DNA of 64,000 nucleotides from Desulfatibacillum sp. (lineage in GTDB: Bacteria > Desulfobacterota > Desulfobacteria > Desulfobacterales > Desulfatibacillaceae): positions 1-64,000 of the forward strand of contig JAEINP010000016.1 of the NCBI GenBank assembly GCA_016342355.1, given 5' to 3'. Each line of letters begins with the position of its first letter. Position 1 is the first letter of the stretch. The position numbers were made by a program, and so were the translations under genes. Under the pieces are notes generated by a model. It was not told where the DNA came from, did no database searches, and was given only the letters and a program-made list of their open reading frames with translations. Of the stretch, positions 1-64,000 are shown in pieces.

Positions 1-229
1 TTCTGGGAAGGGGGCGCCACCAGCCTGCTTCCTGGAGTCCAGCAACAATAGCTTTGCATCCCGCGCTGTTCTGGTAGGAAATTAACTTGCCGGGACGGCG
101 CGGCCATTGCAAACCAGTCCCATTGCTGCTATGGGTTTGTAATATGGAATCTCCTCATAGGCCTTGCATAACCCATCTGAATATGTGACAGGCTCCGGCC
201 CGGAACAGTGAAGATGCCCGGGGTTTAAC

Positions 230-856
230 TTGGATTATATCCTAATTAAAAAGCAGCGTTATTTTTTTATCTATTTTCTGTTTTGGGGGCCTTATACCCT
301 TGTCTATGAGCTAACCAACCGTTGCCTCCTGTTCTCTCCCACCCAACTGGAATTTTCCTGGCTGGACAATGCCCTGCCTTTTGTTTCTTTTCTTGTTCCT
401 GTTTACGTCAGCTACCTGCTTTTTGGGTGCCTGATTCTTGCCAACTCGCAGGATAATTGGGAATTGAACGATCTGTTTTATCTTACTCATTTTCAACTGG
501 TTGTGTGCGCCTTGTTTTTTGTGTTTTTTCCCGTTACCTTTCCCAGGCACGATTACTATGTGACCTCTTCAATAACAAAGGTGTTCCTGGATTTTTGGCT
601 CTGGTTTGACGCCCCCAACAATTGCTTCCCCAGCCTGCATACGGCCAACTGCGCCTTGGCAATTCACTACAGCCTGGGTAAGAAATGGCAATGGCTGTTT
701 TGCATATGGGGGGTTCTGATTATTATTTCCACAGTTTTGTGCAAGCAGCATTATGTGGTGGATTTAGTTGCCGGTCTATGCGTATATCTTTTGACAATCA
801 GGTTCAAACATTGGGTCCTGGACCCTTGGAAGAATGCCGCAAAAACCGCAGCATAA
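230..856 (+). CDS. PAP2-family membrane phosphatase/phosphotransferase
   Basis: Polytopic inner-membrane protein of 208 aa. The motif PSLHT lies at residues 134-138 (His137), and a Ser167...His174...Asp178 set follows around CKQHYVVD. These are the C2 and C3 catalytic signatures of the PAP2 / inositol-phosphotransferase group, which move or remove lipid-linked phosphate. The usual first motif (KxxxxxxRP) is not clear, which is common in the Aur1/IPC-synthase-like branch. The start is a TTG with no good ribosome site in front, so the N-terminus is uncertain. An Lgt-like gene begins 9 bases after the stop, which suggests co-transcription and a lipid or lipoprotein role. The substrate cannot be told from sequence. 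Confidence 0.75.
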   Translation: MDYILIKKQRYFFIYFLFWGPYTLVYELTNRCLLFSPTQLEFSWLDNALPFVSFLVPVYVSYLLFGCLILANSQDNWELNDLFYLTHFQLVVCALFFVFFPVTFPRHDYYVTSSITKVFLDFWLWFDAPNNCFPSLHTANCALAIHYSLGKKWQWLFCIWGVLIIISTVLCKQHYVVDLVAGLCVYLLTIRFKHWVLDPWKNAAKTAA

Positions 857-865
857 GGAGACGGC

Positions 866-1705
866 ATGTATCCTCAAATTCCCATAGGCAACGGATTTGT
901 TCAGTCTTACAATGTTGCTCTGATGGTCGCCGCCCTATGTGGTTGGATAGCCTATGTCATGGGAGATGATCGGCTTTGGTCGGCAAACACTCCCCCAGCC
1001 AGGTTAAAAACGTTTTTTACCCTTTCGTGCGCCTATTTTTTTCTCGCCCTATTGTGCATTCAAGGCACCGTCTGGTTTCACTTCATTTTTGATAATATCT
1101 CTGTGGCAACCTGGAAAAGACTAACGGTCTGGGACATTCTTTTCGCCAATCCCCTTTCCACTATTAAAGTGCTTTACGGGGTCATTTTCCTCTTTCCCTT
1201 GGGCGTATTCTTGATCTCCCTGGTGGACCGCAGCCTAAGGTTTTACGACCTGCTGAATAGAAAAACCTTTATAATCTTCCTGGTCCTGGGCTTTGCAAGA
1301 ATAGGGTGCTTTTTGAACGGCTGCTGCTACGGCATTTGCTCCAAGACCTTTGGGGTCCGTTTTCCCATGGATTCGGTCGCGGCCTGGGAACACCTCAAAC
1401 GAGGCCTAACCAACGGCTTTATTGCGCCGCCCTCCCTGCCTGTTATTCCCACCCAGGCCATCAGCGCGGTGTTTTTGTTTGGCTTGGCCTTTTTCGCTCT
1501 CAGGGCTCCCTCCAAGGGCCAAAAACACGTTTTCGCCCACTATGTATTCTATTACGCCATATTCCGCTTTTTGATTGAATTTCTCAGGGCGGACATTGAC
1601 CGGGCTTACTACGGCCCCTTGTCCGCGTCCCAATGGATTTCCCTGTTTATATTCCTGGCCTACGGGGCTTGGCGCGTGATCCAAAAACGCTCCTCCATCC
1701 CATGA
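866..1705 (+). CDS. Lgt-like prolipoprotein diacylglyceryl transferase family protein
   Basis: Membrane protein of 279 aa with about seven hydrophobic segments. The sequence RIGCFLNGCCYG at residues 145-156 matches the Lgt signature region (R-x-GxFxNGxxYG), and an FRFLIEFLRAD block near residue 240 matches the second conserved arginine region. Lgt transfers diacylglycerol from phosphatidylglycerol to the lipobox cysteine of prolipoproteins in the inner membrane. The Cys-rich GCCYG variant and the missing Y-E after PTQ differ from the housekeeping enzyme, so this may be a paralogue with another acceptor. An AAGGAG site lies 5 bases before the ATG. The gene follows the PAP2 gene by 9 bases. Confidence 0.75.
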   Translation: MYPQIPIGNGFVQSYNVALMVAALCGWIAYVMGDDRLWSANTPPARLKTFFTLSCAYFFLALLCIQGTVWFHFIFDNISVATWKRLTVWDILFANPLSTIKVLYGVIFLFPLGVFLISLVDRSLRFYDLLNRKTFIIFLVLGFARIGCFLNGCCYGICSKTFGVRFPMDSVAAWEHLKRGLTNGFIAPPSLPVIPTQAISAVFLFGLAFFALRAPSKGQKHVFAHYVFYYAIFRFLIEFLRADIDRAYYGPLSASQWISLFIFLAYGAWRVIQKRSSIP

Positions 1706-1911
1706 ATAAAGGTTGTACAGTGAATGTAGAATTGGGCGCAGTTCGAAAAATGAATTTCTTGCCTGAATGTTCAAAAAATGCTTGCCAAGAAGGCCCGGGC
1801 AAGGGTATTTTCTTCATAGAAGATAACTACTGCTCGGAGTGCGCTAACACCTTGTCCGATTTCTATCCCCCAATCTTTGTGTGTGAGTTCAATACTGCTT
1901 TTTGCAGGTAG
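1702..1911 (+). CDS. Possible small Cys-rich protein (69 aa)
   Basis: A 69-codon reading frame starts at an ATG that overlaps the stop of the Lgt-like gene (ATGA). It encodes seven cysteines spread over the length, including a CSEC pair. There is no recognisable domain. The coupled start and the cysteine content favour a real gene. The lack of a known family and of a clear ribosome site argue against it. It may instead be chance coding in the 257-base gap before the acyl-CoA synthetase gene. Confidence 0.25.
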   Translation: MNKGCTVNVELGAVRKMNFLPECSKNACQEGPGKGIFFIEDNYCSECANTLSDFYPPIFVCEFNTAFCR

Positions 1912-1962
1912 ATAGCCATAGCCGTACCTTTTTTAATCGCACCATCAATAAGGAGGATTTTC

Positions 1963-3474
1963 ATGCAGATCAACATCGGGAGTTTTCTTTCCAAACGCGC
2001 CAACCACAGCCCTAATCTGGAAGCCCTGGTCATTGGGGATCTCCGTCTCAATTATAAGGAATTGAACGAGCGTGCGAACCAGCTTGCCCATGCCTTGAAG
2101 GGCCAGGGAGTCAAGAGGGGGGATCGGGTGGCCTACCTTGGCTTAAACGAACCGGAATTTATTGAAATGTATTTTGGCATGGCAAAGCTGGGCGCCATCC
2201 TGGTGCCTGTCAATTTCCGCCTTGCCCCTCCTGAGGTGCAGTACATCATCAACGATTGCCAGGCCTCCCTGCTGGTGGTAGGGCCGGATTTCTTTCCCGT
2301 TATTGCAGCCATCAAGGACGATATTTGTTGCAAAAGAACGTATGCTCTCGGGGATGCCCCCCCGGATTGGGCCTCCAGCTACAATGATTTGGTGAGATCC
2401 GCCTCCACGGACGAGTTGGAACATATCGGGGGCGACGATGATACCCTGACCATCCTGTACACTTCCGGCACCACCGGCAAACCCAAGGGCGCCGAACTGA
2501 CCCATTCGGGATACTATGCGGAGTCGGTCAACCTCAAGGCCACCCTGGGAGACGTGGGCGTCCGTATGCTCATGCCCTTGCCTTTGTTTCATATCGGCGC
2601 ACTTGCGCCCGTGCCCCATTGCGTGCAATTTGGAATGACCATGATTTTCCAAAGGGCTTTTGACCCGGCAAACTTTCTGCATCTGCTTGCCACGGAAAAC
2701 ATTTCCTGGTTCGGCTCCGTGCCCCAGGTGCTTATGTTCCTCCGCTCCGTGCCCCAGTTCGAAACCTTTGACTGGAGCAGCATCAGGATGGCTCTGGTCT
2801 ATGCGGCGCCCGTCCCGGTCACCCTGATCAAGGAATTCGCCGAAAAAGGCATGAACGTGCGTCAGCTTTACGGCATGACCGAGTGCACCGGTCCTGCGGC
2901 GGTTATCGATTCGGAGAAGGCCATCGTCAAGGCGGGTTCCACCGGCCCGGCCATGTTTCATTGTGAAATCCGTCTGGTGGACGACCAGGGCAAGGACGTG
3001 CCCACGGGCGAACTGGGCGAACTCCTCCTTTTGACGACCCATCCCATGAAAGGCTACTGGAACAATCCCCAAGCCACCGCCAGCACAATCATTGACGGCT
3101 GGATACACTCCGGCGACATAGCCAAAATGGACGAGGACGGCTACCTGTACATCCTGGACCGTAAAAAGGACATGATCATCTCCGGCGGCGAAAACATCTA
3201 TCCCGCCGAAGTGGAAGACACCCTCCTGAGCCATCCGGCAATCGCCGACGTGGGCGTCATTGGCGTGAGCGACGAAAAATGGGGTGAGGCGGTCAAGGCC
3301 GTGGTGGTCCTCAACAAGGACCAGGCCCTCTCCCAGGAAGAACTCATTGAATGGTGCCGCGATAAAATGGCCCGGTTCAAGACTCCCAAGGAAGTGGTGT
3401 TCACCGAGGAAATCCCCAGAACGCCCACGGGAAAGATACTTAAACGCGTCCTCAGGGACCAGTTCAACCAGTAG
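1963..3474 (+). CDS. Acyl-CoA synthetase (AMP-forming, FadD-like)
   Basis: A 503-aa ANL-superfamily adenylating enzyme. The P-loop-like motif YTSGTTGKPKG lies near residue 165, the YGMTE motif near residue 305, and GWIHSGDIAKMDEDGY followed by DRKKDMIISGGENIYP near residues 385-415. The C-terminal PTGKILK provides the catalytic lysine. The family activates a carboxylic acid with ATP and CoA to an acyl-CoA. Overall resemblance is to medium/long-chain fatty acyl-CoA ligases, but chain length is not readable from sequence. An AAGGAGGA ribosome site precedes the ATG. A strong terminator follows, so the gene seems to end its own transcription unit. Confidence 0.9.
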   Translation: MQINIGSFLSKRANHSPNLEALVIGDLRLNYKELNERANQLAHALKGQGVKRGDRVAYLGLNEPEFIEMYFGMAKLGAILVPVNFRLAPPEVQYIINDCQASLLVVGPDFFPVIAAIKDDICCKRTYALGDAPPDWASSYNDLVRSASTDELEHIGGDDDTLTILYTSGTTGKPKGAELTHSGYYAESVNLKATLGDVGVRMLMPLPLFHIGALAPVPHCVQFGMTMIFQRAFDPANFLHLLATENISWFGSVPQVLMFLRSVPQFETFDWSSIRMALVYAAPVPVTLIKEFAEKGMNVRQLYGMTECTGPAAVIDSEKAIVKAGSTGPAMFHCEIRLVDDQGKDVPTGELGELLLLTTHPMKGYWNNPQATASTIIDGWIHSGDIAKMDEDGYLYILDRKKDMIISGGENIYPAEVEDTLLSHPAIADVGVIGVSDEKWGEAVKAVVVLNKDQALSQEELIEWCRDKMARFKTPKEVVFTEEIPRTPTGKILKRVLRDQFNQ

Positions 3475-3512
3475 TCCTTGATTACGAATCAGGCATTATC
3501 CAAAAATCAAAC

Positions 3513-3548
3513 GGGTCGGGGAAAACCATTTCCCCGACCCATTTTATT
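3513..3548 (+). terminator. Rho-independent terminator after the acyl-CoA synthetase gene
   Basis: A perfect 12-bp stem (GGGTCGGGGAAA / TTTCCCCGACCC) with a four-base loop is followed by ATTTTATT. It lies 38 bases past the stop codon. Confidence 0.85.
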
Positions 3549-3722
3549 GGTCTGGTCCATGTCCTGGCCCTGGTGATTATTATCGCTTGGGTCGACCTAT
3601 TGGCCTTCGGCCCCCGGCAGCAAGCTGCTACGGCTACCCAAAAGCTGGGGCTTTTCCGCAATTGGGATGAAACCAACCCTGATATAAAAAGTGGTGCAGG
3701 GCGCGTCCCAATGACGAAGCCC

Positions 3723-4205
3723 CTACCCCTGACTCAGGGCGAACTCCACAGCTTGGGCCGCGTGAATGGCGGTGGTGTCGTAGAGGCGCACGGGAGTGTC
3801 TTTCTGGTCCAGGAGCATGCCGATCTCGGTGCATCCCAGAATCACGGCTTGCGCTCCCCGGGCGGCCATATCCGCCACAATCCGTAGGAATTCCGCCTTG
3901 GATTCCTCCCGGACCTTGCCCAGGCAAAGCTCCTGAAAAATGATGTCGTTCACTGTTTTCCGGTCCGCCCCTCCGGGCGGCGCACCTAACAATCCCCGGG
4001 TGTTCACGTCCCAGCCGGCCTTTTCCAGCAGGACGTTCCGGCCAGCCGCCAGCCCGCACAAGGTCGCGATGGAGGTGCCCGTAACAAACCCGACGGCGGT
4101 TTGGGGAGGCAGGCCCAGAAGGTCCTTCAGCCAGGCTTCACACACCGCCTCCAGCCGGGCGGCAATGGAGGAAGCCACATACAGGGCCACGTTTTGATCC
4201 CAAAC
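3723..4205 (-). pseudogene. Chimeric remnant: PLP-decarboxylase fragment fused in frame to aspartate racemase C-terminus
   Basis: One open frame joins two unrelated enzyme pieces. The upstream part, about 4205 down to 3974, reads like the middle of a PLP-dependent decarboxylase of the aspartate-aminotransferase fold: WDQNVALYVASS, then GFVTGTSIATLCGLAAGRN, then AGWDV...GLLGAPP. It stops well short of the lysine that would carry PLP. The downstream part, about 3973 to 3723, reads like the last 80 residues of an Asp/Glu racemase, with ARGAQAVILGCTEI holding the second catalytic cysteine and a natural C-terminus. The racemase N-terminal half with the first cysteine is missing. Codons before 4205 are antisense to the next fragment, so the open frame that formally starts at 4259 has no real beginning. 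Neither part can be catalytically complete. Confidence 0.7.
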
Positions 4206-4209
4206 GACA

Positions 4210-4611
4210 GTCTGGATGACGCCCCCCCTAAACGTAGCCCTGGCCGCGGAATGGATCACCAGCGGTGAGGCTGATAAGGTGGTGGCTTTGAAGCAGGAAG
4301 AGGCGGCCCGCCGAAACGCCCTGACTGTGGAAATTTTGCGGGGCCATTTGTTTTCAGGCTATCCTACGGGATTCTTTGTGTGGCTCCTCTTGCCCGCCCC
4401 CTGGACCGGACGATCATTCGAGGACGCGGCCCGCGACCAGGGAGTGCGCGTTTTTGGAGCGGAAAAATTTGTGGTGGGAGGAACCCCGCCGCCCCCTGCG
4501 GTCCGTATTTCCCTGACCGGCCCGGAAACCCTGGACTCGGTGGCCCGGGGCTTGTCAGTCCTGAACAGCATCCTGAAAAATCCCGGCCCGGTTCCCGAAG
4601 GCATCCTCTAA
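4210..4611 (+). pseudogene. C-terminal fragment of a MocR/GntR-type PLP aminotransferase
   Basis: About 130 codons on the plus strand match the last quarter of the aminotransferase domain of MocR-type regulators or 2-aminoadipate-type aminotransferases. The pieces are PPLNVALAAEWITSGEAD, a helix with KQEEAARRNAL, GYPTGFFVWLLLP and GAEKFVVGGTPPPPAVRISL. The winged-helix domain, the PLP lysine and most of the large domain are absent. The left end abuts the oppositely oriented decarboxylase fragment, so a rearrangement or deletion removed the rest. An ATG at 4216 opens the frame, but this is probably accidental. Confidence 0.7.
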
Positions 4612-4630
4612 TTGCGTTAAATAAAAAAAA

Positions 4631-6016
4631 TCAAAGCACTCGCCGGGAGGTCAGGCGCATGGCCTGCATAAGGCTCACGTCCCTGTATGCCTTGGAAAAA
4701 AGAATACGGGATAAGGCCCGGGAATAGAACCTTCGATAGGCTTGACGCCTGATGCGAAAGAACTCCTTGTCCGGCACATTGGACAGGTTAAAGGCGTCAC
4801 GGTGGAAATCCAGACTGTCCGTGCCTCCCAGTTCTTTTAATTTGGGAAGGCACAGGTCATACAGGCCGGTTCCTTCAAACGGCGTGACCGTAAAAAAACT
4901 GGCGAAGTTCAAGCGGGACTGACAGGCGAAATCCACGGTGGCCAGGATTTCCTCACGGGTTTCAGTGGGGAATCCCAGCATGAAGAAGCCCAGGGTGGTG
5001 ATGCCAAGGTCTGCGGCCATGTTGATGGTTTGGTTGACCCGGGTCAAATCCAGATTTTTTCGGATACTTTCCTGGAGCCTGGGCGAGCCGGTTTCCACGG
5101 CGATGCTCAAGAAATGGGCGCCTGCTTTTTTCATCTTGCGTAACAGGGGCTGGGTCAGCAAATCCCCCCGCATTCCGTTGGGAAAGGCGATTTTGATATT
5201 CAGCCCCCGCTGTACTATGAGGTCACAGATTGCCTCGGCCCGTTGGGAGTCCAGGTTGAAGATGTCGTCAATGATTTCGATTTCCCGGATATTGTATTTG
5301 CGGACCAGGATTTCAATTTCATCCATCACGTTTTCCGGGCTCCTGGGACGAAAGCCTTTCCCGAAAATCCTGTGACAATAAATGCACTGATACGGGCAGG
5401 ACCGGGAGGTGAACAGGGACATGTACCGATTTTTACGCAAATTGGTGAAGCGTTCGGATTTGGCGTAGGCGTCCATATCCACCAAGTCCCAGGCCGGGAA
5501 CGGGAGGGTGTTGGTGTCGGCTATTTCATCCCGGGGGGAGGTATGCAGGATGGTTCCATTGCGGCGAAAGGCAATTCCCGGAATATCCTCCAGCCCTTGG
5601 CGGCTGCCTGACTCCAAATGCCGGACCACCTGAGGAAAGGTGATCTCCCCCTCCCCCAGAACAGCCAGGTCAATATGGGGGTCATCCAGGGCGCCGTGGG
5701 GGTCTGAGGTGGGATAGGGTCCGCCCACGACCACATGGGGAGGCGCCTGGAATGCTTTCAGGGCGCGGCTCAGGGCATGAACCCTGTCCGATTCCAGGGT
5801 AAAAGTGGAAATCCCCACGATATCAGGCGCCATTTGGCGGATTTCCCGGAGGGTATGGTCCAGGTCGCCGGGCATGAGACGCATATCCATGATGCGAATA
5901 TCATAATTGTCGGCCTGCCTGAGGGCAGAGGCAAGGTACATGAGTCCCAGAGGGGGCGTAACCTGGGCATGGACGATATTGCCCGGAGTGGGTTTTATCA
6001 GCAGGATTTTTGTCAT
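4631..6016 (-). CDS. B12-binding-domain radical SAM protein
   Basis: A 461-aa protein. The N-terminal 150 residues form a cobalamin-binding-like Rossmann domain (MTKILLIKPTPG..., PPLGLMYLASALR, DIVGISTFT, VVVGGPYPT). The radical SAM core carries the CPYQCIYCH cluster motif (Cx3Cx2C) near residue 210, and later GxETGS and GFFMLGFPTET elements. Such class-B enzymes bind a [4Fe-4S] cluster, SAM and often cobalamin, and perform methylations or rearrangements of lipids, sugars or antibiotics. The DxHxxG base-off motif is not present, as in most of this group. It is divergent from the methyltransferase and membrane protein genes that follow. The substrate is unknown. Confidence 0.85.
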   Translation of the reverse strand: MTKILLIKPTPGNIVHAQVTPPLGLMYLASALRQADNYDIRIMDMRLMPGDLDHTLREIRQMAPDIVGISTFTLESDRVHALSRALKAFQAPPHVVVGGPYPTSDPHGALDDPHIDLAVLGEGEITFPQVVRHLESGSRQGLEDIPGIAFRRNGTILHTSPRDEIADTNTLPFPAWDLVDMDAYAKSERFTNLRKNRYMSLFTSRSCPYQCIYCHRIFGKGFRPRSPENVMDEIEILVRKYNIREIEIIDDIFNLDSQRAEAICDLIVQRGLNIKIAFPNGMRGDLLTQPLLRKMKKAGAHFLSIAVETGSPRLQESIRKNLDLTRVNQTINMAADLGITTLGFFMLGFPTETREEILATVDFACQSRLNFASFFTVTPFEGTGLYDLCLPKLKELGGTDSLDFHRDAFNLSNVPDKEFFRIRRQAYRRFYSRALSRILFSKAYRDVSLMQAMRLTSRRVL

Positions 6017-6197
6017 GTCAAATATTGGCCAGCCGGAGTGGTGAATGTTTATCCCTCAGCAAACAGATACAATATGGAATGGCGCCTGTCAAACTCGGGA
6101 GTTCAAATTGTTCAGGGAAAGACTTGTCCTTGCAAGAACGAGCATGTTGTGCCAAAGTCTCTGAAAAAACCCCTGACCATCCCGTGCAGGTAAGGCC

Positions 6198-6938
6198 TTG
6201 AAAAAATCACAATCAGAATACACCTCTCAAACGGCGTACGTCCGGGAAGCGGAGGCTGGGACCCGGGTGCTTATGCGCTTGGCCAGGGCGGACCGCTTCA
6301 ATACATGGATGGCCGACGCCATCCGGCCCTTTGTGGGAGACAGGGTGCTGGAAATCGGCTCCGGGATCGGCAGCCTGACCAGAAAATTATTGCCCCGGCA
6401 AAGCTATACCTGCACGGACATCAATCCGTTTCATTTGGAAGTCACCCGCAAACTCACGCAAAATCGGCCCTATCTGGAGGTTTCGTACCTGGATCTCAAC
6501 GATATTTCCGGTTTTATGGAGGATGACAAATCCTATGATACGGTGGTTTGCATCAACGTGATTGAGCACCTGGAGGACGACCAGGGCGCCGTGTGCAACA
6601 TCGCCCGGCTGCTGGAGCCAAACGGAAGGGCCGTGGTGCTGGCGCCCCGGGGCCAGGGCATCTTTGGCACCCTGGACGAACTTGTAGGCCATAAACGCCG
6701 TTATTCCAAAACCATGCTTATTCGCCTTGCCAGGGAAGCCGGTTTGGAGGTGGAGCACATCATCCCCTATAACCGGGTGAGCACCGTTTTTTGGATACTC
6801 AACGGACAGGTGTTGAGAAAGCGCAATTTCGGGGGTTTCCAGGTATTTATCATGGACTTGTTGACGCCTGTTTTCAAGCGTATTGACCGGTTTATCCCTG
6901 CACCGTCACTCAGTTATCTTGCCGTATTCCGCAAATAG
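6198..6938 (+). CDS. Class I SAM-dependent methyltransferase
   Basis: A 246-aa protein with motif I VLEIGSGIGSLTRKLL near residue 50, the acidic motif II CTDINPF near residue 73, and the post-II VVCINVIEHLEDDQGA block near residue 115. This places it in the Methyltransf_11/23 group often found in glycan and lipid clusters. The start is TTG with only a weak AGG in front, but the family's usual N-terminal 20 residues are covered. A large membrane protein gene starts 15 bases after the stop, so the two are probably co-transcribed. The methyl acceptor cannot be inferred. Confidence 0.8.
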   Translation: MKKSQSEYTSQTAYVREAEAGTRVLMRLARADRFNTWMADAIRPFVGDRVLEIGSGIGSLTRKLLPRQSYTCTDINPFHLEVTRKLTQNRPYLEVSYLDLNDISGFMEDDKSYDTVVCINVIEHLEDDQGAVCNIARLLEPNGRAVVLAPRGQGIFGTLDELVGHKRRYSKTMLIRLAREAGLEVEHIIPYNRVSTVFWILNGQVLRKRNFGGFQVFIMDLLTPVFKRIDRFIPAPSLSYLAVFRK

Positions 6939-6953
6939 GCAGGTGGCCTTGTC

Positions 6954-8639
6954 ATGCAAAAAAATTCCAAACACGCCCTTGTCTTTTCTATTTACCTGGC
7001 ATTTTTTTTCATTTTATTCCTTCAATTCCCTTTAAAAGACTGTCTATACGGGAATTACGACACCTGGTTAATCATTGTCATGTGGAAGACTCTTCTGACC
7101 AAGGCTCAAAGCCTGCTGACAGGGGAGTTTTTAGGCACTTTTTTTTATCCTGCCCAAAACGTGTTTTTTTACGGCGAGTCATCCCTTATTACCACGGGGT
7201 TTTGCAGTTTTTGGAAGGTGCTGGGTCTGAGCGACCTTTGGTGCAATTTTTTGATGATTGTTTTTGTCTTTGCCGGGTCAGCCTGGGCCGTGTACCTTCT
7301 GGCCCGGCATTATATTGAGAACGATGGCAGCGCATTTTTTGCAGGATTCGCCTTTGCCTGCTCCAACTATTTGTTTGCCAACATGGACGATGCTCCGATA
7401 TCTCTGGTCCTGTTTCCATGCTTGGCCCTGCATTTTTTTCTCAGGTATATTCATGGCAGGGAGAGGAAACACCTTATTTGGATGGCTGTGATTGGAGGAC
7501 TTCAGGCATATCTTTCGTTATACACATTTATTTTGCAGAGTGTGATGCTAGGGTTGTACGCGCTGATTTACCTCAGGCATTGGTGCACGAGGGAACAAGT
7601 GGGGAAAATTATTTTTCCGGTCTTGTGGTATGGGATCATTCCCTTGCCCTTATTTGCCTTTTATTTATATTCCCGCGCCCATGGCAGCGTTTTTTTTCCC
7701 TGGCCGGTGCATCTGGTTATGGATGGAACCAGTCTGCGATTTTGGAGTCTGTTCGGGGTGTTGCCTGGCAATCTTCTGTATCCGGCCATGGAAACAAACT
7801 ACATCTTTTGGGGGCAGGTGCGCATCATGGCCTTTTTGGGTTTTGGGCTGTGGTTTCTTGCTCTGCTGGCCATAGCCAAACATCAGGGCAGAAAAGCGGA
7901 ATTGGTTTTACTGGCTTTGACAGGGATGGCTTTTTCCTTTGCCATCAAAAGCATTGATATTGGGCCGAACACATACAGCCTGCCATTTTATTATACCGGC
8001 GATGATTCCCTGCTGAATTTTTTCAGGGTGCCCAGCCGGTTTTTTATTGTGACCTCCCTGGCCTTGTCTGTTCTGGCTGGCATGGGCATGGAAACCCTGA
8101 GGCAATGGATGCCTTCAGCCTGGATGAAAACAGCCGTGATGGTCGTCTTTATCCTTTTTCATTGTGTGGAAAATACGCCGTTTCCATTTCGGGCGTACTC
8201 ATACGAGCCCTTTGGGACTCCCCCCCCGGAGTACAAGGAATTTTTCAAGGGACAAACCGGGAATATTATCCTGGACCTGCCATCCACCGATATTGCCATC
8301 GTACCCTTTGAGGACGAGGAGCTTTTTGGATTCAACAGGGAAATGGTTTACATGAACTGGCAGTTGGAGCATCGCCAACATGTTCTGAACGGGATAAACG
8401 GCTATGTTCCATCTTTCCGGGTCTATTTTGAAAGCCTGACAGACCGGGTATTTTACGAGGGGGATTTGGAGGCTTTTGACAAACTGCGGCAATACAACCT
8501 GAGCCATGTGGTCTTTCACAAAGACCTTGTCCTGAAAAAAGACGAGGGCATGGAGGAAAGATTAAAAGCCATGCCCTTTTTGGAACTGTTGCAGGAAACG
8601 CCCAGGCTTTGCATTTTTCGGGTTCATTCCCGTTTGTAA
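6954..8639 (+). CDS. Large multi-pass membrane protein, GT-C/YfhO-like
   Basis: A 561-aa protein with about ten to twelve hydrophobic segments over residues 1-400, then a soluble C-terminal 150 residues. The first external loop (GNYDTWL after TM1) places an acidic residue where GT-C glycosyltransferases carry their catalytic Asp. The general layout recalls YfhO-like membrane proteins and other polyprenyl-phosphate-sugar transferases. No closer family is recognised. It sits right behind the methyltransferase gene (15-base gap), which suggests joint action on a surface glycan or lipid. Phe-rich, AT-leaning codon use is explained by membrane content. Confidence 0.6.
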   Translation: MQKNSKHALVFSIYLAFFFILFLQFPLKDCLYGNYDTWLIIVMWKTLLTKAQSLLTGEFLGTFFYPAQNVFFYGESSLITTGFCSFWKVLGLSDLWCNFLMIVFVFAGSAWAVYLLARHYIENDGSAFFAGFAFACSNYLFANMDDAPISLVLFPCLALHFFLRYIHGRERKHLIWMAVIGGLQAYLSLYTFILQSVMLGLYALIYLRHWCTREQVGKIIFPVLWYGIIPLPLFAFYLYSRAHGSVFFPWPVHLVMDGTSLRFWSLFGVLPGNLLYPAMETNYIFWGQVRIMAFLGFGLWFLALLAIAKHQGRKAELVLLALTGMAFSFAIKSIDIGPNTYSLPFYYTGDDSLLNFFRVPSRFFIVTSLALSVLAGMGMETLRQWMPSAWMKTAVMVVFILFHCVENTPFPFRAYSYEPFGTPPPEYKEFFKGQTGNIILDLPSTDIAIVPFEDEELFGFNREMVYMNWQLEHRQHVLNGINGYVPSFRVYFESLTDRVFYEGDLEAFDKLRQYNLSHVVFHKDLVLKKDEGMEERLKAMPFLELLQETPRLCIFRVHSRL

Positions 8640-8689
8640 TATCTCTTGCCCTAAAAAGTGATGACGAAGATGCTGAAAAGCTCTGGCAT

Positions 8690-8746
8690 GGATTCAGGGA
8701 GAAAAGCTGAAAAAGCCGCCAGCCTGCTTTGATTCCCCCTGAATCC
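8690..8746. repeat. Inverted repeat between convergent genes
   Basis: GGATTCAGGG at 8690-8699 is perfectly complementary to CCCTGAATCC at 8737-8746. The 37-base interior has further pairing potential (AAAGC with GCTTT). No T-run follows on either strand. It lies in the 160-base gap between the convergent membrane protein and chemoreceptor genes, where a bidirectional transcription stop would be expected. Confidence 0.5.
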
Positions 8747-8799
8747 GCGTCCAATAAAGTCTTTGCCAGAATCATATTTCCTGCCGCATGAACTTCTGT

Positions 8800-10824
8800 T
8801 TATGCTCCCCATCCCTTGTTTTCAAGCATGGGCTTTTCTGCGATCAATTGCGGAGGAGCCCGATGCCCAGCCGCCTGACGGGCGCCTGCATAATCCTGAT
8901 CCAATTGAAAACCTGTCAAAACGCTTTTCAAGGTAGCGGCCTGGGAAGCCAGTTCCTGGGAAGCTGCTGCGGATTCCTCGGCATTGGCAGTGTTTTGTTG
9001 TGTCACCGAGTCTATTTGATTGAGCGCCTGGTTGATTTGCGCCACGCCTTGCGCTTGCTCGTTGGAAGCTGTTGCGATCTCTCCCACCAAGCTGGTGACC
9101 TTGGTGACGCCCTCCACGATTTCCCCCAGAATAACGGAGGTCTGGTTCGCCACATCCGACCCATTTTGCACTTTTCGGGAAGATCCCTCAATTAGTTCGG
9201 ATGTCTCGGCCGCCGCCTTTGCACTGCGGGCTGAAAGGGCGCGGACCTCCTGGGCCACCACGGCAAAGCCCTTTCCGTGCTTTCCAGCCCGGGCGGACTC
9301 CACAGCGGCATTCAAGGCCAACAAATTTGTCTGAAAGGCGATGTCGTCAATGACTTTGATGATCCTGGCGATGTCCCGGCTGGATGTTTCAATATCTTCC
9401 ATGGCCTGGACCATGGCTTCCATCTGTTGGCTGCCTGTCTGGCTCGAATCTTTCATGGCGGCCACAAGTTTATTGGCCTGGGTGGCGTTTTCCGCATTGG
9501 CCCGGGCCTGGGTTCCGATTTCAGACATGGAAGCGGAAATTTCCTGGAGAGAGGCGGCCTGCTCGGTAGCTCCTTGGGACAAGGACATGCTGGATTCGGA
9601 AACCTGTTTGGCGCCTGAGGCTATTTGAGAGCTTGATTGATCCACATTGCTGATGACCTTTCTAAGGCTGTTGGTCATGTATTCCAAGGCCTTGCCCAAC
9701 TCGTCCTTGTCTGAGGCGGCTATCTGGCTGCTGGTAAGATTTCCGGCAGCTATCAACCCGGCAGCCTTCACTTTTTGCCGCAGGCTGGCCGACATTCTGT
9801 CAAAAGCGCGGGCCAGAGTTCCCAGTTCGTCCTTCCGTTCCATAGCCAGTGTTTTGGAAAGGTCCCCCATGCTCACGGATTCGGCCACATCCAGCAGTTT
9901 TTGGGTTGCCCGCGTGATGTTCAGGCTGATGGCTGTGCTAATGGCTATTCCCAAAATGGAAGCAAGCAGGATGAGGATTGTAATATTTCGGAACGAATCC
10001 TTCACTTTGCTGAAAACTCCCTTGTTGGTTTCCTGGGCGAATTGATTGACCAGTTCGGAAGCTCTTTCATTTCCTGATACGATGTGTTGCCTCAACGACT
10101 CCTGTTTTTGGGTATTGGCAATGTACTTATTGGTGAGATCGGTGATCTGCAGATTGACTTCCTTGGCGGCAAGTGCCATGCCGTGAAATGGAGTGCCAGC
10201 AAGACTTTGAATATCCTTTTCCACATTTTGGAGCATGGTTTCCAGATAGGTTTTCAACTCGTCTTTCCTGGTCAGGTCCTTTTTCAGTTTTTCAAATAAA
10301 ATAACTATTTTATGATTGGCGCTTGTATTGATGTTTGCGCCAATAATCACCAGACGTTCCAGGGTGCTCACTTTTTCCCTTTTTACTTCATCGGCCAGGT
10401 TTTCTGAAACCATCTTGATGTATCCGTCAGACTGGGCGATGGAATTTTCCGTAAGCGCCACAATCTGGTTTTCAATTGTGGCGTTTTCAGATTCCAGAGT
10501 CTGGTATTGCAGCAGGTTTTCCCATACATCCCCCAAGGCCCCGGATATCTCCCGGGATTCAACACCCCCTATAACAGACTGATATTTATTATTTAAAGAC
10601 TCAAACGTGATCCTGTTCCCCAAGTATCCGTGCATGTCCGTAGCCAGGCTCCGGATTCCCTGCGCGGTTTTATTAAAGGCTTCATGCCTGACCGCCAAAT
10701 CCTTAAACATGGACACGTTGGTTATGGACATGGCCAACACAGCGCCGAAAACAAGAATGAACATTAAGCCGGGAATGGCCATTTTCTGACGGAGCGTCAT
10801 TTTGCCGATGAGCTGTTTCAACAT
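8800..10824 (-). CDS. Methyl-accepting chemotaxis protein
   Basis: A 674-aa chemoreceptor. TM1 lies near residues 15-35 and a long helical periplasmic domain (about 35-290) resembles the helical bimodular (HBM) type. TM2 is near 290-315, a HAMP domain follows, and then the cytoplasmic signalling domain with the hairpin DDIAFQTNLLALNAAVESARAGKHGKGFAVVA. This tip binds CheA and CheW. The sensor detects a periplasmic ligand, unknown here, and modulates the flagellar motor. The AGGAGG ribosome site sits before the ATG at 10824. No CheA, CheW or CheR gene is in the window. The Hpt gene upstream on the same strand may belong to the same signalling module. Confidence 0.92.
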   Translation of the reverse strand: MLKQLIGKMTLRQKMAIPGLMFILVFGAVLAMSITNVSMFKDLAVRHEAFNKTAQGIRSLATDMHGYLGNRITFESLNNKYQSVIGGVESREISGALGDVWENLLQYQTLESENATIENQIVALTENSIAQSDGYIKMVSENLADEVKREKVSTLERLVIIGANINTSANHKIVILFEKLKKDLTRKDELKTYLETMLQNVEKDIQSLAGTPFHGMALAAKEVNLQITDLTNKYIANTQKQESLRQHIVSGNERASELVNQFAQETNKGVFSKVKDSFRNITILILLASILGIAISTAISLNITRATQKLLDVAESVSMGDLSKTLAMERKDELGTLARAFDRMSASLRQKVKAAGLIAAGNLTSSQIAASDKDELGKALEYMTNSLRKVISNVDQSSSQIASGAKQVSESSMSLSQGATEQAASLQEISASMSEIGTQARANAENATQANKLVAAMKDSSQTGSQQMEAMVQAMEDIETSSRDIARIIKVIDDIAFQTNLLALNAAVESARAGKHGKGFAVVAQEVRALSARSAKAAAETSELIEGSSRKVQNGSDVANQTSVILGEIVEGVTKVTSLVGEIATASNEQAQGVAQINQALNQIDSVTQQNTANAEESAAASQELASQAATLKSVLTGFQLDQDYAGARQAAGHRAPPQLIAEKPMLENKGWGA

Positions 10825-11002
10825 GGTGGTCCTCCATTGGTTGGATCAGAACAGTGGAAATGGTTTGAAAAATGCAAAAAGACTAAGAAGCATGTTAAGC
10901 AAAAAATGTACCGTGTTTTACGGGCCAGCATCATGGAAGCAAAAAATGGGGTGGTTCCGCGTAAAGGCTTGGGGTTGGCGCAGGCTGTTCTTGGATATTA
11001 TA

Positions 11003-11041
11003 AGGGGAGACCCTGTATTGGGCCTCCCCTGTTGTTTTTTT
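11003..11041 (+). terminator. Hairpin with T-run lacking an upstream gene on its strand
   Basis: The stem AGGGGAG / CTCCCCT continues, past an A-C mismatch, into a CCC / GGG inner stem with loop TGTATT. GTTGTTTTTTT follows on the plus strand. Both flanking genes are on the minus strand, so a plus-strand terminator here has no annotated client. It could end a small RNA from the 10830-11041 interval. On the minus strand the same hairpin lies 52 bases after the Hpt stop and could attenuate readthrough into the chemoreceptor gene. Confidence 0.5.
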
Positions 11042-11081
11042 GACAACAGTGCAGATGGAAAATTGACAGGGTTGGGTGGGC

Positions 11082-11522
11082 TCAGGACGACTCCAGAATG
11101 CCCCACCACTCCAAAACCCTTTTCAGGAGATCAAACTGGAGCAGTACCTCGTCCCTGCACAATCTCAGGCTTGGGGCCTCCCCTTTTTCCGCAGCCCGTT
11201 CCATCTGCTTGGCTGCGTCCCACAGGGCGAAAGCGCTAATGCTGCCTGCCGTACCGGCGATTTTGTGGACCAAAGCCCTTGTGGCTTCACTATTATTATT
11301 TTTTACGGATTTATCCAAAGCGGTCATTAATCCTGGAGCTTCCTCCAGGAAAATCCGCAAAATCTTTTTTACCAGCTGGGTATCTCCCATAAGTTGGGAA
11401 AAGAGCTTTTGTTTGTCAAAGATGAGGGAGGCCTGCTCGACCTTAACGGATTTCCCCTGGGACCAAGCCAGATCTCTTCCATATTCAACAGTTTCCTTGG
11501 TTATTGCATCATGCAAATTCAT
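11082..11522 (-). CDS. Hpt-domain histidine phosphotransfer protein
   Basis: A 146-aa protein with a four-helix Hpt domain over residues 40-140. His86 lies in ALVHKIAGTAGSISA, which fits the HxxKGxxxxxG-type phosphotransfer motif. Such proteins pass phosphate between receiver domains in multistep phosphorelays. The first 40 residues are an unmatched, partly charged extension. GGGAGG precedes the ATG. There is no hybrid kinase next to it. Possible partners in the window are the receivers at 43-59 kb, but that is inference. A Crp/Fnr-like palindrome lies 56 bases upstream. Confidence 0.85.
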   Translation of the reverse strand: MNLHDAITKETVEYGRDLAWSQGKSVKVEQASLIFDKQKLFSQLMGDTQLVKKILRIFLEEAPGLMTALDKSVKNNNSEATRALVHKIAGTAGSISAFALWDAAKQMERAAEKGEAPSLRLCRDEVLLQFDLLKRVLEWWGILESS

Positions 11523-12046
11523 ATGATCCTCCCGATCAAAGCTGCTTGTAATGGCGTCCGTTCTTCACGACTGTATAGAGTGATATTCGTCACATTGGAC
11601 CATAAACTTAACAAAATTTTTTAACTACATTCATTTTTATTCAACTATCTGGATTTATAGTAAATCATCTAGAAAAATGGACGTATGAGAATTCTGTATG
11701 CCCATGGCGGCTTCAGGAGTTGAGAACTGCTTGAAGAAAAAAATATTTAACGCGGCAGCGGCTTCCGGACATGAGAAAGCCCTTGAATTTTATGCACGGG
11801 AAGGCTATTGTTTAACGGTGTAAATTTTAATTCCGGGACGACTTCCTGGGGCTGGTTATGAGTTGTTTTTTATGGAGGAGTTGGGCCCTGTTGAAATAAC
11901 CCGATTCTGTACAGTCCAAAATGAGTGGTGAGTACGAACCGGGGTATCCGGGGCGGCGCTTTCCGTCAACAGGCGTTTTTTTCGCCCTAAAATCCCGCAA
12001 AAAACCTATGGGGACGTTTTTCTTCCCCGCGTTGAAAGGATCACAC
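11523..12046. other. 524-base intergenic region between Hpt and propeller genes
   Basis: This divergent gap is AT-rich between 11590 and 11700. It holds the Crp/Fnr-like palindrome at 11579. It also holds a 41-codon frame at 11698-11823 on the plus strand (starting MPMAASGVENC) with a plausible composition but no ribosome site and no known family, so it is not called a gene. A CTGTACAG palindrome lies near 11908. The frame that feeds the propeller gene is open from 11921, but the first good ribosome site (GAAAGGA) sits directly before 12047. No riboswitch is recognised. Confidence 0.5.
11579..11594. promoter_or_regulatory. Crp/Fnr-type operator candidate upstream of the Hpt gene
   Basis: AGTGATATTCGTCACA differs by one base from the TGTGA-N6-TCACA pattern bound by Crp-like regulators. 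It lies 56 bases before the Hpt start, a position from which a minus-strand promoter could be activated. No regulator gene of that family is in the window. Confidence 0.35.
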
Positions 12047-14347
12047 ATGGTCATCCGCAAAGTCACAATAAGTGCGGTTGCCAAGGCCCGGTTCCAGGCT
12101 CTGGCTTGGTTGTTTTTTCTACTTCTTGCAGCCGTAAGCTGGTTTGTGCCTCAAGCGGCCCTGGCCGAGGACGACCCGCCTCCCTGGTACAGGATACGCA
12201 CCAACAGCGTACCCTATCGCCCCGAGAACCTGACCGTGGATTCCACCGGCGCGGTCTGGGTCACGACCGCCAATGACTCGGAATATGAACCCGGGGTCTG
12301 GCGGCTGCCTCCTGCCGGAACCAGCTTCCAGTACCTGACCAACTCGCGGGCGAATAACTGGCTGACAGGGGATTACAACCATGTGGTGGAAAAACCCCAA
12401 CTGGACGCGGAGATCAATTACGTGATCCAGGACGACGACGGCAACGTATGGTACGCCTTGAACAACCGCACTGTGCTGGTGGAAAAGGCGAATGACTCCT
12501 GGCTCCCGATCACCATGGAAAATACCCAATCCGGCTTTTCGGACACCACCCACGTGGACAGCGTCCACACCATCCACTTGATTGACAACCAGGACGGAAC
12601 CCAGGACGCCCTGCTGGTTGCCTACAAAAGCCTCAAACGCCTGGACCCCTCATTCAACGTGACGGAAACCGTGGCCGTGTATTCCTCTTACAATAACGAC
12701 TTGATCCGGGACGCATACATTGACAGCCAGGGCCGACACTGGATGGCTAACGAACGGGGAGTGTACATGGGTACGACCCTGTACAACATGTATCTGGTGG
12801 CCCAGCACCCGGAGTACTCCGCGGACCCGGAGGTTCCCCAGGACAACAGCCCCATAACGGGCATCATGGAAGATAGTTCCGGGAACATGTGGTTTGTCAA
12901 TGCCACCTACGGGACCGGCGGCGTCTTTTGCCTCACAACCGGGGACGATTGGGTTTATTACAATCTCTCCACCCAGGCCAACTTCTCCAGTAATGCTGTC
13001 CACTGGTTAGCGCCCGCGTCCGACGGCGGCATGTGGTTCGCCCCCAACTACAGCGGCATCGTCAAATACAGCCCTGCCGATGGAGGAACCTGGACCCGGA
13101 CAACCTGCGCCAGCCTGGGCCTGGAAAGCGAACAGGTCCTGAGCATGCAGGAGCAAAATGGCGTGCTGTGGTTTGTCGCAGACGTTGTAACCAACTATGG
13201 TTCCGGCGTGCACGGCTGGACTCTGGGCTCCAGAAAAGAAGACCCCCAGGTGGTTTCGTATAACTATAGAAAAACCAGCACCACCCTGACCAGCCACCGC
13301 ATCAATGCCATCGCCGGAGACCTGAGCGGAGGCGTGTGGTTCGCCGCCTATGACGCCCCCAGCGTGGCCCGGTTGAAAGCCGACGGAACCTGGATTCAGT
13401 ATAAGGAGGATACAATGGGCCTGCCCGGCGACCCGGTGTCCGGCAGCGTCACCGGCGTTGGGGTGGACTCCCGTAACATTGCCTATTTCGCCCCCACCCG
13501 CCGCGCCCCCATCGCCTACGACATCAACACGGAGCAATGGCTGGACCTTCCCACGGACGCCCCGGCCCCCCCGGCGGACACCTATTTCTACAACCTCTAT
13601 TTGGACCCCCTGGACGGCAAATGGTTCCTGGGGGCGAACAATGTGTACCACCTGAACGCGGACAACACGGCCTGGGAAATATTCAACACCAATGACGCCG
13701 CGAAATTCCCCGACTACAGGATTCAATACGCCCTCATGGACGGGGAGGAAAACATATGGTTCATGACGACCTTCATCAGCACCCCCAAAGTCAGCGTCAG
13801 GAAAAAGGCCCCGGAAGGGGGGGACCCCACCTGGCTGGTCTTTACACGAGGCGATGCGTCCGGCTTCCTTGGCGGCCCTCGCCTCTACGTGGACAAGAAT
13901 GGCAAAGTCTGGAACACGGCCAGCCAGATCTTTGACAGCGAGACGAACACCTGGGTCACCCAGACCGACACCACGCTCTACGACACCCGGCCCATGCCTT
14001 TTTTGAACGGCGGCATACCCGCAAACATGAAGTTCACGGGAGCCCCCGTGCCTGCGAACCAGACAAACCAGGACTTGATGACCGTGGACACCCGGGGCAA
14101 CGTCTATTTTTGCGGAGGCATGGTCTGGCTCCAGTCCATCAACGCGGGCATCGTGGTGCGTAGCCCGGTAAAAGGCGACATCGACCGGGACGGAGTAATT
14201 GAGCTGCGCGACGCGGTCCTTTCCGTGGGTTCCGTTGCTGGCATGGCTTCGGGATTGCAATCCAGCGTGACGGACGTGACCGGGGACGGCAAGGTGGATA
14301 TGGTGGAAACCCTGTATGTCATGCAGGTTGTGGCCGGGTTGCGGTAA
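12047..14347 (+). CDS. Secreted beta-propeller protein with dockerin-like C-terminus
   Basis: A 766-aa exported protein. The signal peptide ends near ALAEDD (about residue 40). It is followed by repeated blades with GNVWYAL, GNMWFVN, GGMWFAP, GGVWFAA and ENIWFMT motifs, typical of two-component-regulator-propeller (ligand-binding) repeats. The last 60 residues hold two EF-hand-like loops (DIDRDGVIELRDA and DVTGDGKVDMVET), which match a dockerin-type calcium-binding module. No kinase or cohesin is attached, so it is a free extracytoplasmic binding or surface protein. The start at 12047 is chosen because GAAAGGA precedes it and the signal peptide begins there. A terminator follows. Confidence 0.75.
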   Translation: MVIRKVTISAVAKARFQALAWLFFLLLAAVSWFVPQAALAEDDPPPWYRIRTNSVPYRPENLTVDSTGAVWVTTANDSEYEPGVWRLPPAGTSFQYLTNSRANNWLTGDYNHVVEKPQLDAEINYVIQDDDGNVWYALNNRTVLVEKANDSWLPITMENTQSGFSDTTHVDSVHTIHLIDNQDGTQDALLVAYKSLKRLDPSFNVTETVAVYSSYNNDLIRDAYIDSQGRHWMANERGVYMGTTLYNMYLVAQHPEYSADPEVPQDNSPITGIMEDSSGNMWFVNATYGTGGVFCLTTGDDWVYYNLSTQANFSSNAVHWLAPASDGGMWFAPNYSGIVKYSPADGGTWTRTTCASLGLESEQVLSMQEQNGVLWFVADVVTNYGSGVHGWTLGSRKEDPQVVSYNYRKTSTTLTSHRINAIAGDLSGGVWFAAYDAPSVARLKADGTWIQYKEDTMGLPGDPVSGSVTGVGVDSRNIAYFAPTRRAPIAYDINTEQWLDLPTDAPAPPADTYFYNLYLDPLDGKWFLGANNVYHLNADNTAWEIFNTNDAAKFPDYRIQYALMDGEENIWFMTTFISTPKVSVRKKAPEGGDPTWLVFTRGDASGFLGGPRLYVDKNGKVWNTASQIFDSETNTWVTQTDTTLYDTRPMPFLNGGIPANMKFTGAPVPANQTNQDLMTVDTRGNVYFCGGMVWLQSINAGIVVRSPVKGDIDRDGVIELRDAVLSVGSVAGMASGLQSSVTDVTGDGKVDMVETLYVMQVVAGLR

Positions 14348-14377
14348 GTTTGCAAGGGCCATAATGATGTTTTTGCG

Positions 14378-14416
14378 GGGCGGCCGCCGGATTCACTTCC
14401 GGGGCCGCCCTTTTTA
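14378..14416 (+). terminator. Terminator after the propeller gene
   Basis: GGGCGGCC pairs with GGCCGCCC, and inside it CCGG pairs with CCGG past one bulged G. TTTTTAA follows. It starts 31 bases past the stop codon. Confidence 0.8.
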
Positions 14417-14634
14417 ATGTCTGCGGCGATGGACGAAATCCGCAGCCTCCAACAGGCCAGACAAAACCAACATTCCCGTTATAGTTCCTGGGAAGATGGG
14501 CGCGGGATTGACAACCCCCCACGCCCTTTAGTAACTATTGGCGTTCAAATGTTTTTGACTTGCAACCGACCCGGGCCGAAACCGGCCTGATTATCCGGCC
14601 ACAACCCCCATGATTTCCCAGGAGGACTGGAATA

Positions 14635-15834
14635 ATGACTGAAAACGGACACACCCCCGCAGAAACCGACATTTTGGAGCAAAGCCCGGAAGCGGCCATC
14701 AAAGATTTGGTTCCCGTGAACCTAACCCCCCCGAAAAATGTGCCGGAACCCGAGGTGGAGGCGGCCCGGGAAGCCGCCTTGGTTCTGGTGGAACGCATCA
14801 AGGCGGACCCGTCGGACAGGTCCGCCATGCGGGAAGCCACTGCCGTGGGAGACGATGTACAGACCAAGGCCAACGGGGAGTTCGGCCTCATGCGCACGTC
14901 CTTGGGCAAGGTCATGGACCGGATGAGTTCCGGGGAACAAAACAGCATCCCCGGAGACCTGGTCAAATTGCGGGATGTCATGGACCAGATCAACCCCTAC
15001 CCGGCCATTGAGCAGATGAAAAAAAGCCAGACCGCCGGTTTTTTCTCCCGTCTGTTAAAGGGCGTGCCCGGAGTGGGCAAGGTGTTGTCGGATATCGCCA
15101 TGCGCTACGAGTCGGTCCAGACTCAGGTGGACTCCATTATCCAGTCCCTTTTGGCTGGCAGCGATAAATTGCTGGAGAATTCCCTGGAAATTGAGGAGCG
15201 GTATAAAAACCTGAAAAACCTCCAACAGGAATTGAAGCTCAGGGGCTACAAGCTCCAGGTGCTTTTGCAGGAAATGGAAAAGGCCCGGGCTGAAATGGAG
15301 GATGAGTCGGAAAAACAAGCCCTGCAAAAAGCCATGGTGCGGGTGGTCCGAAGGCTACAGAACATTAAGGTGACCGAAAACGCCTTTTCCCAGTTTTTCA
15401 TCACCATGAACATTACCATGGACAACCACGACAACCTGCGGGACTCCATCAAGAGCATGGTCAACCTGACCCGGCCCGTGCTGGAAAACGGCCTGGCCCT
15501 GAAGATCGCCCAGCAGGACGAAAAACAAATCGCCCAGGCGCTTTCAGCTTCCCAGCAATATTTGGGCAGCCTCATGGTGTCCATCGCCGAGGACTCCATG
15601 GACAACGCAGCCGAGGTGGCCAAGGTCACTAACGAGCCCCTCATGCGTTTTCAGGATCTGGTCAAGTCGTACAATATCCTGACCTCCCGTATGGAAGAGG
15701 CTTCCAAGATAGAAGGCCAGATGCTGGAATCGGCCAAATCCAATATGGCCCAGTTGGAGGATATGACAAAGGATCTGGAAAAACGGTCCCAGGCTCAGGA
15801 AGCCGCCCGGGACACCATGAACAGCATCGAATAG
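14635..15834 (+). CDS. TelA/KlaA-family toxic-anion-resistance-like protein
   Basis: A soluble, largely helical 399-aa protein matching the TelA family. The recognisable stretch runs from LVKLRDVMDQINPYPAIEQMKKSQ through FFSRLLKGVPG and YESVQTQVDSIIQSLLAGSDKLLENSLEIEERY to a long coiled-coil region with LQELKLRGYKLQVLLQEME. TelA proteins are linked to tellurite and other envelope stress, often next to TerD or phage-shock genes. Here no partner gene is adjacent, so the role is open. AGGAGG precedes the ATG. A terminator follows, so this appears to be a single-gene unit. Confidence 0.8.
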   Translation: MTENGHTPAETDILEQSPEAAIKDLVPVNLTPPKNVPEPEVEAAREAALVLVERIKADPSDRSAMREATAVGDDVQTKANGEFGLMRTSLGKVMDRMSSGEQNSIPGDLVKLRDVMDQINPYPAIEQMKKSQTAGFFSRLLKGVPGVGKVLSDIAMRYESVQTQVDSIIQSLLAGSDKLLENSLEIEERYKNLKNLQQELKLRGYKLQVLLQEMEKARAEMEDESEKQALQKAMVRVVRRLQNIKVTENAFSQFFITMNITMDNHDNLRDSIKSMVNLTRPVLENGLALKIAQQDEKQIAQALSASQQYLGSLMVSIAEDSMDNAAEVAKVTNEPLMRFQDLVKSYNILTSRMEEASKIEGQMLESAKSNMAQLEDMTKDLEKRSQAQEAARDTMNSIE

Positions 15835-15885
15835 TTTGTGGGGAATGGCCCCCGCAATGGGGCTAAACAGAATGTTGCTTTTCAG

Positions 15886-15930
15886 CCGGGTTTGGGAGGA
15901 GACTTTCTTTTTCCAAATCCGGTTTTTTTT
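15886..15930 (+). terminator. Terminator after the TelA-family gene
   Basis: CCGGGTTTGG at 15886-15895 pairs with CCAAATCCGG at 15913-15922, with one G-U pair, and eight T residues follow. The convergent Sel1-repeat gene ends at 15932. Confidence 0.75.
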
Positions 15931-15931
15931 A

Positions 15932-16963
15932 TCAATCCCGGTTGATTTTTTCCAATAACTCTATGGCAGGTTCGTATCCGAGCTTTGCGGCCTCGCCCAA
16001 TACCCGGGCCGCCAGTGGGCGATTATCCTGGAGAATGAGGACCCTTCCCCAAAGATACATGCCCTTGGGGTCGCCTGCTTGAGCGGCTGCTTGCGCCCAC
16101 TCCCCGGCCAGGGCGGTTTTTCCGTGTTCCAGATAGGTTTTCGCCAACAGAACCTGGGCGGATATGTTTCCCTGTTTGGCGGCCTTGCCAAGCCAGGTTA
16201 CGGCCTTGGGGAGGTCTTCCGGAACGCCCCACCGGCCCAGGTAAGCCAGCCCCATATTTTTCTGGCATTCGGGATCGCCAAGGTCCGCGCCTTTTTGAAA
16301 CCAGTCCAGGGCTTTTTTAAAGTCCTGGTCCACGCCATTTCCCTGCAAATAAATGGCGCCCAATGACGCAAAAGCGGGACCCACTTCCCGGGCTGCGGCC
16401 CGCTCATACCATTGGATGGCCTTTTTGGTGTCTTGGTGAACGCCTTCCCCTCGGAAGTACATTTCTCCCAGCATGTTCTGGGCTGGCGGTAAGCCTTGCT
16501 TTGCGGCCCGTTCCAACCATTCAAAAGCCTTTTGAGGGTTGACGGGCGTGCCTATCCCCTGCCGGTACATGAGGGCCGCGTTGTACATGGCGGAATGCTG
16601 GCCTTGCCGGGCGGCCCGTTCCCACCATTGCAGGGCGCTTTCCATATCCCGGGTCACGCCGACGCCGTTGGAGTATGCCAAGGCAAGGCCCATCTGGGCC
16701 AAAATATGGTCCTGGGCCGCTGCCGTAGCCAGCCAGTACAAGGATTTTTCCATGTCCACGGGCAAGCCGTCGCCTTTTCCGTATCGGGTGGCCAGCTCAA
16801 ACTGGGCGGCGGCGTTCCCGGATTGGGCATCCTTCACGAGGGCGTCCAGGTCTTGGGCATGGGAAATGGAAGCCAAGCATAATCCGGCCAGGAGGAAAGT
16901 GGACAGCAGGGAAATTCTTCCCATGATTTTTATGAAATCCGGAATTTTAAAAAACTTAATCAT
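15932..16963 (-). CDS. Secreted Sel1-like repeat (TPR-like) protein
   Basis: A 343-aa protein with an N-terminal hydrophobic segment ending in SISHAQD, consistent with an exported protein. About seven Sel1-like repeats follow, each near 36 residues, with the pattern A...LG..Y..G.GV..D..KA..W...AA.QG. These repeats form a superhelical protein-binding surface. The start at 16963 is taken because GGTGA lies upstream. An alternative ATG at 16924 would shorten the n-region of the signal peptide. The gene lies between the TelA gene (convergent) and the TPR membrane protein gene upstream on the same strand, 61 bases away. The function is unknown beyond protein interaction. Confidence 0.8.
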   Translation of the reverse strand: MIKFFKIPDFIKIMGRISLLSTFLLAGLCLASISHAQDLDALVKDAQSGNAAAQFELATRYGKGDGLPVDMEKSLYWLATAAAQDHILAQMGLALAYSNGVGVTRDMESALQWWERAARQGQHSAMYNAALMYRQGIGTPVNPQKAFEWLERAAKQGLPPAQNMLGEMYFRGEGVHQDTKKAIQWYERAAAREVGPAFASLGAIYLQGNGVDQDFKKALDWFQKGADLGDPECQKNMGLAYLGRWGVPEDLPKAVTWLGKAAKQGNISAQVLLAKTYLEHGKTALAGEWAQAAAQAGDPKGMYLWGRVLILQDNRPLAARVLGEAAKLGYEPAIELLEKINRD

Positions 16964-17024
16964 AGAAATTCACCAGACTTCCCTCAAAAACCACTTCCCG
17001 CAAGCCATGATGACAACATGGAAT

Positions 17025-19367
17025 CTATTGTTCTGCTTCCTTTTGCCTGGATTTTAGGAGTTCCAGGTTAAGCCTGGCGTTTTCATAGGCGGGATCTGCC
17101 TTCATAGCTATTTCCAAGTGTTTGATGGCGTCCTCCGGATAACCCAGGTTATAGAGCACCGTGGCCATTTTATTGTGGGTGGCCGCATGGTTTGGTTGAA
17201 TTTCCAGGGCCTTGGCAAGATGGCCATAAGACTCTTCCAGTCTGCCCAGGCCGATAAGCACCGTGGCCAGAGTGTATTGGGCCTGAAAATCATCGGGAGT
17301 GATAAAACACAAAGCCGTTAGCTGCTCCCGTGCGCCCAGAGAATTACCAGTCCTGAGCATGAGCATGGCCAGGGCCTTGCGGACTTCTGCATTTTCAGGC
17401 TCCAGATCCAGAATGCGCTGCATTTGTTGTGCCCCCTGTTTCACGTTGCCCATTTTGAACATGAGGGCAGCCATGTTATTGAGGGCGTCCACAGACCTTG
17501 GCGCCAATTCAAGAGCTATCTGCACATGGGCCAGGGCTTCCTGATCCCTGTCCGCACCGGCCAACAGGGAGCCCAGGTTATTGTGGGCGTAGTAGTTTCT
17601 GGGATCAATCTGTAAGGCCATTCGGAAAAAGCCCATGGCTTCTTCCTGTTCGTCCAGCCGAAGGCTCAGCAGACCCAAATTATTATACACATTGCTGTCA
17701 TTGGGGGCCAGATCCCGAGCCATGGTAAAGTGCTGCAAGGCTTCCTGGTAGAGATCCATATCCATGAGTAACGCACCTATTTTACAATGAGTACTTGCCT
17801 TGCCCCCAGGGAAAAGCAGGCCTTTTTCCAGTTCTGCCAGGGCGTTTTCCGGTTTTTCCATTTTCTTAAGTACAGAGGCCAGGTTAAAGCGGGCCTTAAG
17901 GTAATCCGGTTGGATTTCCAGGGTTCTTTGGAATTCCTCCATGGCTCGTTGGTAAAGGCCTTGGTTCATGTACTCGATGCCAATGCAATGGTGGGCCAGG
18001 TAGTTGTTTGCGGTGTTATCCCTGGCCTGAGAGAACAGGGACAGGGAATTGGCCCAAAAATTCACCTGATGCCTGGCCGCCAATGCCGGGGCAGCCACCG
18101 CGACCACACAAAGGCCTGCTATGATCGTTCTGGATACCCCCCTGGCTTTGAACAAATCGCTCAAGCCCCAGACCGCCATAATAAAAAGCCCGATCCCCGG
18201 CAGATACAAAGCCCGGTCCACCATGGCCGGAAACACGCCGGTCCTGAAGAACAATCCCAGGTATGGGAGGATAATCCCCAAATACCACAGCCACCCCACG
18301 ATGAGATATGGCCGTTTGCGGGCGGAACTAAGGCAGGCCGCTGTAGTCATGACTATCAGGACCAGGGCCACCAGGGGTTTTGCCAGGGGGATTGATGCAG
18401 GCATGGGGTAGAAAATCGACAAATTGGCAGGCCACAGTGTTTTTCCTATATAAGCCACATAGGAATAGAGGGCGTTTTCCAGGCGGAGGAAAAATCCCAC
18501 ATCCTGAGCATCCAGTATCTGCCCATTATTGGCGAAGGCCAGGTAATTTAAATATCCCACGCCAAGACACAGGAGCAGGAGGGGAATTTTTTCCAGAATC
18601 AGGGTGCGGAAAGGTTTTTCAGGAGGTCCGAACACGGAGGCCAGATGATTATCCCCGGGTTTTCCCAAAATGGGCAAACGGTTCAAGGGCCAGTAGTCTA
18701 GCAGGAACAGGGCGAAAACCACGGGCATGACCGGCGCCTTGGACATGAGCGCGCCCAGAAAGGACAGGCAAACCAGGACGTACCGTCCCCACCGGGGCTT
18801 TGCCGTATAACGGGCATAGGATAAGAGAAAAAGCATAATAAAAAAACCCGAAAGGGTGCTTTTTCGCTGAACAGCCCAGGACACGGCTTCCACGTTAAGG
18901 GGATGGACCGCGAACAGCAAGGCCACCAGGGCGCTTTCCCACAGGCGGTTTGTCATTTTTTTCAGGGCGAAAAATAACAGTAACGCGCTTGAAAGATGTA
19001 GGAGCAGGTTGAACAGGTGGTATCCCCAGGGGTTGACCTGCCCCAATTGATAATTAAAGGCCAGGGAAAGCCAGGTAAGGGGATACCAATAATCCCTGGG
19101 ATGGGTCACGGAAAACATCCAGCCCACGTCCGGGCTGGATAAGCCCCGGTGGAGGTCGGTGTTTTCCACGATCTGGACCTTGTCGTCCAGGTTAATGAAT
19201 TCATGACCCGGCAGGTTCCAGTATACAAACAAGGTTGCCACTGCAATGAGCAGGCAAGCCACAATGGTTGGATTATTGCTAATGGCCGCAGCTATGACTT
19301 TGGCGACTGAGCCGGATTCCGTTGGTACTTTTTCGGTTTGCGCGCACTTGTTGTTCAAAATCAGCAA
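17025..19367 (-). CDS. TMTC-like GT-C membrane protein with C-terminal TPRs
   Basis: A 780-aa protein. A first membrane helix is followed by the external loop FINLDDKVQIVEN, whose Asp-Asp pair matches the catalytic loop of GT-C enzymes such as TMTC and PMT O-mannosyltransferases. About ten more hydrophobic segments reach residue 440. The C-terminal 330 residues hold about nine tetratricopeptide repeats. Family knowledge suggests transfer of a polyprenyl-linked sugar to a protein or glycan on the outer face of the membrane, with the TPRs binding the acceptor. That is inference for this gene. The TTG start at 19367 sits almost on its AAAGG site, and a second TTG at 19358 is equally possible. 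Confidence 0.7.
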   Translation of the reverse strand: MLILNNKCAQTEKVPTESGSVAKVIAAAISNNPTIVACLLIAVATLFVYWNLPGHEFINLDDKVQIVENTDLHRGLSSPDVGWMFSVTHPRDYWYPLTWLSLAFNYQLGQVNPWGYHLFNLLLHLSSALLLFFALKKMTNRLWESALVALLFAVHPLNVEAVSWAVQRKSTLSGFFIMLFLLSYARYTAKPRWGRYVLVCLSFLGALMSKAPVMPVVFALFLLDYWPLNRLPILGKPGDNHLASVFGPPEKPFRTLILEKIPLLLLCLGVGYLNYLAFANNGQILDAQDVGFFLRLENALYSYVAYIGKTLWPANLSIFYPMPASIPLAKPLVALVLIVMTTAACLSSARKRPYLIVGWLWYLGIILPYLGLFFRTGVFPAMVDRALYLPGIGLFIMAVWGLSDLFKARGVSRTIIAGLCVVAVAAPALAARHQVNFWANSLSLFSQARDNTANNYLAHHCIGIEYMNQGLYQRAMEEFQRTLEIQPDYLKARFNLASVLKKMEKPENALAELEKGLLFPGGKASTHCKIGALLMDMDLYQEALQHFTMARDLAPNDSNVYNNLGLLSLRLDEQEEAMGFFRMALQIDPRNYYAHNNLGSLLAGADRDQEALAHVQIALELAPRSVDALNNMAALMFKMGNVKQGAQQMQRILDLEPENAEVRKALAMLMLRTGNSLGAREQLTALCFITPDDFQAQYTLATVLIGLGRLEESYGHLAKALEIQPNHAATHNKMATVLYNLGYPEDAIKHLEIAMKADPAYENARLNLELLKSRQKEAEQ

Positions 19368-19757
19368 CCTTTCCGGGAAGAGTGCATTCCATGGATCACA
19401 GGCGGCCTGATGGCGGGAAAAGCCTTATTCCCGGTCAATTGCCGTGTGTAAAGGGTCTGTTTGCCTGCCTGGGGACGATTTCTTGACTTTTATTACCCAC
19501 CCTGCAAATATATAGCTGTTTTCATTGGTTAGCGCAAGCATGATTGGTGCGGAAGGTCTTGGGGGGGCGTCCGCCAGGGAGGAGTCTTCCCCTATGTACG
19601 GGGAATCCAAAAGGACTTTTGGCACGCGCTTTTTTGGCATTTTGCAAAGGTTTTGCCAGCCATCCTGAAATTTTTCCCGTTTCAAACCAGTTCTCAGCAC
19701 AGGATCATTGACAGGCATTTCACGTAAGGCTAACTGTGTAGCGAGTGGAGGTTGGCC
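19368..19757. other. 390-base divergent intergenic region
   Basis: No gene is recognised here. TTGACT at about 19494 with AT-rich AAATATATAG some 17-20 bases downstream could be a promoter toward the radical SAM gene. A small hairpin (TCCCC-TATGTAC-GGGGA) lies near 19590. TGGCACG near 19620 looks like the first half of a sigma-54 site but lacks the -12 GC at the required spacing. Confidence 0.4.
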
Positions 19758-21164
19758 ATGAGGGTGGCTTTTGTCCAAAATTTTTTTGAAGAGCTGACCG
19801 GTCCCCTTATTCTTTGCGACTTGTTGGAAAGAAAAGGGCATACGGTGCGGTTTTTCCTCCAGGAAAAAGGCTGGACGGCCAAGCTGAAGGCCTATTGCCC
19901 GGAGGTGGTGGCCTTCTCCTCGTGCACCGGGGAGCATCCCGGCATGCTGAAAGCGGCCTCGTGGGTAAAGGCCGCAATAGATCCTGCGCCCCTGGTAATC
20001 ATGGGCGGCCCCCATCCCACTTTTTTTCCCGAAGTGATCAACCATCCTGCGTTGGACGCCATTTGCCGGGGAGAAGGGGAAAACGCGCTCCCCGCCTTTT
20101 TGTCTTCCATAAACGGGCAGGGACCCGCCGTGGACACCGAAGGGTTCTGGATCAAACAGGAGGGACAGATTTTTAAAAATCCTCCCGCACCTCTGGTGGA
20201 AGATCTGGACCAGATTCCTATTCCCAACCGCAAAAGCCTGTTCCGGGATTATCCCTTTATCGGGAAGCTGCCTTTCAGAAAGATGATCACAGGCCGCGGG
20301 TGCCCATATAATTGCAGCTATTGCTACAATCACGCATTAAAGGAAATTCTCAAGGGCAAAGGCAAGTACCTTCGCAGAAGAAGCGTCACCCATGTGGTGG
20401 ACGAGGTAGTGTACCTGAAGAATACTTTCGGGGCTAACTTCATTGATTTTAACGACGATATTTTCATCACGGACAGGGATTGGATTCTGGAATTCTCCCA
20501 GGAGTATTCCCGACGGGCAAAAATCCCCTTTTGCTGTAACGTGCGTGTGGACAGGTTGGACGAGCAAGCAGCCAAAGCATTGGTAAAGGCCGGTTGCCGG
20601 GTGGTCAAGTTTGGGCTGGAAAGCGGAGACGAGCAATTTCGCCATACTGTCCTGAACAAGACCACCACAGACAAGGACATCAAAAGGTGCGCGGAAATCC
20701 TGCGGGCCAACAAAATCAAATTCCAGACTTACAACATGCTTGGCCTGCCAGGGGAAAACCTTGAAATGGCCATGAAAACCGTGCGTTTGAACCAGGAGAT
20801 CAAGCCCTATTATGCGTGGTGCTCCCTGGCCCAGCCATACCCGGGAACCCGTTTGGCGGAACTGTGCGCTTCCACGGCTGAAGAGGCGAAGGATCAAAGC
20901 GACCACTGCCCCACGAGTTGGTTTGATACCAGCATTATCCCCCATGAGGATCGGCAACGCTTTATCAACCTGCATAAGTTTTTCGCCCTTTTGGTAAAGT
21001 ATCCCTGGCTGGAGCCCCTGGTCGGAAGGTTGATCGAGATGCCTGAAAACAGCGCCTTCCGGGCCATTTACCAGGCCGTGTACGGCCTCCACATGAAGTC
21101 CATGGTCAAGGCAAGCTGGTGGCGGGTAATCAGCATGTACTTGAAACTTCGAAAGCAATACTGA
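19758..21164 (+). CDS. B12-binding-domain radical SAM protein
   Basis: A 468-aa class-B radical SAM protein. The cobalamin-binding-like N-terminal domain has CPEVVAFSSCTGEHPG and VIMGGPHPTFFP. The radical SAM core has GRGCPYNCSYCYNH (Cx3Cx2C) near residue 180, DFNDDIFI and GLESGDE. The closest overall layout is that of hypothetical B12-dependent methyltransferases or oxidoreductases in surface-glycan clusters. The ATG at 19758 is preferred over the TTG two codons upstream because GTGGAG lies 7 bases before it. The next radical SAM gene follows after only 3 bases, so they form an operon. Confidence 0.85.
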   Translation: MRVAFVQNFFEELTGPLILCDLLERKGHTVRFFLQEKGWTAKLKAYCPEVVAFSSCTGEHPGMLKAASWVKAAIDPAPLVIMGGPHPTFFPEVINHPALDAICRGEGENALPAFLSSINGQGPAVDTEGFWIKQEGQIFKNPPAPLVEDLDQIPIPNRKSLFRDYPFIGKLPFRKMITGRGCPYNCSYCYNHALKEILKGKGKYLRRRSVTHVVDEVVYLKNTFGANFIDFNDDIFITDRDWILEFSQEYSRRAKIPFCCNVRVDRLDEQAAKALVKAGCRVVKFGLESGDEQFRHTVLNKTTTDKDIKRCAEILRANKIKFQTYNMLGLPGENLEMAMKTVRLNQEIKPYYAWCSLAQPYPGTRLAELCASTAEEAKDQSDHCPTSWFDTSIIPHEDRQRFINLHKFFALLVKYPWLEPLVGRLIEMPENSAFRAIYQAVYGLHMKSMVKASWWRVISMYLKLRKQY

Positions 21165-21167
21165 GCC

Positions 21168-22601
21168 ATGATTCCTGATCCCCAAACAATCGGGCGGGTC
21201 CTGTTTCTGCTGCCCGGGCCTTATGTGTACGAGGACAGGTGCCAGTCCTACATTGGAAAGGGTTCCTTTTTCGGATACCGGGAGCCGGTGGAGGAGATGT
21301 ACGGCGCCAGTGTTCTGGAGGCTACGGGACGCACCTGCCGGATTGTCCACGCGGCGCCGGCCCGGTTGTCCGGGATGGGAATCAGAAAAATTGTGCGGAC
21401 CTTTGCCCCGGACATGGTAATCATCTGCACCACCTACCCGGGCCATGTGCAGGATCTTGCCTGGGCAGCCTCCATCAGGGAAATTCTCCCTCGTTGCGTA
21501 ATTCTTGCCCGGGGCGGACAAATGGCTTTTGTGGACCGCGAGGATCTGCTGGAGCGTTTCTCCTCCCTGGACGGGATTATCCGTGGGGAAACGGAATTTG
21601 TGCTCAGGGATTTTTTCAGGTCAGGAGACGGCAATTTGCCCCCGGGTTTTACAGTACGGAACAGGGACTCCATCGTGGAAACTCCCGACCCGGTTTTGGA
21701 AAACAACATTGCCGCCCTGCCCCTGCCTGCCAGACATCTCCTGGAAAGCCGTCTTTACCGCAGCCCGGTGACAGCCCGGCCCATGGCTACCATCGTGGCC
21801 AACCGGGGCTGCTGCCACCGGTGCATTTTTTGTCCGGCCCACCAGGTGATGGGCTCCACGGTCCGGCTAAAAACGCCTCAATCCATTGTGGAGGAAATCC
21901 GAATTTGCCGGGAGCATTTTGGCATTCGGGATTTTTTTATGCGAGGGGAGACCTTTACAGCCTCCCGTAAATGGCTGGTGGATTTGTGCAGGGAATTACA
22001 AAGGCAGGCCCCGGGCATCCGTTGGATGTGCAATGCCCGGGCCGACACCCTGGATTTTGAACTTGCAGGGATCATGAAATCAGCAGGCCTGTGCGGGGTG
22101 AGTATAGGCGCGGAAAGTCCGGATTCCAAAACCCTGACAATGATTAAAAAGGACCTTTGCTTCCAGGATGTGCAACGGGCTGTGAAAGCCTGCCAAGCTC
22201 ACGGAATAATGACCATGGCCTATTTTATGATGGGCTTTATGTGGGAAACCAGGGAGGATATCCTACGCAACCTGGAGCTATCCCGGAATTTAAAAAGCGA
22301 CGTGACGGAATTCTTTTTCCCTTATCCCCTGCCCGGCACCGAATTGTTCGAATCCGCAAAAAAACTGGGGATCATTCAAGACCATGATCCCATGCCTTAT
22401 AGCCAGCAGGCGCCTGTATTTATCCCTCCGGGCCTGACAAAGAAACAGCTTGTGTGCCTGCGAGGTTCGGCCAGACGAGGTTTGGCCCAAAACTTCCGGG
22501 CGGCCAAGGCTGTCATGCGCCAGGCTACCGGTCCCAGGGAACTGGCGGCGGTCATGACCCACGGGCTGTTTACCGCAGCAAACGCCTTGTTCAGGCTTTA
22601 G
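21168..22601 (+). CDS. B12-binding-domain radical SAM protein
   Basis: A 477-aa protein with the same architecture as its upstream neighbour but a distinct sequence. It has an N-terminal Rossmann-like domain with IICTTYPGH and ILARGGQMAFVD. The cluster motif NRGCCHRCIFCPAH lies near residue 210, then FFMRGETF, GVSIGAESPDS and AYFMMGFMWETRED. The double cysteine before HRC still satisfies Cx3Cx2C. It is translated 3 bases after the previous gene. Its last 11 bases overlap the convergent TPR protein gene. Product and substrate are unknown. The pairing of two class-B enzymes suggests consecutive steps on one metabolite. Confidence 0.83.
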   Translation: MIPDPQTIGRVLFLLPGPYVYEDRCQSYIGKGSFFGYREPVEEMYGASVLEATGRTCRIVHAAPARLSGMGIRKIVRTFAPDMVIICTTYPGHVQDLAWAASIREILPRCVILARGGQMAFVDREDLLERFSSLDGIIRGETEFVLRDFFRSGDGNLPPGFTVRNRDSIVETPDPVLENNIAALPLPARHLLESRLYRSPVTARPMATIVANRGCCHRCIFCPAHQVMGSTVRLKTPQSIVEEIRICREHFGIRDFFMRGETFTASRKWLVDLCRELQRQAPGIRWMCNARADTLDFELAGIMKSAGLCGVSIGAESPDSKTLTMIKKDLCFQDVQRAVKACQAHGIMTMAYFMMGFMWETREDILRNLELSRNLKSDVTEFFFPYPLPGTELFESAKKLGIIQDHDPMPYSQQAPVFIPPGLTKKQLVCLRGSARRGLAQNFRAAKAVMRQATGPRELAAVMTHGLFTAANALFRL

Positions 22602-24696
22602 GCTCCGGGTCCTCATTTTTCTGTTTCTCCCTGACTTTGTCCACGCATTTTTTAAGGCGCATGGATGCCTCCTGGTTTTGCGGCTCCAACCGCAATATCT
22701 GTTTAAAAAATTCGGCTGCTTCCGGATATTTTTCCAGGCCCATGAGGGTCAGGCCCGCATTATAAAGCACCGGGACATATTTGGGAGTGATTTTCGCTGC
22801 TTCCTGAAAATGTTCTGCCGCCTTATCAAGTTTACCCAAAGCCGCATAGGAGCGGCCTATGAAAAAGTGGGAGTGAGCGTCCCGGGGGAGAATTTTTAAC
22901 ACTTCATTGAAATGGTATATGGCCTTGGGATGGTTGTCCAGACTGGCGAGCAAAATGCCCAGGTTGCGATGAGCGTCCGCATATTCGGGATACAATTCCA
23001 CAGCCTTCCTGAAATGCTCCAGGGCTTCCCGAACCATGGCCTGCCCGCCCAAAGCCACCCCCAGATTGTTGTGGGTGGGTGCGTAATCCGGCTCCAGGCG
23101 CAGGGCTGTATACAGCCTGTCCAGGGCGGTTTCCAGGTCCCCGGTCGCCATGTAGGCCAGGGCAAGGTCGTTCAGATATAAGGCATTTTCCGGCTCCGCC
23201 TCAATGGCTTTTTGAAAATAGGGGATGGCGCTTTTATGCTTTCCCTGATTGGCAAAACAAATCCCCAGGTTGTAATTGGCGTGGCCGAATCCGGGCTTGA
23301 GTTGGGCGGCCTTTTGAAAATGGGTAAAGGCTTGGTCCTCGTGCCCTGCATTGGCAAGGGCCAGCCCCAGATTGTTTTGAGCCCTGGCGTTATTAGGGGC
23401 CTTGGATACCGTATCCTGCCACAGGCCCAGGTCTGTTTGCCAAACCTGATTGCGTTGTATGGTCCAGGCGCCAAACAGCACGATCGCGCATAAAAGGGCC
23501 GCCACGGCCAACTTGCGAAATTTTTTCAGGGAGAGGGCTGTAACAGCCACAGCAACCAGGGGAAAGACTGAGGGCAGGTACAAACGGTGCTCGAATGCCA
23601 GATCCAGGGCGATAAACGAGGATTCCAGGAACAAGGTGATTAAAAACCACAGAACGGCATAGGAAACCAGGCGATGTTTTTTCGCCAGGCCAAGGGATGC
23701 GGCAAAGAGCCCAAGGATCAATGCCAAAGACGCCAATGTTGTTGTGGGGTTCAAAAGGGCAGTGGAGGGTGTAAAATCATAATCCAGGATTAAACGGCCG
23801 GGATAGGGAAAGGCCAAAAGGCTAAGATAATGCACTATCACCCGGGGTTCGGTCAGGAGCCTTTGCTGGATAGTGAAATCAAAATCCTTGTAATCATAAA
23901 GGATGCTATCCAGGGGATGGCTTCCTAAAAAAATAAAAGCTCCCAGGATCGCCAGGAGAGAGAAACCAGCCAGGATCAATGCAAAAGGGCCTGCCCAATC
24001 CTTACGAAAATCATGGAAAAAGAGCCATTCAAAAACCAGAATGGCAAATGGCAGGGCCAGGGCGATCTCCTTGCTGGCCATGGCCAGAAGCCAAAAGCAA
24101 AGGGAAAGCGCCCCAAGCCATTTTTGCCTGTTTAAGGTTGAAACGCGGGCCTGTATGTAGGCGGCCATGGACCACAGGCAAAACATGGAGGCCATGACGC
24201 TGGAGCGTTGGACAATATAAGTCACCGCGCTGGTGTGGATGGGGTGGACAAGCCAGAGCATCGCCCCCAGGAATGGTATCCAACCGGGCGAGCCGTACTT
24301 TTTTGAAAATGCCGGGATGGCGAACAGGCTCAGGATCAAAAAATATAGCCCCAATCCAGCCAGGGCATGGAGGAACATGTTCACCATGTGGTATCCAGCT
24401 ACATTGTCCCTTGTGAAATAGTGGTTGAGGGCAAAGCTCAGGTTGGTAAGGGGTCTGGTGGAGCTGAAAGCGACGTTTTTCAGACTGGTCCATGAAAAAT
24501 CTGTTATGGCTATATGGGCGTTTTTTGCGATAAAGGGCACATCGTCAAACACAAAGGGGCTGTCCAGAGTATTGGCATAGAGGATCAGGACAATGGCGAC
24601 AAAAACCGTTCCTGTCAAAAGCATGCGAAGAAAAGCAGGCAGCTTGGATGTATGGTTGGATGGGCCGGGGCCAATTTCAGACTGTTGGTTTTCCAT
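22591..24696 (-). CDS. TMTC-like GT-C membrane protein with C-terminal TPRs (second copy)
   Basis: A 701-aa paralogue of the 17-19 kb protein. After TM1 the loop FVFDDVPFIAKN carries the Asp-Asp pair of GT-C enzymes. Around ten membrane segments follow to residue 410, then about eight TPR units (for example NLGLALANAGHEDQAFTHFQKA). The C-terminal tail is Lys/Glu-rich. It probably glycosylates a protein or exported glycan with a polyprenyl-linked sugar, which would use the product of a GT2 such as the gene just upstream on the same strand (26-base gap). It overlaps the convergent radical SAM gene by 11 bases. Confidence 0.7.
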   Translation of the reverse strand: MENQQSEIGPGPSNHTSKLPAFLRMLLTGTVFVAIVLILYANTLDSPFVFDDVPFIAKNAHIAITDFSWTSLKNVAFSSTRPLTNLSFALNHYFTRDNVAGYHMVNMFLHALAGLGLYFLILSLFAIPAFSKKYGSPGWIPFLGAMLWLVHPIHTSAVTYIVQRSSVMASMFCLWSMAAYIQARVSTLNRQKWLGALSLCFWLLAMASKEIALALPFAILVFEWLFFHDFRKDWAGPFALILAGFSLLAILGAFIFLGSHPLDSILYDYKDFDFTIQQRLLTEPRVIVHYLSLLAFPYPGRLILDYDFTPSTALLNPTTTLASLALILGLFAASLGLAKKHRLVSYAVLWFLITLFLESSFIALDLAFEHRLYLPSVFPLVAVAVTALSLKKFRKLAVAALLCAIVLFGAWTIQRNQVWQTDLGLWQDTVSKAPNNARAQNNLGLALANAGHEDQAFTHFQKAAQLKPGFGHANYNLGICFANQGKHKSAIPYFQKAIEAEPENALYLNDLALAYMATGDLETALDRLYTALRLEPDYAPTHNNLGVALGGQAMVREALEHFRKAVELYPEYADAHRNLGILLASLDNHPKAIYHFNEVLKILPRDAHSHFFIGRSYAALGKLDKAAEHFQEAAKITPKYVPVLYNAGLTLMGLEKYPEAAEFFKQILRLEPQNQEASMRLKKCVDKVREKQKNEDPEPKA

Positions 24697-24722
24697 GACT
24701 GTCCTTACCGGGAACTGTGCGG

Positions 24723-25451
24723 CTAAAAGGGATTTTTCCTTATTACTGCAAGGAAAATGGACAAAAACATCTTAAACACATAATAGACAGGGGCCATGCC
24801 CTTGTGCATGGACCGGTTGTCCGGGTTGGGATGCATGATAACAGGCGCCTCCACAACCCGCAAGCCCGCACGGTGAAGCATGATAATGACGTCGGCGTCG
24901 GGAAAATCCGCGGGATAATGGGGGCTGGCGTAAAATTTTTCCATGGCCGATCGGTTGAGAGCCTGAAATCCCGAAGTGGGGTCCGTAATTTTTTTCCCGA
25001 GGATTGCGGAAACCAGGACCCGAAAAATCATGACGCCTGCATAGCGCAGCCAGGGCATGGAATAGGCTCTTTCCCCCAAAAATCGGGAGCCCAAAGCCAC
25101 GTCAGCCTGATCGTCGAGCACCGGCTTCATAAGGGTTGACAGGCTTAGGGGGTCGTGTTGGCCATCCCCGTCTATCTGGACTGCGTAGTCGAATCCGTGG
25201 GAAAGAGCGTACTTAAAACCCGCTTGCAGAGCGGCCCCGTAGCCCAGATTGAACGGCAGGCGTATAACTTTGGCGCCCGCGTGGCTGGCTGCTTCGGCCG
25301 TGTTATCCGTGCTGCCGTCGTCAATCACCAGGGGCTGCACCCGGGGAGAAGCTGCAACAATGCCTTGCACCACTCCGGCGATGTTATTCTGCTCATTATA
25401 GGCCGGAATGATTGCTATCACCCGGGGAGCTTTGGATTTTTCATCATGCAT
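24723..25451 (-). CDS. GT2 family glycosyltransferase (polyprenyl-phosphate mannosyltransferase-like)
   Basis: A 242-aa soluble GT-A enzyme. It opens with VIAIIPAYNEQNNIAGVVQGI, then has VIDDGSTDNTA, and the metal-binding region QIDGDGQHDP (DxD-type). A DPTSGFQALNR acceptor loop is present. This is the pattern of dolichol/polyprenyl-phosphate mannose or glucose synthases without the C-terminal membrane domain. It would load a sugar onto a polyprenyl phosphate at the inner face of the membrane, giving the donor that GT-C enzymes use. The adjacent TMTC-like gene and the divergent DUF2304 gene fit that pathway. Confidence 0.85.
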   Translation of the reverse strand: MHDEKSKAPRVIAIIPAYNEQNNIAGVVQGIVAASPRVQPLVIDDGSTDNTAEAASHAGAKVIRLPFNLGYGAALQAGFKYALSHGFDYAVQIDGDGQHDPLSLSTLMKPVLDDQADVALGSRFLGERAYSMPWLRYAGVMIFRVLVSAILGKKITDPTSGFQALNRSAMEKFYASPHYPADFPDADVIIMLHRAGLRVVEAPVIMHPNPDNRSMHKGMAPVYYVFKMFLSIFLAVIRKNPF

Positions 25452-25610
25452 GGGGCTTATGCCGGAGTTTTCCTTGAGATATTCCTCAAACGGTATATTA
25501 TGGCAATACTTTGATATTCAAGGGCTTAGAGAGTAAGCCGGGGTGCAAGGCCTGGAGGCTTATTCATATAATGCCCGAGGCCATTGGTCAAACGAATTAG
25601 GGGGGGGGAT

Positions 25611-25991
25611 ATGACACCGCGACAAAAAGTTTTTGCGCTCATCGTATGTGTGGCTCTTTTCGGGATCATACTCGGCTTGGTGCACAAAAGAAAATTGCGC
25701 GAAGAATACGCATGGCTGTGGCTATTCACCAGCGCATCCTTATTTGTGCTTGTGCTCTGGTACGATCTTCTGATCTGGCTGACCGAACTCATCGGGGCGG
25801 TACTGCCTACCACCACCTTGTTTTTATTCGGCCTTTTATTTTTTGTGTTCATCACCCTGCATTTTTCGTTGAAGATTTCCCGGCTGACCACCCAGGTTAA
25901 AGATCTTGCCCAGGAGATGGCTCTTTTAGGGGAGGAAAACCGGGAGTTGAAAAAAGCCTTGCCCCATCAGGAAAACGAAAGCAGCCGGTAA
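25611..25991 (+). CDS. DUF2304 membrane protein
   Basis: A 126-aa protein with three hydrophobic segments. The conserved KRKLREEYAWLWLF block sits between the first and second segments, the hallmark of DUF2304. A C-terminal coiled coil follows (QVKDLAQEMALLGEENRELKKAL). DUF2304 proteins are commonly found beside polyprenyl-phosphate glycosyltransferases, and a membrane-anchor role for such an enzyme is plausible. The ATG at 25611 follows a G-run that can act as a ribosome site. An earlier TTG at 25584 lacks one. The GT4 gene starts 2 bases after the stop. Confidence 0.8.
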   Translation: MTPRQKVFALIVCVALFGIILGLVHKRKLREEYAWLWLFTSASLFVLVLWYDLLIWLTELIGAVLPTTTLFLFGLLFFVFITLHFSLKISRLTTQVKDLAQEMALLGEENRELKKALPHQENESSR

Positions 25992-25993
25992 TC

Positions 25994-27094
25994 ATGCGCA
26001 TAGGGATCAACGCCATATTCCTGGCCCCTGGCAAAGGGGGCGGCATGGAGCGCTACCTGTCCAACATGGTTCGGGCCATGGCTGAACAGGTTCCCCGGGG
26101 CAGTCTGGTTGCCTTTGGAAGCCGGGAAGGCCTGCCCTGCCTGGAAGGTATCGCGCCGGTGGTTGCCTCACCGGTTCCCGCCAGCCAAAGGTGGGCCAGG
26201 ATCTTGTGGGAGCAGGTGGTTTTTCCCAAGGTGGCCCGGGAATGGAAATGCGACGTGATGATTTCGTTCGGCAACGTGTGCCCGGTTCGCCTGCCCTGCC
26301 CTTCTCTTGTAGTCATGCACGATCTGATTCCTTATACTCCCGCCCACGGATTCTCCCCGTTGGAAAAAATGACAGCCAAATTCCTTTTCAGGATGACGGC
26401 TCTGGCTGCTGACGGGGTGGTCACGGTGTCCGGGTTTTCCAAAGGCCAAATTGTACAAATTCTGGAGATACCAGGCAATAAGGTTTCCGTTATACCCGGC
26501 GCCTGCGATCCTGTTTTTTTTCAGCAAAGGCAGAAAAAAGAGAACGGCAAACCCATTATCCTGGCCGGGGCAAGCGCCCTGCCCCACAAAAACCTGGAGG
26601 GATTGCTCAGGGCTTATCAAATTTTTGCGAACCATGAGCGCAAAAATACGCCGCTCGTTATCACCCACACCCATGGGACCGACAAGGAAATCATGGACCG
26701 GGCGCATCAAATGGGCCTGGGCGGTAGGGTAACCACCACGGGAAGGATTTCGGACCAGGAACTTGCATTCCTGTATCAAAGGGCGGCTGTGTTTGTTTGT
26801 CCGTCCGTGTACGAGGGTTTTGGCCTGCCTGTTTTGGAAGCCATGGCAAGCGGCGCGCCCGTGATAAGCAGCCAGGCGGCTTCTCTGCCCGAGGTTGCGG
26901 GGGGAAGCGCCTTGTTGGTCGATCCCCGCAACCCGGCCCAAATCGCCGGGGCCATGGGGCTTGTTCTGGAGGATCAGGATTTGCGCCGGAAATTATCCGC
27001 CATGGGCACGGAGCGGGCAAAGGAATTTTCCTGGGAAAAAAGCGCAGCAGCCCTGCTTGCCCTGGCTCGGAAAACTGCGGGTGACGATCAATGA
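25994..27094 (+). CDS. GT4 family glycosyltransferase
   Basis: A 366-aa GT-B fold enzyme. The N-terminal GKGGGMERYLSNM fits the acceptor-side glycine loop. The C-terminal half has PIILAGASALPHKN, then the donor-binding CPSVYEGFGLPVLEAMASGAPVISSQAASLPEVAGG with the EGFGLPxLEAMA motif of GT4. Such enzymes transfer an NDP-sugar to a growing glycan at the inner membrane face. The gene is tightly packed: 2 bases after DUF2304, and its stop overlaps the ATG of the next GT4 gene (ATGA). It is probably part of a cell-surface polysaccharide or glycan operon. Confidence 0.9.
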   Translation: MRIGINAIFLAPGKGGGMERYLSNMVRAMAEQVPRGSLVAFGSREGLPCLEGIAPVVASPVPASQRWARILWEQVVFPKVAREWKCDVMISFGNVCPVRLPCPSLVVMHDLIPYTPAHGFSPLEKMTAKFLFRMTALAADGVVTVSGFSKGQIVQILEIPGNKVSVIPGACDPVFFQQRQKKENGKPIILAGASALPHKNLEGLLRAYQIFANHERKNTPLVITHTHGTDKEIMDRAHQMGLGGRVTTTGRISDQELAFLYQRAAVFVCPSVYEGFGLPVLEAMASGAPVISSQAASLPEVAGGSALLVDPRNPAQIAGAMGLVLEDQDLRRKLSAMGTERAKEFSWEKSAAALLALARKTAGDDQ

Positions 27095-28236
27095 AAATCT
27101 GTTTTGTTGTGGAATATTACCCGCCCCATTTGGGGGGCGGCGAAAACCTGTTCGCCAGCCTGGCTGAGGGCCTTGCGGAAAGAGGGCATGATTGCCGTGT
27201 GGTCACCTGCGGACTTCCCGGAGTTCCCCTGCGGGAAACCCGAAACGGAGTAAAAATTCTTCGGGTGCGGGTTCCCAAATGGGGAGACCGGATGTGGTTC
27301 ACCTTTTTGGGGCTGAAACAGGCCCTTAAAGCCGCCCGAAACGCAGACATCATCCACACCACCACGTATAACGGGGCCTTTCCCGCCTGGATCGCGGGAA
27401 GAATTTGGGGAAAGCCCGTAGTCATTACGGCCCACGAGGTTTTGGGGCCTTTGTGGCATAGGTTGAAACTGCCTCCCGCCACAGCGTGGGCGGGCCATTT
27501 GGCGGAAAAGACGGTGTTGTCCCTGCCCTTTGATGGATATTCGTGCAATTCCCAAAGCACCCAAAAGGGCCTCACGCATTATGGAATTGGCAGGGACAGG
27601 AGCTTTTTAGCCTACCCTGCACCGGATTATGAAAAATTTTGTCCCTCCCCGGATAAACAGACGGACCGTGCGGCGTTAAGAAAAAAACTGGGATTGCCTG
27701 AATCGGCTTTTATTTATCTCTATTACGGCAGGCCCGGAATTTTAAAGGGAGTGAAAACCCTGGTGGACGCCGCGCCCATGGTGCGGGAGGCTGTGCCTGA
27801 ATCCGTGCTGGTGATGGTGCTTTCGCGCAGGCCGTCCGGGGGATACCGGCGTGTGGTGGAAAAAATCTCCCGGCTACCCGAGGGCGGCGTTATTCTGAAG
27901 GATTCGGTTCCAGGAAACGAACTCCCGGACTGGATTCAAGCAGCGGACTGCGTGGTGGCGCCGTCCTTAAGCGAGGGGTTTGGATTCTGCTGCGCCGAAG
28001 CCTGCGCCATGGGCAAACCTGTAGTGGCGACCAGGGCGGGCTCCCTACCCGAGGTGGCGGGAGGGCGGCATATCCTGGTGCAGCCGGGAAGCACCCAAGC
28101 GCTGGCCGAAGGGATTATCCTGGCGAGCCAGGGAAAGTGGAAACAAAAAGCCCGCAAGGCCTTCTCCCAAAACGAATTTGTGGAGAACCACCTGTGGGCT
28201 TATGAAAGGCTGCTTGCAAGAAACCCTGCGGATTAG
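27091..28236 (+). CDS. GT4 family glycosyltransferase
   Basis: A 381-aa GT-B enzyme. The start has CFVVEYYPPHLGGGENLFASLAEGL, a typical GT4 N-terminus. The C-terminal part has YYGRPGILKGVKTLVDA and VVAPSLSEGFGFCCAEACAMGKPVVATRAGSLPEVAGG. It is translationally coupled to the previous GT4 gene by a 4-base overlap. It ends 2 bases before the convergent membrane protein gene. Donor sugar and linkage are unknown. Confidence 0.9.
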   Translation: MKICFVVEYYPPHLGGGENLFASLAEGLAERGHDCRVVTCGLPGVPLRETRNGVKILRVRVPKWGDRMWFTFLGLKQALKAARNADIIHTTTYNGAFPAWIAGRIWGKPVVITAHEVLGPLWHRLKLPPATAWAGHLAEKTVLSLPFDGYSCNSQSTQKGLTHYGIGRDRSFLAYPAPDYEKFCPSPDKQTDRAALRKKLGLPESAFIYLYYGRPGILKGVKTLVDAAPMVREAVPESVLVMVLSRRPSGGYRRVVEKISRLPEGGVILKDSVPGNELPDWIQAADCVVAPSLSEGFGFCCAEACAMGKPVVATRAGSLPEVAGGRHILVQPGSTQALAEGIILASQGKWKQKARKAFSQNEFVENHLWAYERLLARNPAD

Positions 28237-28238
28237 GC

Positions 28239-29006
28239 CTATACCGCTGCCTCGTCCAGGGCTATCGACTGACCGTTTCCGCTCCACAGACAATCGTGGA
28301 TGCACACAAGCGGACCTACGGCGATGCTTCCCGCCAATAACATGCCCATAAGGGTGATTCCCGCCTGGGGGAGTGCAATAGCCAGAACTCCGGTCAGCAC
28401 TATTATTCCAAGCACAGCAGGGAGTGTCTTCGTGTTAAAAACTGGATTGAATCCCTCGTACAGAGTGTTGTGGAACAGGAAGATAAACACAACAGCCATG
28501 ACAGCCCCGCCTGCCCAAACTACGGCGAAGGCGTGGGGGTAGGTCAGAACTCCTGCATTGAAAGGGCCTTGGACAAAAAGCGCAAAAAACGCCTTGGCCC
28601 CCGGCCATTGCATGGTTGTGATGGCTTTGAAAATGGGCGGAATAGCCATGATAACGGTCCAGGTCGTGAGCATGAATACCCAAAGCCAGTTGATCCACGA
28701 TCCAGCTACTCCGGCAAGGCCAGCCAGGAATCCGTCCGTGGCTGTTCCTGCAAAGTTTTTCTTTTTGGTCCGGGCCGAAAGCAAGCCCGTGGCAACACCA
28801 ATCACACAACCGAAAACCGTGATGAACATGAGGGTCACGCGCAGGTCAAATGGGTTTACCATTAAGGCGCCCATGCCTCCATCCACTTCGCTTGCCAGAT
28901 AATACAAGCTGAAAATCCATGTTACAGCGTAGGCTGCACAGGTACCCAAAACAAACTTTATTGGCGAAGCAAATGGTTCGGTGACGATGTTTTTCCCTTG
29001 GCTCAT
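28239..29006 (-). CDS. Uncharacterised six-TM membrane protein
   Basis: A 255-aa inner-membrane protein with about six hydrophobic segments. Short polar ends and Gly-rich helices (GFLAGLAGVAGSWINWLW, AGGAVMAVVF) are visible. No family is recognised. A good G-rich ribosome site (GGGGGG) lies before the ATG at 29006. The gene is convergent with the GT4 gene (2-base gap) and divergent from the acyltransferase-like gene, so it is likely a single-gene unit. The loop before the last segments contains an IHDCLW motif of unknown meaning. Confidence 0.65.
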   Translation of the reverse strand: MSQGKNIVTEPFASPIKFVLGTCAAYAVTWIFSLYYLASEVDGGMGALMVNPFDLRVTLMFITVFGCVIGVATGLLSARTKKKNFAGTATDGFLAGLAGVAGSWINWLWVFMLTTWTVIMAIPPIFKAITTMQWPGAKAFFALFVQGPFNAGVLTYPHAFAVVWAGGAVMAVVFIFLFHNTLYEGFNPVFNTKTLPAVLGIIVLTGVLAIALPQAGITLMGMLLAGSIAVGPLVCIHDCLWSGNGQSIALDEAAV

Positions 29007-29299
29007 AATCCCCCCTGCACTACGGCATCGGTACGTATTGGTAAAAATTCATTGGATGTGAGTTATCCCGGCAGACATGGCAAGGCGCTTTGCCGGACGG
29101 TGCGAAATTTATCAGTCGGGCGCGGCTCTGTCAATGATTTTCGGGGCCTGTACGCTATTGGCCGTTCTTCTGCCCGGATTGTTTTTTTCAACGGTCGGGG
29201 GATTTTTAAGCCTTTTGTCTTGGAGAATCCCGAACCGCTGTGGTATCCTTTCAGACAGGTCTACGCGCATGGTGCGCCCATATTAAGGAGGAGAATATT

Positions 29300-30127
29300 T
29301 TGCCCGCCGTTATCAAGGAAAATGACTTTTTGATGGAAGAGGAAATGGACGAAGATACACAAGTTGGAGAAGGCATTGTAATAAAATCCACCGAACCCCT
29401 TTACACCCTGTTCCTCCAGCACATGGTCAAGAGCTACCAGGTTTACAACGCCAGGACCATTCTGCCGGAAAAGGGCCGTCCCCTGGTTGTCATAGCCGCC
29501 CACGGCCCCCTGTGGGCCCCTACCCCCATCATGTTTATCCTTAGCAAATATTTCGTGGAAAGCGGCTACGGGGATCTGGTGGCAAGTTTTTACCCCCACC
29601 CCCTGCTCATGAAGGTTCCGGGCATGAAGGCCATTTTCGGCAGGCTGGGTGTCCCCACCAAGGTGTATGACCTCAAGGGGCTTGTGGAACGCCTGCAGGA
29701 CGGCAGAATTCATATCACGGGCACGGCGCCCGAGGGGATTTATTGCAATTTCCAATGGGAAAACTACGTGGGGCCCTATGACAACGCGGGGATGGTGGCC
29801 GCGGCGGTGTTGACCGACGCCAAGCTGGTGTTGCTGGCTCACCAGGGTGGGGATGCCTGGAATTTCCAGGCCAACCTGCCGTTCGGCTGGTCCCTGCCGA
29901 TTCCCGGCAGACTGAGAGGCCTGAACATTCCCATCGGGCCTGTGAAGAAGATTGACAGATACGCCGTGCTGGCCAAACGGTATCGTCCGGCGCTGAAAAA
30001 ACGGGAGCTGGAAAACAAATCACCCAAGGAAAGAAAACTCCTCATCGGCCTGGAGGTGGAAAAAATCCGCACCCACCTAAATCTCATGACCGAGGACCTG
30101 CACAAGCGGGAAGCAAAGAAGAAATAA
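29300..30127 (+). CDS. Lysophospholipid acyltransferase-like protein
   Basis: A 275-aa protein. The block LVVIAAHGPLWAPTP resembles the HxxxxD-type block I region of PlsC acyltransferases but has no Asp at the expected place. GTAPEGIYCNF resembles the EGT-type block III. The pattern is seen in divergent acyltransferase-domain proteins of Desulfobacterota. If catalytic, it would acylate a lysolipid or glycan lipid at the membrane, although no membrane segment is evident. The start is the TTG at 29300, with AAGGAGGAG 6 bases upstream. The frame is open further upstream but without a ribosome site. A terminator follows. Confidence 0.5.
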   Translation: MPAVIKENDFLMEEEMDEDTQVGEGIVIKSTEPLYTLFLQHMVKSYQVYNARTILPEKGRPLVVIAAHGPLWAPTPIMFILSKYFVESGYGDLVASFYPHPLLMKVPGMKAIFGRLGVPTKVYDLKGLVERLQDGRIHITGTAPEGIYCNFQWENYVGPYDNAGMVAAAVLTDAKLVLLAHQGGDAWNFQANLPFGWSLPIPGRLRGLNIPIGPVKKIDRYAVLAKRYRPALKKRELENKSPKERKLLIGLEVEKIRTHLNLMTEDLHKREAKKK

Positions 30128-30200
30128 AATCCAAAACAATTTGATTTTGCTGGGTTTCGTCGCCCTTCCCAACCTGCAGAAATATTGGCCGGATAGAACC

Positions 30201-30236
30201 AAGGAGAGCCCCATAAAAACGAGGCTCTCCTTTTGT
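30201..30236 (+). terminator. Terminator between the acyltransferase-like gene and pckA
   Basis: A perfect 10-bp stem AAGGAGAGCC / GGCTCTCCTT at 30201-30210 and 30223-30232 is followed by TTGTATTTTAT. The pckA stop is at 30240 on the other strand, so the hairpin can serve both genes. Confidence 0.8.
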
Positions 30237-30239
30237 ATT

Positions 30240-31829
30240 TTATAGCACGGCTTTTACGTCGTCATGGACTTTGGCGGCGAATTGTTGAAAGTTTTTCTTG
30301 AAATCCTCCACCAGTTTTTGGGCTCTTTTGTCGTACTCCGCAGGATCTTTGGCCTGATTCCTTGGGTTCAGAATACCCTCGGGCACGCCCGGGCAGGACA
30401 GGGGAACCTGAAAGTTGAACAAGGGGTCCATACGGTATTCCACATTGTCCAATTCGCCGGTCAGGGCGGCCTTGACCAACGCCCGGCTGTACTTGATGGA
30501 AATCCGGTCGGCGTTTACGGCAGGCTCTCCGGCCCACCCCGTATTTAACAACCAGCATTTCACATCGTGCTCCAGGACCTTTTTCCGCAGGAGATCCGCG
30601 TATACATGGGGTTCCAAAGCCATGAACGGGGCGCCGAAACAGGTGCTGAACGTGGCCTTGGGCTCGCTGATCCCCGCTTCGGTGCCCGCCACCTTGGCGG
30701 TGTAACCCGAGAGGAAATGGTACTCGGCCTGGGCTGCCGTGAGCCGTGCAAGGGGCGGCATGACGCCGAAAGCGTCGCAGGTGAGCATGACAATATTTTT
30801 CGGGTGCCCGCAAAAGCCTTCGCGCATGGCGCTGGGAATATGGGCGATGGGATAGGCGGCCCGGGTGTTTTCCGTCAGGCTGTCGTCATTCAGGTCCACC
30901 CTGCGTGTCTGGAGGTTGATGCCCACGTTTTCCAGGACGGTTCCGAATTTACGGGTGCATTCATAGATTTCCGGCTCCGCTTCTTTGGAAAGGCGGATGA
31001 CCTTGGCGTAGCACCCTCCCTCAAAGTTAAAAAGCCCCCGATCGCTCCACCCATGTTCGTCGTCGCCAATGAGCATGCGTTCCGGGTCTGCGGAGAGGGT
31101 GGTTTTTCCAGTGCCGGACAGGCCGAAGAAGACAGCGGGATCGTTCTCCTTGCCCACATTGACGGAGCAATGCATGGAAAGCACCTCCCTCTGGGGCAGA
31201 AGATAATTCATGAGGGTGAAGATGGATTTCTTGATTTCTCCGGCATAGGCTGTGCCGCCTATGAGAATGAGCTTTTTGCCCAGGTTGACGATGATGAAGG
31301 CCTCTGAGTAAGTGCCGTCCATCTCAGGCATGGCCTGGAACCGAGGCACATTGAGGATGGTGAACTCTGGGATGAGATTATCCAATTCCTCCTGGTTCCT
31401 TGCCTGGACAAAAAGATTCCGGGCGAAAAGGTTGTGCCATGCGGTTTCCGTGATTACTCTAATTGGAACCCGGAATTCCGGGTCCTGGCCTGCGAAGCAG
31501 TCCTGGACAAAGAGGTCCTTGCCCTGGACATAGGCCATGAGACGGTGGAGCAGGATGTTGAATTTTTCCTCGGAGAGGCTTTTGTTCACATCGCCCCACC
31601 AAAGTTGGTCCTGACTGGAAGGCTCCCGGACCATGAATTTATCGTGGGGAGAGCGGCCTGTATGCTGGCCGGTGCGCACCACAATGGGACCCAGGTGAGC
31701 CACGACGCCTTCCCGTCTTTTTATGGCTTCTTCGTAAAGACCGGGCGTGGACAGATTCCAGTAGACCTGTCCCAGGTTTTTCAGGCCCAGGGCCTTAAGA
31801 TCCTGTTTATGTTTTTCTTCCGGGGACAT
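30240..31829 (-). CDS. pckA: Phosphoenolpyruvate carboxykinase (ATP)
   Basis: A 529-aa enzyme that interconverts oxaloacetate + ATP with PEP + CO2 + ADP. RTGQHTGRSPHDKF near residue 55 is the substrate-binding arginine region. FFGLSGTGKTTLSADPER near residue 235 is the kinase-1a P-loop specific to the ATP type. IGDDEHGWSDRGLFNFEGGCYAK and the C-terminal YTAKVAGTEAG follow as in the family. The start at 31829 has GGAGG 7 bases upstream. The frame continues 64 codons further up, but that part has a non-conserved hydrophobic composition. In an anaerobe using 2-oxoacid:ferredoxin oxidoreductases, it links C4 acids to gluconeogenesis. The oxidoreductase operon starts divergently next to it. Confidence 0.95.
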   Translation of the reverse strand: MSPEEKHKQDLKALGLKNLGQVYWNLSTPGLYEEAIKRREGVVAHLGPIVVRTGQHTGRSPHDKFMVREPSSQDQLWWGDVNKSLSEEKFNILLHRLMAYVQGKDLFVQDCFAGQDPEFRVPIRVITETAWHNLFARNLFVQARNQEELDNLIPEFTILNVPRFQAMPEMDGTYSEAFIIVNLGKKLILIGGTAYAGEIKKSIFTLMNYLLPQREVLSMHCSVNVGKENDPAVFFGLSGTGKTTLSADPERMLIGDDEHGWSDRGLFNFEGGCYAKVIRLSKEAEPEIYECTRKFGTVLENVGINLQTRRVDLNDDSLTENTRAAYPIAHIPSAMREGFCGHPKNIVMLTCDAFGVMPPLARLTAAQAEYHFLSGYTAKVAGTEAGISEPKATFSTCFGAPFMALEPHVYADLLRKKVLEHDVKCWLLNTGWAGEPAVNADRISIKYSRALVKAALTGELDNVEYRMDPLFNFQVPLSCPGVPEGILNPRNQAKDPAEYDKRAQKLVEDFKKNFQQFAAKVHDDVKAVL

Positions 31830-32105
31830 GGTTTTACCTCCTTGGAGAAAAGAATTGTTCGTCATTACCAAACACCGGAATGTGACAGCACGCCAAATTC
31901 CGGACAGGGGCCGCATGTGTCCGCAAAAAACGGTTAAAACCAACAAAACCAAACAAATATAAGGCGTTATTTTGGTTTTTAAACCGGTACATGTCCAACG
32001 GAAAAACAAAAAGCTTGACAACGAGGCGCTAAGGCTAAAAACTGGTGCACTTTACGTGCCACAAACGTCCGCCCACACCAGGCAGACATGGCCGGGAGAT
32101 TATTT

Positions 32106-32807
32106 ATGGAGTACAGTCAAAGTTTGCTGATAATAACAGGTTCCTACGGCAGTGGCAAGACGGAATACGCCGTAAATCTGGCGGTTGAAAAACACCAGGG
32201 AGGGGCCCCATGCACCTTGGTGGACCTGGATGTGGTCAATCCCTATTTCCGCAGCAGGGATGTGAGGGATATGTTCACTAGTATGGGCATGGAAGTGGTG
32301 GCGCCCGAAGGGACTTATTCCCATGCGGACCTGCCCATGATCTCCCCCCGCGTAAAGGGGGCTATCACTCGAACGGATCGGACCGTCATCCTGGATGTGG
32401 GGGGCGATCCCGCAGGCGCCCGGGTATTGGGAAGGTTTTCCCGGGCCATCCTGGACAGGGACTACTCCATGACCCTGATCGTAAACACCCGGCGTCCTGA
32501 AACCGAAGACCTGGACAAGGTGTTGAAAATGGCGGCCATGATCCAAGGCGCCTCGGGCCTGAAGATTGGGGAACTGGTGGCCAATTCCCACCTTATGGAA
32601 TTTACGGACACCGAGGTGGTGGCAGAGGGAATTGCCGTGGCAAAAGAAGCCGCCCGGGAGCTGGATGTGGAATTTTCCCGGTATTGCGTATTGGAAGACC
32701 ACCTGGACAGTGTGGATACCGCCTCTCTGGACGCGGAATTGGTGGTATTGAAGAAATTCATGAAAAAGCCGTGGGAACCCGGATGCCAAACAGCCTGGCG
32801 CTGCTAA
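32106..32807 (+). CDS. P-loop ATPase associated with 2-oxoacid oxidoreductase
   Basis: A 233-aa SIMIBI-type NTPase. IITGSYGSGKTEYAVNLA is the Walker A region, LVDLDVVNPYFRSRD follows as a switch-like segment, and VILDVGGDPAGARVLGRF is the Walker B region. Cobyrinic-acid-synthase-like ATPases of this kind often sit directly upstream of 2-oxoglutarate/2-oxoacid:ferredoxin oxidoreductase genes in Deltaproteobacteria and may help cofactor or subunit assembly. The ATG at 32106 is preferred (GGGAG upstream), and 32088 is an alternative. The ferredoxin subunit gene begins 65 bases downstream. Confidence 0.75.
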   Translation: MEYSQSLLIITGSYGSGKTEYAVNLAVEKHQGGAPCTLVDLDVVNPYFRSRDVRDMFTSMGMEVVAPEGTYSHADLPMISPRVKGAITRTDRTVILDVGGDPAGARVLGRFSRAILDRDYSMTLIVNTRRPETEDLDKVLKMAAMIQGASGLKIGELVANSHLMEFTDTEVVAEGIAVAKEAARELDVEFSRYCVLEDHLDSVDTASLDAELVVLKKFMKKPWEPGCQTAWRC

Positions 32808-32872
32808 GCAAGAGGGCTTCGGATACCCGGCGCAATTACTTTTATTCGGACCGAAGGCTAGGAGACTTTTAG

Positions 32873-33076
32873 ATGGCAAGGATGACTGTTAACGAGTTCT
32901 ATTGCAAAGGGTGTGGTTTGTGTATTGAAGCCTGCCCCAAGAAGATTATTGAACTTGCCTCGCACCTGAACGAAGCAGGGTACCACCCTGCGTTTTGCGT
33001 GAGCCAGGACGAGTGCAACGCCTGCACCCTTTGTTACGTGACCTGCCCTGACGGGGCCATCACCATTGAAAAATAG
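32873..33076 (+). CDS. 2-oxoacid:ferredoxin oxidoreductase, delta (2x[4Fe-4S]) subunit
   Basis: A 67-aa bacterial-type ferredoxin with two complete cluster motifs: CKGCGLCIEACP near residue 10 and CNACTLCYVTCP near residue 45. It is the electron-transfer subunit of the four-subunit enzyme encoded by the next three genes. The short length and gene order (delta, alpha, beta, gamma) match KorDABC/VorDABC-type complexes. GAGAC lies before the ATG. Confidence 0.9.
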   Translation: MARMTVNEFYCKGCGLCIEACPKKIIELASHLNEAGYHPAFCVSQDECNACTLCYVTCPDGAITIEK

Positions 33077-33097
33077 CTGGCGAGGAGTTTGACTAAA

Positions 33098-34156
33098 ATG
33101 GGCAAAAAGGTTTTGATGAAGGGGAACGAGGCAGTGGCTGAAGCCGCCATACTGGCTGGATGCCGTCACTATTTCGCCTACCCCATCACCCCCCAGAGTG
33201 AACTGATAGAATACATGGCCAAAAAGATGCCCCTGGTTGGCGGCACCTTTTTGCAGGCCGAGAGCGAAGTAGCGGCAATCAATATGGTATTGGGCGCCGC
33301 CGCATGCGGAGTGCGGGTTATGACCTCCTCCTCATCTCCCGGCATTTCCCTCAAGCAAGAGGGCATCTCTTACATTGCAGCCTCCAGGCTGCCCGCAGTG
33401 ATTGTCAATGTATCGCGGGGAGGCCCTGGCCTGGGCAACATCGCGCCCATGCAATGCGATTATTTTCAGGCGACACGAGGCGGCGGACACGGCGATTACT
33501 ATACGCCCGTGCTCAGCCCTTCCACGGTTCAGGAATTCGCCGACATGGCCCCCCTGGCCTTTGAAATCGCGGAAAGATACCTTACTCCGGTATTGATCCT
33601 TGGCGACGGCATGCTGGGCCAGATGATGGAGCCCGTGGAATTCCCGGATTCCTATCCGCCCCAACTGGATCCTTCGTCCTGGGCGTTGGGCGCCAGAAGA
33701 ACCCCGGACGACAGGCATATCATCAACTCCTTGTTTATCGACCCCTATGTGCTCAAGGAAAAAACCGAAATCCTGTTTGAGGTGTATGACGAGATCAAGA
33801 AAAACGAAATCCGTTATGAAACCTACAATATGGATTCCAACGCCAAAACCCTGGTGGTGGCCCACGGTACGGCGGCCCGCGTGGCCAAGTCCGCCGTGGA
33901 CGCCCTGAAGGAAGAAGGCGTGGAAGTGGCGTTGATCCGTCCCATCACCCTGTGGCCTTACCCCTACGACGCCGTAGCCGAGGCCGCCAAGGGCAAGGAC
34001 AAGGTCATCACCATTGAGCTCAACATGGGCCAGATGGTTGAAGACGTGAAGCTGGCGGTCTGCGGCGAATGCCCGGTGGATTTCATCGGCAAAGCCGGGG
34101 GCGTGGTTTTCACTCCCGAAGAGATTGTTTCTTTAATAAGGGAGAAAATATCATGA
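33098..34156 (+). CDS. 2-oxoacid:ferredoxin oxidoreductase, alpha subunit
   Basis: A 352-aa subunit. The N-terminal GNEAVAEAAILAGCRHYFAYPITPQSEL is the hallmark of the pyrimidine-binding domain of 2-oxoglutarate or branched-chain 2-oxoacid oxidoreductases. TSSSSPGISLKQEGISYIAASRLPAVIVNVSRGGPG follows. The complex oxidatively decarboxylates a 2-oxoacid with CoA, reducing ferredoxin; the reverse reaction is used in carbon fixation. Whether the substrate is 2-oxoglutarate or 2-oxoisovalerate cannot be decided. The ATG at 33098 is chosen because GAGGAG lies about 10 bases upstream. The stop overlaps the next ATG by 4 bases. Confidence 0.92.
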   Translation: MGKKVLMKGNEAVAEAAILAGCRHYFAYPITPQSELIEYMAKKMPLVGGTFLQAESEVAAINMVLGAAACGVRVMTSSSSPGISLKQEGISYIAASRLPAVIVNVSRGGPGLGNIAPMQCDYFQATRGGGHGDYYTPVLSPSTVQEFADMAPLAFEIAERYLTPVLILGDGMLGQMMEPVEFPDSYPPQLDPSSWALGARRTPDDRHIINSLFIDPYVLKEKTEILFEVYDEIKKNEIRYETYNMDSNAKTLVVAHGTAARVAKSAVDALKEEGVEVALIRPITLWPYPYDAVAEAAKGKDKVITIELNMGQMVEDVKLAVCGECPVDFIGKAGGVVFTPEEIVSLIREKIS

Positions 34157-34920
34157 CTGTTGTTAAAGGAAGAACCAAGGGACTCACAGACACCCGTCTC
34201 ACATACTGCCCCGGCTGTCTCCACGGAGTGGCCCACCGCATTATCGGCGAGTCCATGGAAGAATTGGGAATCATCGAAAAGACCATAGGCATCGCCCCGG
34301 TGGGATGCTCGGTCTTCGCCTATAACTTTTTTAATTGCGATGTGATCCAGGTGCCCCACGGAAGAGCGCCGGCCGTCGCCACGGGCATGCGCAGGGCAAG
34401 GCCCGACCGCATTGTCTTCACCTATCAGGGTGACGGCGACCTGGCGGCCATCGGCACGGCGGAGACCATCCATGCGGCCAACCGCAACGAGAACATCACC
34501 ATGTTTTTCGTGAACAACGCCACATACGGCATGACCGGCGGCCAAATGGCCCCCACCACCCTGCCCAACATGAAGGCGACCACGGCTCCGTACGGAAGGG
34601 ACATCGAGGATACGGGTTATCCCATGCGTTTATGCGAGATCCTTTCCCAGTTGGAAATGACCAATTATATTGAACGGGTATCCCTGCTTTCTCCCAAGGA
34701 CATCCTTAAGGCAAAAAAAGCCGTTAAAAAGGCCCTCCAGTACAATATGGAAGGCAAAGGACTTTCTTTTGTGGAAATGATCTCCACCTGCCCCACCAAC
34801 TGGGGCATGGACCCCTTAAAGGCCCGGGAATGGGCCAGGGAAAGCATGCTTCCTGTCTTCCCCCTGGGTGTGTTCAAAGACCGGGCGGCTGATGAAGCCA
34901 AGGCAAAGGAGGCTAAATAA
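34153..34920 (+). CDS. 2-oxoacid:ferredoxin oxidoreductase, beta (TPP-binding) subunit
   Basis: A 255-aa subunit that binds thiamine pyrophosphate. YCPGCLHGVAHR near residue 18 is the conserved CPGCxH motif. GDGDLAAIGTAETIHAANRNENITMFFVNNATYGMTGGQ near residue 97 is the GDG-N TPP-Mg motif. It forms the active site with the alpha subunit. The start codon is fixed by the ATGA overlap with the alpha gene and the typical N-terminus. The gamma gene starts at the last base of its stop codon. Confidence 0.93.
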   Translation: MTVVKGRTKGLTDTRLTYCPGCLHGVAHRIIGESMEELGIIEKTIGIAPVGCSVFAYNFFNCDVIQVPHGRAPAVATGMRRARPDRIVFTYQGDGDLAAIGTAETIHAANRNENITMFFVNNATYGMTGGQMAPTTLPNMKATTAPYGRDIEDTGYPMRLCEILSQLEMTNYIERVSLLSPKDILKAKKAVKKALQYNMEGKGLSFVEMISTCPTNWGMDPLKAREWARESMLPVFPLGVFKDRAADEAKAKEAK

Positions 34921-35459
34921 TGGCAACCATAAGAATTCTTTGCGCAGGTTTCGGTGGTCAGGGCGCTCTTTTGATAGGCAAACTGGTGGCTGAGGCTGGC
35001 ATGGCCGAGGGCAAGCACGTCACATGGCTTCCCTCCTACGGCCCTGAAATGCGCGGCGGCACAGCCAACGTAATGGTGGTGGTTTCGGATAAACCTGTGG
35101 GCTCCCCCATTTTTTCCAAGCTGGATGTGCTGGTGGCCCTTAACCAGCCTTCCCTGGACAAGTTTGCGCCGGACACCAAGGACGGCGGAATCATCATCAC
35201 CAACTCCGATTTGTGCGGCGAGCCCGCCAATGCGGACAAGGTCAAGCTGTCCCCCGTGCCCCTGACCAAAATCGCGGAAGAAATCGGAAACGTAAAAGCA
35301 GCCAACATGGTGGGCGTGGGCGCACTTCTGGCCCTTACCAACTGTGTGGCCCGCAAAAGCGTGGAAGACTATCTTTCCGGCATGATGAAAGAAAAAAACC
35401 CGGCTTTGCTGGACACCAACCTGTTGGCCATTGAAAAGGGCGCGGCGTATGTAGCTTAG
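34920..35459 (+). CDS. 2-oxoacid:ferredoxin oxidoreductase, gamma subunit
   Basis: A 179-aa subunit of the pyruvate/ketoisovalerate oxidoreductase gamma family. The N-terminus CAGFGGQGALLIGKLVAEAG and the following TWLPSYGPEMRGGTANVMVVVSD block are diagnostic. It completes the four-subunit enzyme and stabilises CoA binding. Translation is coupled to the beta gene by a one-base overlap. A strong terminator 25 bases past the stop closes the operon. Confidence 0.93.
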   Translation: MATIRILCAGFGGQGALLIGKLVAEAGMAEGKHVTWLPSYGPEMRGGTANVMVVVSDKPVGSPIFSKLDVLVALNQPSLDKFAPDTKDGGIIITNSDLCGEPANADKVKLSPVPLTKIAEEIGNVKAANMVGVGALLALTNCVARKSVEDYLSGMMKEKNPALLDTNLLAIEKGAAYVA

Positions 35460-35484
35460 TTCTTCAAAGTTTTACCATTCCAAG

Positions 35485-35524
35485 GGGAAGGGACCTTTTT
35501 ACAAGGGTTTCTTCCCTTTTTTTT
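35485..35524 (+). terminator. Terminator of the 2-oxoacid oxidoreductase operon
   Basis: GGGAAGGGACC at 35485-35495 pairs with GGTTTCTTCCC at 35506-35516 (11 bp, two G-U pairs), followed by a run of eight T. Confidence 0.85.
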
Positions 35525-35665
35525 ATGTAGATCATTCTTCCTCCTTGCTCCGCATAATGCCTGCCGGGGCCACAAATGATTTCCTTGTGTCTGCATGCCG
35601 GGCCGTGGTAGTTCTATTGGTTGGATTTGCCTTGCAAATCCCGGAATTCTTTATAGGGAGCAACC

Positions 35666-37168
35666 ATGCCGAAACCGCCATTAGAACTGCAAACCACCAC
35701 CCTCTGGGAATACCCTTCCCAACATTACGGGGACGGCCAGCAGGGAGACAAAAATTATATAGGAGCCACGCCATCCTGGATTATCTGGAACCTGCTCCAA
35801 CGCTATACCAAGCCCAAGGATCTGGTGGTGGACCCCATGGCCGGGAGCGGCACCACTCTGGATGTTGCCAGGGATCTTTCCAGACGAGCCTTGGGCTATG
35901 ATCTCCAGCCCGCCCACAAGGATGTTTTCCGGGCCGACGCCCGAAAACTGCCTCTGGAAGACGAAAAAGCCGACTTTGTTTTCATAGACCCTCCTTATTC
36001 CGACCACATCAAGTATTCGGGTAGACCGGAATGCATTGGCGAGCTTTCCGCCAACGAACCAGCCTATTACCAGTCCATGGAGACGGTGATTCAGGAAATC
36101 AACCGGGTTCTCAGGCCGGGCCATTATATGGCCCTATATGTGAGCGATTCCTTTGAAAAGGATAAAGCCTTCCATCCCATTGGGTTTGAGCTTTTTGCCC
36201 GATTGCAACAATATTTTGAACCGGTGGATATCATCACCGTGGTGCGCCACAATGCCAAGCTGAAAAAAAACAACTGGCATACTGCGGCTGCGGAGGGGAA
36301 TTTTTTTCTCCGGGGTTTTAATTATCTTTTTATCATGCGGAAACCCCTGGCGCCCAAGCCCGAAAAGCCCAAAAAACGCCCTGACCGTCGGGGGACCTGG
36401 GACAATAATGCCCGTGTGGAGACTAAAAAACCCAGGTGGGATAACAGACCCGACCGTCAGGATCGGCAGGACAGGTCTGGAGGTTCGGAGCGGTGGGAAA
36501 AGCCTGAAGGGCAGGAAGATTCGTCAAAGCCGGGAAAATTCGGCAGACAGGATCGCCAGGAAAGGCCCGGGGGTTCGGATCGGTGGAAAAAACCCGATGA
36601 CAGACAAGAAAGTTCTTCAAGGCCAGGTCAGCCTGTCAGGCAAGACCGCCGGGACAGGCCAAGAGGAGCGGATCGATGGGAAAGGACCGAAAGGCAGGGA
36701 AGTTCGTCAAAACCAGGAAAATTTGGTCGGCAGGACCGGCAAGCAAGACCAAGAGGAACGGAACGATGGGAAAAGCCTGAAGGGCAGGGAAGTTCGTCAA
36801 AACCAGGACAATTTGACAGGCAGGACCGCCAGGACAAACCAAGAGGAACGGATCGATGGGAAAAGCCTGATAGGCAGGGAAGTTCTTCAAAACCTGGAAA
36901 ATTTGATAGGCAAGGTGCAGCAGCCAGGCAAGACCGACCAGATAAACCCCAAGGGCCAAATAAATGGGAAAAACAGGATAATACACCAGGGGGACCAACC
37001 AGACCGGGACGCCCAGCCAAACCGGGAGGAACAACCAGACCGGGACGCCCAACCAAACCAGCCGGGGCTGACAGGCGGGGAAAACTGGATAGGCCGGGCA
37101 TGGCCGACAAACGGGGAAAAACAAGCCCTCAAGGGAGGAAACCAAATGCGCCGAACAGAAAAAAATAG
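35666..37168 (+). CDS. DNA-methyltransferase-like protein with repetitive disordered tail
   Basis: A 500-aa protein with two parts. Residues 1-225 form a SAM-dependent methyltransferase: motif I VDPMAGSGTTLDVA near residue 57 and motif IV DPPYSDH near residue 111, as in N6-adenine/N4-cytosine DNA methylases. No restriction endonuclease gene is adjacent. Residues 226-500 have no fold signature and are extremely rich in Arg, Gln, Asp, Lys, Pro and Gly. They contain five repeats of 30-31 residues (from about residue 264) built on RQDRQ, RWEKP and SSSKPG, then GRP-type repeats. Such tails bind nucleic acid or condense. The DNA/RNA target is unknown, so an RNA methylase is also possible. The stop lies 23 bases inside the next gene. 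Confidence 0.7.
   Translation: MPKPPLELQTTTLWEYPSQHYGDGQQGDKNYIGATPSWIIWNLLQRYTKPKDLVVDPMAGSGTTLDVARDLSRRALGYDLQPAHKDVFRADARKLPLEDEKADFVFIDPPYSDHIKYSGRPECIGELSANEPAYYQSMETVIQEINRVLRPGHYMALYVSDSFEKDKAFHPIGFELFARLQQYFEPVDIITVVRHNAKLKKNNWHTAAAEGNFFLRGFNYLFIMRKPLAPKPEKPKKRPDRRGTWDNNARVETKKPRWDNRPDRQDRQDRSGGSERWEKPEGQEDSSKPGKFGRQDRQERPGGSDRWKKPDDRQESSSRPGQPVRQDRRDRPRGADRWERTERQGSSSKPGKFGRQDRQARPRGTERWEKPEGQGSSSKPGQFDRQDRQDKPRGTDRWEKPDRQGSSSKPGKFDRQGAAARQDRPDKPQGPNKWEKQDNTPGGPTRPGRPAKPGGTTRPGRPTKPAGADRRGKLDRPGMADKRGKTSPQGRKPNAPNRKK
36455..36907 (+). repeat. Five tandem 90-bp coding repeats
   Basis: Units start at 36455, 36545, 36638, 36728 and 36818, with spacings of 90, 93, 90 and 90. A degenerate sixth unit starts at 36908. 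They encode the 30-residue repeats in the tail of the methyltransferase-like protein. Because the period is a multiple of three, other frames also stay open here. Confidence 0.85.
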
Positions 37169-37649
37169 CTGTAAGCGCCTGTATGCATGGGTTTTGTTTG
37201 TGTTCGCGGCGTTAAGCGCCCCGGCATGGGCCATGGACCAGCCGGTTATGTCTATGGGACAGACCGTGTATGTTCCGGTGTATTCCAATGTTTTTTCCGG
37301 CCCCAAGGCCAATCCGTTTCAGCTGGCCGCCATGGTAAGCATCCGCAATACCGATCCCAAGGATTCCATCACCATCCTGCGGGCCGACTATTACGACAAT
37401 GAAGGGCGGATGATAGAAAGCCATATGAAGGAGGCCAAGAAATTGGGTCCCCTGGCCTCCACTCATATTTACATCAAGGAGTACGATACCAAGGGCGGCC
37501 CGGGCGCCAACTTCATCATCCAGTGGCAGGCCAAAGGTTTGGTGAACGAGCCCATCATAGAAACCCTGATGCTTGGCCTCAAGGGGGGCCAGGGGATTTC
37601 GTTTATGTGCCCGGCTAAGGTCATTGAGGCCCGAAAACAAAAGGAATAG
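37146..37649 (+). CDS. DUF3124 secreted protein
   Basis: A 167-aa exported protein. The N-terminal signal peptide ends near APAWAMDQ (about residue 28). The mature part begins with MGQTVYVPVYSNVFSGP and contains LAAMVSIRNTDPKDSITIL, ADYYDNEGRMIES and GANFIIQWQA, which fits DUF3124. The fold resembles an immunoglobulin-like beta domain. The ATG at 37146 follows AAGGGAGG and lies 23 bases inside the methyltransferase gene. The same frame stays open further upstream only because of the 90-bp repeats. The MFS gene follows after 14 bases. Confidence 0.8.
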   Translation: MRRTEKNSCKRLYAWVLFVFAALSAPAWAMDQPVMSMGQTVYVPVYSNVFSGPKANPFQLAAMVSIRNTDPKDSITILRADYYDNEGRMIESHMKEAKKLGPLASTHIYIKEYDTKGGPGANFIIQWQAKGLVNEPIIETLMLGLKGGQGISFMCPAKVIEARKQKE

Positions 37650-37663
37650 TAACTAGGCAACTC

Positions 37664-39043
37664 ATGCGGAAAGAACCAAAGCAGTCTCCATTTTCCTTGT
37701 TGAATGTGCGCTTGTTTGTGGCCTTTGGAGTTTTTTTTAATGCCCGATTTTATTATCCGGTGTTTTCCATCCTGTTTTTGGATTTTGGCCTGACCCTCAG
37801 CCAGTTCGCCATATTGAACGCCATTTGGGCCGCAACCATTGTTCTTTGCGAGGTTCCTTCGGGCGCTTTGGCCGATGCTTTCGGCCGAAAGCGCCTGTTG
37901 GTTCTGGCAGGCACACTGATGGTCCTGGAAATGGCCTTGCTGGCTTTTTGCCCCCGGGGCAACCCGGACCTGCTGTTTGTCGTTTTCGCCCTCAACCGGA
38001 TTTTCAGCGGCGTGGCTGAAGCCTCGGCCAGCGGCGCGGACGAAGCCATCGCCTACGACACCCTGAAAAAATACGGGGACCCCAATGACTGGGGTTTGGT
38101 AATGGACTGGCGGATCCGTTTCAAGTCCGTGGGCTTCATATTCGCCATGCTCATTGGCGGAATGGTCTACGACCCGTCAATGGTGCAAAAAATCGCGCAC
38201 TGGATAGGCTCGGACATGGTCATCACCCGGGATGTGACCCTGCGCTTTCCCATATATCTGACTTTGGTCATGGCCCTCATCACCCTGGCCATCACCCTCA
38301 TGATGCAAGAGGTCGCCATAGAGGACGGCAAAAAGGCCCGGGTTGCCGCGCCTTCGGTGAGAGACGCCTTTGCCATCACATTCCGGGCAGGACGCTGGAT
38401 TTTACGCACACCCTTTGTGCTCATAGTTATCCTGACAGGCCTGGTGTTTGACAGCGTGGCTCGCATGATCGTCACCATGGCAAGCCAGTATTACAGGCTG
38501 ATTGAAATTCCCGAGGCGGCGTTTGGACTGATCTGGGCGGGCATTGCGGTCATGGGCTTTTTCATACCCCGGTTGGCAAGGTATTTGTCGGAGAACAGAA
38601 GCCCGGTGTTCAACCTGGGATTCATGACCGTGGCGGTCCTGGCGGGTGTGACGGGCATGTCCTTTTTTGTTCCCTGGTGGGGGGTGCTTCCGGCCATGAT
38701 CCTGTTCGCCAACATGAACATCCTGGACTTTTTCCTGAGCTTTTACATCAATCGGGCCACCCGGTCGGACCGGCGGGCCACGGTGCTCAGCTTCAAGGGT
38801 CTGGCCCTCAACCTGGGGTACGGGGCCATCGGCATCCTGTATTCTTTGCTGCTGGCCCGTTTGCGCACCGGCATTTCCGGCGCCCAGCCCGGCCTGGATG
38901 AACTGGCCCTCAAGAACGCGGTGTTCATGGACTCCATGGTTTATTTTGTCTGGTACTTCCTGGCTGGTTTGTTTGCGCTGCTCATTCTGGGCGCCTGGCT
39001 TTTGAGAGGCTCGGACGAACATAAACAAATCGCTCAGGGATGA
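37664..39043 (+). CDS. MFS transporter
   Basis: A 459-aa membrane protein with twelve predicted helices. The loop after TM2 reads GALADAFGRKRLL, the classic MFS loop 2-3 motif (GxxxDxxGRKR). A larger than usual cytoplasmic loop and an amphipathic KKARVAAPSVRD segment lie between the halves. Substrate class cannot be told. It follows the DUF3124 gene by 14 bases and is convergent with the giant repeat protein gene (12-base gap). The operon with the methyltransferase-like and DUF3124 genes is likely but without obvious functional logic. Confidence 0.85.
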   Translation: MRKEPKQSPFSLLNVRLFVAFGVFFNARFYYPVFSILFLDFGLTLSQFAILNAIWAATIVLCEVPSGALADAFGRKRLLVLAGTLMVLEMALLAFCPRGNPDLLFVVFALNRIFSGVAEASASGADEAIAYDTLKKYGDPNDWGLVMDWRIRFKSVGFIFAMLIGGMVYDPSMVQKIAHWIGSDMVITRDVTLRFPIYLTLVMALITLAITLMMQEVAIEDGKKARVAAPSVRDAFAITFRAGRWILRTPFVLIVILTGLVFDSVARMIVTMASQYYRLIEIPEAAFGLIWAGIAVMGFFIPRLARYLSENRSPVFNLGFMTVAVLAGVTGMSFFVPWWGVLPAMILFANMNILDFFLSFYINRATRSDRRATVLSFKGLALNLGYGAIGILYSLLLARLRTGISGAQPGLDELALKNAVFMDSMVYFVWYFLAGLFALLILGAWLLRGSDEHKQIAQG

Positions 39044-39055
39044 TTATCCTGTCCG

Positions 39056-42000
39056 TTACTGCGTGACTGTCTTCAGAATATATAGAGCATCTTTCAGGCC
39101 TAATAAACCGTCCCCATCCACGTCTGCATGCCAATACACCGGCACGGATTCAGGCGCATGGGAGGCCGCCTTCAGGCACAGTATGGCATCTGCAAAGGTC
39201 ACCAGCCCGTCGTGGTCCACGTCCCCGGGTTGAAGAATTACATAAATGGCGTAGGTCACAGTCGAGCTGTCCTGAGCGGTTACAATCACAACCTGCCGGG
39301 AAATAACGGGATCGGTAAGACCTGAGGAATTCCAGGTCTGGAAGGCATCGCCCGCTGTCAGGGCCGCCAGAAAATCCGCCAGGGTCGTCCCGAACGGCAC
39401 GTTGGTGATGGTTTCGTTGGGTGCCCCTCCCGCGCTAATAGTATACACGTCACTGGTTATGGTGTTGATTGAACTGGGAGGCTCGACATTGATTGTCACC
39501 GCATAGGCCTGGGTGGAGGTGTCGTAGGCGGTCACGGTATAAGTGACCGGCGCGCCGTCCGAAAAATTCTGCGCCGCCCCGGAAGCCGGAGATACCGTCA
39601 CCCCCGTAATGGTGATGGCGGACACAAGGCCCGTCAGACTGGTTCCATAAGGCACTGTGAATGTAACTGTTTTGGCGTCTTCGTCAATGACACCCGTGGC
39701 CGGAGGCGAAGCAAAGGAAAAAGCAGTGATCGCCCTGGGGGGTATGGGATAGAGAGTGCCCACAGCGCCAGCCTGAGATCCGCTTCCGCCCAGGGCCAAC
39801 GTAGTCAGAGTTGAATTGTCCGTTTCGCTCTCTATAGCTATCCTGCCGCCAGCTCCGCCGCCGCCATATCCATATCCACCCGAATCAATAGCATTTCCAC
39901 CTTTTGAAAAAACCTCGCCGCTACCGGTCAGGGTTTGGGTTTGGATCCAGATGCTTCCCCCTGACCCTGCACCAGTCGATGCATACATCCAATAAACTCC
40001 ATCGCCTCCATTTGTGGTAATGGAGCCGTCCAGGGTGAGTGTACCGGAAATAACCAACTTGATGGCCCCGCCACCCGCTCCGCCAGGGTACCCGTATTTG
40101 GTGGAGTAGCCCCCTCCAGAGCCCAGGTCAACAGGATTAGTGAGGGAACTGTAAGCCACACCGCCCAGAGAGGTGGAGCCATTGCCACCATTGCCACCAT
40201 GGCCCGCGCCACCCGCACCGGCGCTCGATGAACCGACGTTGACGCCTGCGCCCGGACCGGAAGCGGAAGCATAGCCCTTGGCATTGGCCGATATAATGCC
40301 TCCGGGCTGCACATCCAGATTTTCAGTCACATTAAGGTTGAGCATATTATCTGCTGTGGCGGCGTTGGCCTTGTGGGTCAAAACCCCGGCGTCCAAAATG
40401 GTGACATTGTCCAGGGTCAATGGAACGTCCGGGGCAATGTTCTGAAATTCAAAGGTCGCCCCTGCGCCGAGGGTGAGGTCCGTCAAGGCATCGAGGGTTC
40501 CGTTCTGGTAGAAAAAGGATGACGTCAGGGTCAAATCGGCCAGAGCGTCAATAGAGCCATTATTGTAGAGGGTTACATTGCTGATTATGGAAGTTGCGGG
40601 CAGAGACATGGTCCCGTTATTGGTGAGGGAGGCATTTGTGGTGGAATTGATAAAGCCGGAGGCTATGTGCAATTCCGCGCCCTCGGGAACCACATAATAC
40701 CCCTTGTTTCTCAGAGACATGTTATCCAGTGTCACGGTGGATGAAATCACCTGAGGGGTAAGAGCCCCGGATTGATCGTTATTGTTTATTAACAAATCTC
40801 CGTAAAAGGCTGGCGACACCTTGGTCAGAATCGTGCCTGCCCCGCCGTACTGGGTTCCGCTTCCGCCCAGGGCCAACGTAGTCAGAGTTGAATTGTCCGT
40901 TTCGCTCTCTATAGCTATCCTGCCGCCAGCTCCGCCGCCGCCATATCCATATCCACCCGAATCAATAGCATTTCCACCTTTTGAAAAAACCTCGCCGCTA
41001 CCGGTCAGGGTTTGGGTTTGGATCCAGATGCTTCCCCCTGACCCTGCACCAGTCGATGCATACATCCAATAAACTCCATCGCCTCCATTTGTGGTAATGG
41101 AGCCGTCCAGGGTGAGTGTACCGGAAATAACCAACTTGATGGCCCCGCCACCCGCTCCGCCAGGGTACCCGTATTTGGTGGAGTAGCCCCCTCCAGAGCC
41201 CAGGTCAACAGGATTAGTGAGGGAACTGTAAGCCACACCGCCCAGAGAGGTGGAGCCATTGCCACCATTGCCACCATGGCCCGCGCCACCCGCACCGGCG
41301 CTCGATGAACCGACGTTGACGCCTGCGCCCGGACCGGAAGCGGAAGCATAGCCCTTGGCATTGGCCGATATAATGCCTCCGGGCTGCACATCCAGATTTT
41401 CAGTCACATTAAGGTTGAGCATATTATCTGCTGTGGCGGCGTTGGCCTTGTGGGTCAAAACCCCGGTATCCTGAATGGTGAGGTTAGCCAGGGTAAATGG
41501 TGCGTCCGGAGTAAGGTTTTGAAACTCCCATGAGGAATTGAGTCCGATCGTTAAATCCGTCAAGGCATCAAAGGTTCCGTTTTGATAAAATGTCGAAGAA
41601 ATCAGGGTCAGGTCGGTCAGAGCGTCAATAGAGCCATTATTGGTCAACGTAAAATTATTTAAGATTAGGGTGGATGGCAGGGACAGGACTCCGTAGTTGG
41701 TGAGTGAGGATTCTACAGTACAATTATTGAAACCCGTCCCAAGGTTTAAAACAGAGTCAGCAGGAACCGCATAGTATCCGTTGTTTTTTAACACGAGGTT
41801 GTCGATTGTTACCGTGGTGGCGGGAACCTGACTGGTGTAAGCCCCGGAATGGGTATTGTTGTCTATGATTAAATCCCCATTGACGGAACCGACGATTTTA
41901 AGAATCGTGCCTGCCCCGCCGTATTGGATTCCGCTGGCGCCTCCGTAAGCCTGGATATCCAGGGTCGAGTTATCCGTGGAGCAGGTAACGGCAACTCGTC

Positions 42001-42775
42001 CTCCAGCTCCGCCGCCGCCGCGATTGCGGTAAATACCCCCGCGTCCTCCGTTTGCTGTAACCGTGCCGGTTCCAGCCAGTGTGGCTGCTTGAATCCAGAT
42101 ACTTCCTCCGGACCCGCCCCCGCCGTCCGCGTACATCCCGTACGACCCATCACCCCCATTGCAGGCGATGGAGCCATCCAGAGTTAGGGTTCCGGAAATG
42201 GTCAGCTTAACGGCTCCGCCCCCCGGCCCTCCAGAAAACCCGTATCTGGTGGAGTAGCCCCCTCCTGAGCCCAGGTCAACAGGATTAGTGAAGGAACCGT
42301 AAGCCACACCGCCCGGAGAGGTGGAGCCATTGCCGCCCTCCCCCCCATAACCCGCGCCTCCCGCACCGGCTTCCGATCCATCTCCGTTGACGCCTGCGCC
42401 CGGGCCGGAAGCGGAAGCATAGCCCTTGGAGTCGGCATTGAGGGTTCCCCCGGATTCAACGGTAAAATTGGTCGCCGACGCGTTGGACAGGTTTCCGGTT
42501 ATGGAACCGCCCGGCTCTATGGTGATGTCCCCGCCCATCTCAATGCTGAAACTCTCTTGGGCGTTGGTTATAAGATTCCCTCCGCCGACAATCACCAGGT
42601 TTCCCGTGCCGGAAATGACATCTCCGTCAGAAAGAGTCTGGACGGTTGAAATCGTGCATGTGCCATTTAGGTCGCCGGAGTCACAAGTAAAGGCAAAACA
42701 AGGATAAAACGGCGCAAAAAGCAAGAATATGAGCGTTATTTCAGCACATAAATACAGCCTATTGGCGGTTTTCAT
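39056..42775 (-). CDS. Giant Gly-rich secreted repeat protein with dockerin-like end
   Basis: A 1239-aa exported protein. The signal peptide runs from the ATG at 42775 to about CFAFTC. Three long repeats of roughly 359 residues follow. Each has a Gly/Ser/Ala-rich block (SGPGAGVN, GAGGAGHGG, GGGYSTKYGYPGGAGGGAIKL) and a beta-helix-like part with alternating NGSIDALADLTL and SFFYQNGT. The last two Gly-rich blocks are identical. Next come two DUF5018-like domains (residues about 1010-1170), then a dockerin-like pair (DVDHDGLVTFADA and DVDGDGLLGLKDA). It is probably a surface or secreted adhesin or structural protein. The start is fixed by GGTGA 6 bases upstream and by a promoter at 42837-42865, which excludes the longer frame. 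Confidence 0.75.
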   Translation of the reverse strand: MKTANRLYLCAEITLIFLLFAPFYPCFAFTCDSGDLNGTCTISTVQTLSDGDVISGTGNLVIVGGGNLITNAQESFSIEMGGDITIEPGGSITGNLSNASATNFTVESGGTLNADSKGYASASGPGAGVNGDGSEAGAGGAGYGGEGGNGSTSPGGVAYGSFTNPVDLGSGGGYSTRYGFSGGPGGGAVKLTISGTLTLDGSIACNGGDGSYGMYADGGGGSGGSIWIQAATLAGTGTVTANGGRGGIYRNRGGGGAGGRVAVTCSTDNSTLDIQAYGGASGIQYGGAGTILKIVGSVNGDLIIDNNTHSGAYTSQVPATTVTIDNLVLKNNGYYAVPADSVLNLGTGFNNCTVESSLTNYGVLSLPSTLILNNFTLTNNGSIDALTDLTLISSTFYQNGTFDALTDLTIGLNSSWEFQNLTPDAPFTLANLTIQDTGVLTHKANAATADNMLNLNVTENLDVQPGGIISANAKGYASASGPGAGVNVGSSSAGAGGAGHGGNGGNGSTSLGGVAYSSLTNPVDLGSGGGYSTKYGYPGGAGGGAIKLVISGTLTLDGSITTNGGDGVYWMYASTGAGSGGSIWIQTQTLTGSGEVFSKGGNAIDSGGYGYGGGGAGGRIAIESETDNSTLTTLALGGSGTQYGGAGTILTKVSPAFYGDLLINNNDQSGALTPQVISSTVTLDNMSLRNKGYYVVPEGAELHIASGFINSTTNASLTNNGTMSLPATSIISNVTLYNNGSIDALADLTLTSSFFYQNGTLDALTDLTLGAGATFEFQNIAPDVPLTLDNVTILDAGVLTHKANAATADNMLNLNVTENLDVQPGGIISANAKGYASASGPGAGVNVGSSSAGAGGAGHGGNGGNGSTSLGGVAYSSLTNPVDLGSGGGYSTKYGYPGGAGGGAIKLVISGTLTLDGSITTNGGDGVYWMYASTGAGSGGSIWIQTQTLTGSGEVFSKGGNAIDSGGYGYGGGGAGGRIAIESETDNSTLTTLALGGSGSQAGAVGTLYPIPPRAITAFSFASPPATGVIDEDAKTVTFTVPYGTSLTGLVSAITITGVTVSPASGAAQNFSDGAPVTYTVTAYDTSTQAYAVTINVEPPSSINTITSDVYTISAGGAPNETITNVPFGTTLADFLAALTAGDAFQTWNSSGLTDPVISRQVVIVTAQDSSTVTYAIYVILQPGDVDHDGLVTFADAILCLKAASHAPESVPVYWHADVDGDGLLGLKDALYILKTVTQ
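39779..40389. repeat. Perfect 611-bp direct repeat, copy A
   Basis: Read base by base, this segment matches 40856-41466 without a difference that I can see. It lies inside the giant Gly-rich protein gene. The repeat-to-repeat distance is 1077 bp (359 codons). A third, clearly diverged copy lies at about 41930-42440. Confidence 0.9.
40856..41466. repeat. Perfect 611-bp direct repeat, copy B
   Basis: Partner of 39779-40389 at the same reading frame. The flanking spacer segments that encode the rest of each 359-codon unit are diverged, so identity stops abruptly at both ends. Confidence 0.9.
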
Positions 42776-42836
42776 TGGCGTCACCATTATCCATAACTCG
42801 CTGTAAATTATTAGAATTTGCTTCAAGAGATATCCA

Positions 42837-42865
42837 AGTATGGCAAAAGGCTGTCTGTATGTCAA
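42837..42865 (-). promoter_or_regulatory. Sigma-70 promoter of the giant repeat protein gene
   Basis: On the minus strand TTGACA (42865-42860) is followed after exactly 17 bases by CATACT (42842-42837). Initiation would be near 42830, leaving a leader of about 55 bases before the ATG at 42775. Confidence 0.65.
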
Positions 42866-43035
42866 AAAATTTTATGCCTTTAGGGCAATGAATAGAATTT
42901 TTGAAAAAGGCCTGAATATTCAGTAGTAAACAGTTCAATCTTCCGGGCTGCACACGAAGGCTGGCTTCGGTTCATTCAACGCTAATTGATCCGTTCTTTT
43001 ATGACGTTTCATTTATGCAAATGGAAAATCAAAAA

Positions 43036-43075
43036 ATGCATAGACGCCAGGGCGGATTGGGAATATCCGCCCTGG
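43036..43075 (-). terminator. Terminator of the leftward kinase/SLC13 operon
   Basis: A perfect 11-bp stem (CCAGGGCGGAT / ATCCGCCCTGG) with a 7-base loop lies at 43047-43075. On the minus strand it is followed, after about nine bases, by a run of six T. It is 105 bases past the stop of the receiver-CBS gene. Confidence 0.6.
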
Positions 43076-43179
43076 CAAACAGGGAAATTGGGGACGCCCG
43101 GGAATATTGCCCCATACTCCACGGACGCCCCCCTGGGTTACCTGCCGACAGGAGTCACCCAAGCCGGTTTATTCTTACA

Positions 43180-44079
43180 TCATTTCAGGATTCGTCCTAT
43201 TTCAAACAGGATATCCTGCTTGCGGATAATGCCCAGGACCTCGCCCTTTTCCACCACAGCCAACCTGAGGGTTTCATTCGTGAGCATGGAGTAAACCGCC
43301 TCCATGAGGTTGGCGTCCCCGTCAATATTGAGGGGCGCCGGGCTCATGATTTCCTTGATCTTGACCCCCGCAGCCTGAAGGACCTGGCTGGTGAAAATGC
43401 CCTGCCAGAACATGGGGGAATACTGGATGCTGTCCGCCATGGAGGGCTTGGGAGCCGAGAGATATTTGGGCACCAACGCCCTGAAAATATCCTCAATGGT
43501 CAAGACCCCCTGCATTTTGCCGGAAGAGGACAGAACCAGCAGGGAGACATGGCCGGACTCGGTGAGGCTGGACGTGGAATCCTTTCCCATGTAGGACTGT
43601 TTCAGAGTCGCCACGGCGTCCTTTAGGGTGGCGTTTTCCTCCAGGGTGCTATAGGCGCTGATGGGTATCATGACTTCCCGCACCAGTTTTTCCCCGTTTT
43701 TGTTTTCAGAACCTGCCTGGCGATGGGCGTCAGTAATCCTGGAAGCCAACAGATCCATGGAGCAGGGTTTGGATAGATAATCATAGGCCCCCTGATCCCT
43801 GGCTTTTTCCGCCGAGGGTAAGGCCCCGTGCCCGGTGAGCATGATCACCGGGGTGTCAGGATTGGTATCCTTGATTTTATGCAATACATCGTGGCCGCTG
43901 ATTCCCGGCATTTTTATGTCCAAGACTACCACGTCGGGCTTTTCCTTCATCATTTTTAGGGCTTGCTCCCCGGTGGCGGCCACCAGGGTATCAAAGCCTC
44001 TTTTATCCAGGATCCTTTTCGTAGTGGCCCGGAATTGATCCTCGTCATCCACCAGCAGGACTTTAATGGACTCGTTCAT
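43180..44079 (-). CDS. Response regulator with CBS-domain output
   Basis: A 299-aa cytoplasmic protein. The receiver domain spans residues 1-120 with acidic pocket DDE at 11-13, phospho-acceptor Asp54 (VVVLDIKMPG) and switch Thr/Lys (MLTGHG, LSKPC). Residues 135-299 form two CBS motifs: VREVMIPISAYSTLEENATLKDAVATL..., GVLTIEDIFRAL, then IKEIMSPAPLNIDGDANLMEAVYSM and GIIRKQDILFEIG. CBS pairs bind adenine nucleotides or SAM, so phosphorylation may be integrated with energy state. There is no DNA-binding domain. It is the last gene of the leftward operon, 99 bases after the Yip1-like gene. A target could be the transporter encoded upstream. Confidence 0.88.
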   Translation of the reverse strand: MNESIKVLLVDDEDQFRATTKRILDKRGFDTLVAATGEQALKMMKEKPDVVVLDIKMPGISGHDVLHKIKDTNPDTPVIMLTGHGALPSAEKARDQGAYDYLSKPCSMDLLASRITDAHRQAGSENKNGEKLVREVMIPISAYSTLEENATLKDAVATLKQSYMGKDSTSSLTESGHVSLLVLSSSGKMQGVLTIEDIFRALVPKYLSAPKPSMADSIQYSPMFWQGIFTSQVLQAAGVKIKEIMSPAPLNIDGDANLMEAVYSMLTNETLRLAVVEKGEVLGIIRKQDILFEIGRILK

Positions 44080-44178
44080 ATATTACCTCCTGCGCAAACC
44101 AGGTTTGTTTTCCCTGGCATACGCCATATTCGGGCGAATTCGCCGTATCGGGTTTCCGTTAGATATTCATAGGCCTTT

Positions 44179-44724
44179 TCAGGCTCCTTTTATTCCTGCA
44201 ATGACTGGCATCATGGACCAGAAGAACATGCTGATCAAGAAGATAGAAGCCAACGCCACCAGGATGGATTGCAGCCAAGTGAGTTTGCCAGCTTTAACCA
44301 TGCCAAGGGTAATCAGGCACCATTTCCAGGGTTCCGTAAACCATACAAACAAGGGAATCCAGGCGGCAAGCATGGTGACCCCGGCGGCATACGCATGAAC
44401 GGCCACCAGGGTTTTAAAGGTTACCCGCCTGCCAAGGAACATGGTCATGACCAGGAAACAAGCTCCCGCCGACAGTATGGGCATAAGCAGGGAATTGAGC
44501 AGGTACACGCCCGCCATAATGGCATGTCCATGGGAAAGACAGGTCAGGCTTGCTCCTGTGTAGAAAAGGGCGCACGCTATGAGGAAGCCCAAAGGCTTGC
44601 CCATGGGTATGTCCTCTTCCAATGAGGAGAAAAAGGCCCCCGGCCTGCTTAACACGCCTGTCAATGCCTGGAAATATCCAATAACCCCAGAGCCTTGTAG
44701 TTTTACATCTTCTGCCAAATCCAT
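44179..44724 (-). CDS. Yip1-family membrane protein
   Basis: A 181-aa protein with about five hydrophobic segments. The N-terminal YFQALTGVLSRPGAFFSSLEEDIPMGKPLGFLIACALFY matches the Yip1 pattern (F...L..P..FF..L......P..F). The bacterial role of Yip1 proteins is unknown. The gene is 29 bases downstream of the 53-aa membrane protein gene and part of the sigma-54 operon with the SLC13 transporter, so an accessory role at the transporter is plausible. Confidence 0.75.
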   Translation of the reverse strand: MDLAEDVKLQGSGVIGYFQALTGVLSRPGAFFSSLEEDIPMGKPLGFLIACALFYTGASLTCLSHGHAIMAGVYLLNSLLMPILSAGACFLVMTMFLGRRVTFKTLVAVHAYAAGVTMLAAWIPLFVWFTEPWKWCLITLGMVKAGKLTWLQSILVALASIFLISMFFWSMMPVIAGIKGA

Positions 44725-44753
44725 AATCCCAGTTTCCTTATGTCCCGTATGTT

Positions 44754-44915
44754 TTATAGAAGTCCCAGTCTTGAGAGAACTCCCAGCACCAACATGATAC
44801 CTGTGAGTACGAAGAATACAGCCCGCTCCGTATCCCGATGGAAGTAAGTCCGTCCCTTTTCGTGGACAAAAACCTTGGCGCTTTTATCCCTGACACTGCC
44901 TTCAAATGGATTCAT
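44754..44915 (-). CDS. 53-aa single-TM protein between SLC13 and Yip1 genes
   Basis: A small gene with a clear GAGGAAG ribosome site 5 bases before its ATG. The protein starts MNPFEGSVRDKSAKVF, has a charged soluble half (HEKGRTYFHRDTER), and ends in one hydrophobic helix of about 20 residues (AVFFVLTGIMLVLGVLSRLGLL contains it). It lies 41 bases after the SLC13 stop and 29 bases before the Yip1-like start, all on the same strand. The orientation (positive residues before the helix) suggests N-in. A small subunit or regulator of the transporter is the natural guess, but no family is recognised. Confidence 0.75.
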   Translation of the reverse strand: MNPFEGSVRDKSAKVFVHEKGRTYFHRDTERAVFFVLTGIMLVLGVLSRLGLL

Positions 44916-44956
44916 CTTGCTTCCTCACTTTGGCTAAAAATGTCGTTTAAACAGCC

Positions 44957-46810
44957 CTAAAAGGCTGGCAACCCGGAAAAACCCCTTGCGGACCAGTAAA
45001 TCGCCACCATCAGAACCACCACGATGTTGGCAACAAACCACATGGGAATGCCTACCCGCAGGTAATCCTTGGGCTCCAGGTAACCGCTGGCATATACAAT
45101 GGCGTTGGGCGGCGTACCTATAATGAGGCAATAGGCAAAGGAAGAAGCGATTGCCGTGCCCATGGCCATGAAAGGCAGGTAGGTGGTACCGGGATGCACC
45201 AAGGCAGCCATGTTCAGGGAGATGGGACCTACGGCTGCCGCAGCCGGGCCGTCCGCCATCAGGTTGGTAAGAATGGCAGTGAGGCCGTTGTTCACCAGCA
45301 AAAGGGGCAGGCCCGAGTCCATGCCCAGAGGCGCCAGGGCGTCCAGGATGCTCCGGGCCATCCAGTAGGCGGCGCCGGTGCTGTCCAGGGTATGGCCAAA
45401 GATGATTGCTCCTGCATAGAGCCACACTACGCCCCAGTCCACTCTTTCCTGGTAGTCACGCCAGTTGCAGACACCGGTGAGCAGATATGCCATGGCGCCG
45501 CCTATGGCAATGACACCGATGCCCAGGCGCACGGGATAGATGCCCATGTCAAAAAAGGCTTTTTCTGTAAACCACCCAAAAACCATGACCACAAAGATAA
45601 TGAAGGCCCATATTTGTTTGGAGTTCCAGGGACCCATTTTGCTGGTTTCCCTTTGCAACTGCGCCATGGCAGGCGCCAGGGAATGAATTTGGGGCTTAAA
45701 ACGCCAGTTGACCATGAACCAAGTGATGGGAATCATAACAATGAGAAAGGGGAAACAGTAGGTAACCCACTGGAAGTACCCGATGTCCATACCGAACATA
45801 TCGTTCAGGTAGGTCATCATGATAACGTTCCTGGCGCCGCCGGAAGGAGCGCCCGGGCCGCCGATGTTGCAGGCCATGGCGATGGCTATCATGAGCAGCT
45901 TGCCCAGTTCCTTGTCTTCCGGAATATCTTTGGTCAGGCTGTTCTGGTAGAGAAGGATACCGATGGGAAGAAACATGGCTGCCAGGGCATGGTCAGAAAT
46001 AAACGCGGCCAAGGGGGTAATGATGACGAAAAAGACCAACGTAACCCACTTGACATTAGGCACAGCCAGCTTTTTGAACATCATGAGGCAAACCCTCTTG
46101 TCCACCCCGGTCTTTACAAAGGCCGCGGCGAACATGAGGCTGCCCATGATAAACCAGCAGGCGTCGCTCCAATAAAGCCCCGCCACATCATTGCGGGAGA
46201 CAACCCCCGTGGCCACCAGAATCAGGCCGATACAGAAAGCCACCCCTGGCAAAGGTATGCACTCCGTGAGGAAGCAGAAAACCACAAAGGTCATCATGGC
46301 CGCAGCCACCTTAATGTGCCAGGCGCCCTTGTCGGCGGCGGCTTTGTCCTTGCCGGTGAGGTCCTCGTATTTCAGGTCATGCTTCCGCAGCTTGAGAGCC
46401 CCTTGCATAATTTTTTCAAAGCTCTCGACTGTCATGGAGTTTTCCACATAAGCCTTGGCCTTGTCGAAATTTGCGGACGTAGCCTCAATTCCGTATTTGG
46501 AGCACCATTTCACGTCGCGTTTGAGAAAACGGGCTCTGCCAAGAGCACCCATACGTAAATTTTGCTCCATCATTTTCGCCGTTAATAACTGCCATTGCTC
46601 CGCATCGGAACTGCCTTTGCCAAACAGTTGTTTGGTGATAGAGTTAACAACGACTTTTGTCCCCACCTGGTACTCGGTACCCACATCCTTCATGCCGTAG
46701 GGTGTGGGCAGGAGGAGGACGGCAAAGAATAAAATCACCGGGATAACGAACAATTTCCAATCCACAAACTTGTCATACCCGGTGGCCTTTCCCTTTTTTA
46801 TGTCAGACAT
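44957..46810 (-). CDS. SLC13/DASS-family anion:sodium symporter with extracytoplasmic insert
   Basis: A 617-aa transporter. After TM1 (residues about 18-36) an insert of roughly 125 hydrophilic residues precedes TM2, which is not usual for DASS proteins. The rest shows the family repeats: ECIPLPGVAFCIGLILVATGVV, SDACWFIMGSLMFAAAF, NIGGPGAPSGGARNVIMMTYL, and MADGPAAAAVGPI with IGTPPNAIVYASGY near the end. DASS proteins import dicarboxylates or sulfate with sodium. In sulfate reducers, either substrate is reasonable. The ATG at 46810 follows GGAG by 7 bases. It is in an operon with an upstream kinase and receiver and three downstream genes. Confidence 0.88.
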   Translation of the reverse strand: MSDIKKGKATGYDKFVDWKLFVIPVILFFAVLLLPTPYGMKDVGTEYQVGTKVVVNSITKQLFGKGSSDAEQWQLLTAKMMEQNLRMGALGRARFLKRDVKWCSKYGIEATSANFDKAKAYVENSMTVESFEKIMQGALKLRKHDLKYEDLTGKDKAAADKGAWHIKVAAAMMTFVVFCFLTECIPLPGVAFCIGLILVATGVVSRNDVAGLYWSDACWFIMGSLMFAAAFVKTGVDKRVCLMMFKKLAVPNVKWVTLVFFVIITPLAAFISDHALAAMFLPIGILLYQNSLTKDIPEDKELGKLLMIAIAMACNIGGPGAPSGGARNVIMMTYLNDMFGMDIGYFQWVTYCFPFLIVMIPITWFMVNWRFKPQIHSLAPAMAQLQRETSKMGPWNSKQIWAFIIFVVMVFGWFTEKAFFDMGIYPVRLGIGVIAIGGAMAYLLTGVCNWRDYQERVDWGVVWLYAGAIIFGHTLDSTGAAYWMARSILDALAPLGMDSGLPLLLVNNGLTAILTNLMADGPAAAAVGPISLNMAALVHPGTTYLPFMAMGTAIASSFAYCLIIGTPPNAIVYASGYLEPKDYLRVGIPMWFVANIVVVLMVAIYWSARGFSGLPAF

Positions 46811-46853
46811 CTGCACTCTCCTGATCTCTAATGGATGGCTCTTGCTTTACCCG

Positions 46854-47306
46854 CTATTCAGCCCTTTGTTTGAGAATTTCTCTGGGAGACTTGACGTAAG
46901 AACGCGCCTGCGCCATGGAAATCCGTTCCTCAATCCCTTGCCGCCGTTTGTAGGCTTCCGCTACTCTTGCCAAAAGGTCGTCAATGTCGCAGGGTTTCAT
47001 CACATAATCCGAAGCGCCTAATTTCATTCCGTCCACAGCGTCCTCCACCGTGGCATGGCCCGTGAGCATGATCACCTCGGTGAGGGGGTAGAGGTTTTTA
47101 ATTCTCCGAAGAGTTTCCAAACCGTCCATTCCAGGCATTTTTACATCCAACACCACCACATGCACCGTGTGGGCGCCCAACAGGTCCAGGGCTTCCTCCC
47201 CGCTGTTGGCAGTAATGGCCTCGTATCCCGCCTTGGTGATGAGTTTCTTGGTGGTTTCCAAAAATCTTGCTTCATCATCCACCAGCATTAGTTTCATTTT
47301 TTCCAT
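46854..47306 (-). CDS. Stand-alone response regulator receiver
   Basis: A 150-aa protein with a complete receiver domain: acidic pocket at residues 10-12, Asp54 in VVVLDVKMPGMDG, Thr in MLTGHAT and Lys in VMKPCD. The last 30 residues (KRRQGIEERISMAQARSYVKS) are a charged helix shared in style with two other receivers in the island. There is no DNA-binding output domain, so it acts by protein contact or as a phosphate relay. AAGGAG lies 7 bases before the ATG. It sits between its likely kinase (58-base gap) and the SLC13 gene (43-base gap). Confidence 0.92.
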   Translation of the reverse strand: MEKMKLMLVDDEARFLETTKKLITKAGYEAITANSGEEALDLLGAHTVHVVVLDVKMPGMDGLETLRRIKNLYPLTEVIMLTGHATVEDAVDGMKLGASDYVMKPCDIDDLLARVAEAYKRRQGIEERISMAQARSYVKSPREILKQRAE

Positions 47307-47364
47307 CCCTTGCTCCTTTCCCGGATAGCCGGTCTTTATAAAAGGTTCGGCCAGCCATTTTATT

Positions 47365-49050
47365 TCATGCCACTCCAGGCAGGGTGATAATGAATTCCGT
47401 TCCCTTGCCAGGTTCGCTATTCACCACTATGCTTCCGCCCATTTTCTCGATGATGCCGTAACAGATGGACAATCCCAGACCTGTGCCCTTCCCAACGGGT
47501 TTGGTGGAGAAAAAGGGTGTAAAAATCTTTTCCATGTTGTCTGTTTTGATGCCCATACCGTTGTCACTTACGCGGATGACTGCCTGTCCATCCTTTTGGC
47601 TGCAATCCAGTTTCAACTCCCCTCCCCCAGAGGAACCGTGTCTTTCCACGATGGCGTAGATGGCGTTATTGATAAGGTTGAGCAAAACCTGTTGAAGCTG
47701 TGCCGGATCGGCGTTAACCCTTATGGGGGGGGGCTCCGTTTGGAGGGACAGGGCAACGCCGTCCAGCTCAGCTTTTCGGGCGATCATGTGCGTTACCTCA
47801 GGAAGGGTTTCGCACAGATCAATAACCTGGGGGCTCAAATCCTTTTGTCGGGCGAACTTGAGGATAGCGCCGGTAATGACGGCGCACCGGTCCACCTGAA
47901 GTTTGATCTGGTTCAAGGAATCTTCCACATCTTTGGAATCCTCGGATTCCACCCATTCTCCACGTTTTTTTAAATCAGGAATAATGGAGTCGATGAGGGC
48001 GGATTCAGCCCGGATAATCTGTAAAGGATTATTGATTTCGTGGGCAAAACCCGAGGACATCTCCCCGATTTCCGCCAGCCTTCCGGCAACAACAAGCTGC
48101 TGATTCAGTTGGTTTTTCTCCTGGTCCGCCAACTGAATGCGGGCAATAATCCGGTTACTCGTGTAAAAGGCCAGGACGGACAATATGATGCCGCCTCCCA
48201 GGGCTATGAGCATGACCAGGAACCTGGCTTGGTTAAGGTCGGAAAAAGTATCGGAGGTTTCCTGACGGGCCACCAAAAGCCATGGCTGGGTCGGCATCCA
48301 GGTTGTCACATACAGGTACTCGCCGCCCCGGCCATCCTCCATGATGCAGCTTTGAGTGCCATGGGTTTGTTGAAGGAGGGACTCTGCCTCGGGGGCCAGT
48401 TCCATAAGATTTCCCCCGGATCGCCTGCTTGTCTGGAACACCCCTTCCTGATTCAGGATATAGGCCTCGCCAGTTCTGCCCATGCGCACCTGCTCCACGA
48501 CCTCAGTAAACAGGTAGGGATCAATGGTGGCCCGCAAAACCCAGGTCCTGTCCCCTTCCTTTTGGGAGATTGCAATGACAAAATGGGGGACTTTCCTGAA
48601 CCCCTCAAAGATGTCGGACACATAGCTTCCGTTTTTCCTGACCTGACCGAACCATTGGGAATCAGAATAGAGTTTGCCAGCCAACTCATAAGGACCGTGA
48701 TAAGCCACATGGACGCCAGCCTGATCAAAAATGCCCAAATCCAAAAATGCATTGGACTTTTTCTGGAGGTTCCTGAACACCCGGCCCAGGGTTTCCTGAT
48801 CCTGGAGGGAATCGTATCCATAGGCTTCGGCCACAAAGCCCAGGTCTGCTTTCCGCTCTTTCAAAAAGGAGTCCACGAGCCTGGCATGGTCCTCGACAAC
48901 CCGTTCCATTTTGGCAATGGTATTGGCCTTGGTGGATATGGAAAAATGTTCAAAAGCCACCACCGCTGCCAAGACAAAGGGAACCAGGGGGGTGATGAGC
49001 ATGCTCGCCAAAATTTTCCGTTTTAAAGAGTGGTAGTGATTTTCTTGCAT
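47365..49050 (-). CDS. Sensor histidine kinase with periplasmic Cache-type domain
   Basis: A 561-aa membrane kinase. TM1 is near residues 15-32, a periplasmic region of about 245 residues has dCache features ([64 protein letters not shown]), and TM2 is near 278-298. The cytoplasmic part has the H-box [14 protein letters not shown]-box [10 protein letters not shown]1 DNGMGI and G2 [10 protein letters not shown]. It would sense a small ligand, possibly the anion carried by the downstream SLC13 protein, and phosphorylate the next-door receiver. It is paralogous to the 600-aa kinase at 53.3 kb. A sigma-54-type promoter lies about 60 bases upstream. Confidence 0.93.
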
Positions 49051-49108
49051 GGCATCCCCAAATTGTTAGTTGGATTCCGGTCCGCAATGCGTTCCGGCGA
49101 AATGTAAT

Positions 49109-49124
49109 GGCAGGACTTGTGCCA
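49109..49124 (-). promoter_or_regulatory. Sigma-54 (-24/-12) promoter of the leftward kinase/SLC13 operon
   Basis: On the minus strand TGGCACAAGTCCTGCC has GG and GC separated by exactly 10 bases and fits TGGCAC-N5-TTGCW except at the first T and last base. It lies 59 bases before the ATG at 49050. Confidence 0.75.
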
Positions 49125-49478
49125 ATCAGGTAGGAGATTGTTCCATTGGAAATAACAATCTGAAATCATGCATGTTTTAAAATTTCATGTACTGAGAAAA
49201 TGGCGAAATGGAGGTTTTGCATTTGTCAGGTATCTTTACGGCCTGTAAAGGCCTTTAGCGCGAAAGGGAAAAGGCCGGACAATTTCGCGCCACTCATGGG
49301 GAGGGTTTCAATAAAATGAGTTTTCAAAATTCTCGTATTTTTTTTCTGGTGTCCCCCCATTAAAAAAAAATCCTTCGATTCATCTTCCTCAAAAGCGAAG
49401 ATGTTTTCATCATGCTGTTTCATAGCCCGGAAACCCGGCCTTTTTTTGCAGAAGGCCTCCTGATTTCCATCCCGCAAG

Positions 49479-49497
49479 GTGTCAGAAATATTTACAC
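49479..49497. promoter_or_regulatory. Candidate activator-binding palindrome, site 1
   Basis: GTGTCAGAAATATTTACAC has the form GTGT-N11-ACAC with a full TTTACAC right half. It is 158 bases upstream of the rightward sigma-54 promoter and 355 bases upstream of the leftward one. Similar 19-bp elements occur at 52725 and 60424. Confidence 0.55.
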
Positions 49498-49654
49498 TCT
49501 GGAAAAAACTTTGCAGAATCCCTTTGAAAAGGTGTTAAATAATATTTTAAACAGGAAAATTTTCCGGGTCTTTCGACGGACTAATAGCCCATAACTATTT
49601 AACATAACAATATTATTTATATTATTATATATTATGTAAGATATTCTGGCGCCT

Positions 49655-49670
49655 TGGCAAAGGCTTTGCT
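49655..49670 (+). promoter_or_regulatory. Sigma-54 promoter of the kinase/NtrC-type activator operon
   Basis: TGGCAAAGGCTTTGCT matches TGGCAC-N5-TTGCW with one mismatch (C to A at position 6) and exact GG-N10-GC spacing. It lies 126 bases before the kinase ATG and follows an AT-rich tract. Confidence 0.8.
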
Positions 49671-49795
49671 AAGGTAGTTTGGTTAGCCTATTCTGAAAAT
49701 CAGGGATAGTTTCAGCTGTCTGAAAGCCATTGGCAAAAGAATTTCGATGTTTTTCAAGTCCGGAAAAAATAATTCGGACTGCCACAGGAGTTTTC

Positions 49796-51265
49796 ATGGG
49801 CGCCTATTTAAGTTTGCGGACAAAAATTTTCCTTCTTCTGGCTGGATTGGTGGGAGTGAATTGTGTGGGAGCCGCCTCCACTCTGTGGTATACCTATTCC
49901 ACTCAAAAACTTTATAAAATCGAATTATCACGGGGCATTAGCTCTCTTATTGCAGCTCAGGACCTGGAAACTGCTTTAATCATGCAAAAGGGTTATACCA
50001 CCTACTTTTTTTTGGATGGTGATATCCAGTGGCTGGAAAGCCTTAAGGAGCATCAGCTGGGTTTCCGGGTAGGCATGGAGCGGGCCGAGAATGCTGCATC
50101 CTCGGAGCGTGAAAAACAGGTTCTCCAAAAGATATCAGATTCTTATATAAAATTTAGCATACAGAGGGAAGTGGTTATCGAGTTGTACAAAGAAGGGAAT
50201 GAGAAAGCGGGCGCCGCCAAGCACTGGGAGGTGCGTAAGCAATTCCATGTCATCTACACTTTTTGCGAAGAGTATAAGCAAATCCAGGAAAACCGTATTG
50301 ACCTCGCCCATGAAGCGTATCGCCACAGGGGAAGAGTGCTTGCCGGTTTTTCTTTAGTGGCTGTTTTTCTTGCAGTGATATGCGGTTTTTTGCTGGGTTT
50401 TCTAATTTATCAGGAGATTTTGGAACCCCTTCGCCGTCTGGCCAGATTAGGGGGGGAAGGCCCAAAAAGAAAGGGAGTGGGCAACGAGGTCCAGGCCCTT
50501 GGAAACAGGTTTGACAGCCTGTTACAGGATGTGGATCAGGCCCATATGGAATTGGAGCAGAGCCGGGAGCACCTGATTCAGGCCGAAAAGCTGGCCATGG
50601 TAGGAAAACTCTCCGCCGGCGTGGCACACAGTATCCGCAACCCCCTGACTTCCGTAAAAATGCGGCTTTTTTCCTTGGAAAGATCCCTGGACCTGAACGA
50701 CATCCAACGCGAGGATTTTGAAGTTATTTCTGAAGAAATTGGGCATTTGAACACCATTGTTGGCAACTTTCTGGAGTTTGCCAGACCCCCCAGACTGCGT
50801 ACGCAAAGGACCAGCTTGTCCGAGGTGGTGGACATGACCCTGCAACTGGCCCAGCACCGGCTGGAATCCTATGGGGTGGAAGCCATTGTCCAGCGCAAGC
50901 TAAAACTTCCCTCCCTCATTGCTGATCCGGATCAACTCAAGGAATTCCTTATGAATCTCATCATGAATGCCTGTGAAGCCATGGGGGATGGCGGTAAACT
51001 ATTCATCAAGGAGGAGTCGGCCGATATCAAGGGCTTAGGCCCTTGCGCCACCCTGCGCATTTGCGACACGGGACCCGGCATTCCCCCCAATATTGCGCCC
51101 AAGGTGTTTGAGCCTTTTTTTTCGAGTAAGGAAGAAGGCACCGGGCTTGGCCTGAGTATCGCCAGCCGCATCATTACCGAACACGGGGGGATTTTGCGCA
51201 TGGAACATGAAGAAGGCATGGGCGCTTGTTTTTATGCGATCCTGCCCCTGAAGGAGGAAGAATAG
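49796..51265 (+). CDS. Sensor histidine kinase partner of the NtrC-type activator
   Basis: A 489-aa kinase. TM1 is near residues 10-30, a helical periplasmic region of about 150 residues follows (four-helix-bundle-like, with QDLETALIMQKGYTTYFFLDGD), and TM2 is near 185-208. A HAMP-like linker leads to the H-box LSAGVAHSIRNPLTSVKM, N-box LMNLIMNACEAM, G1 DTGPGIPP and G2 GTGLGLSIA, as in NtrB/ZraS-type kinases. The ATG at 49796 has CAGGAG 5 bases upstream. The activator gene begins at the last base of its stop codon. The pair is a classical sigma-54 two-component system. Confidence 0.93.
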   Translation: MGAYLSLRTKIFLLLAGLVGVNCVGAASTLWYTYSTQKLYKIELSRGISSLIAAQDLETALIMQKGYTTYFFLDGDIQWLESLKEHQLGFRVGMERAENAASSEREKQVLQKISDSYIKFSIQREVVIELYKEGNEKAGAAKHWEVRKQFHVIYTFCEEYKQIQENRIDLAHEAYRHRGRVLAGFSLVAVFLAVICGFLLGFLIYQEILEPLRRLARLGGEGPKRKGVGNEVQALGNRFDSLLQDVDQAHMELEQSREHLIQAEKLAMVGKLSAGVAHSIRNPLTSVKMRLFSLERSLDLNDIQREDFEVISEEIGHLNTIVGNFLEFARPPRLRTQRTSLSEVVDMTLQLAQHRLESYGVEAIVQRKLKLPSLIADPDQLKEFLMNLIMNACEAMGDGGKLFIKEESADIKGLGPCATLRICDTGPGIPPNIAPKVFEPFFSSKEEGTGLGLSIASRIITEHGGILRMEHEEGMGACFYAILPLKEEE

Positions 51266-52701
51266 TGGCTACCATCCTGATTGTGGACGACGACCCCCAG
51301 TTGAGACAAAGTTTTGAAAGAATTCTCCAGGAAGAAGAGCACCTTGTCCATACCGCCTCCAGCGGCGAGGCAGGGCTTGTAAAGGTGGAGCAAATCAAGC
51401 CTGATCTGGTGATCATGGACGTGCGTATGCCAGGGATGGACGGGCTGACAACCTACCGGGAAATCCAAAAAATCGAGCCTCGCCTGCCTGTGATCATCAT
51501 GACCGCCTTTGGCACTACTGAGACCGCCATAGAAGCCACCAAAATGGGGGCCTTTGACTACATCCTGAAACCCTTTGATATTCCGGCAATTTTGGCTTTG
51601 ATTGACCAGGCCATCAAGGCCTCGCGCTTCATGCATACCAAGGTGCAGGTGGGTGACTATTCGGACGATGCTCCCCAGGATGCTCTGGTGGGAAAAAGCC
51701 CGGCCATGCAGGACATATACAAATCCATAGGCAGGGTTGCCTCCACGGACGCCACCGTGCTGGTGCGCGGAGAATCCGGCACAGGCAAGGAACTGGCAGC
51801 CCGGGCTATATACCAGCACAGTCTGCGGGCCCATCGGCCCTTTTTGGTCATCAACTGCGTAGCCATTCCCCCCACTCTTTTGGAAAGTGAATTGTTCGGC
51901 TATGAAAAAGGGGCGTTTACCGGGGCTTCCAGCCGGAGGGTGGGCAAGATCGAACGGGCCAACCATGGGTCCATTTTCCTGGATGAAATTGGGGATATGC
52001 CACTGGAAATTCAGTCAAAAATTCTTCGTCTGCTCCAGGAAAGGAGTATCGAACGTCTGGGAGGCAGGGAGCCCATTCCCGTGGATGTCCGGATTATAGC
52101 AGCCACCAACCGCAACCTGGAAGAAGCTGTGCGCCAGGGACACTTCCGGGAGGATCTTTATTATCGCCTGAAAGTGGTGACCCTCACCCTGCCGCCCCTA
52201 AGAGAAAGAATCGGGGACGTGCCTCTGTTGGCGGAGTACTTTTTGTCCAGGCACGCCATGGCAATGGCCATGCCCAATCCCGGCCTGACCAAAGCTGCGG
52301 CCAGAATACTGGAAACCCAACCCTGGCCAGGCAATGTGCGGGAGTTGTCCAATGCCCTGCAAAAAGCCCTGATCTTTTCAAAAGGCTACCCGCTGGAACC
52401 TGAAGAAATCAGCCGGGCAGCTGCCTGGTCCATGCCCGACGATGTTCAGGCCCAGGATACCGACGATGAGCATGTGGACGCCCTCATCCGCAAATGGGTG
52501 CGGGAGCAGATGAGCATCAGCCATGACGGGCGCCTTTTTGAACAGATAATGGACCACCTGGGCAGTCTGGTTATTGCCGAAACCCTGCGCATTACCGGAG
52601 GAAACCGGACCCGGGCAGCCAAGATTTTAGGGCTTTCCCGGCCTACCCTTCTTTCCCGCATTGAAAAATACGATCTCAAGATCAAGACCTCTGTTTCCTA
52701 A
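51265..52701 (+). CDS. NtrC-family sigma-54-dependent response regulator
   Basis: A 478-aa activator with three domains. The receiver (1-120) has Asp52, Thr80 and Lys102. The AAA+ domain (about 142-375) has Walker A GESGTGKE at 169-176, the sigma-54-contact loop GAFTGA at 216-221, and Walker B SIFLDEIGD at 236-244. A Fis-type HTH lies near the end (GNRTRAAKILGLSRPTLLSRIEKY). It remodels sigma-54 RNA polymerase after binding upstream sites. The start is a GTG overlapping the kinase stop, with AAGGAGG upstream. Four sigma-54-type promoters and three similar palindromes in this island make it the likely local master regulator, including of itself. Confidence 0.95.
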   Translation: MATILIVDDDPQLRQSFERILQEEEHLVHTASSGEAGLVKVEQIKPDLVIMDVRMPGMDGLTTYREIQKIEPRLPVIIMTAFGTTETAIEATKMGAFDYILKPFDIPAILALIDQAIKASRFMHTKVQVGDYSDDAPQDALVGKSPAMQDIYKSIGRVASTDATVLVRGESGTGKELAARAIYQHSLRAHRPFLVINCVAIPPTLLESELFGYEKGAFTGASSRRVGKIERANHGSIFLDEIGDMPLEIQSKILRLLQERSIERLGGREPIPVDVRIIAATNRNLEEAVRQGHFREDLYYRLKVVTLTLPPLRERIGDVPLLAEYFLSRHAMAMAMPNPGLTKAAARILETQPWPGNVRELSNALQKALIFSKGYPLEPEEISRAAAWSMPDDVQAQDTDDEHVDALIRKWVREQMSISHDGRLFEQIMDHLGSLVIAETLRITGGNRTRAAKILGLSRPTLLSRIEKYDLKIKTSVS

Positions 52702-52724
52702 GCTCCAAGCCCCTGTTTTACGAA

Positions 52725-52743
52725 GTGTAAAGATTTTTTACAC
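52725..52743. promoter_or_regulatory. Candidate activator-binding palindrome, site 2
   Basis: GTGTAAAGATTTTTTACAC is a perfect inverted repeat (GTGTAAA-N5-TTTACAC). It lies 24 bases past the activator stop codon and 96 bases upstream of the sigma-54 promoter at 52839, a usual enhancer distance. Confidence 0.65.
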
Positions 52744-52753
52744 CCCCCCTGCC

Positions 52754-52780
52754 AAGGGCCTTCTCAGGCCCTTTGTTTAA
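52754..52780 (+). terminator. Terminator after the NtrC-type activator gene
   Basis: AAGGGCC at 52754-52760 pairs perfectly with GGCCCTT at 52767-52773, followed by TGTTT. The T-run is short, so efficiency is uncertain. It separates the activator operon from the next sigma-54 operon. Confidence 0.55.
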
Positions 52781-52838
52781 AAACGACATTAGAAAAAAAA
52801 TTCAAGCATTTATATCAATTTTTTCCCCCCATGAATTC

Positions 52839-52854
52839 TGGTACGGCTGTTGCG
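52839..52854 (+). promoter_or_regulatory. Sigma-54 promoter of the second SLC13/multi-receiver operon
   Basis: TGGTACGGCTGTTGCG has the exact GG-N10-GC spacing and differs from TGGCAC-N5-TTGCW at the fourth and last bases. It is 40 bases before the ATG at 52894. It also shows that the ATG at 52831, upstream of it, cannot be the start. Confidence 0.75.
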
Positions 52855-52893
52855 ATACTTCCTGGCAGCTTAGGCTGCCAAAGGAGGGCGGAC

Positions 52894-53316
52894 ATGCTTG
52901 AACCAGAAATCACAATTTGCGTTGCCGACCCCAACCCTCGGGTCAGAGAACTGTTGCGAAGGGAATTTTCGTCCCTGGGATGCACGGTGATTTTGGCGCG
53001 TACCAGCCAAGAGGTTGTGGAGGCGTGTTTGTCATCCAGTCCGCCCGATCTGGTGGTCGTGGATCCGGAATTATCTTGCGCGGATTCCGACCCTATCCTG
53101 ACCAGGATTTCCATGTTCATGCCCAAGTTACCGGTCGTGCTTCATGCATTTCCCGGTGAAGCATTGAATCATCCGGCGGCTCACAAGGCTGCAGCCATAT
53201 TGGAAAAGGGGGAGAGCACAAACCGCTTAAAGGATGTGGTCTTCCGAATCTTAAACGAACGCGACGTGGTAACCCGGACTAACAAATGGAAAAGGAAAGA
53301 CATTACAGCGGAGTAA
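52894..53316 (+). CDS. Degenerate receiver-like protein
   Basis: A 140-aa protein with receiver-domain topology: a first strand with ITICVADPNPRVRELL, a central DLVVVDPELS with Asp57, and LEKGES near the place of the conserved lysine. The acidic pair is reduced to Ala11-Asp12, and the switch Thr is replaced in VVLHAF, so normal phosphorylation is doubtful. AAGGAGG lies about 7 bases before the ATG. The gene is first in the third operon and overlaps the following kinase gene by 31 bases. It may bind the kinase or receivers without being phosphorylated. Confidence 0.75.
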   Translation: MLEPEITICVADPNPRVRELLRREFSSLGCTVILARTSQEVVEACLSSSPPDLVVVDPELSCADSDPILTRISMFMPKLPVVLHAFPGEALNHPAAHKAAAILEKGESTNRLKDVVFRILNERDVVTRTNKWKRKDITAE

Positions 53317-55088
53317 GAAGGCGGCTGATGTTTCTTATCATCCTGATTTCATTGGCTCCCTTAGCTCTTATAGCTGTCGTCAATAGCTATCAGTTCAAGA
53401 TTGCCTATGAATCCAAGGTGCTGGAACACCTTGAACAGGTTGTCGAAAAACACAAGCAAAACATTGACACTTTCCTGAACGAAAATCTGGCGGACCTTCG
53501 GGTTATCGCCAGCATCTACCCTATTGAAAATTTCCAGGATGAACTCTTTTTGTCCGAGCTGCTCAGGAATTTGCAAATAGAGCATGGAGGCGTGGTGGTG
53601 GACATGGGCCTGGTGGACGACCAAGGGGTGCAATTGGCCTATTCCGGGCCTTTCAAGCTGGGCAAAGCAGTATATGGGGATGCAGCCTGGTTTCGGGAGG
53701 CCATGACCAGGAGGAACTACATCAGCGATGTGTTCATGGGACTCCGGGGCCTGCCCCACTTTATTGTGGCCACCAAAATCTCCGCCAACGGCAGGGAGTG
53801 GCTACTCAGGTGCACCATTGATTTCATGGCTTTCAACCGGTTGGTGGAAAACATCAGCATCGGAGAGACCGGCCTGGCGTTCATAATCAATCGTCAGGGC
53901 GCCTTCCAGACCAAGCCCCGCATCCACCTGGAACCTCATGTGGGATCTTTGAGTGAGTTGGTATGGGGCAAGCATCCTGCGGAATCCAAACCAATCCAAA
54001 ATTCAGCGCATAACTGGTGGGCCTCCCAAACCAGGGATTTCGCCACAGCTCTGCCGGTTCGGACCATTGTTGCCGATGATCCAGGAGCTCCGGGCGAGAG
54101 CGCCATTTACATCATGACCCAGCTCAAGCAGGGTCAGTGGGCCCTGGTGTATCGCCAAAACGCCCGTGACGCCTTTGGCGCATGGTACAGAACCCGAAAC
54201 GTAGCCATAATCATATTCCTGGTGGGAAGCATGTCCATTGTTTTTATGGCGTTTTTGGTTTCAGCCAAGACCGTGAAACGGCTGGAAATGGCGGACCGGG
54301 AAAAAGAGATGATGAACGAAAAAGTCATTGAGGCTGGCAAGCTGGCCTCCTTGGGGGAACTGGCGGCAGGGATCGCCCATGAGATCAACAATCCGGTAGC
54401 CATCATGGTGGAGGAGTCCGGCTGGATAGGGGATCTTTTGGAGGAGGACGAATTTAAGGAAACTGAGAATGTTACGGAAATCCGCCGTTCCCTGAAGCAA
54501 ATCAAAACTCAGGGCAATCGATGCAAGGAAATCACTCACAAGCTCCTGAGTTTCGCCCGAAGGACAGACCCCAGGCAGCAAGAAGTAAATTTAAACGACC
54601 TCATCCAGGAAGTGGTGGACCTAAGCGGGCAAAGGGCCAAATACGCCAATGTAAAAATCCATCAAATCCTGGCGAAGGACCTGCGGATGGTCCAGGCCTC
54701 CCCTTCGGAGTTGCAGCAGGTTTTGTTGAACCTTATCAATAATTCCATTGATGCCATCGACCACAAGCAGGGAGGCGAAGTGACCATTTCCACCACCAAT
54801 GGGGATGGGGATGTAAGTTTTCATGTGGCGGATACGGGCCAGGGAATTCCGGACGCAGTTTTGAAAAGAGTTTTTGATCCGTTTTTTACAACCAAACCCG
54901 TGGGCAAAGGAACGGGACTGGGTCTTTCCATCTGCTACGGCATCATTCAGAAGATGGGGGGGAAAATTTCGGTAAATAGTTCGGTTGGGATGGGCACCAC
55001 TTTTCACATCAGTCTTCCGGCCGCGTTAAATGGAAAAGCCGGAAGCGAGAAAGAACACGCAAATTACAGAGGAGGAGAACATGTCTGA
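53286..55088 (+). CDS. Sensor histidine kinase with periplasmic Cache-type domain
   Basis: A 600-aa kinase. TM1 is near residues 15-33, a periplasmic dCache-like domain spans about 34-300 ([55 protein letters not shown]), and TM2 is near 305-325. The H-box is [16 protein letters not shown]-box [10 protein letters not shown]1 DTGQGIP, G2 [10 protein letters not shown]. It is paralogous to the 561-aa kinase at 47.4 kb, including the N-terminal HYS...RRRL region, which supports the start at 53286 although no ribosome site is clear (31-base overlap with the gene before). The next receiver gene overlaps its end by 8 bases. Confidence 0.93.
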
Positions 55089-55515
55089 TATCAAAGTTAT
55101 GCTCGTGGATGACGAGCAATCTTTTGTGGAAACCATGGCAAAGAGGCTGACCAAGCGAAAACTGGAAGTGGTTCAAGCCTTTACTGGCGAGGAAGGCCTG
55201 GAAAAACTGAATGAAACCTTTGGAGTGGATGTAGTGGTCCTGGACGTGAAAATGCCTGGCATGGACGGCATAGAGACCCTGAAGGAAATCAGGAAGCGCC
55301 ACCCCTTGGTGGAAGTGATCATGCTCACGGGCCATGCCACAGTCCAGAGCGCTATTGACGGCATGAAGCAAGGCGCTTTCGACTACCTGATGAAGCCATG
55401 TGACATGGATGACCTGTTGGGTAAGGTGAGAGAGGCCAAAGCCAAAAAGGAAAATCATGAGCAAAAAATCGCCCAGGCACGGGCAATGAACATCGTCAAC
55501 AGACGGGGAGACTGA
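55081..55515 (+). CDS. Stand-alone response regulator receiver
   Basis: A 144-aa receiver with acidic pocket at 10-12, Asp55 in VVVLDVKMPGMDG, MLTGHAT and LMKPCD. The C-terminal tail (EQKIAQARAMNIVNRRGD) is similar to the tail of the 150-aa receiver at 46.9 kb. GAGGAG precedes the ATG. It is coupled to the upstream kinase by an 8-base overlap, so it is the most likely direct phosphate acceptor. It has no output domain. Confidence 0.92.
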   Translation: MSDIKVMLVDDEQSFVETMAKRLTKRKLEVVQAFTGEEGLEKLNETFGVDVVVLDVKMPGMDGIETLKEIRKRHPLVEVIMLTGHATVQSAIDGMKQGAFDYLMKPCDMDDLLGKVREAKAKKENHEQKIAQARAMNIVNRRGD

Positions 55516-55535
55516 TTGTTTAGAGAGGCCACGCC

Positions 55536-55934
55536 ATGAAAATAATCACACCCGACATAAAACCCTTAAAGATCCTGCTCGTCGATGATGAGCAGGGTTA
55601 TCTGCACGTCCTGGAAAAAAGGATGGCGCGCAGAAACATAGAAGTCACGGCCGCCACCAGTGGTTCGGATGCTGTGGGAATTTTAAGGGGAACGGATTTT
55701 GATGTGGCGGTGGTGGATCTGAAAATGGAGGATATGGACGGGATAGAGGTCCTCAATATTTTCAAAAAAATGGTCCCGGAAATGCCCGTCATCATCCTCA
55801 CGGGACATGGATCGGAAAAGGCCGCCCGTCAGGGTATGGCCCAGGGAGCTTTTGACTATCTTACCAAGCCCTGCGACCTGGAAGATCTTTTGGAAAAGAT
55901 ATACCAAGCCTGCCCTTCTTATGAAGAAGGTTGA
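55536..55934 (+). CDS. Stand-alone response regulator receiver
   Basis: A 132-aa receiver. The acidic pocket is at DDE 17-19, with Asp61 in VAVVDLKMEDMDG, ILTGHGS and LTKPCD. It lacks the shared C-terminal helix of the other three receivers in the island and ends soon after the last receiver helix. It lies 20 bases after the previous receiver and 36 bases before the SLC13 gene. Two receivers in tandem after one kinase suggest a phosphate sink or branch. Confidence 0.92.
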   Translation: MKIITPDIKPLKILLVDDEQGYLHVLEKRMARRNIEVTAATSGSDAVGILRGTDFDVAVVDLKMEDMDGIEVLNIFKKMVPEMPVIILTGHGSEKAARQGMAQGAFDYLTKPCDLEDLLEKIYQACPSYEEG

Positions 55935-55970
55935 TACAGGGGCTGTTACTGTGCCTGGAAAGGACGAAAC

Positions 55971-57554
55971 ATGATTTTCAAGAACAAGTATTTTCAACTA
56001 TGCCTGGCTTTGAGCCTGGGGGTGATCATCCTCCTGTTGCCCAGGCCGGAAGGCAACACCTTTAAGATTGTAGGTGACGAAGCTCAACTCGTCTTGCAGC
56101 AGGTTTCCGGAGAATTTGAACTGGTTTCCCGGGACGCCAAAACCAAGGAATACACTGTCCGGATCACCAACGCCGAAAAGGTTGGCCCTGAGGTCGCTAA
56201 TTACCTGAAAGAGGCGGCCTCCCAGGTCCAGGGGGACAAAAAGATCACCGTGGAATATCAGGACGGCCTGGACCCCAAGGGAAAACGCTTTTTAGCCATA
56301 CTGGGGGTTTTGATCTTTCTGTTTGTGGTGGAGCCCATTCCTCTGGAAATCACAGCCATTGGCATTGGCGTTTCCCTGGTGCTCATGGGCGTGACGGACG
56401 TGAAAAACGCCTGGGCGCCCTACATGCACCCGGTGGTGGTCTTCATCATGTGCTGCCTCATATTCGCCATTGCCCTGGATAAAGCGGGGCTGACCAAGCG
56501 GCTGGGGTATTTTATCGTAAAAATGGCCGGAACCAGCGTGGTGAAGTTCACCTTCATCATTTCCATCGGCCTGGGTATCGCTTCGTCGTTCATGCATGAT
56601 GCCGCAGCGGTCGCCGTGGGTATCATCACCATGCTGCCCCTTATGAAGGCCGCAGGCATCGCCCCGGGAACAAAAACCGCTAAATTCATGATGCTTTCCC
56701 TGCCTTTTGCCTGTTCCAGCGGAGGCATGGGTTCCCTGATCGGCGGCGGGCGCTGCATGGTTTCAGCGGCGTTTTTAAAGGAATTCACGGGTGTGGAAAT
56801 CAGCTTTGTGGATTGGATCGTCTTTGCCATGCCCGCAGCCCTCATTTGCGTACCCGCAGCTGTCTTAATCGTTTACATGGTGTACCGTCCAGATCCCAAA
56901 TACAAACTGCCCCAGTTTGACGAATCCCTGGGTCCCTGGACCGGTTTGGAGAAAAAAACCATTGTTGTTATCTGCCTGGCCTTCCTGTTGTGGTTGACCA
57001 AGGGAATCCATGGTTTGGATTATTCGATTACAGGTATGATAGCGGTGGGCGCCCTGATCCTGATGGAAGTCCTGAAATGGGACGACATCCACGAAAACCT
57101 GGAATGGGGCACTGCCCTGTTCATTTTTGGCGGCGGCATATCTCTGGGTCTGGGTATGGGGTACTCCGGGGCCGCATCCTATTTCGCCAACCTGTTCTTC
57201 CCGTACATCCAGGGCGGGGGCTGGCTGCTTCTGTTCGTGGGTGTGGGTGTGTTCGGGGCCCTGGTTACCAACGCCATGGCCAACGTGGCCGCGGCGGCGT
57301 TGATTTTACCCATCGTCATCCCCATGGCGCAGTTGGAAGGGGTGGATCCCAGAGTCCTGGCTCTGTGCCTGGGCATGGCGACGTCTTTCGCCATGCTCCT
57401 GGTTATCGGGTGTCCTCCCAACGCCATTGCCTATAGTTACAAATACTTCAAGGCTTCGGACCTTACCAAGGTGGGGGCGGTGGCGACCCCCATCCTCCTG
57501 GGAATTCTGGTACTGGTGGCCAGCGTGTGGTGGCGGATTCTGGGGCTGGTATAA
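55971..57554 (+). CDS. SLC13/DASS-family anion:sodium symporter (second copy)
   Basis: A 527-aa transporter. TM1 (residues about 8-24) is followed by about 80 hydrophilic residues (27-105) before TM2, again an unusual insert. The family core shows VEPIPLEITAIGIGVSLVLMGVT, HPVVVFIMCCLIFAIAL, CSSGGMGSLIGGGRCMVSA, VTNAMANVAAAALILPIV and IGCPPNAIAYSYKY. It is related to the 617-aa protein, but its insert is different in sequence. It probably moves sulfate or a dicarboxylate with sodium. It sits between receivers in the third operon. GGAAAGGAC precedes the ATG. Confidence 0.88.
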   Translation: MIFKNKYFQLCLALSLGVIILLLPRPEGNTFKIVGDEAQLVLQQVSGEFELVSRDAKTKEYTVRITNAEKVGPEVANYLKEAASQVQGDKKITVEYQDGLDPKGKRFLAILGVLIFLFVVEPIPLEITAIGIGVSLVLMGVTDVKNAWAPYMHPVVVFIMCCLIFAIALDKAGLTKRLGYFIVKMAGTSVVKFTFIISIGLGIASSFMHDAAAVAVGIITMLPLMKAAGIAPGTKTAKFMMLSLPFACSSGGMGSLIGGGRCMVSAAFLKEFTGVEISFVDWIVFAMPAALICVPAAVLIVYMVYRPDPKYKLPQFDESLGPWTGLEKKTIVVICLAFLLWLTKGIHGLDYSITGMIAVGALILMEVLKWDDIHENLEWGTALFIFGGGISLGLGMGYSGAASYFANLFFPYIQGGGWLLLFVGVGVFGALVTNAMANVAAAALILPIVIPMAQLEGVDPRVLALCLGMATSFAMLLVIGCPPNAIAYSYKYFKASDLTKVGAVATPILLGILVLVASVWWRILGLV

Positions 57555-57628
57555 AGCGGATTTCACGGATTTATTAATTTGGTGAAACAGGTGTAGGATG
57601 GCTGAAAAGCCGGAAAGGAGCACGGATT

Positions 57629-57817
57629 ATGAAAAAAATCATCGTAACCTCCAGCAGGCCGGACAAAGAGGGAAAAACCCTGGCCGCCATGCTGCATGTC
57701 CTGTTTCCCGAGTGCGAAATCCAGGTCACGGATGACTCCCATGGAACCCGGATGAAATCCAGTGCAACTGCGCAAAACAGGGATTCAATAAATCGTGAAC
57801 AACGAAAAAGCCATTAA
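57629..57817 (+). CDS. Small protein (62 aa) in the SLC13 operon
   Basis: A short frame with AAAGGAG 9 bases before its ATG. The first part, MKKIIVTSSRPDKEGKTLAA, reads like a beta-strand and a phosphate-loop-like turn. The second half is polar and overlaps the start of the next gene by 23 bases. It occupies the otherwise empty space between the SLC13 and receiver-kinase genes. No family is recognised. The overlap and the ribosome site favour translation. Confidence 0.45.
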   Translation: MKKIIVTSSRPDKEGKTLAAMLHVLFPECEIQVTDDSHGTRMKSSATAQNRDSINREQRKSH

Positions 57818-59018
57818 ACTGTTGTTGGTGGATGACGAGGACGCGTTTCGGCAGGCCCTGGCCAAAAGGCTGGGGCGGCGGGAAATGGACGTTTTCCAGG
57901 CATCCACCGGGGAAGAGGCTCTGGAGGTATTGAAGGCCACCCCGGCCAATGTGGTGGTCATGGACGTGAAAATGCCGGGCATGGGGGGATTGGACGCCCT
58001 CTCCCGCATCCGCCATGAGCACCCGGGGACAGAGGTGATCCTTCTTACCGGCCAGGCCGCCGTGGAAGACGGCATTACGGGAATCCGTTCCGGAGCTTTT
58101 GATTATTTGCAAAAACCTGTGGAAACGGAAAACCTGGTCAACAAAATCCGCCAGGCCTTTGACAAAGGCAAGCACCGGACGGACCTTGCAAAAGAAGCGG
58201 AAATGCGGGAATCCCTGGAAAGGCAGATGGCAACGGCCGAAAGGCTGGCCTCCCTGGGAACCCTGGCGGCGGGAGTCGCCCACGAAATAAACAACCCCTT
58301 GGCCATTATCGCCGAGGCGGCGGGGTATATGCGTTTGCTTTTGAAAAAAGAGGAATGCGCAACCATACCCTTTCACGACCAGTTAGAAAAGGCATTGGGC
58401 AAAATTGAAAAAAGCGTGGGAAGGGCCAAACGGACCACCATGCAACTTCTTGGTTTTGCGGGACAGCCGGATGCGGTATATAGGGAGATTGAGCTAGATG
58501 ATCTTGTGGAAGAGGTGATCCTGCTGGTGAGCGGCCAGGCCTCGGGTATGGGGGTGACAGTTATCAAGGAGCAAAACCCCTGTCCCATTATCCTGTGGAC
58601 TGATCCTCACCGGCTCAGACAGGTGCTTATCAACCTGGTTTCCAACGGAATCGCGGCATGCGACAGAGGGGGACGGGTTTTCATAGGAAGCGCGTTTTCC
58701 GAGGGCATGGCTGTCATCCATGTCCGGGATACGGGCCATGGCATTCCCAAGGAAAACATGGACCGGATTTTCGAGCCATTTTTCACAACCAAACCTCCGG
58801 GTCAGGGTACCGGGTTAGGGCTGTTCGTAAGCCTGGATATTATCAAACGCCTGGGAGGCGCCATACAAGTGGAAAGCAAAGTGGGTCAGGGCGCCTGCTT
58901 CCGGGTGAGTGTTCCTCGCCGTGGAAAGGCCTGCCCCGAGGTATCCAACGACATTGACTGGCGGGACAAAGCCAGAGAACTTGAAAGGAGAGACAATCAT
59001 GGTGCGGGTGCCCATTAA
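57795..59018 (+). CDS. Receiver-histidine kinase hybrid (cytoplasmic)
   Basis: A 407-aa soluble protein with the domains in reversed order: receiver at 1-120 (Asp57 in VVVMDVKMPGMGG, LTGQAA, LQKPVE), a short coiled coil, then HisKA with [15 protein letters not shown] near residue 158, and HATPase with N-box LVSNGIAAC, G1 DTGHGIP and G2 GQGTGLGLFVS. It has no membrane segment, so its input is the receiver, likely phosphorylated by the Cache kinase or the other receivers' partner. It starts with GTG and overlaps the 62-aa gene by 23 bases and the next receiver gene by 20 bases. This supports a multistep relay. Confidence 0.92.
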   Translation: MNNEKAIKLLLVDDEDAFRQALAKRLGRREMDVFQASTGEEALEVLKATPANVVVMDVKMPGMGGLDALSRIRHEHPGTEVILLTGQAAVEDGITGIRSGAFDYLQKPVETENLVNKIRQAFDKGKHRTDLAKEAEMRESLERQMATAERLASLGTLAAGVAHEINNPLAIIAEAAGYMRLLLKKEECATIPFHDQLEKALGKIEKSVGRAKRTTMQLLGFAGQPDAVYREIELDDLVEEVILLVSGQASGMGVTVIKEQNPCPIILWTDPHRLRQVLINLVSNGIAACDRGGRVFIGSAFSEGMAVIHVRDTGHGIPKENMDRIFEPFFTTKPPGQGTGLGLFVSLDIIKRLGGAIQVESKVGQGACFRVSVPRRGKACPEVSNDIDWRDKARELERRDNHGAGAH

Positions 59019-59442
59019 TATACTCGTGGTGGATGATGAAGAGGACTTTGTGGAAATGTTCTCCATGCGTCTGGAAGAGATGGGAGAAATCGTCAAGGGC
59101 GTGCACAGCGGACAGGAATGCCTGGACATCCTTGCCCAGGCCGATGTGGATGTGGTTATCCTGGACATCAAGATGCCCGGCATGGACGGTATCGAAACCC
59201 TGCGGGAAATCAAACGCAGGAATCCCATTGTGGAGGTTATCCTGCTTACCGGCCATGGCACTACCGACACAGCCGTGGAAGGCATGAAGCTGGGAGCCTT
59301 TGACTATTTGAACAAACCCGCAGACTTCAGGGAACTCATGGAAAAACTGGAAGGCGCCAGAAAACGCAAGGCAGAGCAGGAGGAAAGAATTCGCAAGGCG
59401 GAGTCGCGCACTCTCATGCGCAAGACTGGAAATTTATTCTGA
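58999..59442 (+). CDS. Stand-alone response regulator receiver
   Basis: A 147-aa receiver with acidic pocket at 12-14, Asp56 in VVILDIKMPGMDG, LLTGHGT and LNKPAD. The tail (EERIRKAESRTLMRKTGNLF) resembles the tails of the receivers at 46.9 and 55.1 kb. GAAAGGAG precedes the ATG. It overlaps the hybrid kinase gene by 20 bases, so it is probably its direct acceptor. Its last 9 bases overlap the end of the convergent GGDEF gene. Confidence 0.92.
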   Translation: MVRVPINILVVDDEEDFVEMFSMRLEEMGEIVKGVHSGQECLDILAQADVDVVILDIKMPGMDGIETLREIKRRNPIVEVILLTGHGTTDTAVEGMKLGAFDYLNKPADFRELMEKLEGARKRKAEQEERIRKAESRTLMRKTGNLF

Positions 59443-60183
59443 GTTTTCACTCACCACCCGATTGCGTCCCTTCTGTTTAGCCATATATAGACGCCGGTCA
59501 GCCAAGGCAACGAGGCTGCCGGCGTCATTAGGCTGGCCGTCCTGGTCCTGGCGCAGGGCCACTCCCGCGCTTACTGTGACGGGAATAGGCAGTCCGGCCT
59601 CTTGCAAGGGATTCTCTTCCACTGCTATGCGCAGCCGATCTATGATCTCATGGGCTTCTTCCAGGCGGGTTCCGGGCATGACCGCCAGGATTTCCTCCCC
59701 TCCATACCGGATGAGCACGTCTTCCGTTCGCAGGGAGGTGCGGAATATGGCGCTCACGTGACGGAGAACCTTGTCCCCCACGGGATGGCCGTAAGTGTCG
59801 TTGACGCACTTGAAATGATCCAGATCCAACATGGCCGCGCACAAGGGAGACCCCCGGCGGCTGGACCGGGCGATTTCCTCATTCAAACGCACCCTCCCGA
59901 ACCGCCGGTTATACAGGCCCGTCAATTCGTCATAGGCCGCCAACTGGCGCAGGCGATGATACATGCTGAGGTTTTCAGAAGCAGCCAAAAAGTTTTTTCT
60001 GGCCATAGTCCTGGCATCCTCGCTTATAGGCATTCCATCTGTGGGGACCCAGGTCATGACCAGCACCCCGGTTTCTCCGTTCGGTCGGCACGTGTCCACA
60101 AACAGCACCTTTTCGTACTCCAGGATGGCTGCCAAATTATTTTCAGTGGCCTCCAGGGACAGGAGATTGATATTGGATTTCAT
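59434..60183 (-). CDS. GGDEF-domain protein, probable diguanylate cyclase
   Basis: A 249-aa cytoplasmic protein. The first 80 residues are an unmatched sensory region (EYEKVLFVDTC, LVMTWVPTDG). The GGDEF domain (about 84-245) begins DELTGLYNRR and has the active-site loop RYGGEEIL at 159-166. The last residue of the signature is Ile where Phe is usual. The inhibitory RxxD site is intact (Arg152-Asp155). It likely makes cyclic di-GMP. The ATG at 60183 is chosen because the perfect sigma-54 site at 60260 lies across the longer alternative. It is convergent with the last receiver gene (9-base overlap). Confidence 0.85.
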   Translation of the reverse strand: MKSNINLLSLEATENNLAAILEYEKVLFVDTCRPNGETGVLVMTWVPTDGMPISEDARTMARKNFLAASENLSMYHRLRQLAAYDELTGLYNRRFGRVRLNEEIARSSRRGSPLCAAMLDLDHFKCVNDTYGHPVGDKVLRHVSAIFRTSLRTEDVLIRYGGEEILAVMPGTRLEEAHEIIDRLRIAVEENPLQEAGLPIPVTVSAGVALRQDQDGQPNDAGSLVALADRRLYMAKQKGRNRVVSENSE

Positions 60184-60259
60184 AATTTTTCTGTCGCTCC
60201 TTGCTATGCATTTCTTTCCATCCGCGATTCCTGCAAAATCCTGGATAATGTTTGCATAG

Positions 60260-60275
60260 AGCAAGCTGCGTGCCA
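60260..60275 (-). promoter_or_regulatory. Sigma-54 promoter of the GGDEF gene
   Basis: On the minus strand TGGCACGCAGCTTGCT fits the TGGCACR-N4-TTGCW consensus at every fixed position. It is 77 bases before the ATG at 60183. The palindrome at 60424 lies 149 bases upstream. Confidence 0.85.
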
Positions 60276-60423
60276 GTTTTAGGCAAGCTAATTGGATTTA
60301 GGCGGAAGCACAACCATAGGAATTAACCATCTGATTTATTGCCATATTATTTGATGGGAAAATATCAAAAATTCGGGCGTCGCCAGTGCCCTGTCTCCCT
60401 GCCCGACACGGCCCTTTGGCAGG

Positions 60424-60442
60424 GTGTAAAATTTTACGACAC
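60424..60442. promoter_or_regulatory. Candidate activator-binding palindrome, site 3
   Basis: GTGTAAAATTTTACGACAC has the same GTGT-N11-ACAC form and full GTGTAAA left half as the site at 52725. With the flanking G and C it extends to GGTGT...ACACC. It contains an inner perfect GTAAAATTTTAC palindrome. Confidence 0.55.
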
Positions 60443-60640
60443 CTGAAAGGCTGTTATTCCATTCACAGAGAGTGTGGAGATCAAACGACCCGGCTTAGCT
60501 CTTTATGATTTTTCCCTCGTCCATTGCGGCGGACTGGTTTTGCAATGTGCGAAACCAAGGACCCAAAACAATTCTGAAATCATTACAAACTACATAATAT
60601 CAATAAGTTAAACTTTTTACAAAAAACTAAAAAATTTTTC

Positions 60641-60668
60641 TAAAGTTGGGCGGGAGATGTGCCGATAT
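60641..60668 (+). promoter_or_regulatory. Sigma-28 (FliA-type) promoter of the FliD-like gene
   Basis: TAAAGTTG followed, 12 bases later, by GCCGATAT matches TAAAGTTT-N11-GCCGATAA with one extra spacer base and two end mismatches. Initiation would be near 60680, about 60 bases before the ATG at 60741. Confidence 0.75.
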
Positions 60669-60740
60669 ATTATAGGGAGATTGTTTCTTTCCCAAAGGGT
60701 TCGTGAATCAGCAATCCTCACTTTGTAGTGGAGGTGCTCT

Positions 60741-62033
60741 ATGAATATCACAGGGACCTATAGTAATTACCTTACCATGAGCAGTCTTCTGGCCCCCCTG
60801 GGCTCCACCAATTCGGGCGCCGCCATTTCCAACCTGTTTTCCTCGGTAATGACCCAACTCCAGGACCAACTGGAACAGGTGGCATTTTCCCAGGAATCCA
60901 GCAAGGCTTTGTCCAGTCTTTACATAGGGACAGCAGACCTGGCCGCCAAGGCAGGGGTTTTAACCTTGGGGGATTACGGGTCCGTGTTTTTTGACCGGAC
61001 AGCGGCATCCTCCGATGCCAACGTGCTTACGGCCCAGGCCCGAAACGCCTATTCCACAGAATCGGGCGCCGCCATCGAGGAGTACGCGATCACGGTGGAA
61101 AATTTGGCCTCCGGCCAGAAAAACACGGGAACGGAACTGGCTAATGCTGAAGCCACCGCCGTGGACCAGGGGATCGACCGGTTCAAGCTGATCATCGAGG
61201 ATACGGAATACCTGTTGGAAGTGAAGGTGGATACCGGCGAAACCAATTACAAAGTGCTGGGTAAGATTGCCGAAGCCATCAACGCAAACGGCCTGGGCGT
61301 GACCGCCCAGGTGACAAGCGGTAACACAGCGGGCACAAGCGCCCTCCAAATAACCGCAGACCAGACCGGCAGCGCCGGAGCCTTTCTCCTGGCGGACGTG
61401 ACAGGCAACGCCATTGCCGCCACCGGCGCCAACACCGCCACCCTGGAAGCCCGGGACAGCGCCTACACCGTAAATGGAGAAGCCTTCACATCCTCATACA
61501 ATAATGTATACCTGGACGGAGGTAAAGTCGCTGTAGGCCTCTATGGAACCGGAGAGGCCACCCTGAGTGTGGGACCGGACACAAACAAGGCCGCTGGGGC
61601 GGCCCAGGCCTTTGTGAATGAACTCAATGTGTTCATGGAGTATTTAAAGAATAATGAAAATTATATTCAGGGTAGTATCCTGAACTCCCTGACTTCATTC
61701 ATTGGGGATAAATCGAGGGAATTGCAGGCTTACGGGATCACCCAGGACGGGAATGGCTATCTGCAGATGGACGTTAGCGCCCTGAACCAAGGCGCGGCGA
61801 AAAACCTGGAAGGGCTGCAGGACCTGTTTGCCGGAGTGGATGGCTTGGCCGCACGCACCGCCACCCTGACCAGCCAAATCTCTTCCAATCTTCCTTTGAC
61901 TTACGCCAAGGAAGCATCAAGCCTGATAGAATCAGACCTGTTCGGCATGGGGACCTACAACTCCTCGTCCTTTATCATGCAAAGCCTGCTTCTGGACCAG
62001 ATCCAGGGCACCGTGGTAAACACCTACGCATGA
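60741..62033 (+). CDS. FliD-like flagellar hook-associated protein
   Basis: A 430-aa protein with no signal peptide, Ser/Ala/Thr/Asn-rich as is usual for flagellar axial proteins. An N-terminal helical stretch leads to a middle domain with EYAITVENLASGQKN and VLGKIAEAINANGLGVTAQV...TSALQITADQTGSAGAF, similar to the FliD/FlgL repeat domain. The C-terminal third is helical (INSLTSFIGDKSRELQAYGI-like region, then ARTATLTSQISSNL). It would be exported by the flagellar secretion system and act at the filament tip or as an adhesin. GTGGAGGTG precedes the ATG, and a sigma-28-type promoter lies upstream. No other flagellar structural gene is nearby, so it may be an orphan paralogue. Confidence 0.65.
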   Translation: MNITGTYSNYLTMSSLLAPLGSTNSGAAISNLFSSVMTQLQDQLEQVAFSQESSKALSSLYIGTADLAAKAGVLTLGDYGSVFFDRTAASSDANVLTAQARNAYSTESGAAIEEYAITVENLASGQKNTGTELANAEATAVDQGIDRFKLIIEDTEYLLEVKVDTGETNYKVLGKIAEAINANGLGVTAQVTSGNTAGTSALQITADQTGSAGAFLLADVTGNAIAATGANTATLEARDSAYTVNGEAFTSSYNNVYLDGGKVAVGLYGTGEATLSVGPDTNKAAGAAQAFVNELNVFMEYLKNNENYIQGSILNSLTSFIGDKSRELQAYGITQDGNGYLQMDVSALNQGAAKNLEGLQDLFAGVDGLAARTATLTSQISSNLPLTYAKEASSLIESDLFGMGTYNSSSFIMQSLLLDQIQGTVVNTYA

Positions 62034-62055
62034 GGATGGGCCCAAGGGCCCATCC
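62034..62055. terminator. Short hairpin after the FliD-like gene
   Basis: GGATGGGCCC and GGGCCCATCC are perfectly complementary around a two-base centre. No T-run follows, so it is a weak or bidirectional stop shared with the convergent zinc-ribbon gene. Confidence 0.4.
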
Positions 62056-62077
62056 CGATTAATAATGGGCTGACTAC

Positions 62078-62263
62078 TTATAGTTTAACCCAGATGTCCG
62101 CCTCGTTCCCGCACTGGGTGCAGGTGGCGTGGCCCTTTTGCTTGCCGTCTTCCTCGGGGCTTTCCTCCACTTCCACCAAAGAGCAGGTGATGATCATTTC
62201 GGCTTCGTTGCCGCAGTTTTCGCACTTGCAAACCTGTTTGAATTTCTTTGTCTTTTCAGCCAT
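62078..62263 (-). CDS. Small zinc-ribbon protein
   Basis: A 61-aa protein with two CxxC-type knuckles: CKCENCGNE near residue 13 and CTQCGNEADIW near residue 49. This gives a likely four-cysteine zinc site. The middle is acidic (VEVEESPEEDGK). AAGGAGGAAGG precedes the ATG and overlaps the end of the AI-2E-family gene upstream, so the two are translated together. The function is unknown; zinc ribbons of this size often mediate protein or nucleic-acid contacts. Confidence 0.85.
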   Translation of the reverse strand: MAEKTKKFKQVCKCENCGNEAEMIITCSLVEVEESPEEDGKQKGHATCTQCGNEADIWVKL

Positions 62264-62273
62264 GCCTTCCTCC

Positions 62274-63374
62274 TTATAGATTTTCGGGCCGACTTTCGGG
62301 AGGGGGTTCCCCCTTGCCGGGTCTTTCGTATTTATCCAGCCAAATCCCCAGGAGCACGTTCACCAGTGTGGCCAGGGGGATGGCAAAGAATAAACCCCAA
62401 ACCCCCCATATCCCGCCAAAAAAGAGTACTGCTATAATAATAGCCACGGGATGGAGATTGACAACCTCGGAAAGAAGCAAAGGCGCCAGAATCTGGCCGT
62501 CAAAAATCTGAATGACTCCGTAAGCGGCGACAGCCCAAAGGGCCTTGGGTTCCATCCCCCACTGAAAAAAGGCAATGAGGCCCACCGGGAAAAACATGAC
62601 CGTGACTCCGATGTAAGGAAATATGACGGAAAGACCGGTAAACAGAGACAGGAGCAGGGAGTAGTTGAGGTGCAAGGCCCTGAATACCGCAAAACTGATA
62701 CCCCAGATAATGAGTATCTCCCAGCCCTTACCCCGGACATAATTGGAAATCTGCCGGTTTACATCATGCCAGACCGTGGTGGTGAGGGCCATGTCGCTGG
62801 GCCGAAACCGGAGCATCCAGTTTAGGATGAATTCCTTGTCCTTGAGAAAAAAGAAGACCAGAAAAGGCACCAAAACCAAGTAGACCAACAGAGTCACCAA
62901 CGTGTAAACCGAAGCCACCGAATAGGAGACCACCCGTTTGGCGATGGTGGACGCAGCCGTGTTGCCCATCTGGAAAATCTCGGCCACTTGGGCTTCGGAT
63001 ATGAATTCGGGATATTGTTGGGGCAGACGCATCAATTGTTTCTGCCAAGCAGAAAGCATAGCGGGAAGCTGCTGAACTAATTGAAAAATCTGCTTGGATA
63101 TCTGGGGAAGCAGCCACACCACCATTACAATCATGGCACTTAAAAAAAACAGAAAAACAATAATCACGCAAGCCAGACGGGGAATTTTTAGCCGCTGCAT
63201 GCGGGTTACCAGGCCGTCCAGCAAATAGGCGATAATCACACTGGCGAATACGGGCATGAGCATTTCGCCCAGAAACAAAACGCTAAGAAGCCCTGTGACC
63301 AGCATGGCCGCCAAGACCACCATCTGGGGATCGGACAAATAGCGATCCATCCAACTTTTGATCATGGAGAGCAT
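62274..63374 (-). CDS. AI-2E family (PerM/TqsA-like) membrane protein
   Basis: A 366-aa protein with about seven to eight membrane segments. Family signs are the N-terminal pair of helices (MPVFASVIIAYLLDGLVTRMQRL), the amphipathic periplasmic region with LPAMLSAWQKQL, LVPFLVFFFLKDKE, and the C-terminal FPYIGVTVMFFPVGLIAFFQWG and GGIWGVWGLFFAIPLATLVNVLL. Members export small molecules, autoinducer-2 or act as sodium/proton antiporters; the substrate here is unknown. The last residues are charged (DKYERPGKGEPPPE). The zinc-ribbon gene follows after 10 bases. Confidence 0.9.
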   Translation of the reverse strand: MLSMIKSWMDRYLSDPQMVVLAAMLVTGLLSVLFLGEMLMPVFASVIIAYLLDGLVTRMQRLKIPRLACVIIVFLFFLSAMIVMVVWLLPQISKQIFQLVQQLPAMLSAWQKQLMRLPQQYPEFISEAQVAEIFQMGNTAASTIAKRVVSYSVASVYTLVTLLVYLVLVPFLVFFFLKDKEFILNWMLRFRPSDMALTTTVWHDVNRQISNYVRGKGWEILIIWGISFAVFRALHLNYSLLLSLFTGLSVIFPYIGVTVMFFPVGLIAFFQWGMEPKALWAVAAYGVIQIFDGQILAPLLLSEVVNLHPVAIIIAVLFFGGIWGVWGLFFAIPLATLVNVLLGIWLDKYERPGKGEPPPESRPENL

Positions 63375-63442
63375 ATGTTTTCCAATACCTTAAACAATTG
63401 TCTTAAACTGAAAAATGTTCCAAGCCTGTCCGAGAGCAAGGA

Positions 63443-63841
63443 TCAACGGCCCCACAAAACAATAGTGGCCTGTCTCGGGGAACGAAAACGAATCATAATC
63501 TTTTCCATGGCTTCCTTGCGGGTCCCCAGGGTGATGGGGTCCGCCTCCTCTTCCACGAAGATGGATTTGCCCACGGGAATTTCCACGGATGCTCCTCCCT
63601 CGTAAAACACCTTAATCTTAGCCACATAAATGGAAGAGCCCTGAGTTTGAATCTTGACCTTGCTGGCATGCTTGCCCTGATCATCCACATAAATGTAGCC
63701 ATTGCCCAACTTGTTCCCTTCTTCGGGCTTGGGGCTGCCCTGGCCAATGATGACATAATTTCCTGAATATGCCATGGGAACCATCAGAAAAGCAAACAAA
63801 CAAGCAGTCAAAACCATTTTCAAAGGCCCTGGTTTTTTCAT
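63443..63841 (-). CDS. Small secreted protein of unknown function
   Basis: A 132-aa exported protein. The signal peptide covers about residues 1-27 (MKKPGPLKMVLTACLFAFLM... ending MAYSGN). The mature part is beta-rich: YVIIGQGSPKP, GNGYIYVDDQGKHASKVKIQTQG, SIYVAKIKVFYEGGASVEIPVG. No family is recognised. The ATG at 63841 has GGGAG 7 bases upstream. An upstream extension of the frame lacks a signal and a ribosome site. The AI-2E-family gene follows after 68 bases on the same strand. Confidence 0.7.
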   Translation of the reverse strand: MKKPGPLKMVLTACLFAFLMVPMAYSGNYVIIGQGSPKPEEGNKLGNGYIYVDDQGKHASKVKIQTQGSSIYVAKIKVFYEGGASVEIPVGKSIFVEEEADPITLGTRKEAMEKIMIRFRSPRQATIVLWGR

Positions 63842-64000
63842 CTTTTGCTCCCGGTTTTCGTTACGGATTAAGGCACAGGGGAAACAATTCCCCATTGAGA
63901 CAACAATTGCAAAAGGATAGCAAAAAATCACCGGGGAAGAAAACAAAAAAGACAGGCGAAATCATCACCATCCCGGAAGAGCGCTCGCCCCGTTAAAAGA

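Follow-up and report, generated by a model that had tools for sequence, protein, structure and literature searches.

A methyltransferase gene in a 64,000-nt stretch of DNA from Desulfatibacillum sp. (GCA_016342355.1, contig JAEINP010000016.1, positions 1–64,000 of the forward strand), hereafter the window, probably encodes an orphan DNA amino-methyltransferase of type II restriction-modification stock (BsaWI/CCGG kind), in which a long C-terminal tail would act as a DNA tether; this reading is drawn from comparisons of sequences. The open reading frame (35,666–37,168, plus strand) begins with ATG and encodes 500 amino acids, divided between a catalytic core (residues 1–226; 35,666–36,343, plus strand) and a basic tail predicted to be disordered (residues 227–500; 36,344–37,165, plus strand).

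The core was assigned as an S-adenosylmethionine (SAM)-dependent amino-methyltransferase from its match to PF01555, an AlphaFold2 model, and an alignment of 112 rows. Motif I, which binds SAM (DPMAGSGTT, residues 56–64; 35,831–35,857, plus strand) and in which D56, G60, G62, and T63 are invariant throughout the alignment, stands ahead of motif IV (DPPY, residues 108–111; 35,987–35,998, plus strand), which reads DPPY in 106 rows, DSPY in five (L097, L098, L130, L131, and L132), and DPPW in one (L129). A preliminary description of this DNA had called the protein a DPPY-type methyltransferase, and both the motif and the score for PF01555 (N6_N4_Mtase; 74.2 bits, gathering cut-off 26.7) bear this out. 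The linear order of PF01555, with the motif IV half first and the motif I half last, is permuted in the window protein: core residues 9–86 correspond to positions 139–217 of the 221-position Pfam profile, and in PADLOC, whose MTase_II profiles match, residues 80–167 correspond to positions 33–118 of PDLC03316. Because DNA methyltransferases are known to vary by permutation, this order is no bar to membership of PF01555. No separate target-recognition domain is evident in the 226-residue core, which is near-neutral (net charge −2 in the window protein), and the AlphaFold2 model from a run with 112 rows has a mean pLDDT of 87.7 over residues 1–262. No curated NCBIfam family is reached by the window methyltransferase, and the genome holds no second close copy, the next match, at a looser cut-off, having an E-value of 0.006 and 30% identity over 54 residues.

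Relatives of this core are widespread. Of 557 pattern matches from a scan of species genomes, 513 encode a relative; identity over the best segment is 64–74% in the top 80 of these 513, which carry titles from nine phyla, some reading only “bacterium” (Planctomycetota, Hydrogenedentota, Spirochaetota, Myxococcota, and Bdellovibrionota, and further Gemmatimonadota, Muiribacteriota, Proteobacteria, and Desulfobacterales). The methyltransferase was found in six of nine genomes of the window's family, the window's own included, and, in samples that each include their centre, in 12 of 241 genomes at the level of its class and 6 of 247 at that of its phylum, as well as in 31 of 246 genomes from the phylum of locus L012 (Phycisphaerales title); in G182 and G515, from the class and phylum samples, the match covers the second half of the core only. 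At the cut-off used, a single match was seen in each positive genome of the samples. The comparison set consists of 112 loci, namely 129 loci with a profile match less four that are partial and 13 with identical cores, and it is biased, being composed of the best 80 of the 513 scan hits and loci from the genome samples, with the positive genome G494 lying outside it. In a quick tree search of these 112 rows, 46 of which have no phylum label, with a midpoint root used for drawing only, the grouping largely follows phylum; there are also apparent transfers, such as that of L004, which belongs to the window's order and is placed among Planctomycetota. A viral origin was rejected: a first scan of viral contigs yielded one match at 26% identity, and the best 80 of at least 275 relatives in a second scan are only 25–28% identical where they cover most of the core, with higher identity confined to short stretches. 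Phage and plasmid origins were rejected as well, all matches being below 60% identity (among the phage matches listed, 38–45% over short parts; among the 15 plasmid matches listed, no more than 30% where most of the core is covered). Separately, distant relatives of the core occur on 839 plasmid records, of which 778 are predicted to be conjugative.

The orphan state of the gene agrees with the earlier statement that no restriction partner is present. No restriction enzyme was seen beside it or elsewhere in the window among the 25 of 43 PADLOC families listed, in a search of 48 proteins (a ~1250-aa ORF and one short overlapping ORF set aside), a profile of BsaWI-type enzymes found none in the window, and PF18643 has no match in the window's genome. 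Orphan methyltransferases are already a known kind and act as epigenetic regulators. CcrM, Dam, and LomA are like the window methyltransferase, present in one copy, in that no adjacent restriction enzyme is seen; the core nonetheless scores 30.6 bits against a cut-off of 830 for the CcrM equivalog NF050803, and LomA is likened here through its description in a review.

A possible source of the lineage is indicated by the five DSPY rows, which are exactly the members of a separate branch (SH-aLRT 100%; stem of 1.07 changes per site) that is here called the outgroup, a status assumed on the midpoint-rooted quick tree. In four of these five loci, a BsaWI-type enzyme (PF18643, RE_BsaWI) adjoins the methyltransferase: a Pfam scan of the enzymes of L097 and L131 gave E-values of 3.5e-33 and 5.1e-34, and those of L130 and L132 were assigned through a genome search with PF18643 and a profile match, whereas none was found within the 3.7 kb of L098. 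BsaWI has a catalytic K165 and an R169-D170-R171 motif tied to CCGG recognition (PMC4652773), and the four outgroup enzymes share the sequence SSKVTLRER, which has the K165-to-R169-D170-R171 spacing. A profile built from the four enzymes matched none of the 107 other loci (2.5–12.7 kb each; 64 kb for the window). PF18643 itself was detected in 7 of 395 genomes of the window's phylum and, as a control, in 1 of 14 named genomes, that of Methanocaldococcus jannaschii. The outgroup methyltransferases have the same core order and length as the window protein, with 43–50% identity, and differ from it in their DSPY motif, their tails of 1–33 aa, and their partner in four of five loci; the window protein combines DPPY with a tail of 274 aa and lacks a partner of this kind. 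This pattern suggests that the lineage split off from a type II restriction-modification system with an enzyme of the BsaWI/CCGG kind and lost its partner; the origin of orphan methyltransferases from restriction systems is called unresolved in a recent review (PMC13076061).

If so, the enzyme would methylate chromosomal DNA, with a short CCGG-related motif as its target. The likeliest product would be N4-methylcytosine, because the protein belongs to the amino-methyltransferase class and the CCGG core offers only cytosine amino groups; adenine in flanking positions would be the alternative. Several observations weigh against this explanation. The specificity of the outgroup may not carry over, because its members are only 43–50% identical to the window protein and have DSPY, and the link to the restriction enzyme is itself incomplete: besides L098, which is without one, four of the seven genomes with PF18643 lack this methyltransferase beside it, three (G624, G631, and G691) having only a generic methyltransferase match of 22–28 bits nearby and one (G826) none, so that it adjoins PF18643 in the other three. 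Moreover, the closest sequential folds are those of tRNA methyltransferases, and genes for RNA functions are neighbours in some lineages, as detailed below.

The tail of the window protein, given as 275 residues in the preliminary description, is indeed long but comprises 274 residues, starting after K226. It consists of R (17%), P (13%), G (12%), K (11%), and D (10%) among other residues, with eight Trp and no Tyr, and has a net charge of +35 and a pI of 11.2; its earlier characterization as RG/RQ-rich is right in that it is basic and of low complexity, but “RG-rich” is loose, as the tail has no RGG repeat of the kind that marks RGG-type RNA-binding tails. Five repeat units of 30, 31, 30, 30, and 36 aa form an array (residues 276–432; 36,491–36,961, plus strand) that is supported by Tandem Repeats Finder (90-nt period, 4.7 copies, score 403) and by pN/pS; a degenerate sixth unit follows, and then two TRPGRP units in a TRPGRP/AKPGGT region (36,985–37,061, plus strand; 18- and 36-nt periods), in line with the five repeats of about 30 residues and further GRP repeats noticed before. 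Ahead of the array lies a short linear motif resembling PDRRxxxE, degenerate in this protein and found by pattern search and models (residues 239–256; 36,380–36,433, plus strand), within which a helix at about residues 244–254 was predicted in both AlphaFold runs. The tail is predicted to be disordered both by AlphaFold, with a pLDDT of about 39–57 from residue 251 onward in a 30-row run that also modelled parts of the core with less confidence than the 112-row run did, and by composition, as it falls on the disordered side of a charge-hydropathy plot. A search of the genome for the tail sequence matched only the tail itself.

The comparison of tail lengths proposed in the preliminary description was carried out on the 112 distinct full-length relatives, in which the tail measures 1–278 aa with a median of 21; it reaches at least 20 aa in 56 of them and at least 100 aa in four. 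The longest belongs to L005 (278 aa), and, the window and its sister species L003 aside, the other relatives have 1–132 aa. A net positive charge was found in 53 of the 56 tails of at least 20 aa, with a mean of +0.17 per residue, and the last 30 residues have a mean charge of +6.75 in these 56 proteins versus +0.08 in 210 neighbour proteins. N-terminal extensions of at least 8 aa are net positive in all 30 cases, the start codons being uncertain and at least two of the extensions, those of L048 and L062, probably artefacts; core charge tends to fall as tail charge rises (Spearman −0.35 across the 112 rows, with kinship not corrected for). Repeats differ between close relatives. The core of L003 is 87% identical to that of the window, yet its tail has an array of its own with an 11-aa period, along with one copy, recognized by eye, of a unit similar to the 30-aa unit of the window, and L005, from the window's family, has 15 units, nearly all 12 aa apart. 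A loose [DE]RR-x3/4-[ED] pattern within the first 45 tail residues recurs in 18 of the 112 relatives, where the PDRRxxxE-like motif stands ahead of the variable part of the tail. In L110, from the sample of L012's phylum, the same methyltransferase core is flanked on either side by RGG/GGY-rich basic stretches. Apparent N-terminal gene fusions in L025, L029, L048, L056, L064, and L076 were discarded, as they looked like overlapping-frame artefacts of the ORF caller. By these sequence comparisons, the window tail is one extreme of a family-wide trait, not an isolated oddity, and charge and flexibility appear to be maintained in tails more strictly than the exact sequence, with length shifting by in-frame gain and loss of repeats.

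In the explanation that we favour, the tail would be a flexible, nonspecific DNA tether, adding affinity or residence time that the small near-neutral core lacks. Against a tether stands the half of the family (56 of 112) that does without a long tail; the preliminary description had named tail-less relatives with the same activity as a refutation of its reading, and relatives with tails below 20 aa, which may or may not share the activity, do exist. The effect of the tail on DNA binding could also be of the opposite sign, because the C-terminal extension of one Ku protein restrains DNA binding. Bacterial Ku has a conserved core and a short conserved region followed by an extension variable in length and sequence, and in Mycobacterium tuberculosis this variable C-terminus, analogous to the tail, limits DNA binding (both from PMC9638933); the two proteins are unrelated and alike in layout only. 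A tail that regulates or limits DNA binding, or that contacts a partner protein by means of the PDRR helix, without raising affinity for DNA, is a reading with some weight, both the Ku parallel and the recurrence in 18 of 112 tails of a short motif that is predicted to be helical in the window protein speaking for it; we regard it as somewhat unlikely, and no conserved partner gene was seen among the neighbours, the recurrent clusters of which looked lineage-specific (the ORF caller missed the methyltransferase in some loci).

The substrate might instead be RNA, the enzyme being a tRNA or rRNA methyltransferase with an RNA-binding tail. By sequential fold, the nearest PDB structures are the tRNA m2G methyltransferases Trm11, TrmN, and Trm14 (Z 16.7–18.9, 15–22% identity over 156–164 residues), and no DNA methyltransferase is among the 50 of 1000 matches listed, in a comparison where sequential aligners would under-score a circularly permuted DNA methyltransferase. 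What the window protein has in common with these enzymes is the sequential Rossmann methyltransferase fold, which is unspecific, many other SAM methyltransferases matching at Z 14–16. Trm11-type enzymes carry an N-terminal domain, for which the window protein has no room because its core starts at the first residues, and it lies far below the cut-off of the Trm11/TrmN family TIGR01177 (25.8 bits against 316.55). The five best PDB matches of the family profile by sequence, in turn, are DNA methyltransferases or a putative modification methylase. Among neighbouring genes, one encoding a DHH-DHHA1 (nanoRNase-like) protein, identified by a Pfam run on L012 and L028, has a stop that overlaps or abuts the methyltransferase start in six Phycisphaerales/Phycisphaerae loci (L012, L028, L036, L064, L069, and L088), with a FAD-synthetase/riboflavin-kinase gene upstream (Pfam run on L064); in L050, L054, and L077, the gene immediately upstream, which overlaps the methyltransferase gene by a few bases, encodes an RNA pseudouridine synthase (PF00849), and in L043 such a gene precedes it by 40 nt. 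These neighbours, the fold order, and the RGG-rich ends of L110 are leads toward RNA, but the nearest partnered relatives adjoin a DNA restriction enzyme of type II, and because of this the nucleoid DNA considered in the preliminary description is the option that fits best, while RNA, the other option raised there, is not supported as the likely substrate; we judge an RNA methyltransferase unlikely.

Whether the tail matters at all can be judged from the substitutions between its repeats. Between the five units of the window array, pN/pS is 0.26 in frame versus 1.29 and 1.26 in the other two frames, figures that are pooled over ten unit pairs sharing units and hence not independent, and the variable columns of 30 number 10, 10, and 25 at the three codon positions (Fisher P 1.3e-5). 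A frameshift that would leave the tail untranslated, which had been raised at the outset as a refutation, is excluded for the window by these two results, and, on this sequence evidence, the tail is translated and under selection at the protein level. Silent divergence among the units (pS 0.62) equals that between the cores of the window and L003 (0.62), and the array is therefore not recent. The in-frame contrast is weak in the repeats of L005 (0.50 versus 0.63 and 0.74), and in L003 it rests on few sites. That the tail is a neutral and functionless by-product of repeat slippage, as the different units of the sister species (30 aa in the window, 11 aa in L003), those of L005 in the same family (12 aa), and the existence of relatives almost without a tail might suggest, is decidedly unlikely in view of this selection in frame and of the basic character that recurs in dissimilar tails. 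Condensates driven by the tail and concentrating the enzyme in foci are highly unlikely as its role: although the tail speaks for them in being of low complexity, rich in R, W, D, G, and P, and predicted to be disordered, it has no RGG and no Tyr, half of the set has tails below 20 aa, and condensate formation cannot be read from sequence.

The end of the tail overlaps the next gene by 23 nt. This gene encodes a DUF3124 protein (PF11322, E 3.4e-47; 37,146–37,649, plus strand), and its ATG at 37,146 lies inside the last codons of the tail, exactly as described before. A Shine-Dalgarno-like GGGAGG (37,133–37,138, plus strand) is likewise located within the last tail codons, encoded by the stretch that ends the tail with GRKPNAP; the same ending is found in L003, and it may be conserved because it encodes this signal. 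A search of the 112 loci with the DUF3124 protein found the gene beside the methyltransferase in the window and L003 only, and it is best described as a neighbour, a common function with the methyltransferase being no more than conceivable from adjacency. An open +1 frame of 413 aa (36,408–37,649) spans the tail and is in frame with DUF3124, and a similar frame occurs in L003. An overlapping gene in this frame was considered and rejected: the frame stays open in 74% of 2000 synonymous-codon shuffles of the tail and thus needs no explanation; it follows from the near absence of hydrophobic residues in the tail.

Other features of the window were recorded in passing. A repeat protein of ~1250 aa (39,056–42,865, minus strand) has, by eye, near-identical Gly/Asn-rich blocks and a dockerin-like C-terminus, and a dense run of genes resembling sensor kinases and response regulators extends over 43,183–59,439, also by eye. 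One protein in the window matches RtcR_PspF2 of PADLOC at E 2e-110, which may reflect shared AAA domains only.

Among the titles and abstract beginnings listed by full-text searches of open-licence papers, none describes this family or any bacterial DNA methyltransferase with a disordered tail, nor was the combination that the sequences suggest, a core conserved across phyla, a tail that is disordered, interchangeable, and mostly basic, and a partnered branch that can be traced, met there. Sharing the same core, the partnered outgroup and the widespread clade without partners can be compared directly, and the natural series of tails, which runs from 1 to 278 residues with different repeats and mostly the same sign of charge, would test the tuning of a DNA-modifying enzyme by its tail. 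Taken further, and as a tentative proposal that is possible but not favoured by probability, the family may be a cross-phylum lineage of orphan DNA methyltransferases derived from CCGG-type restriction-modification systems that would set, across Planctomycetota, Hydrogenedentota, Spirochaetota, Myxococcota, Bdellovibrionota, and Desulfobacterota, one conserved and so far unrecognised DNA mark (perhaps N4-methylcytosine) and that would be tuned in each lineage by a fast-evolving, basic, disordered DNA tether.
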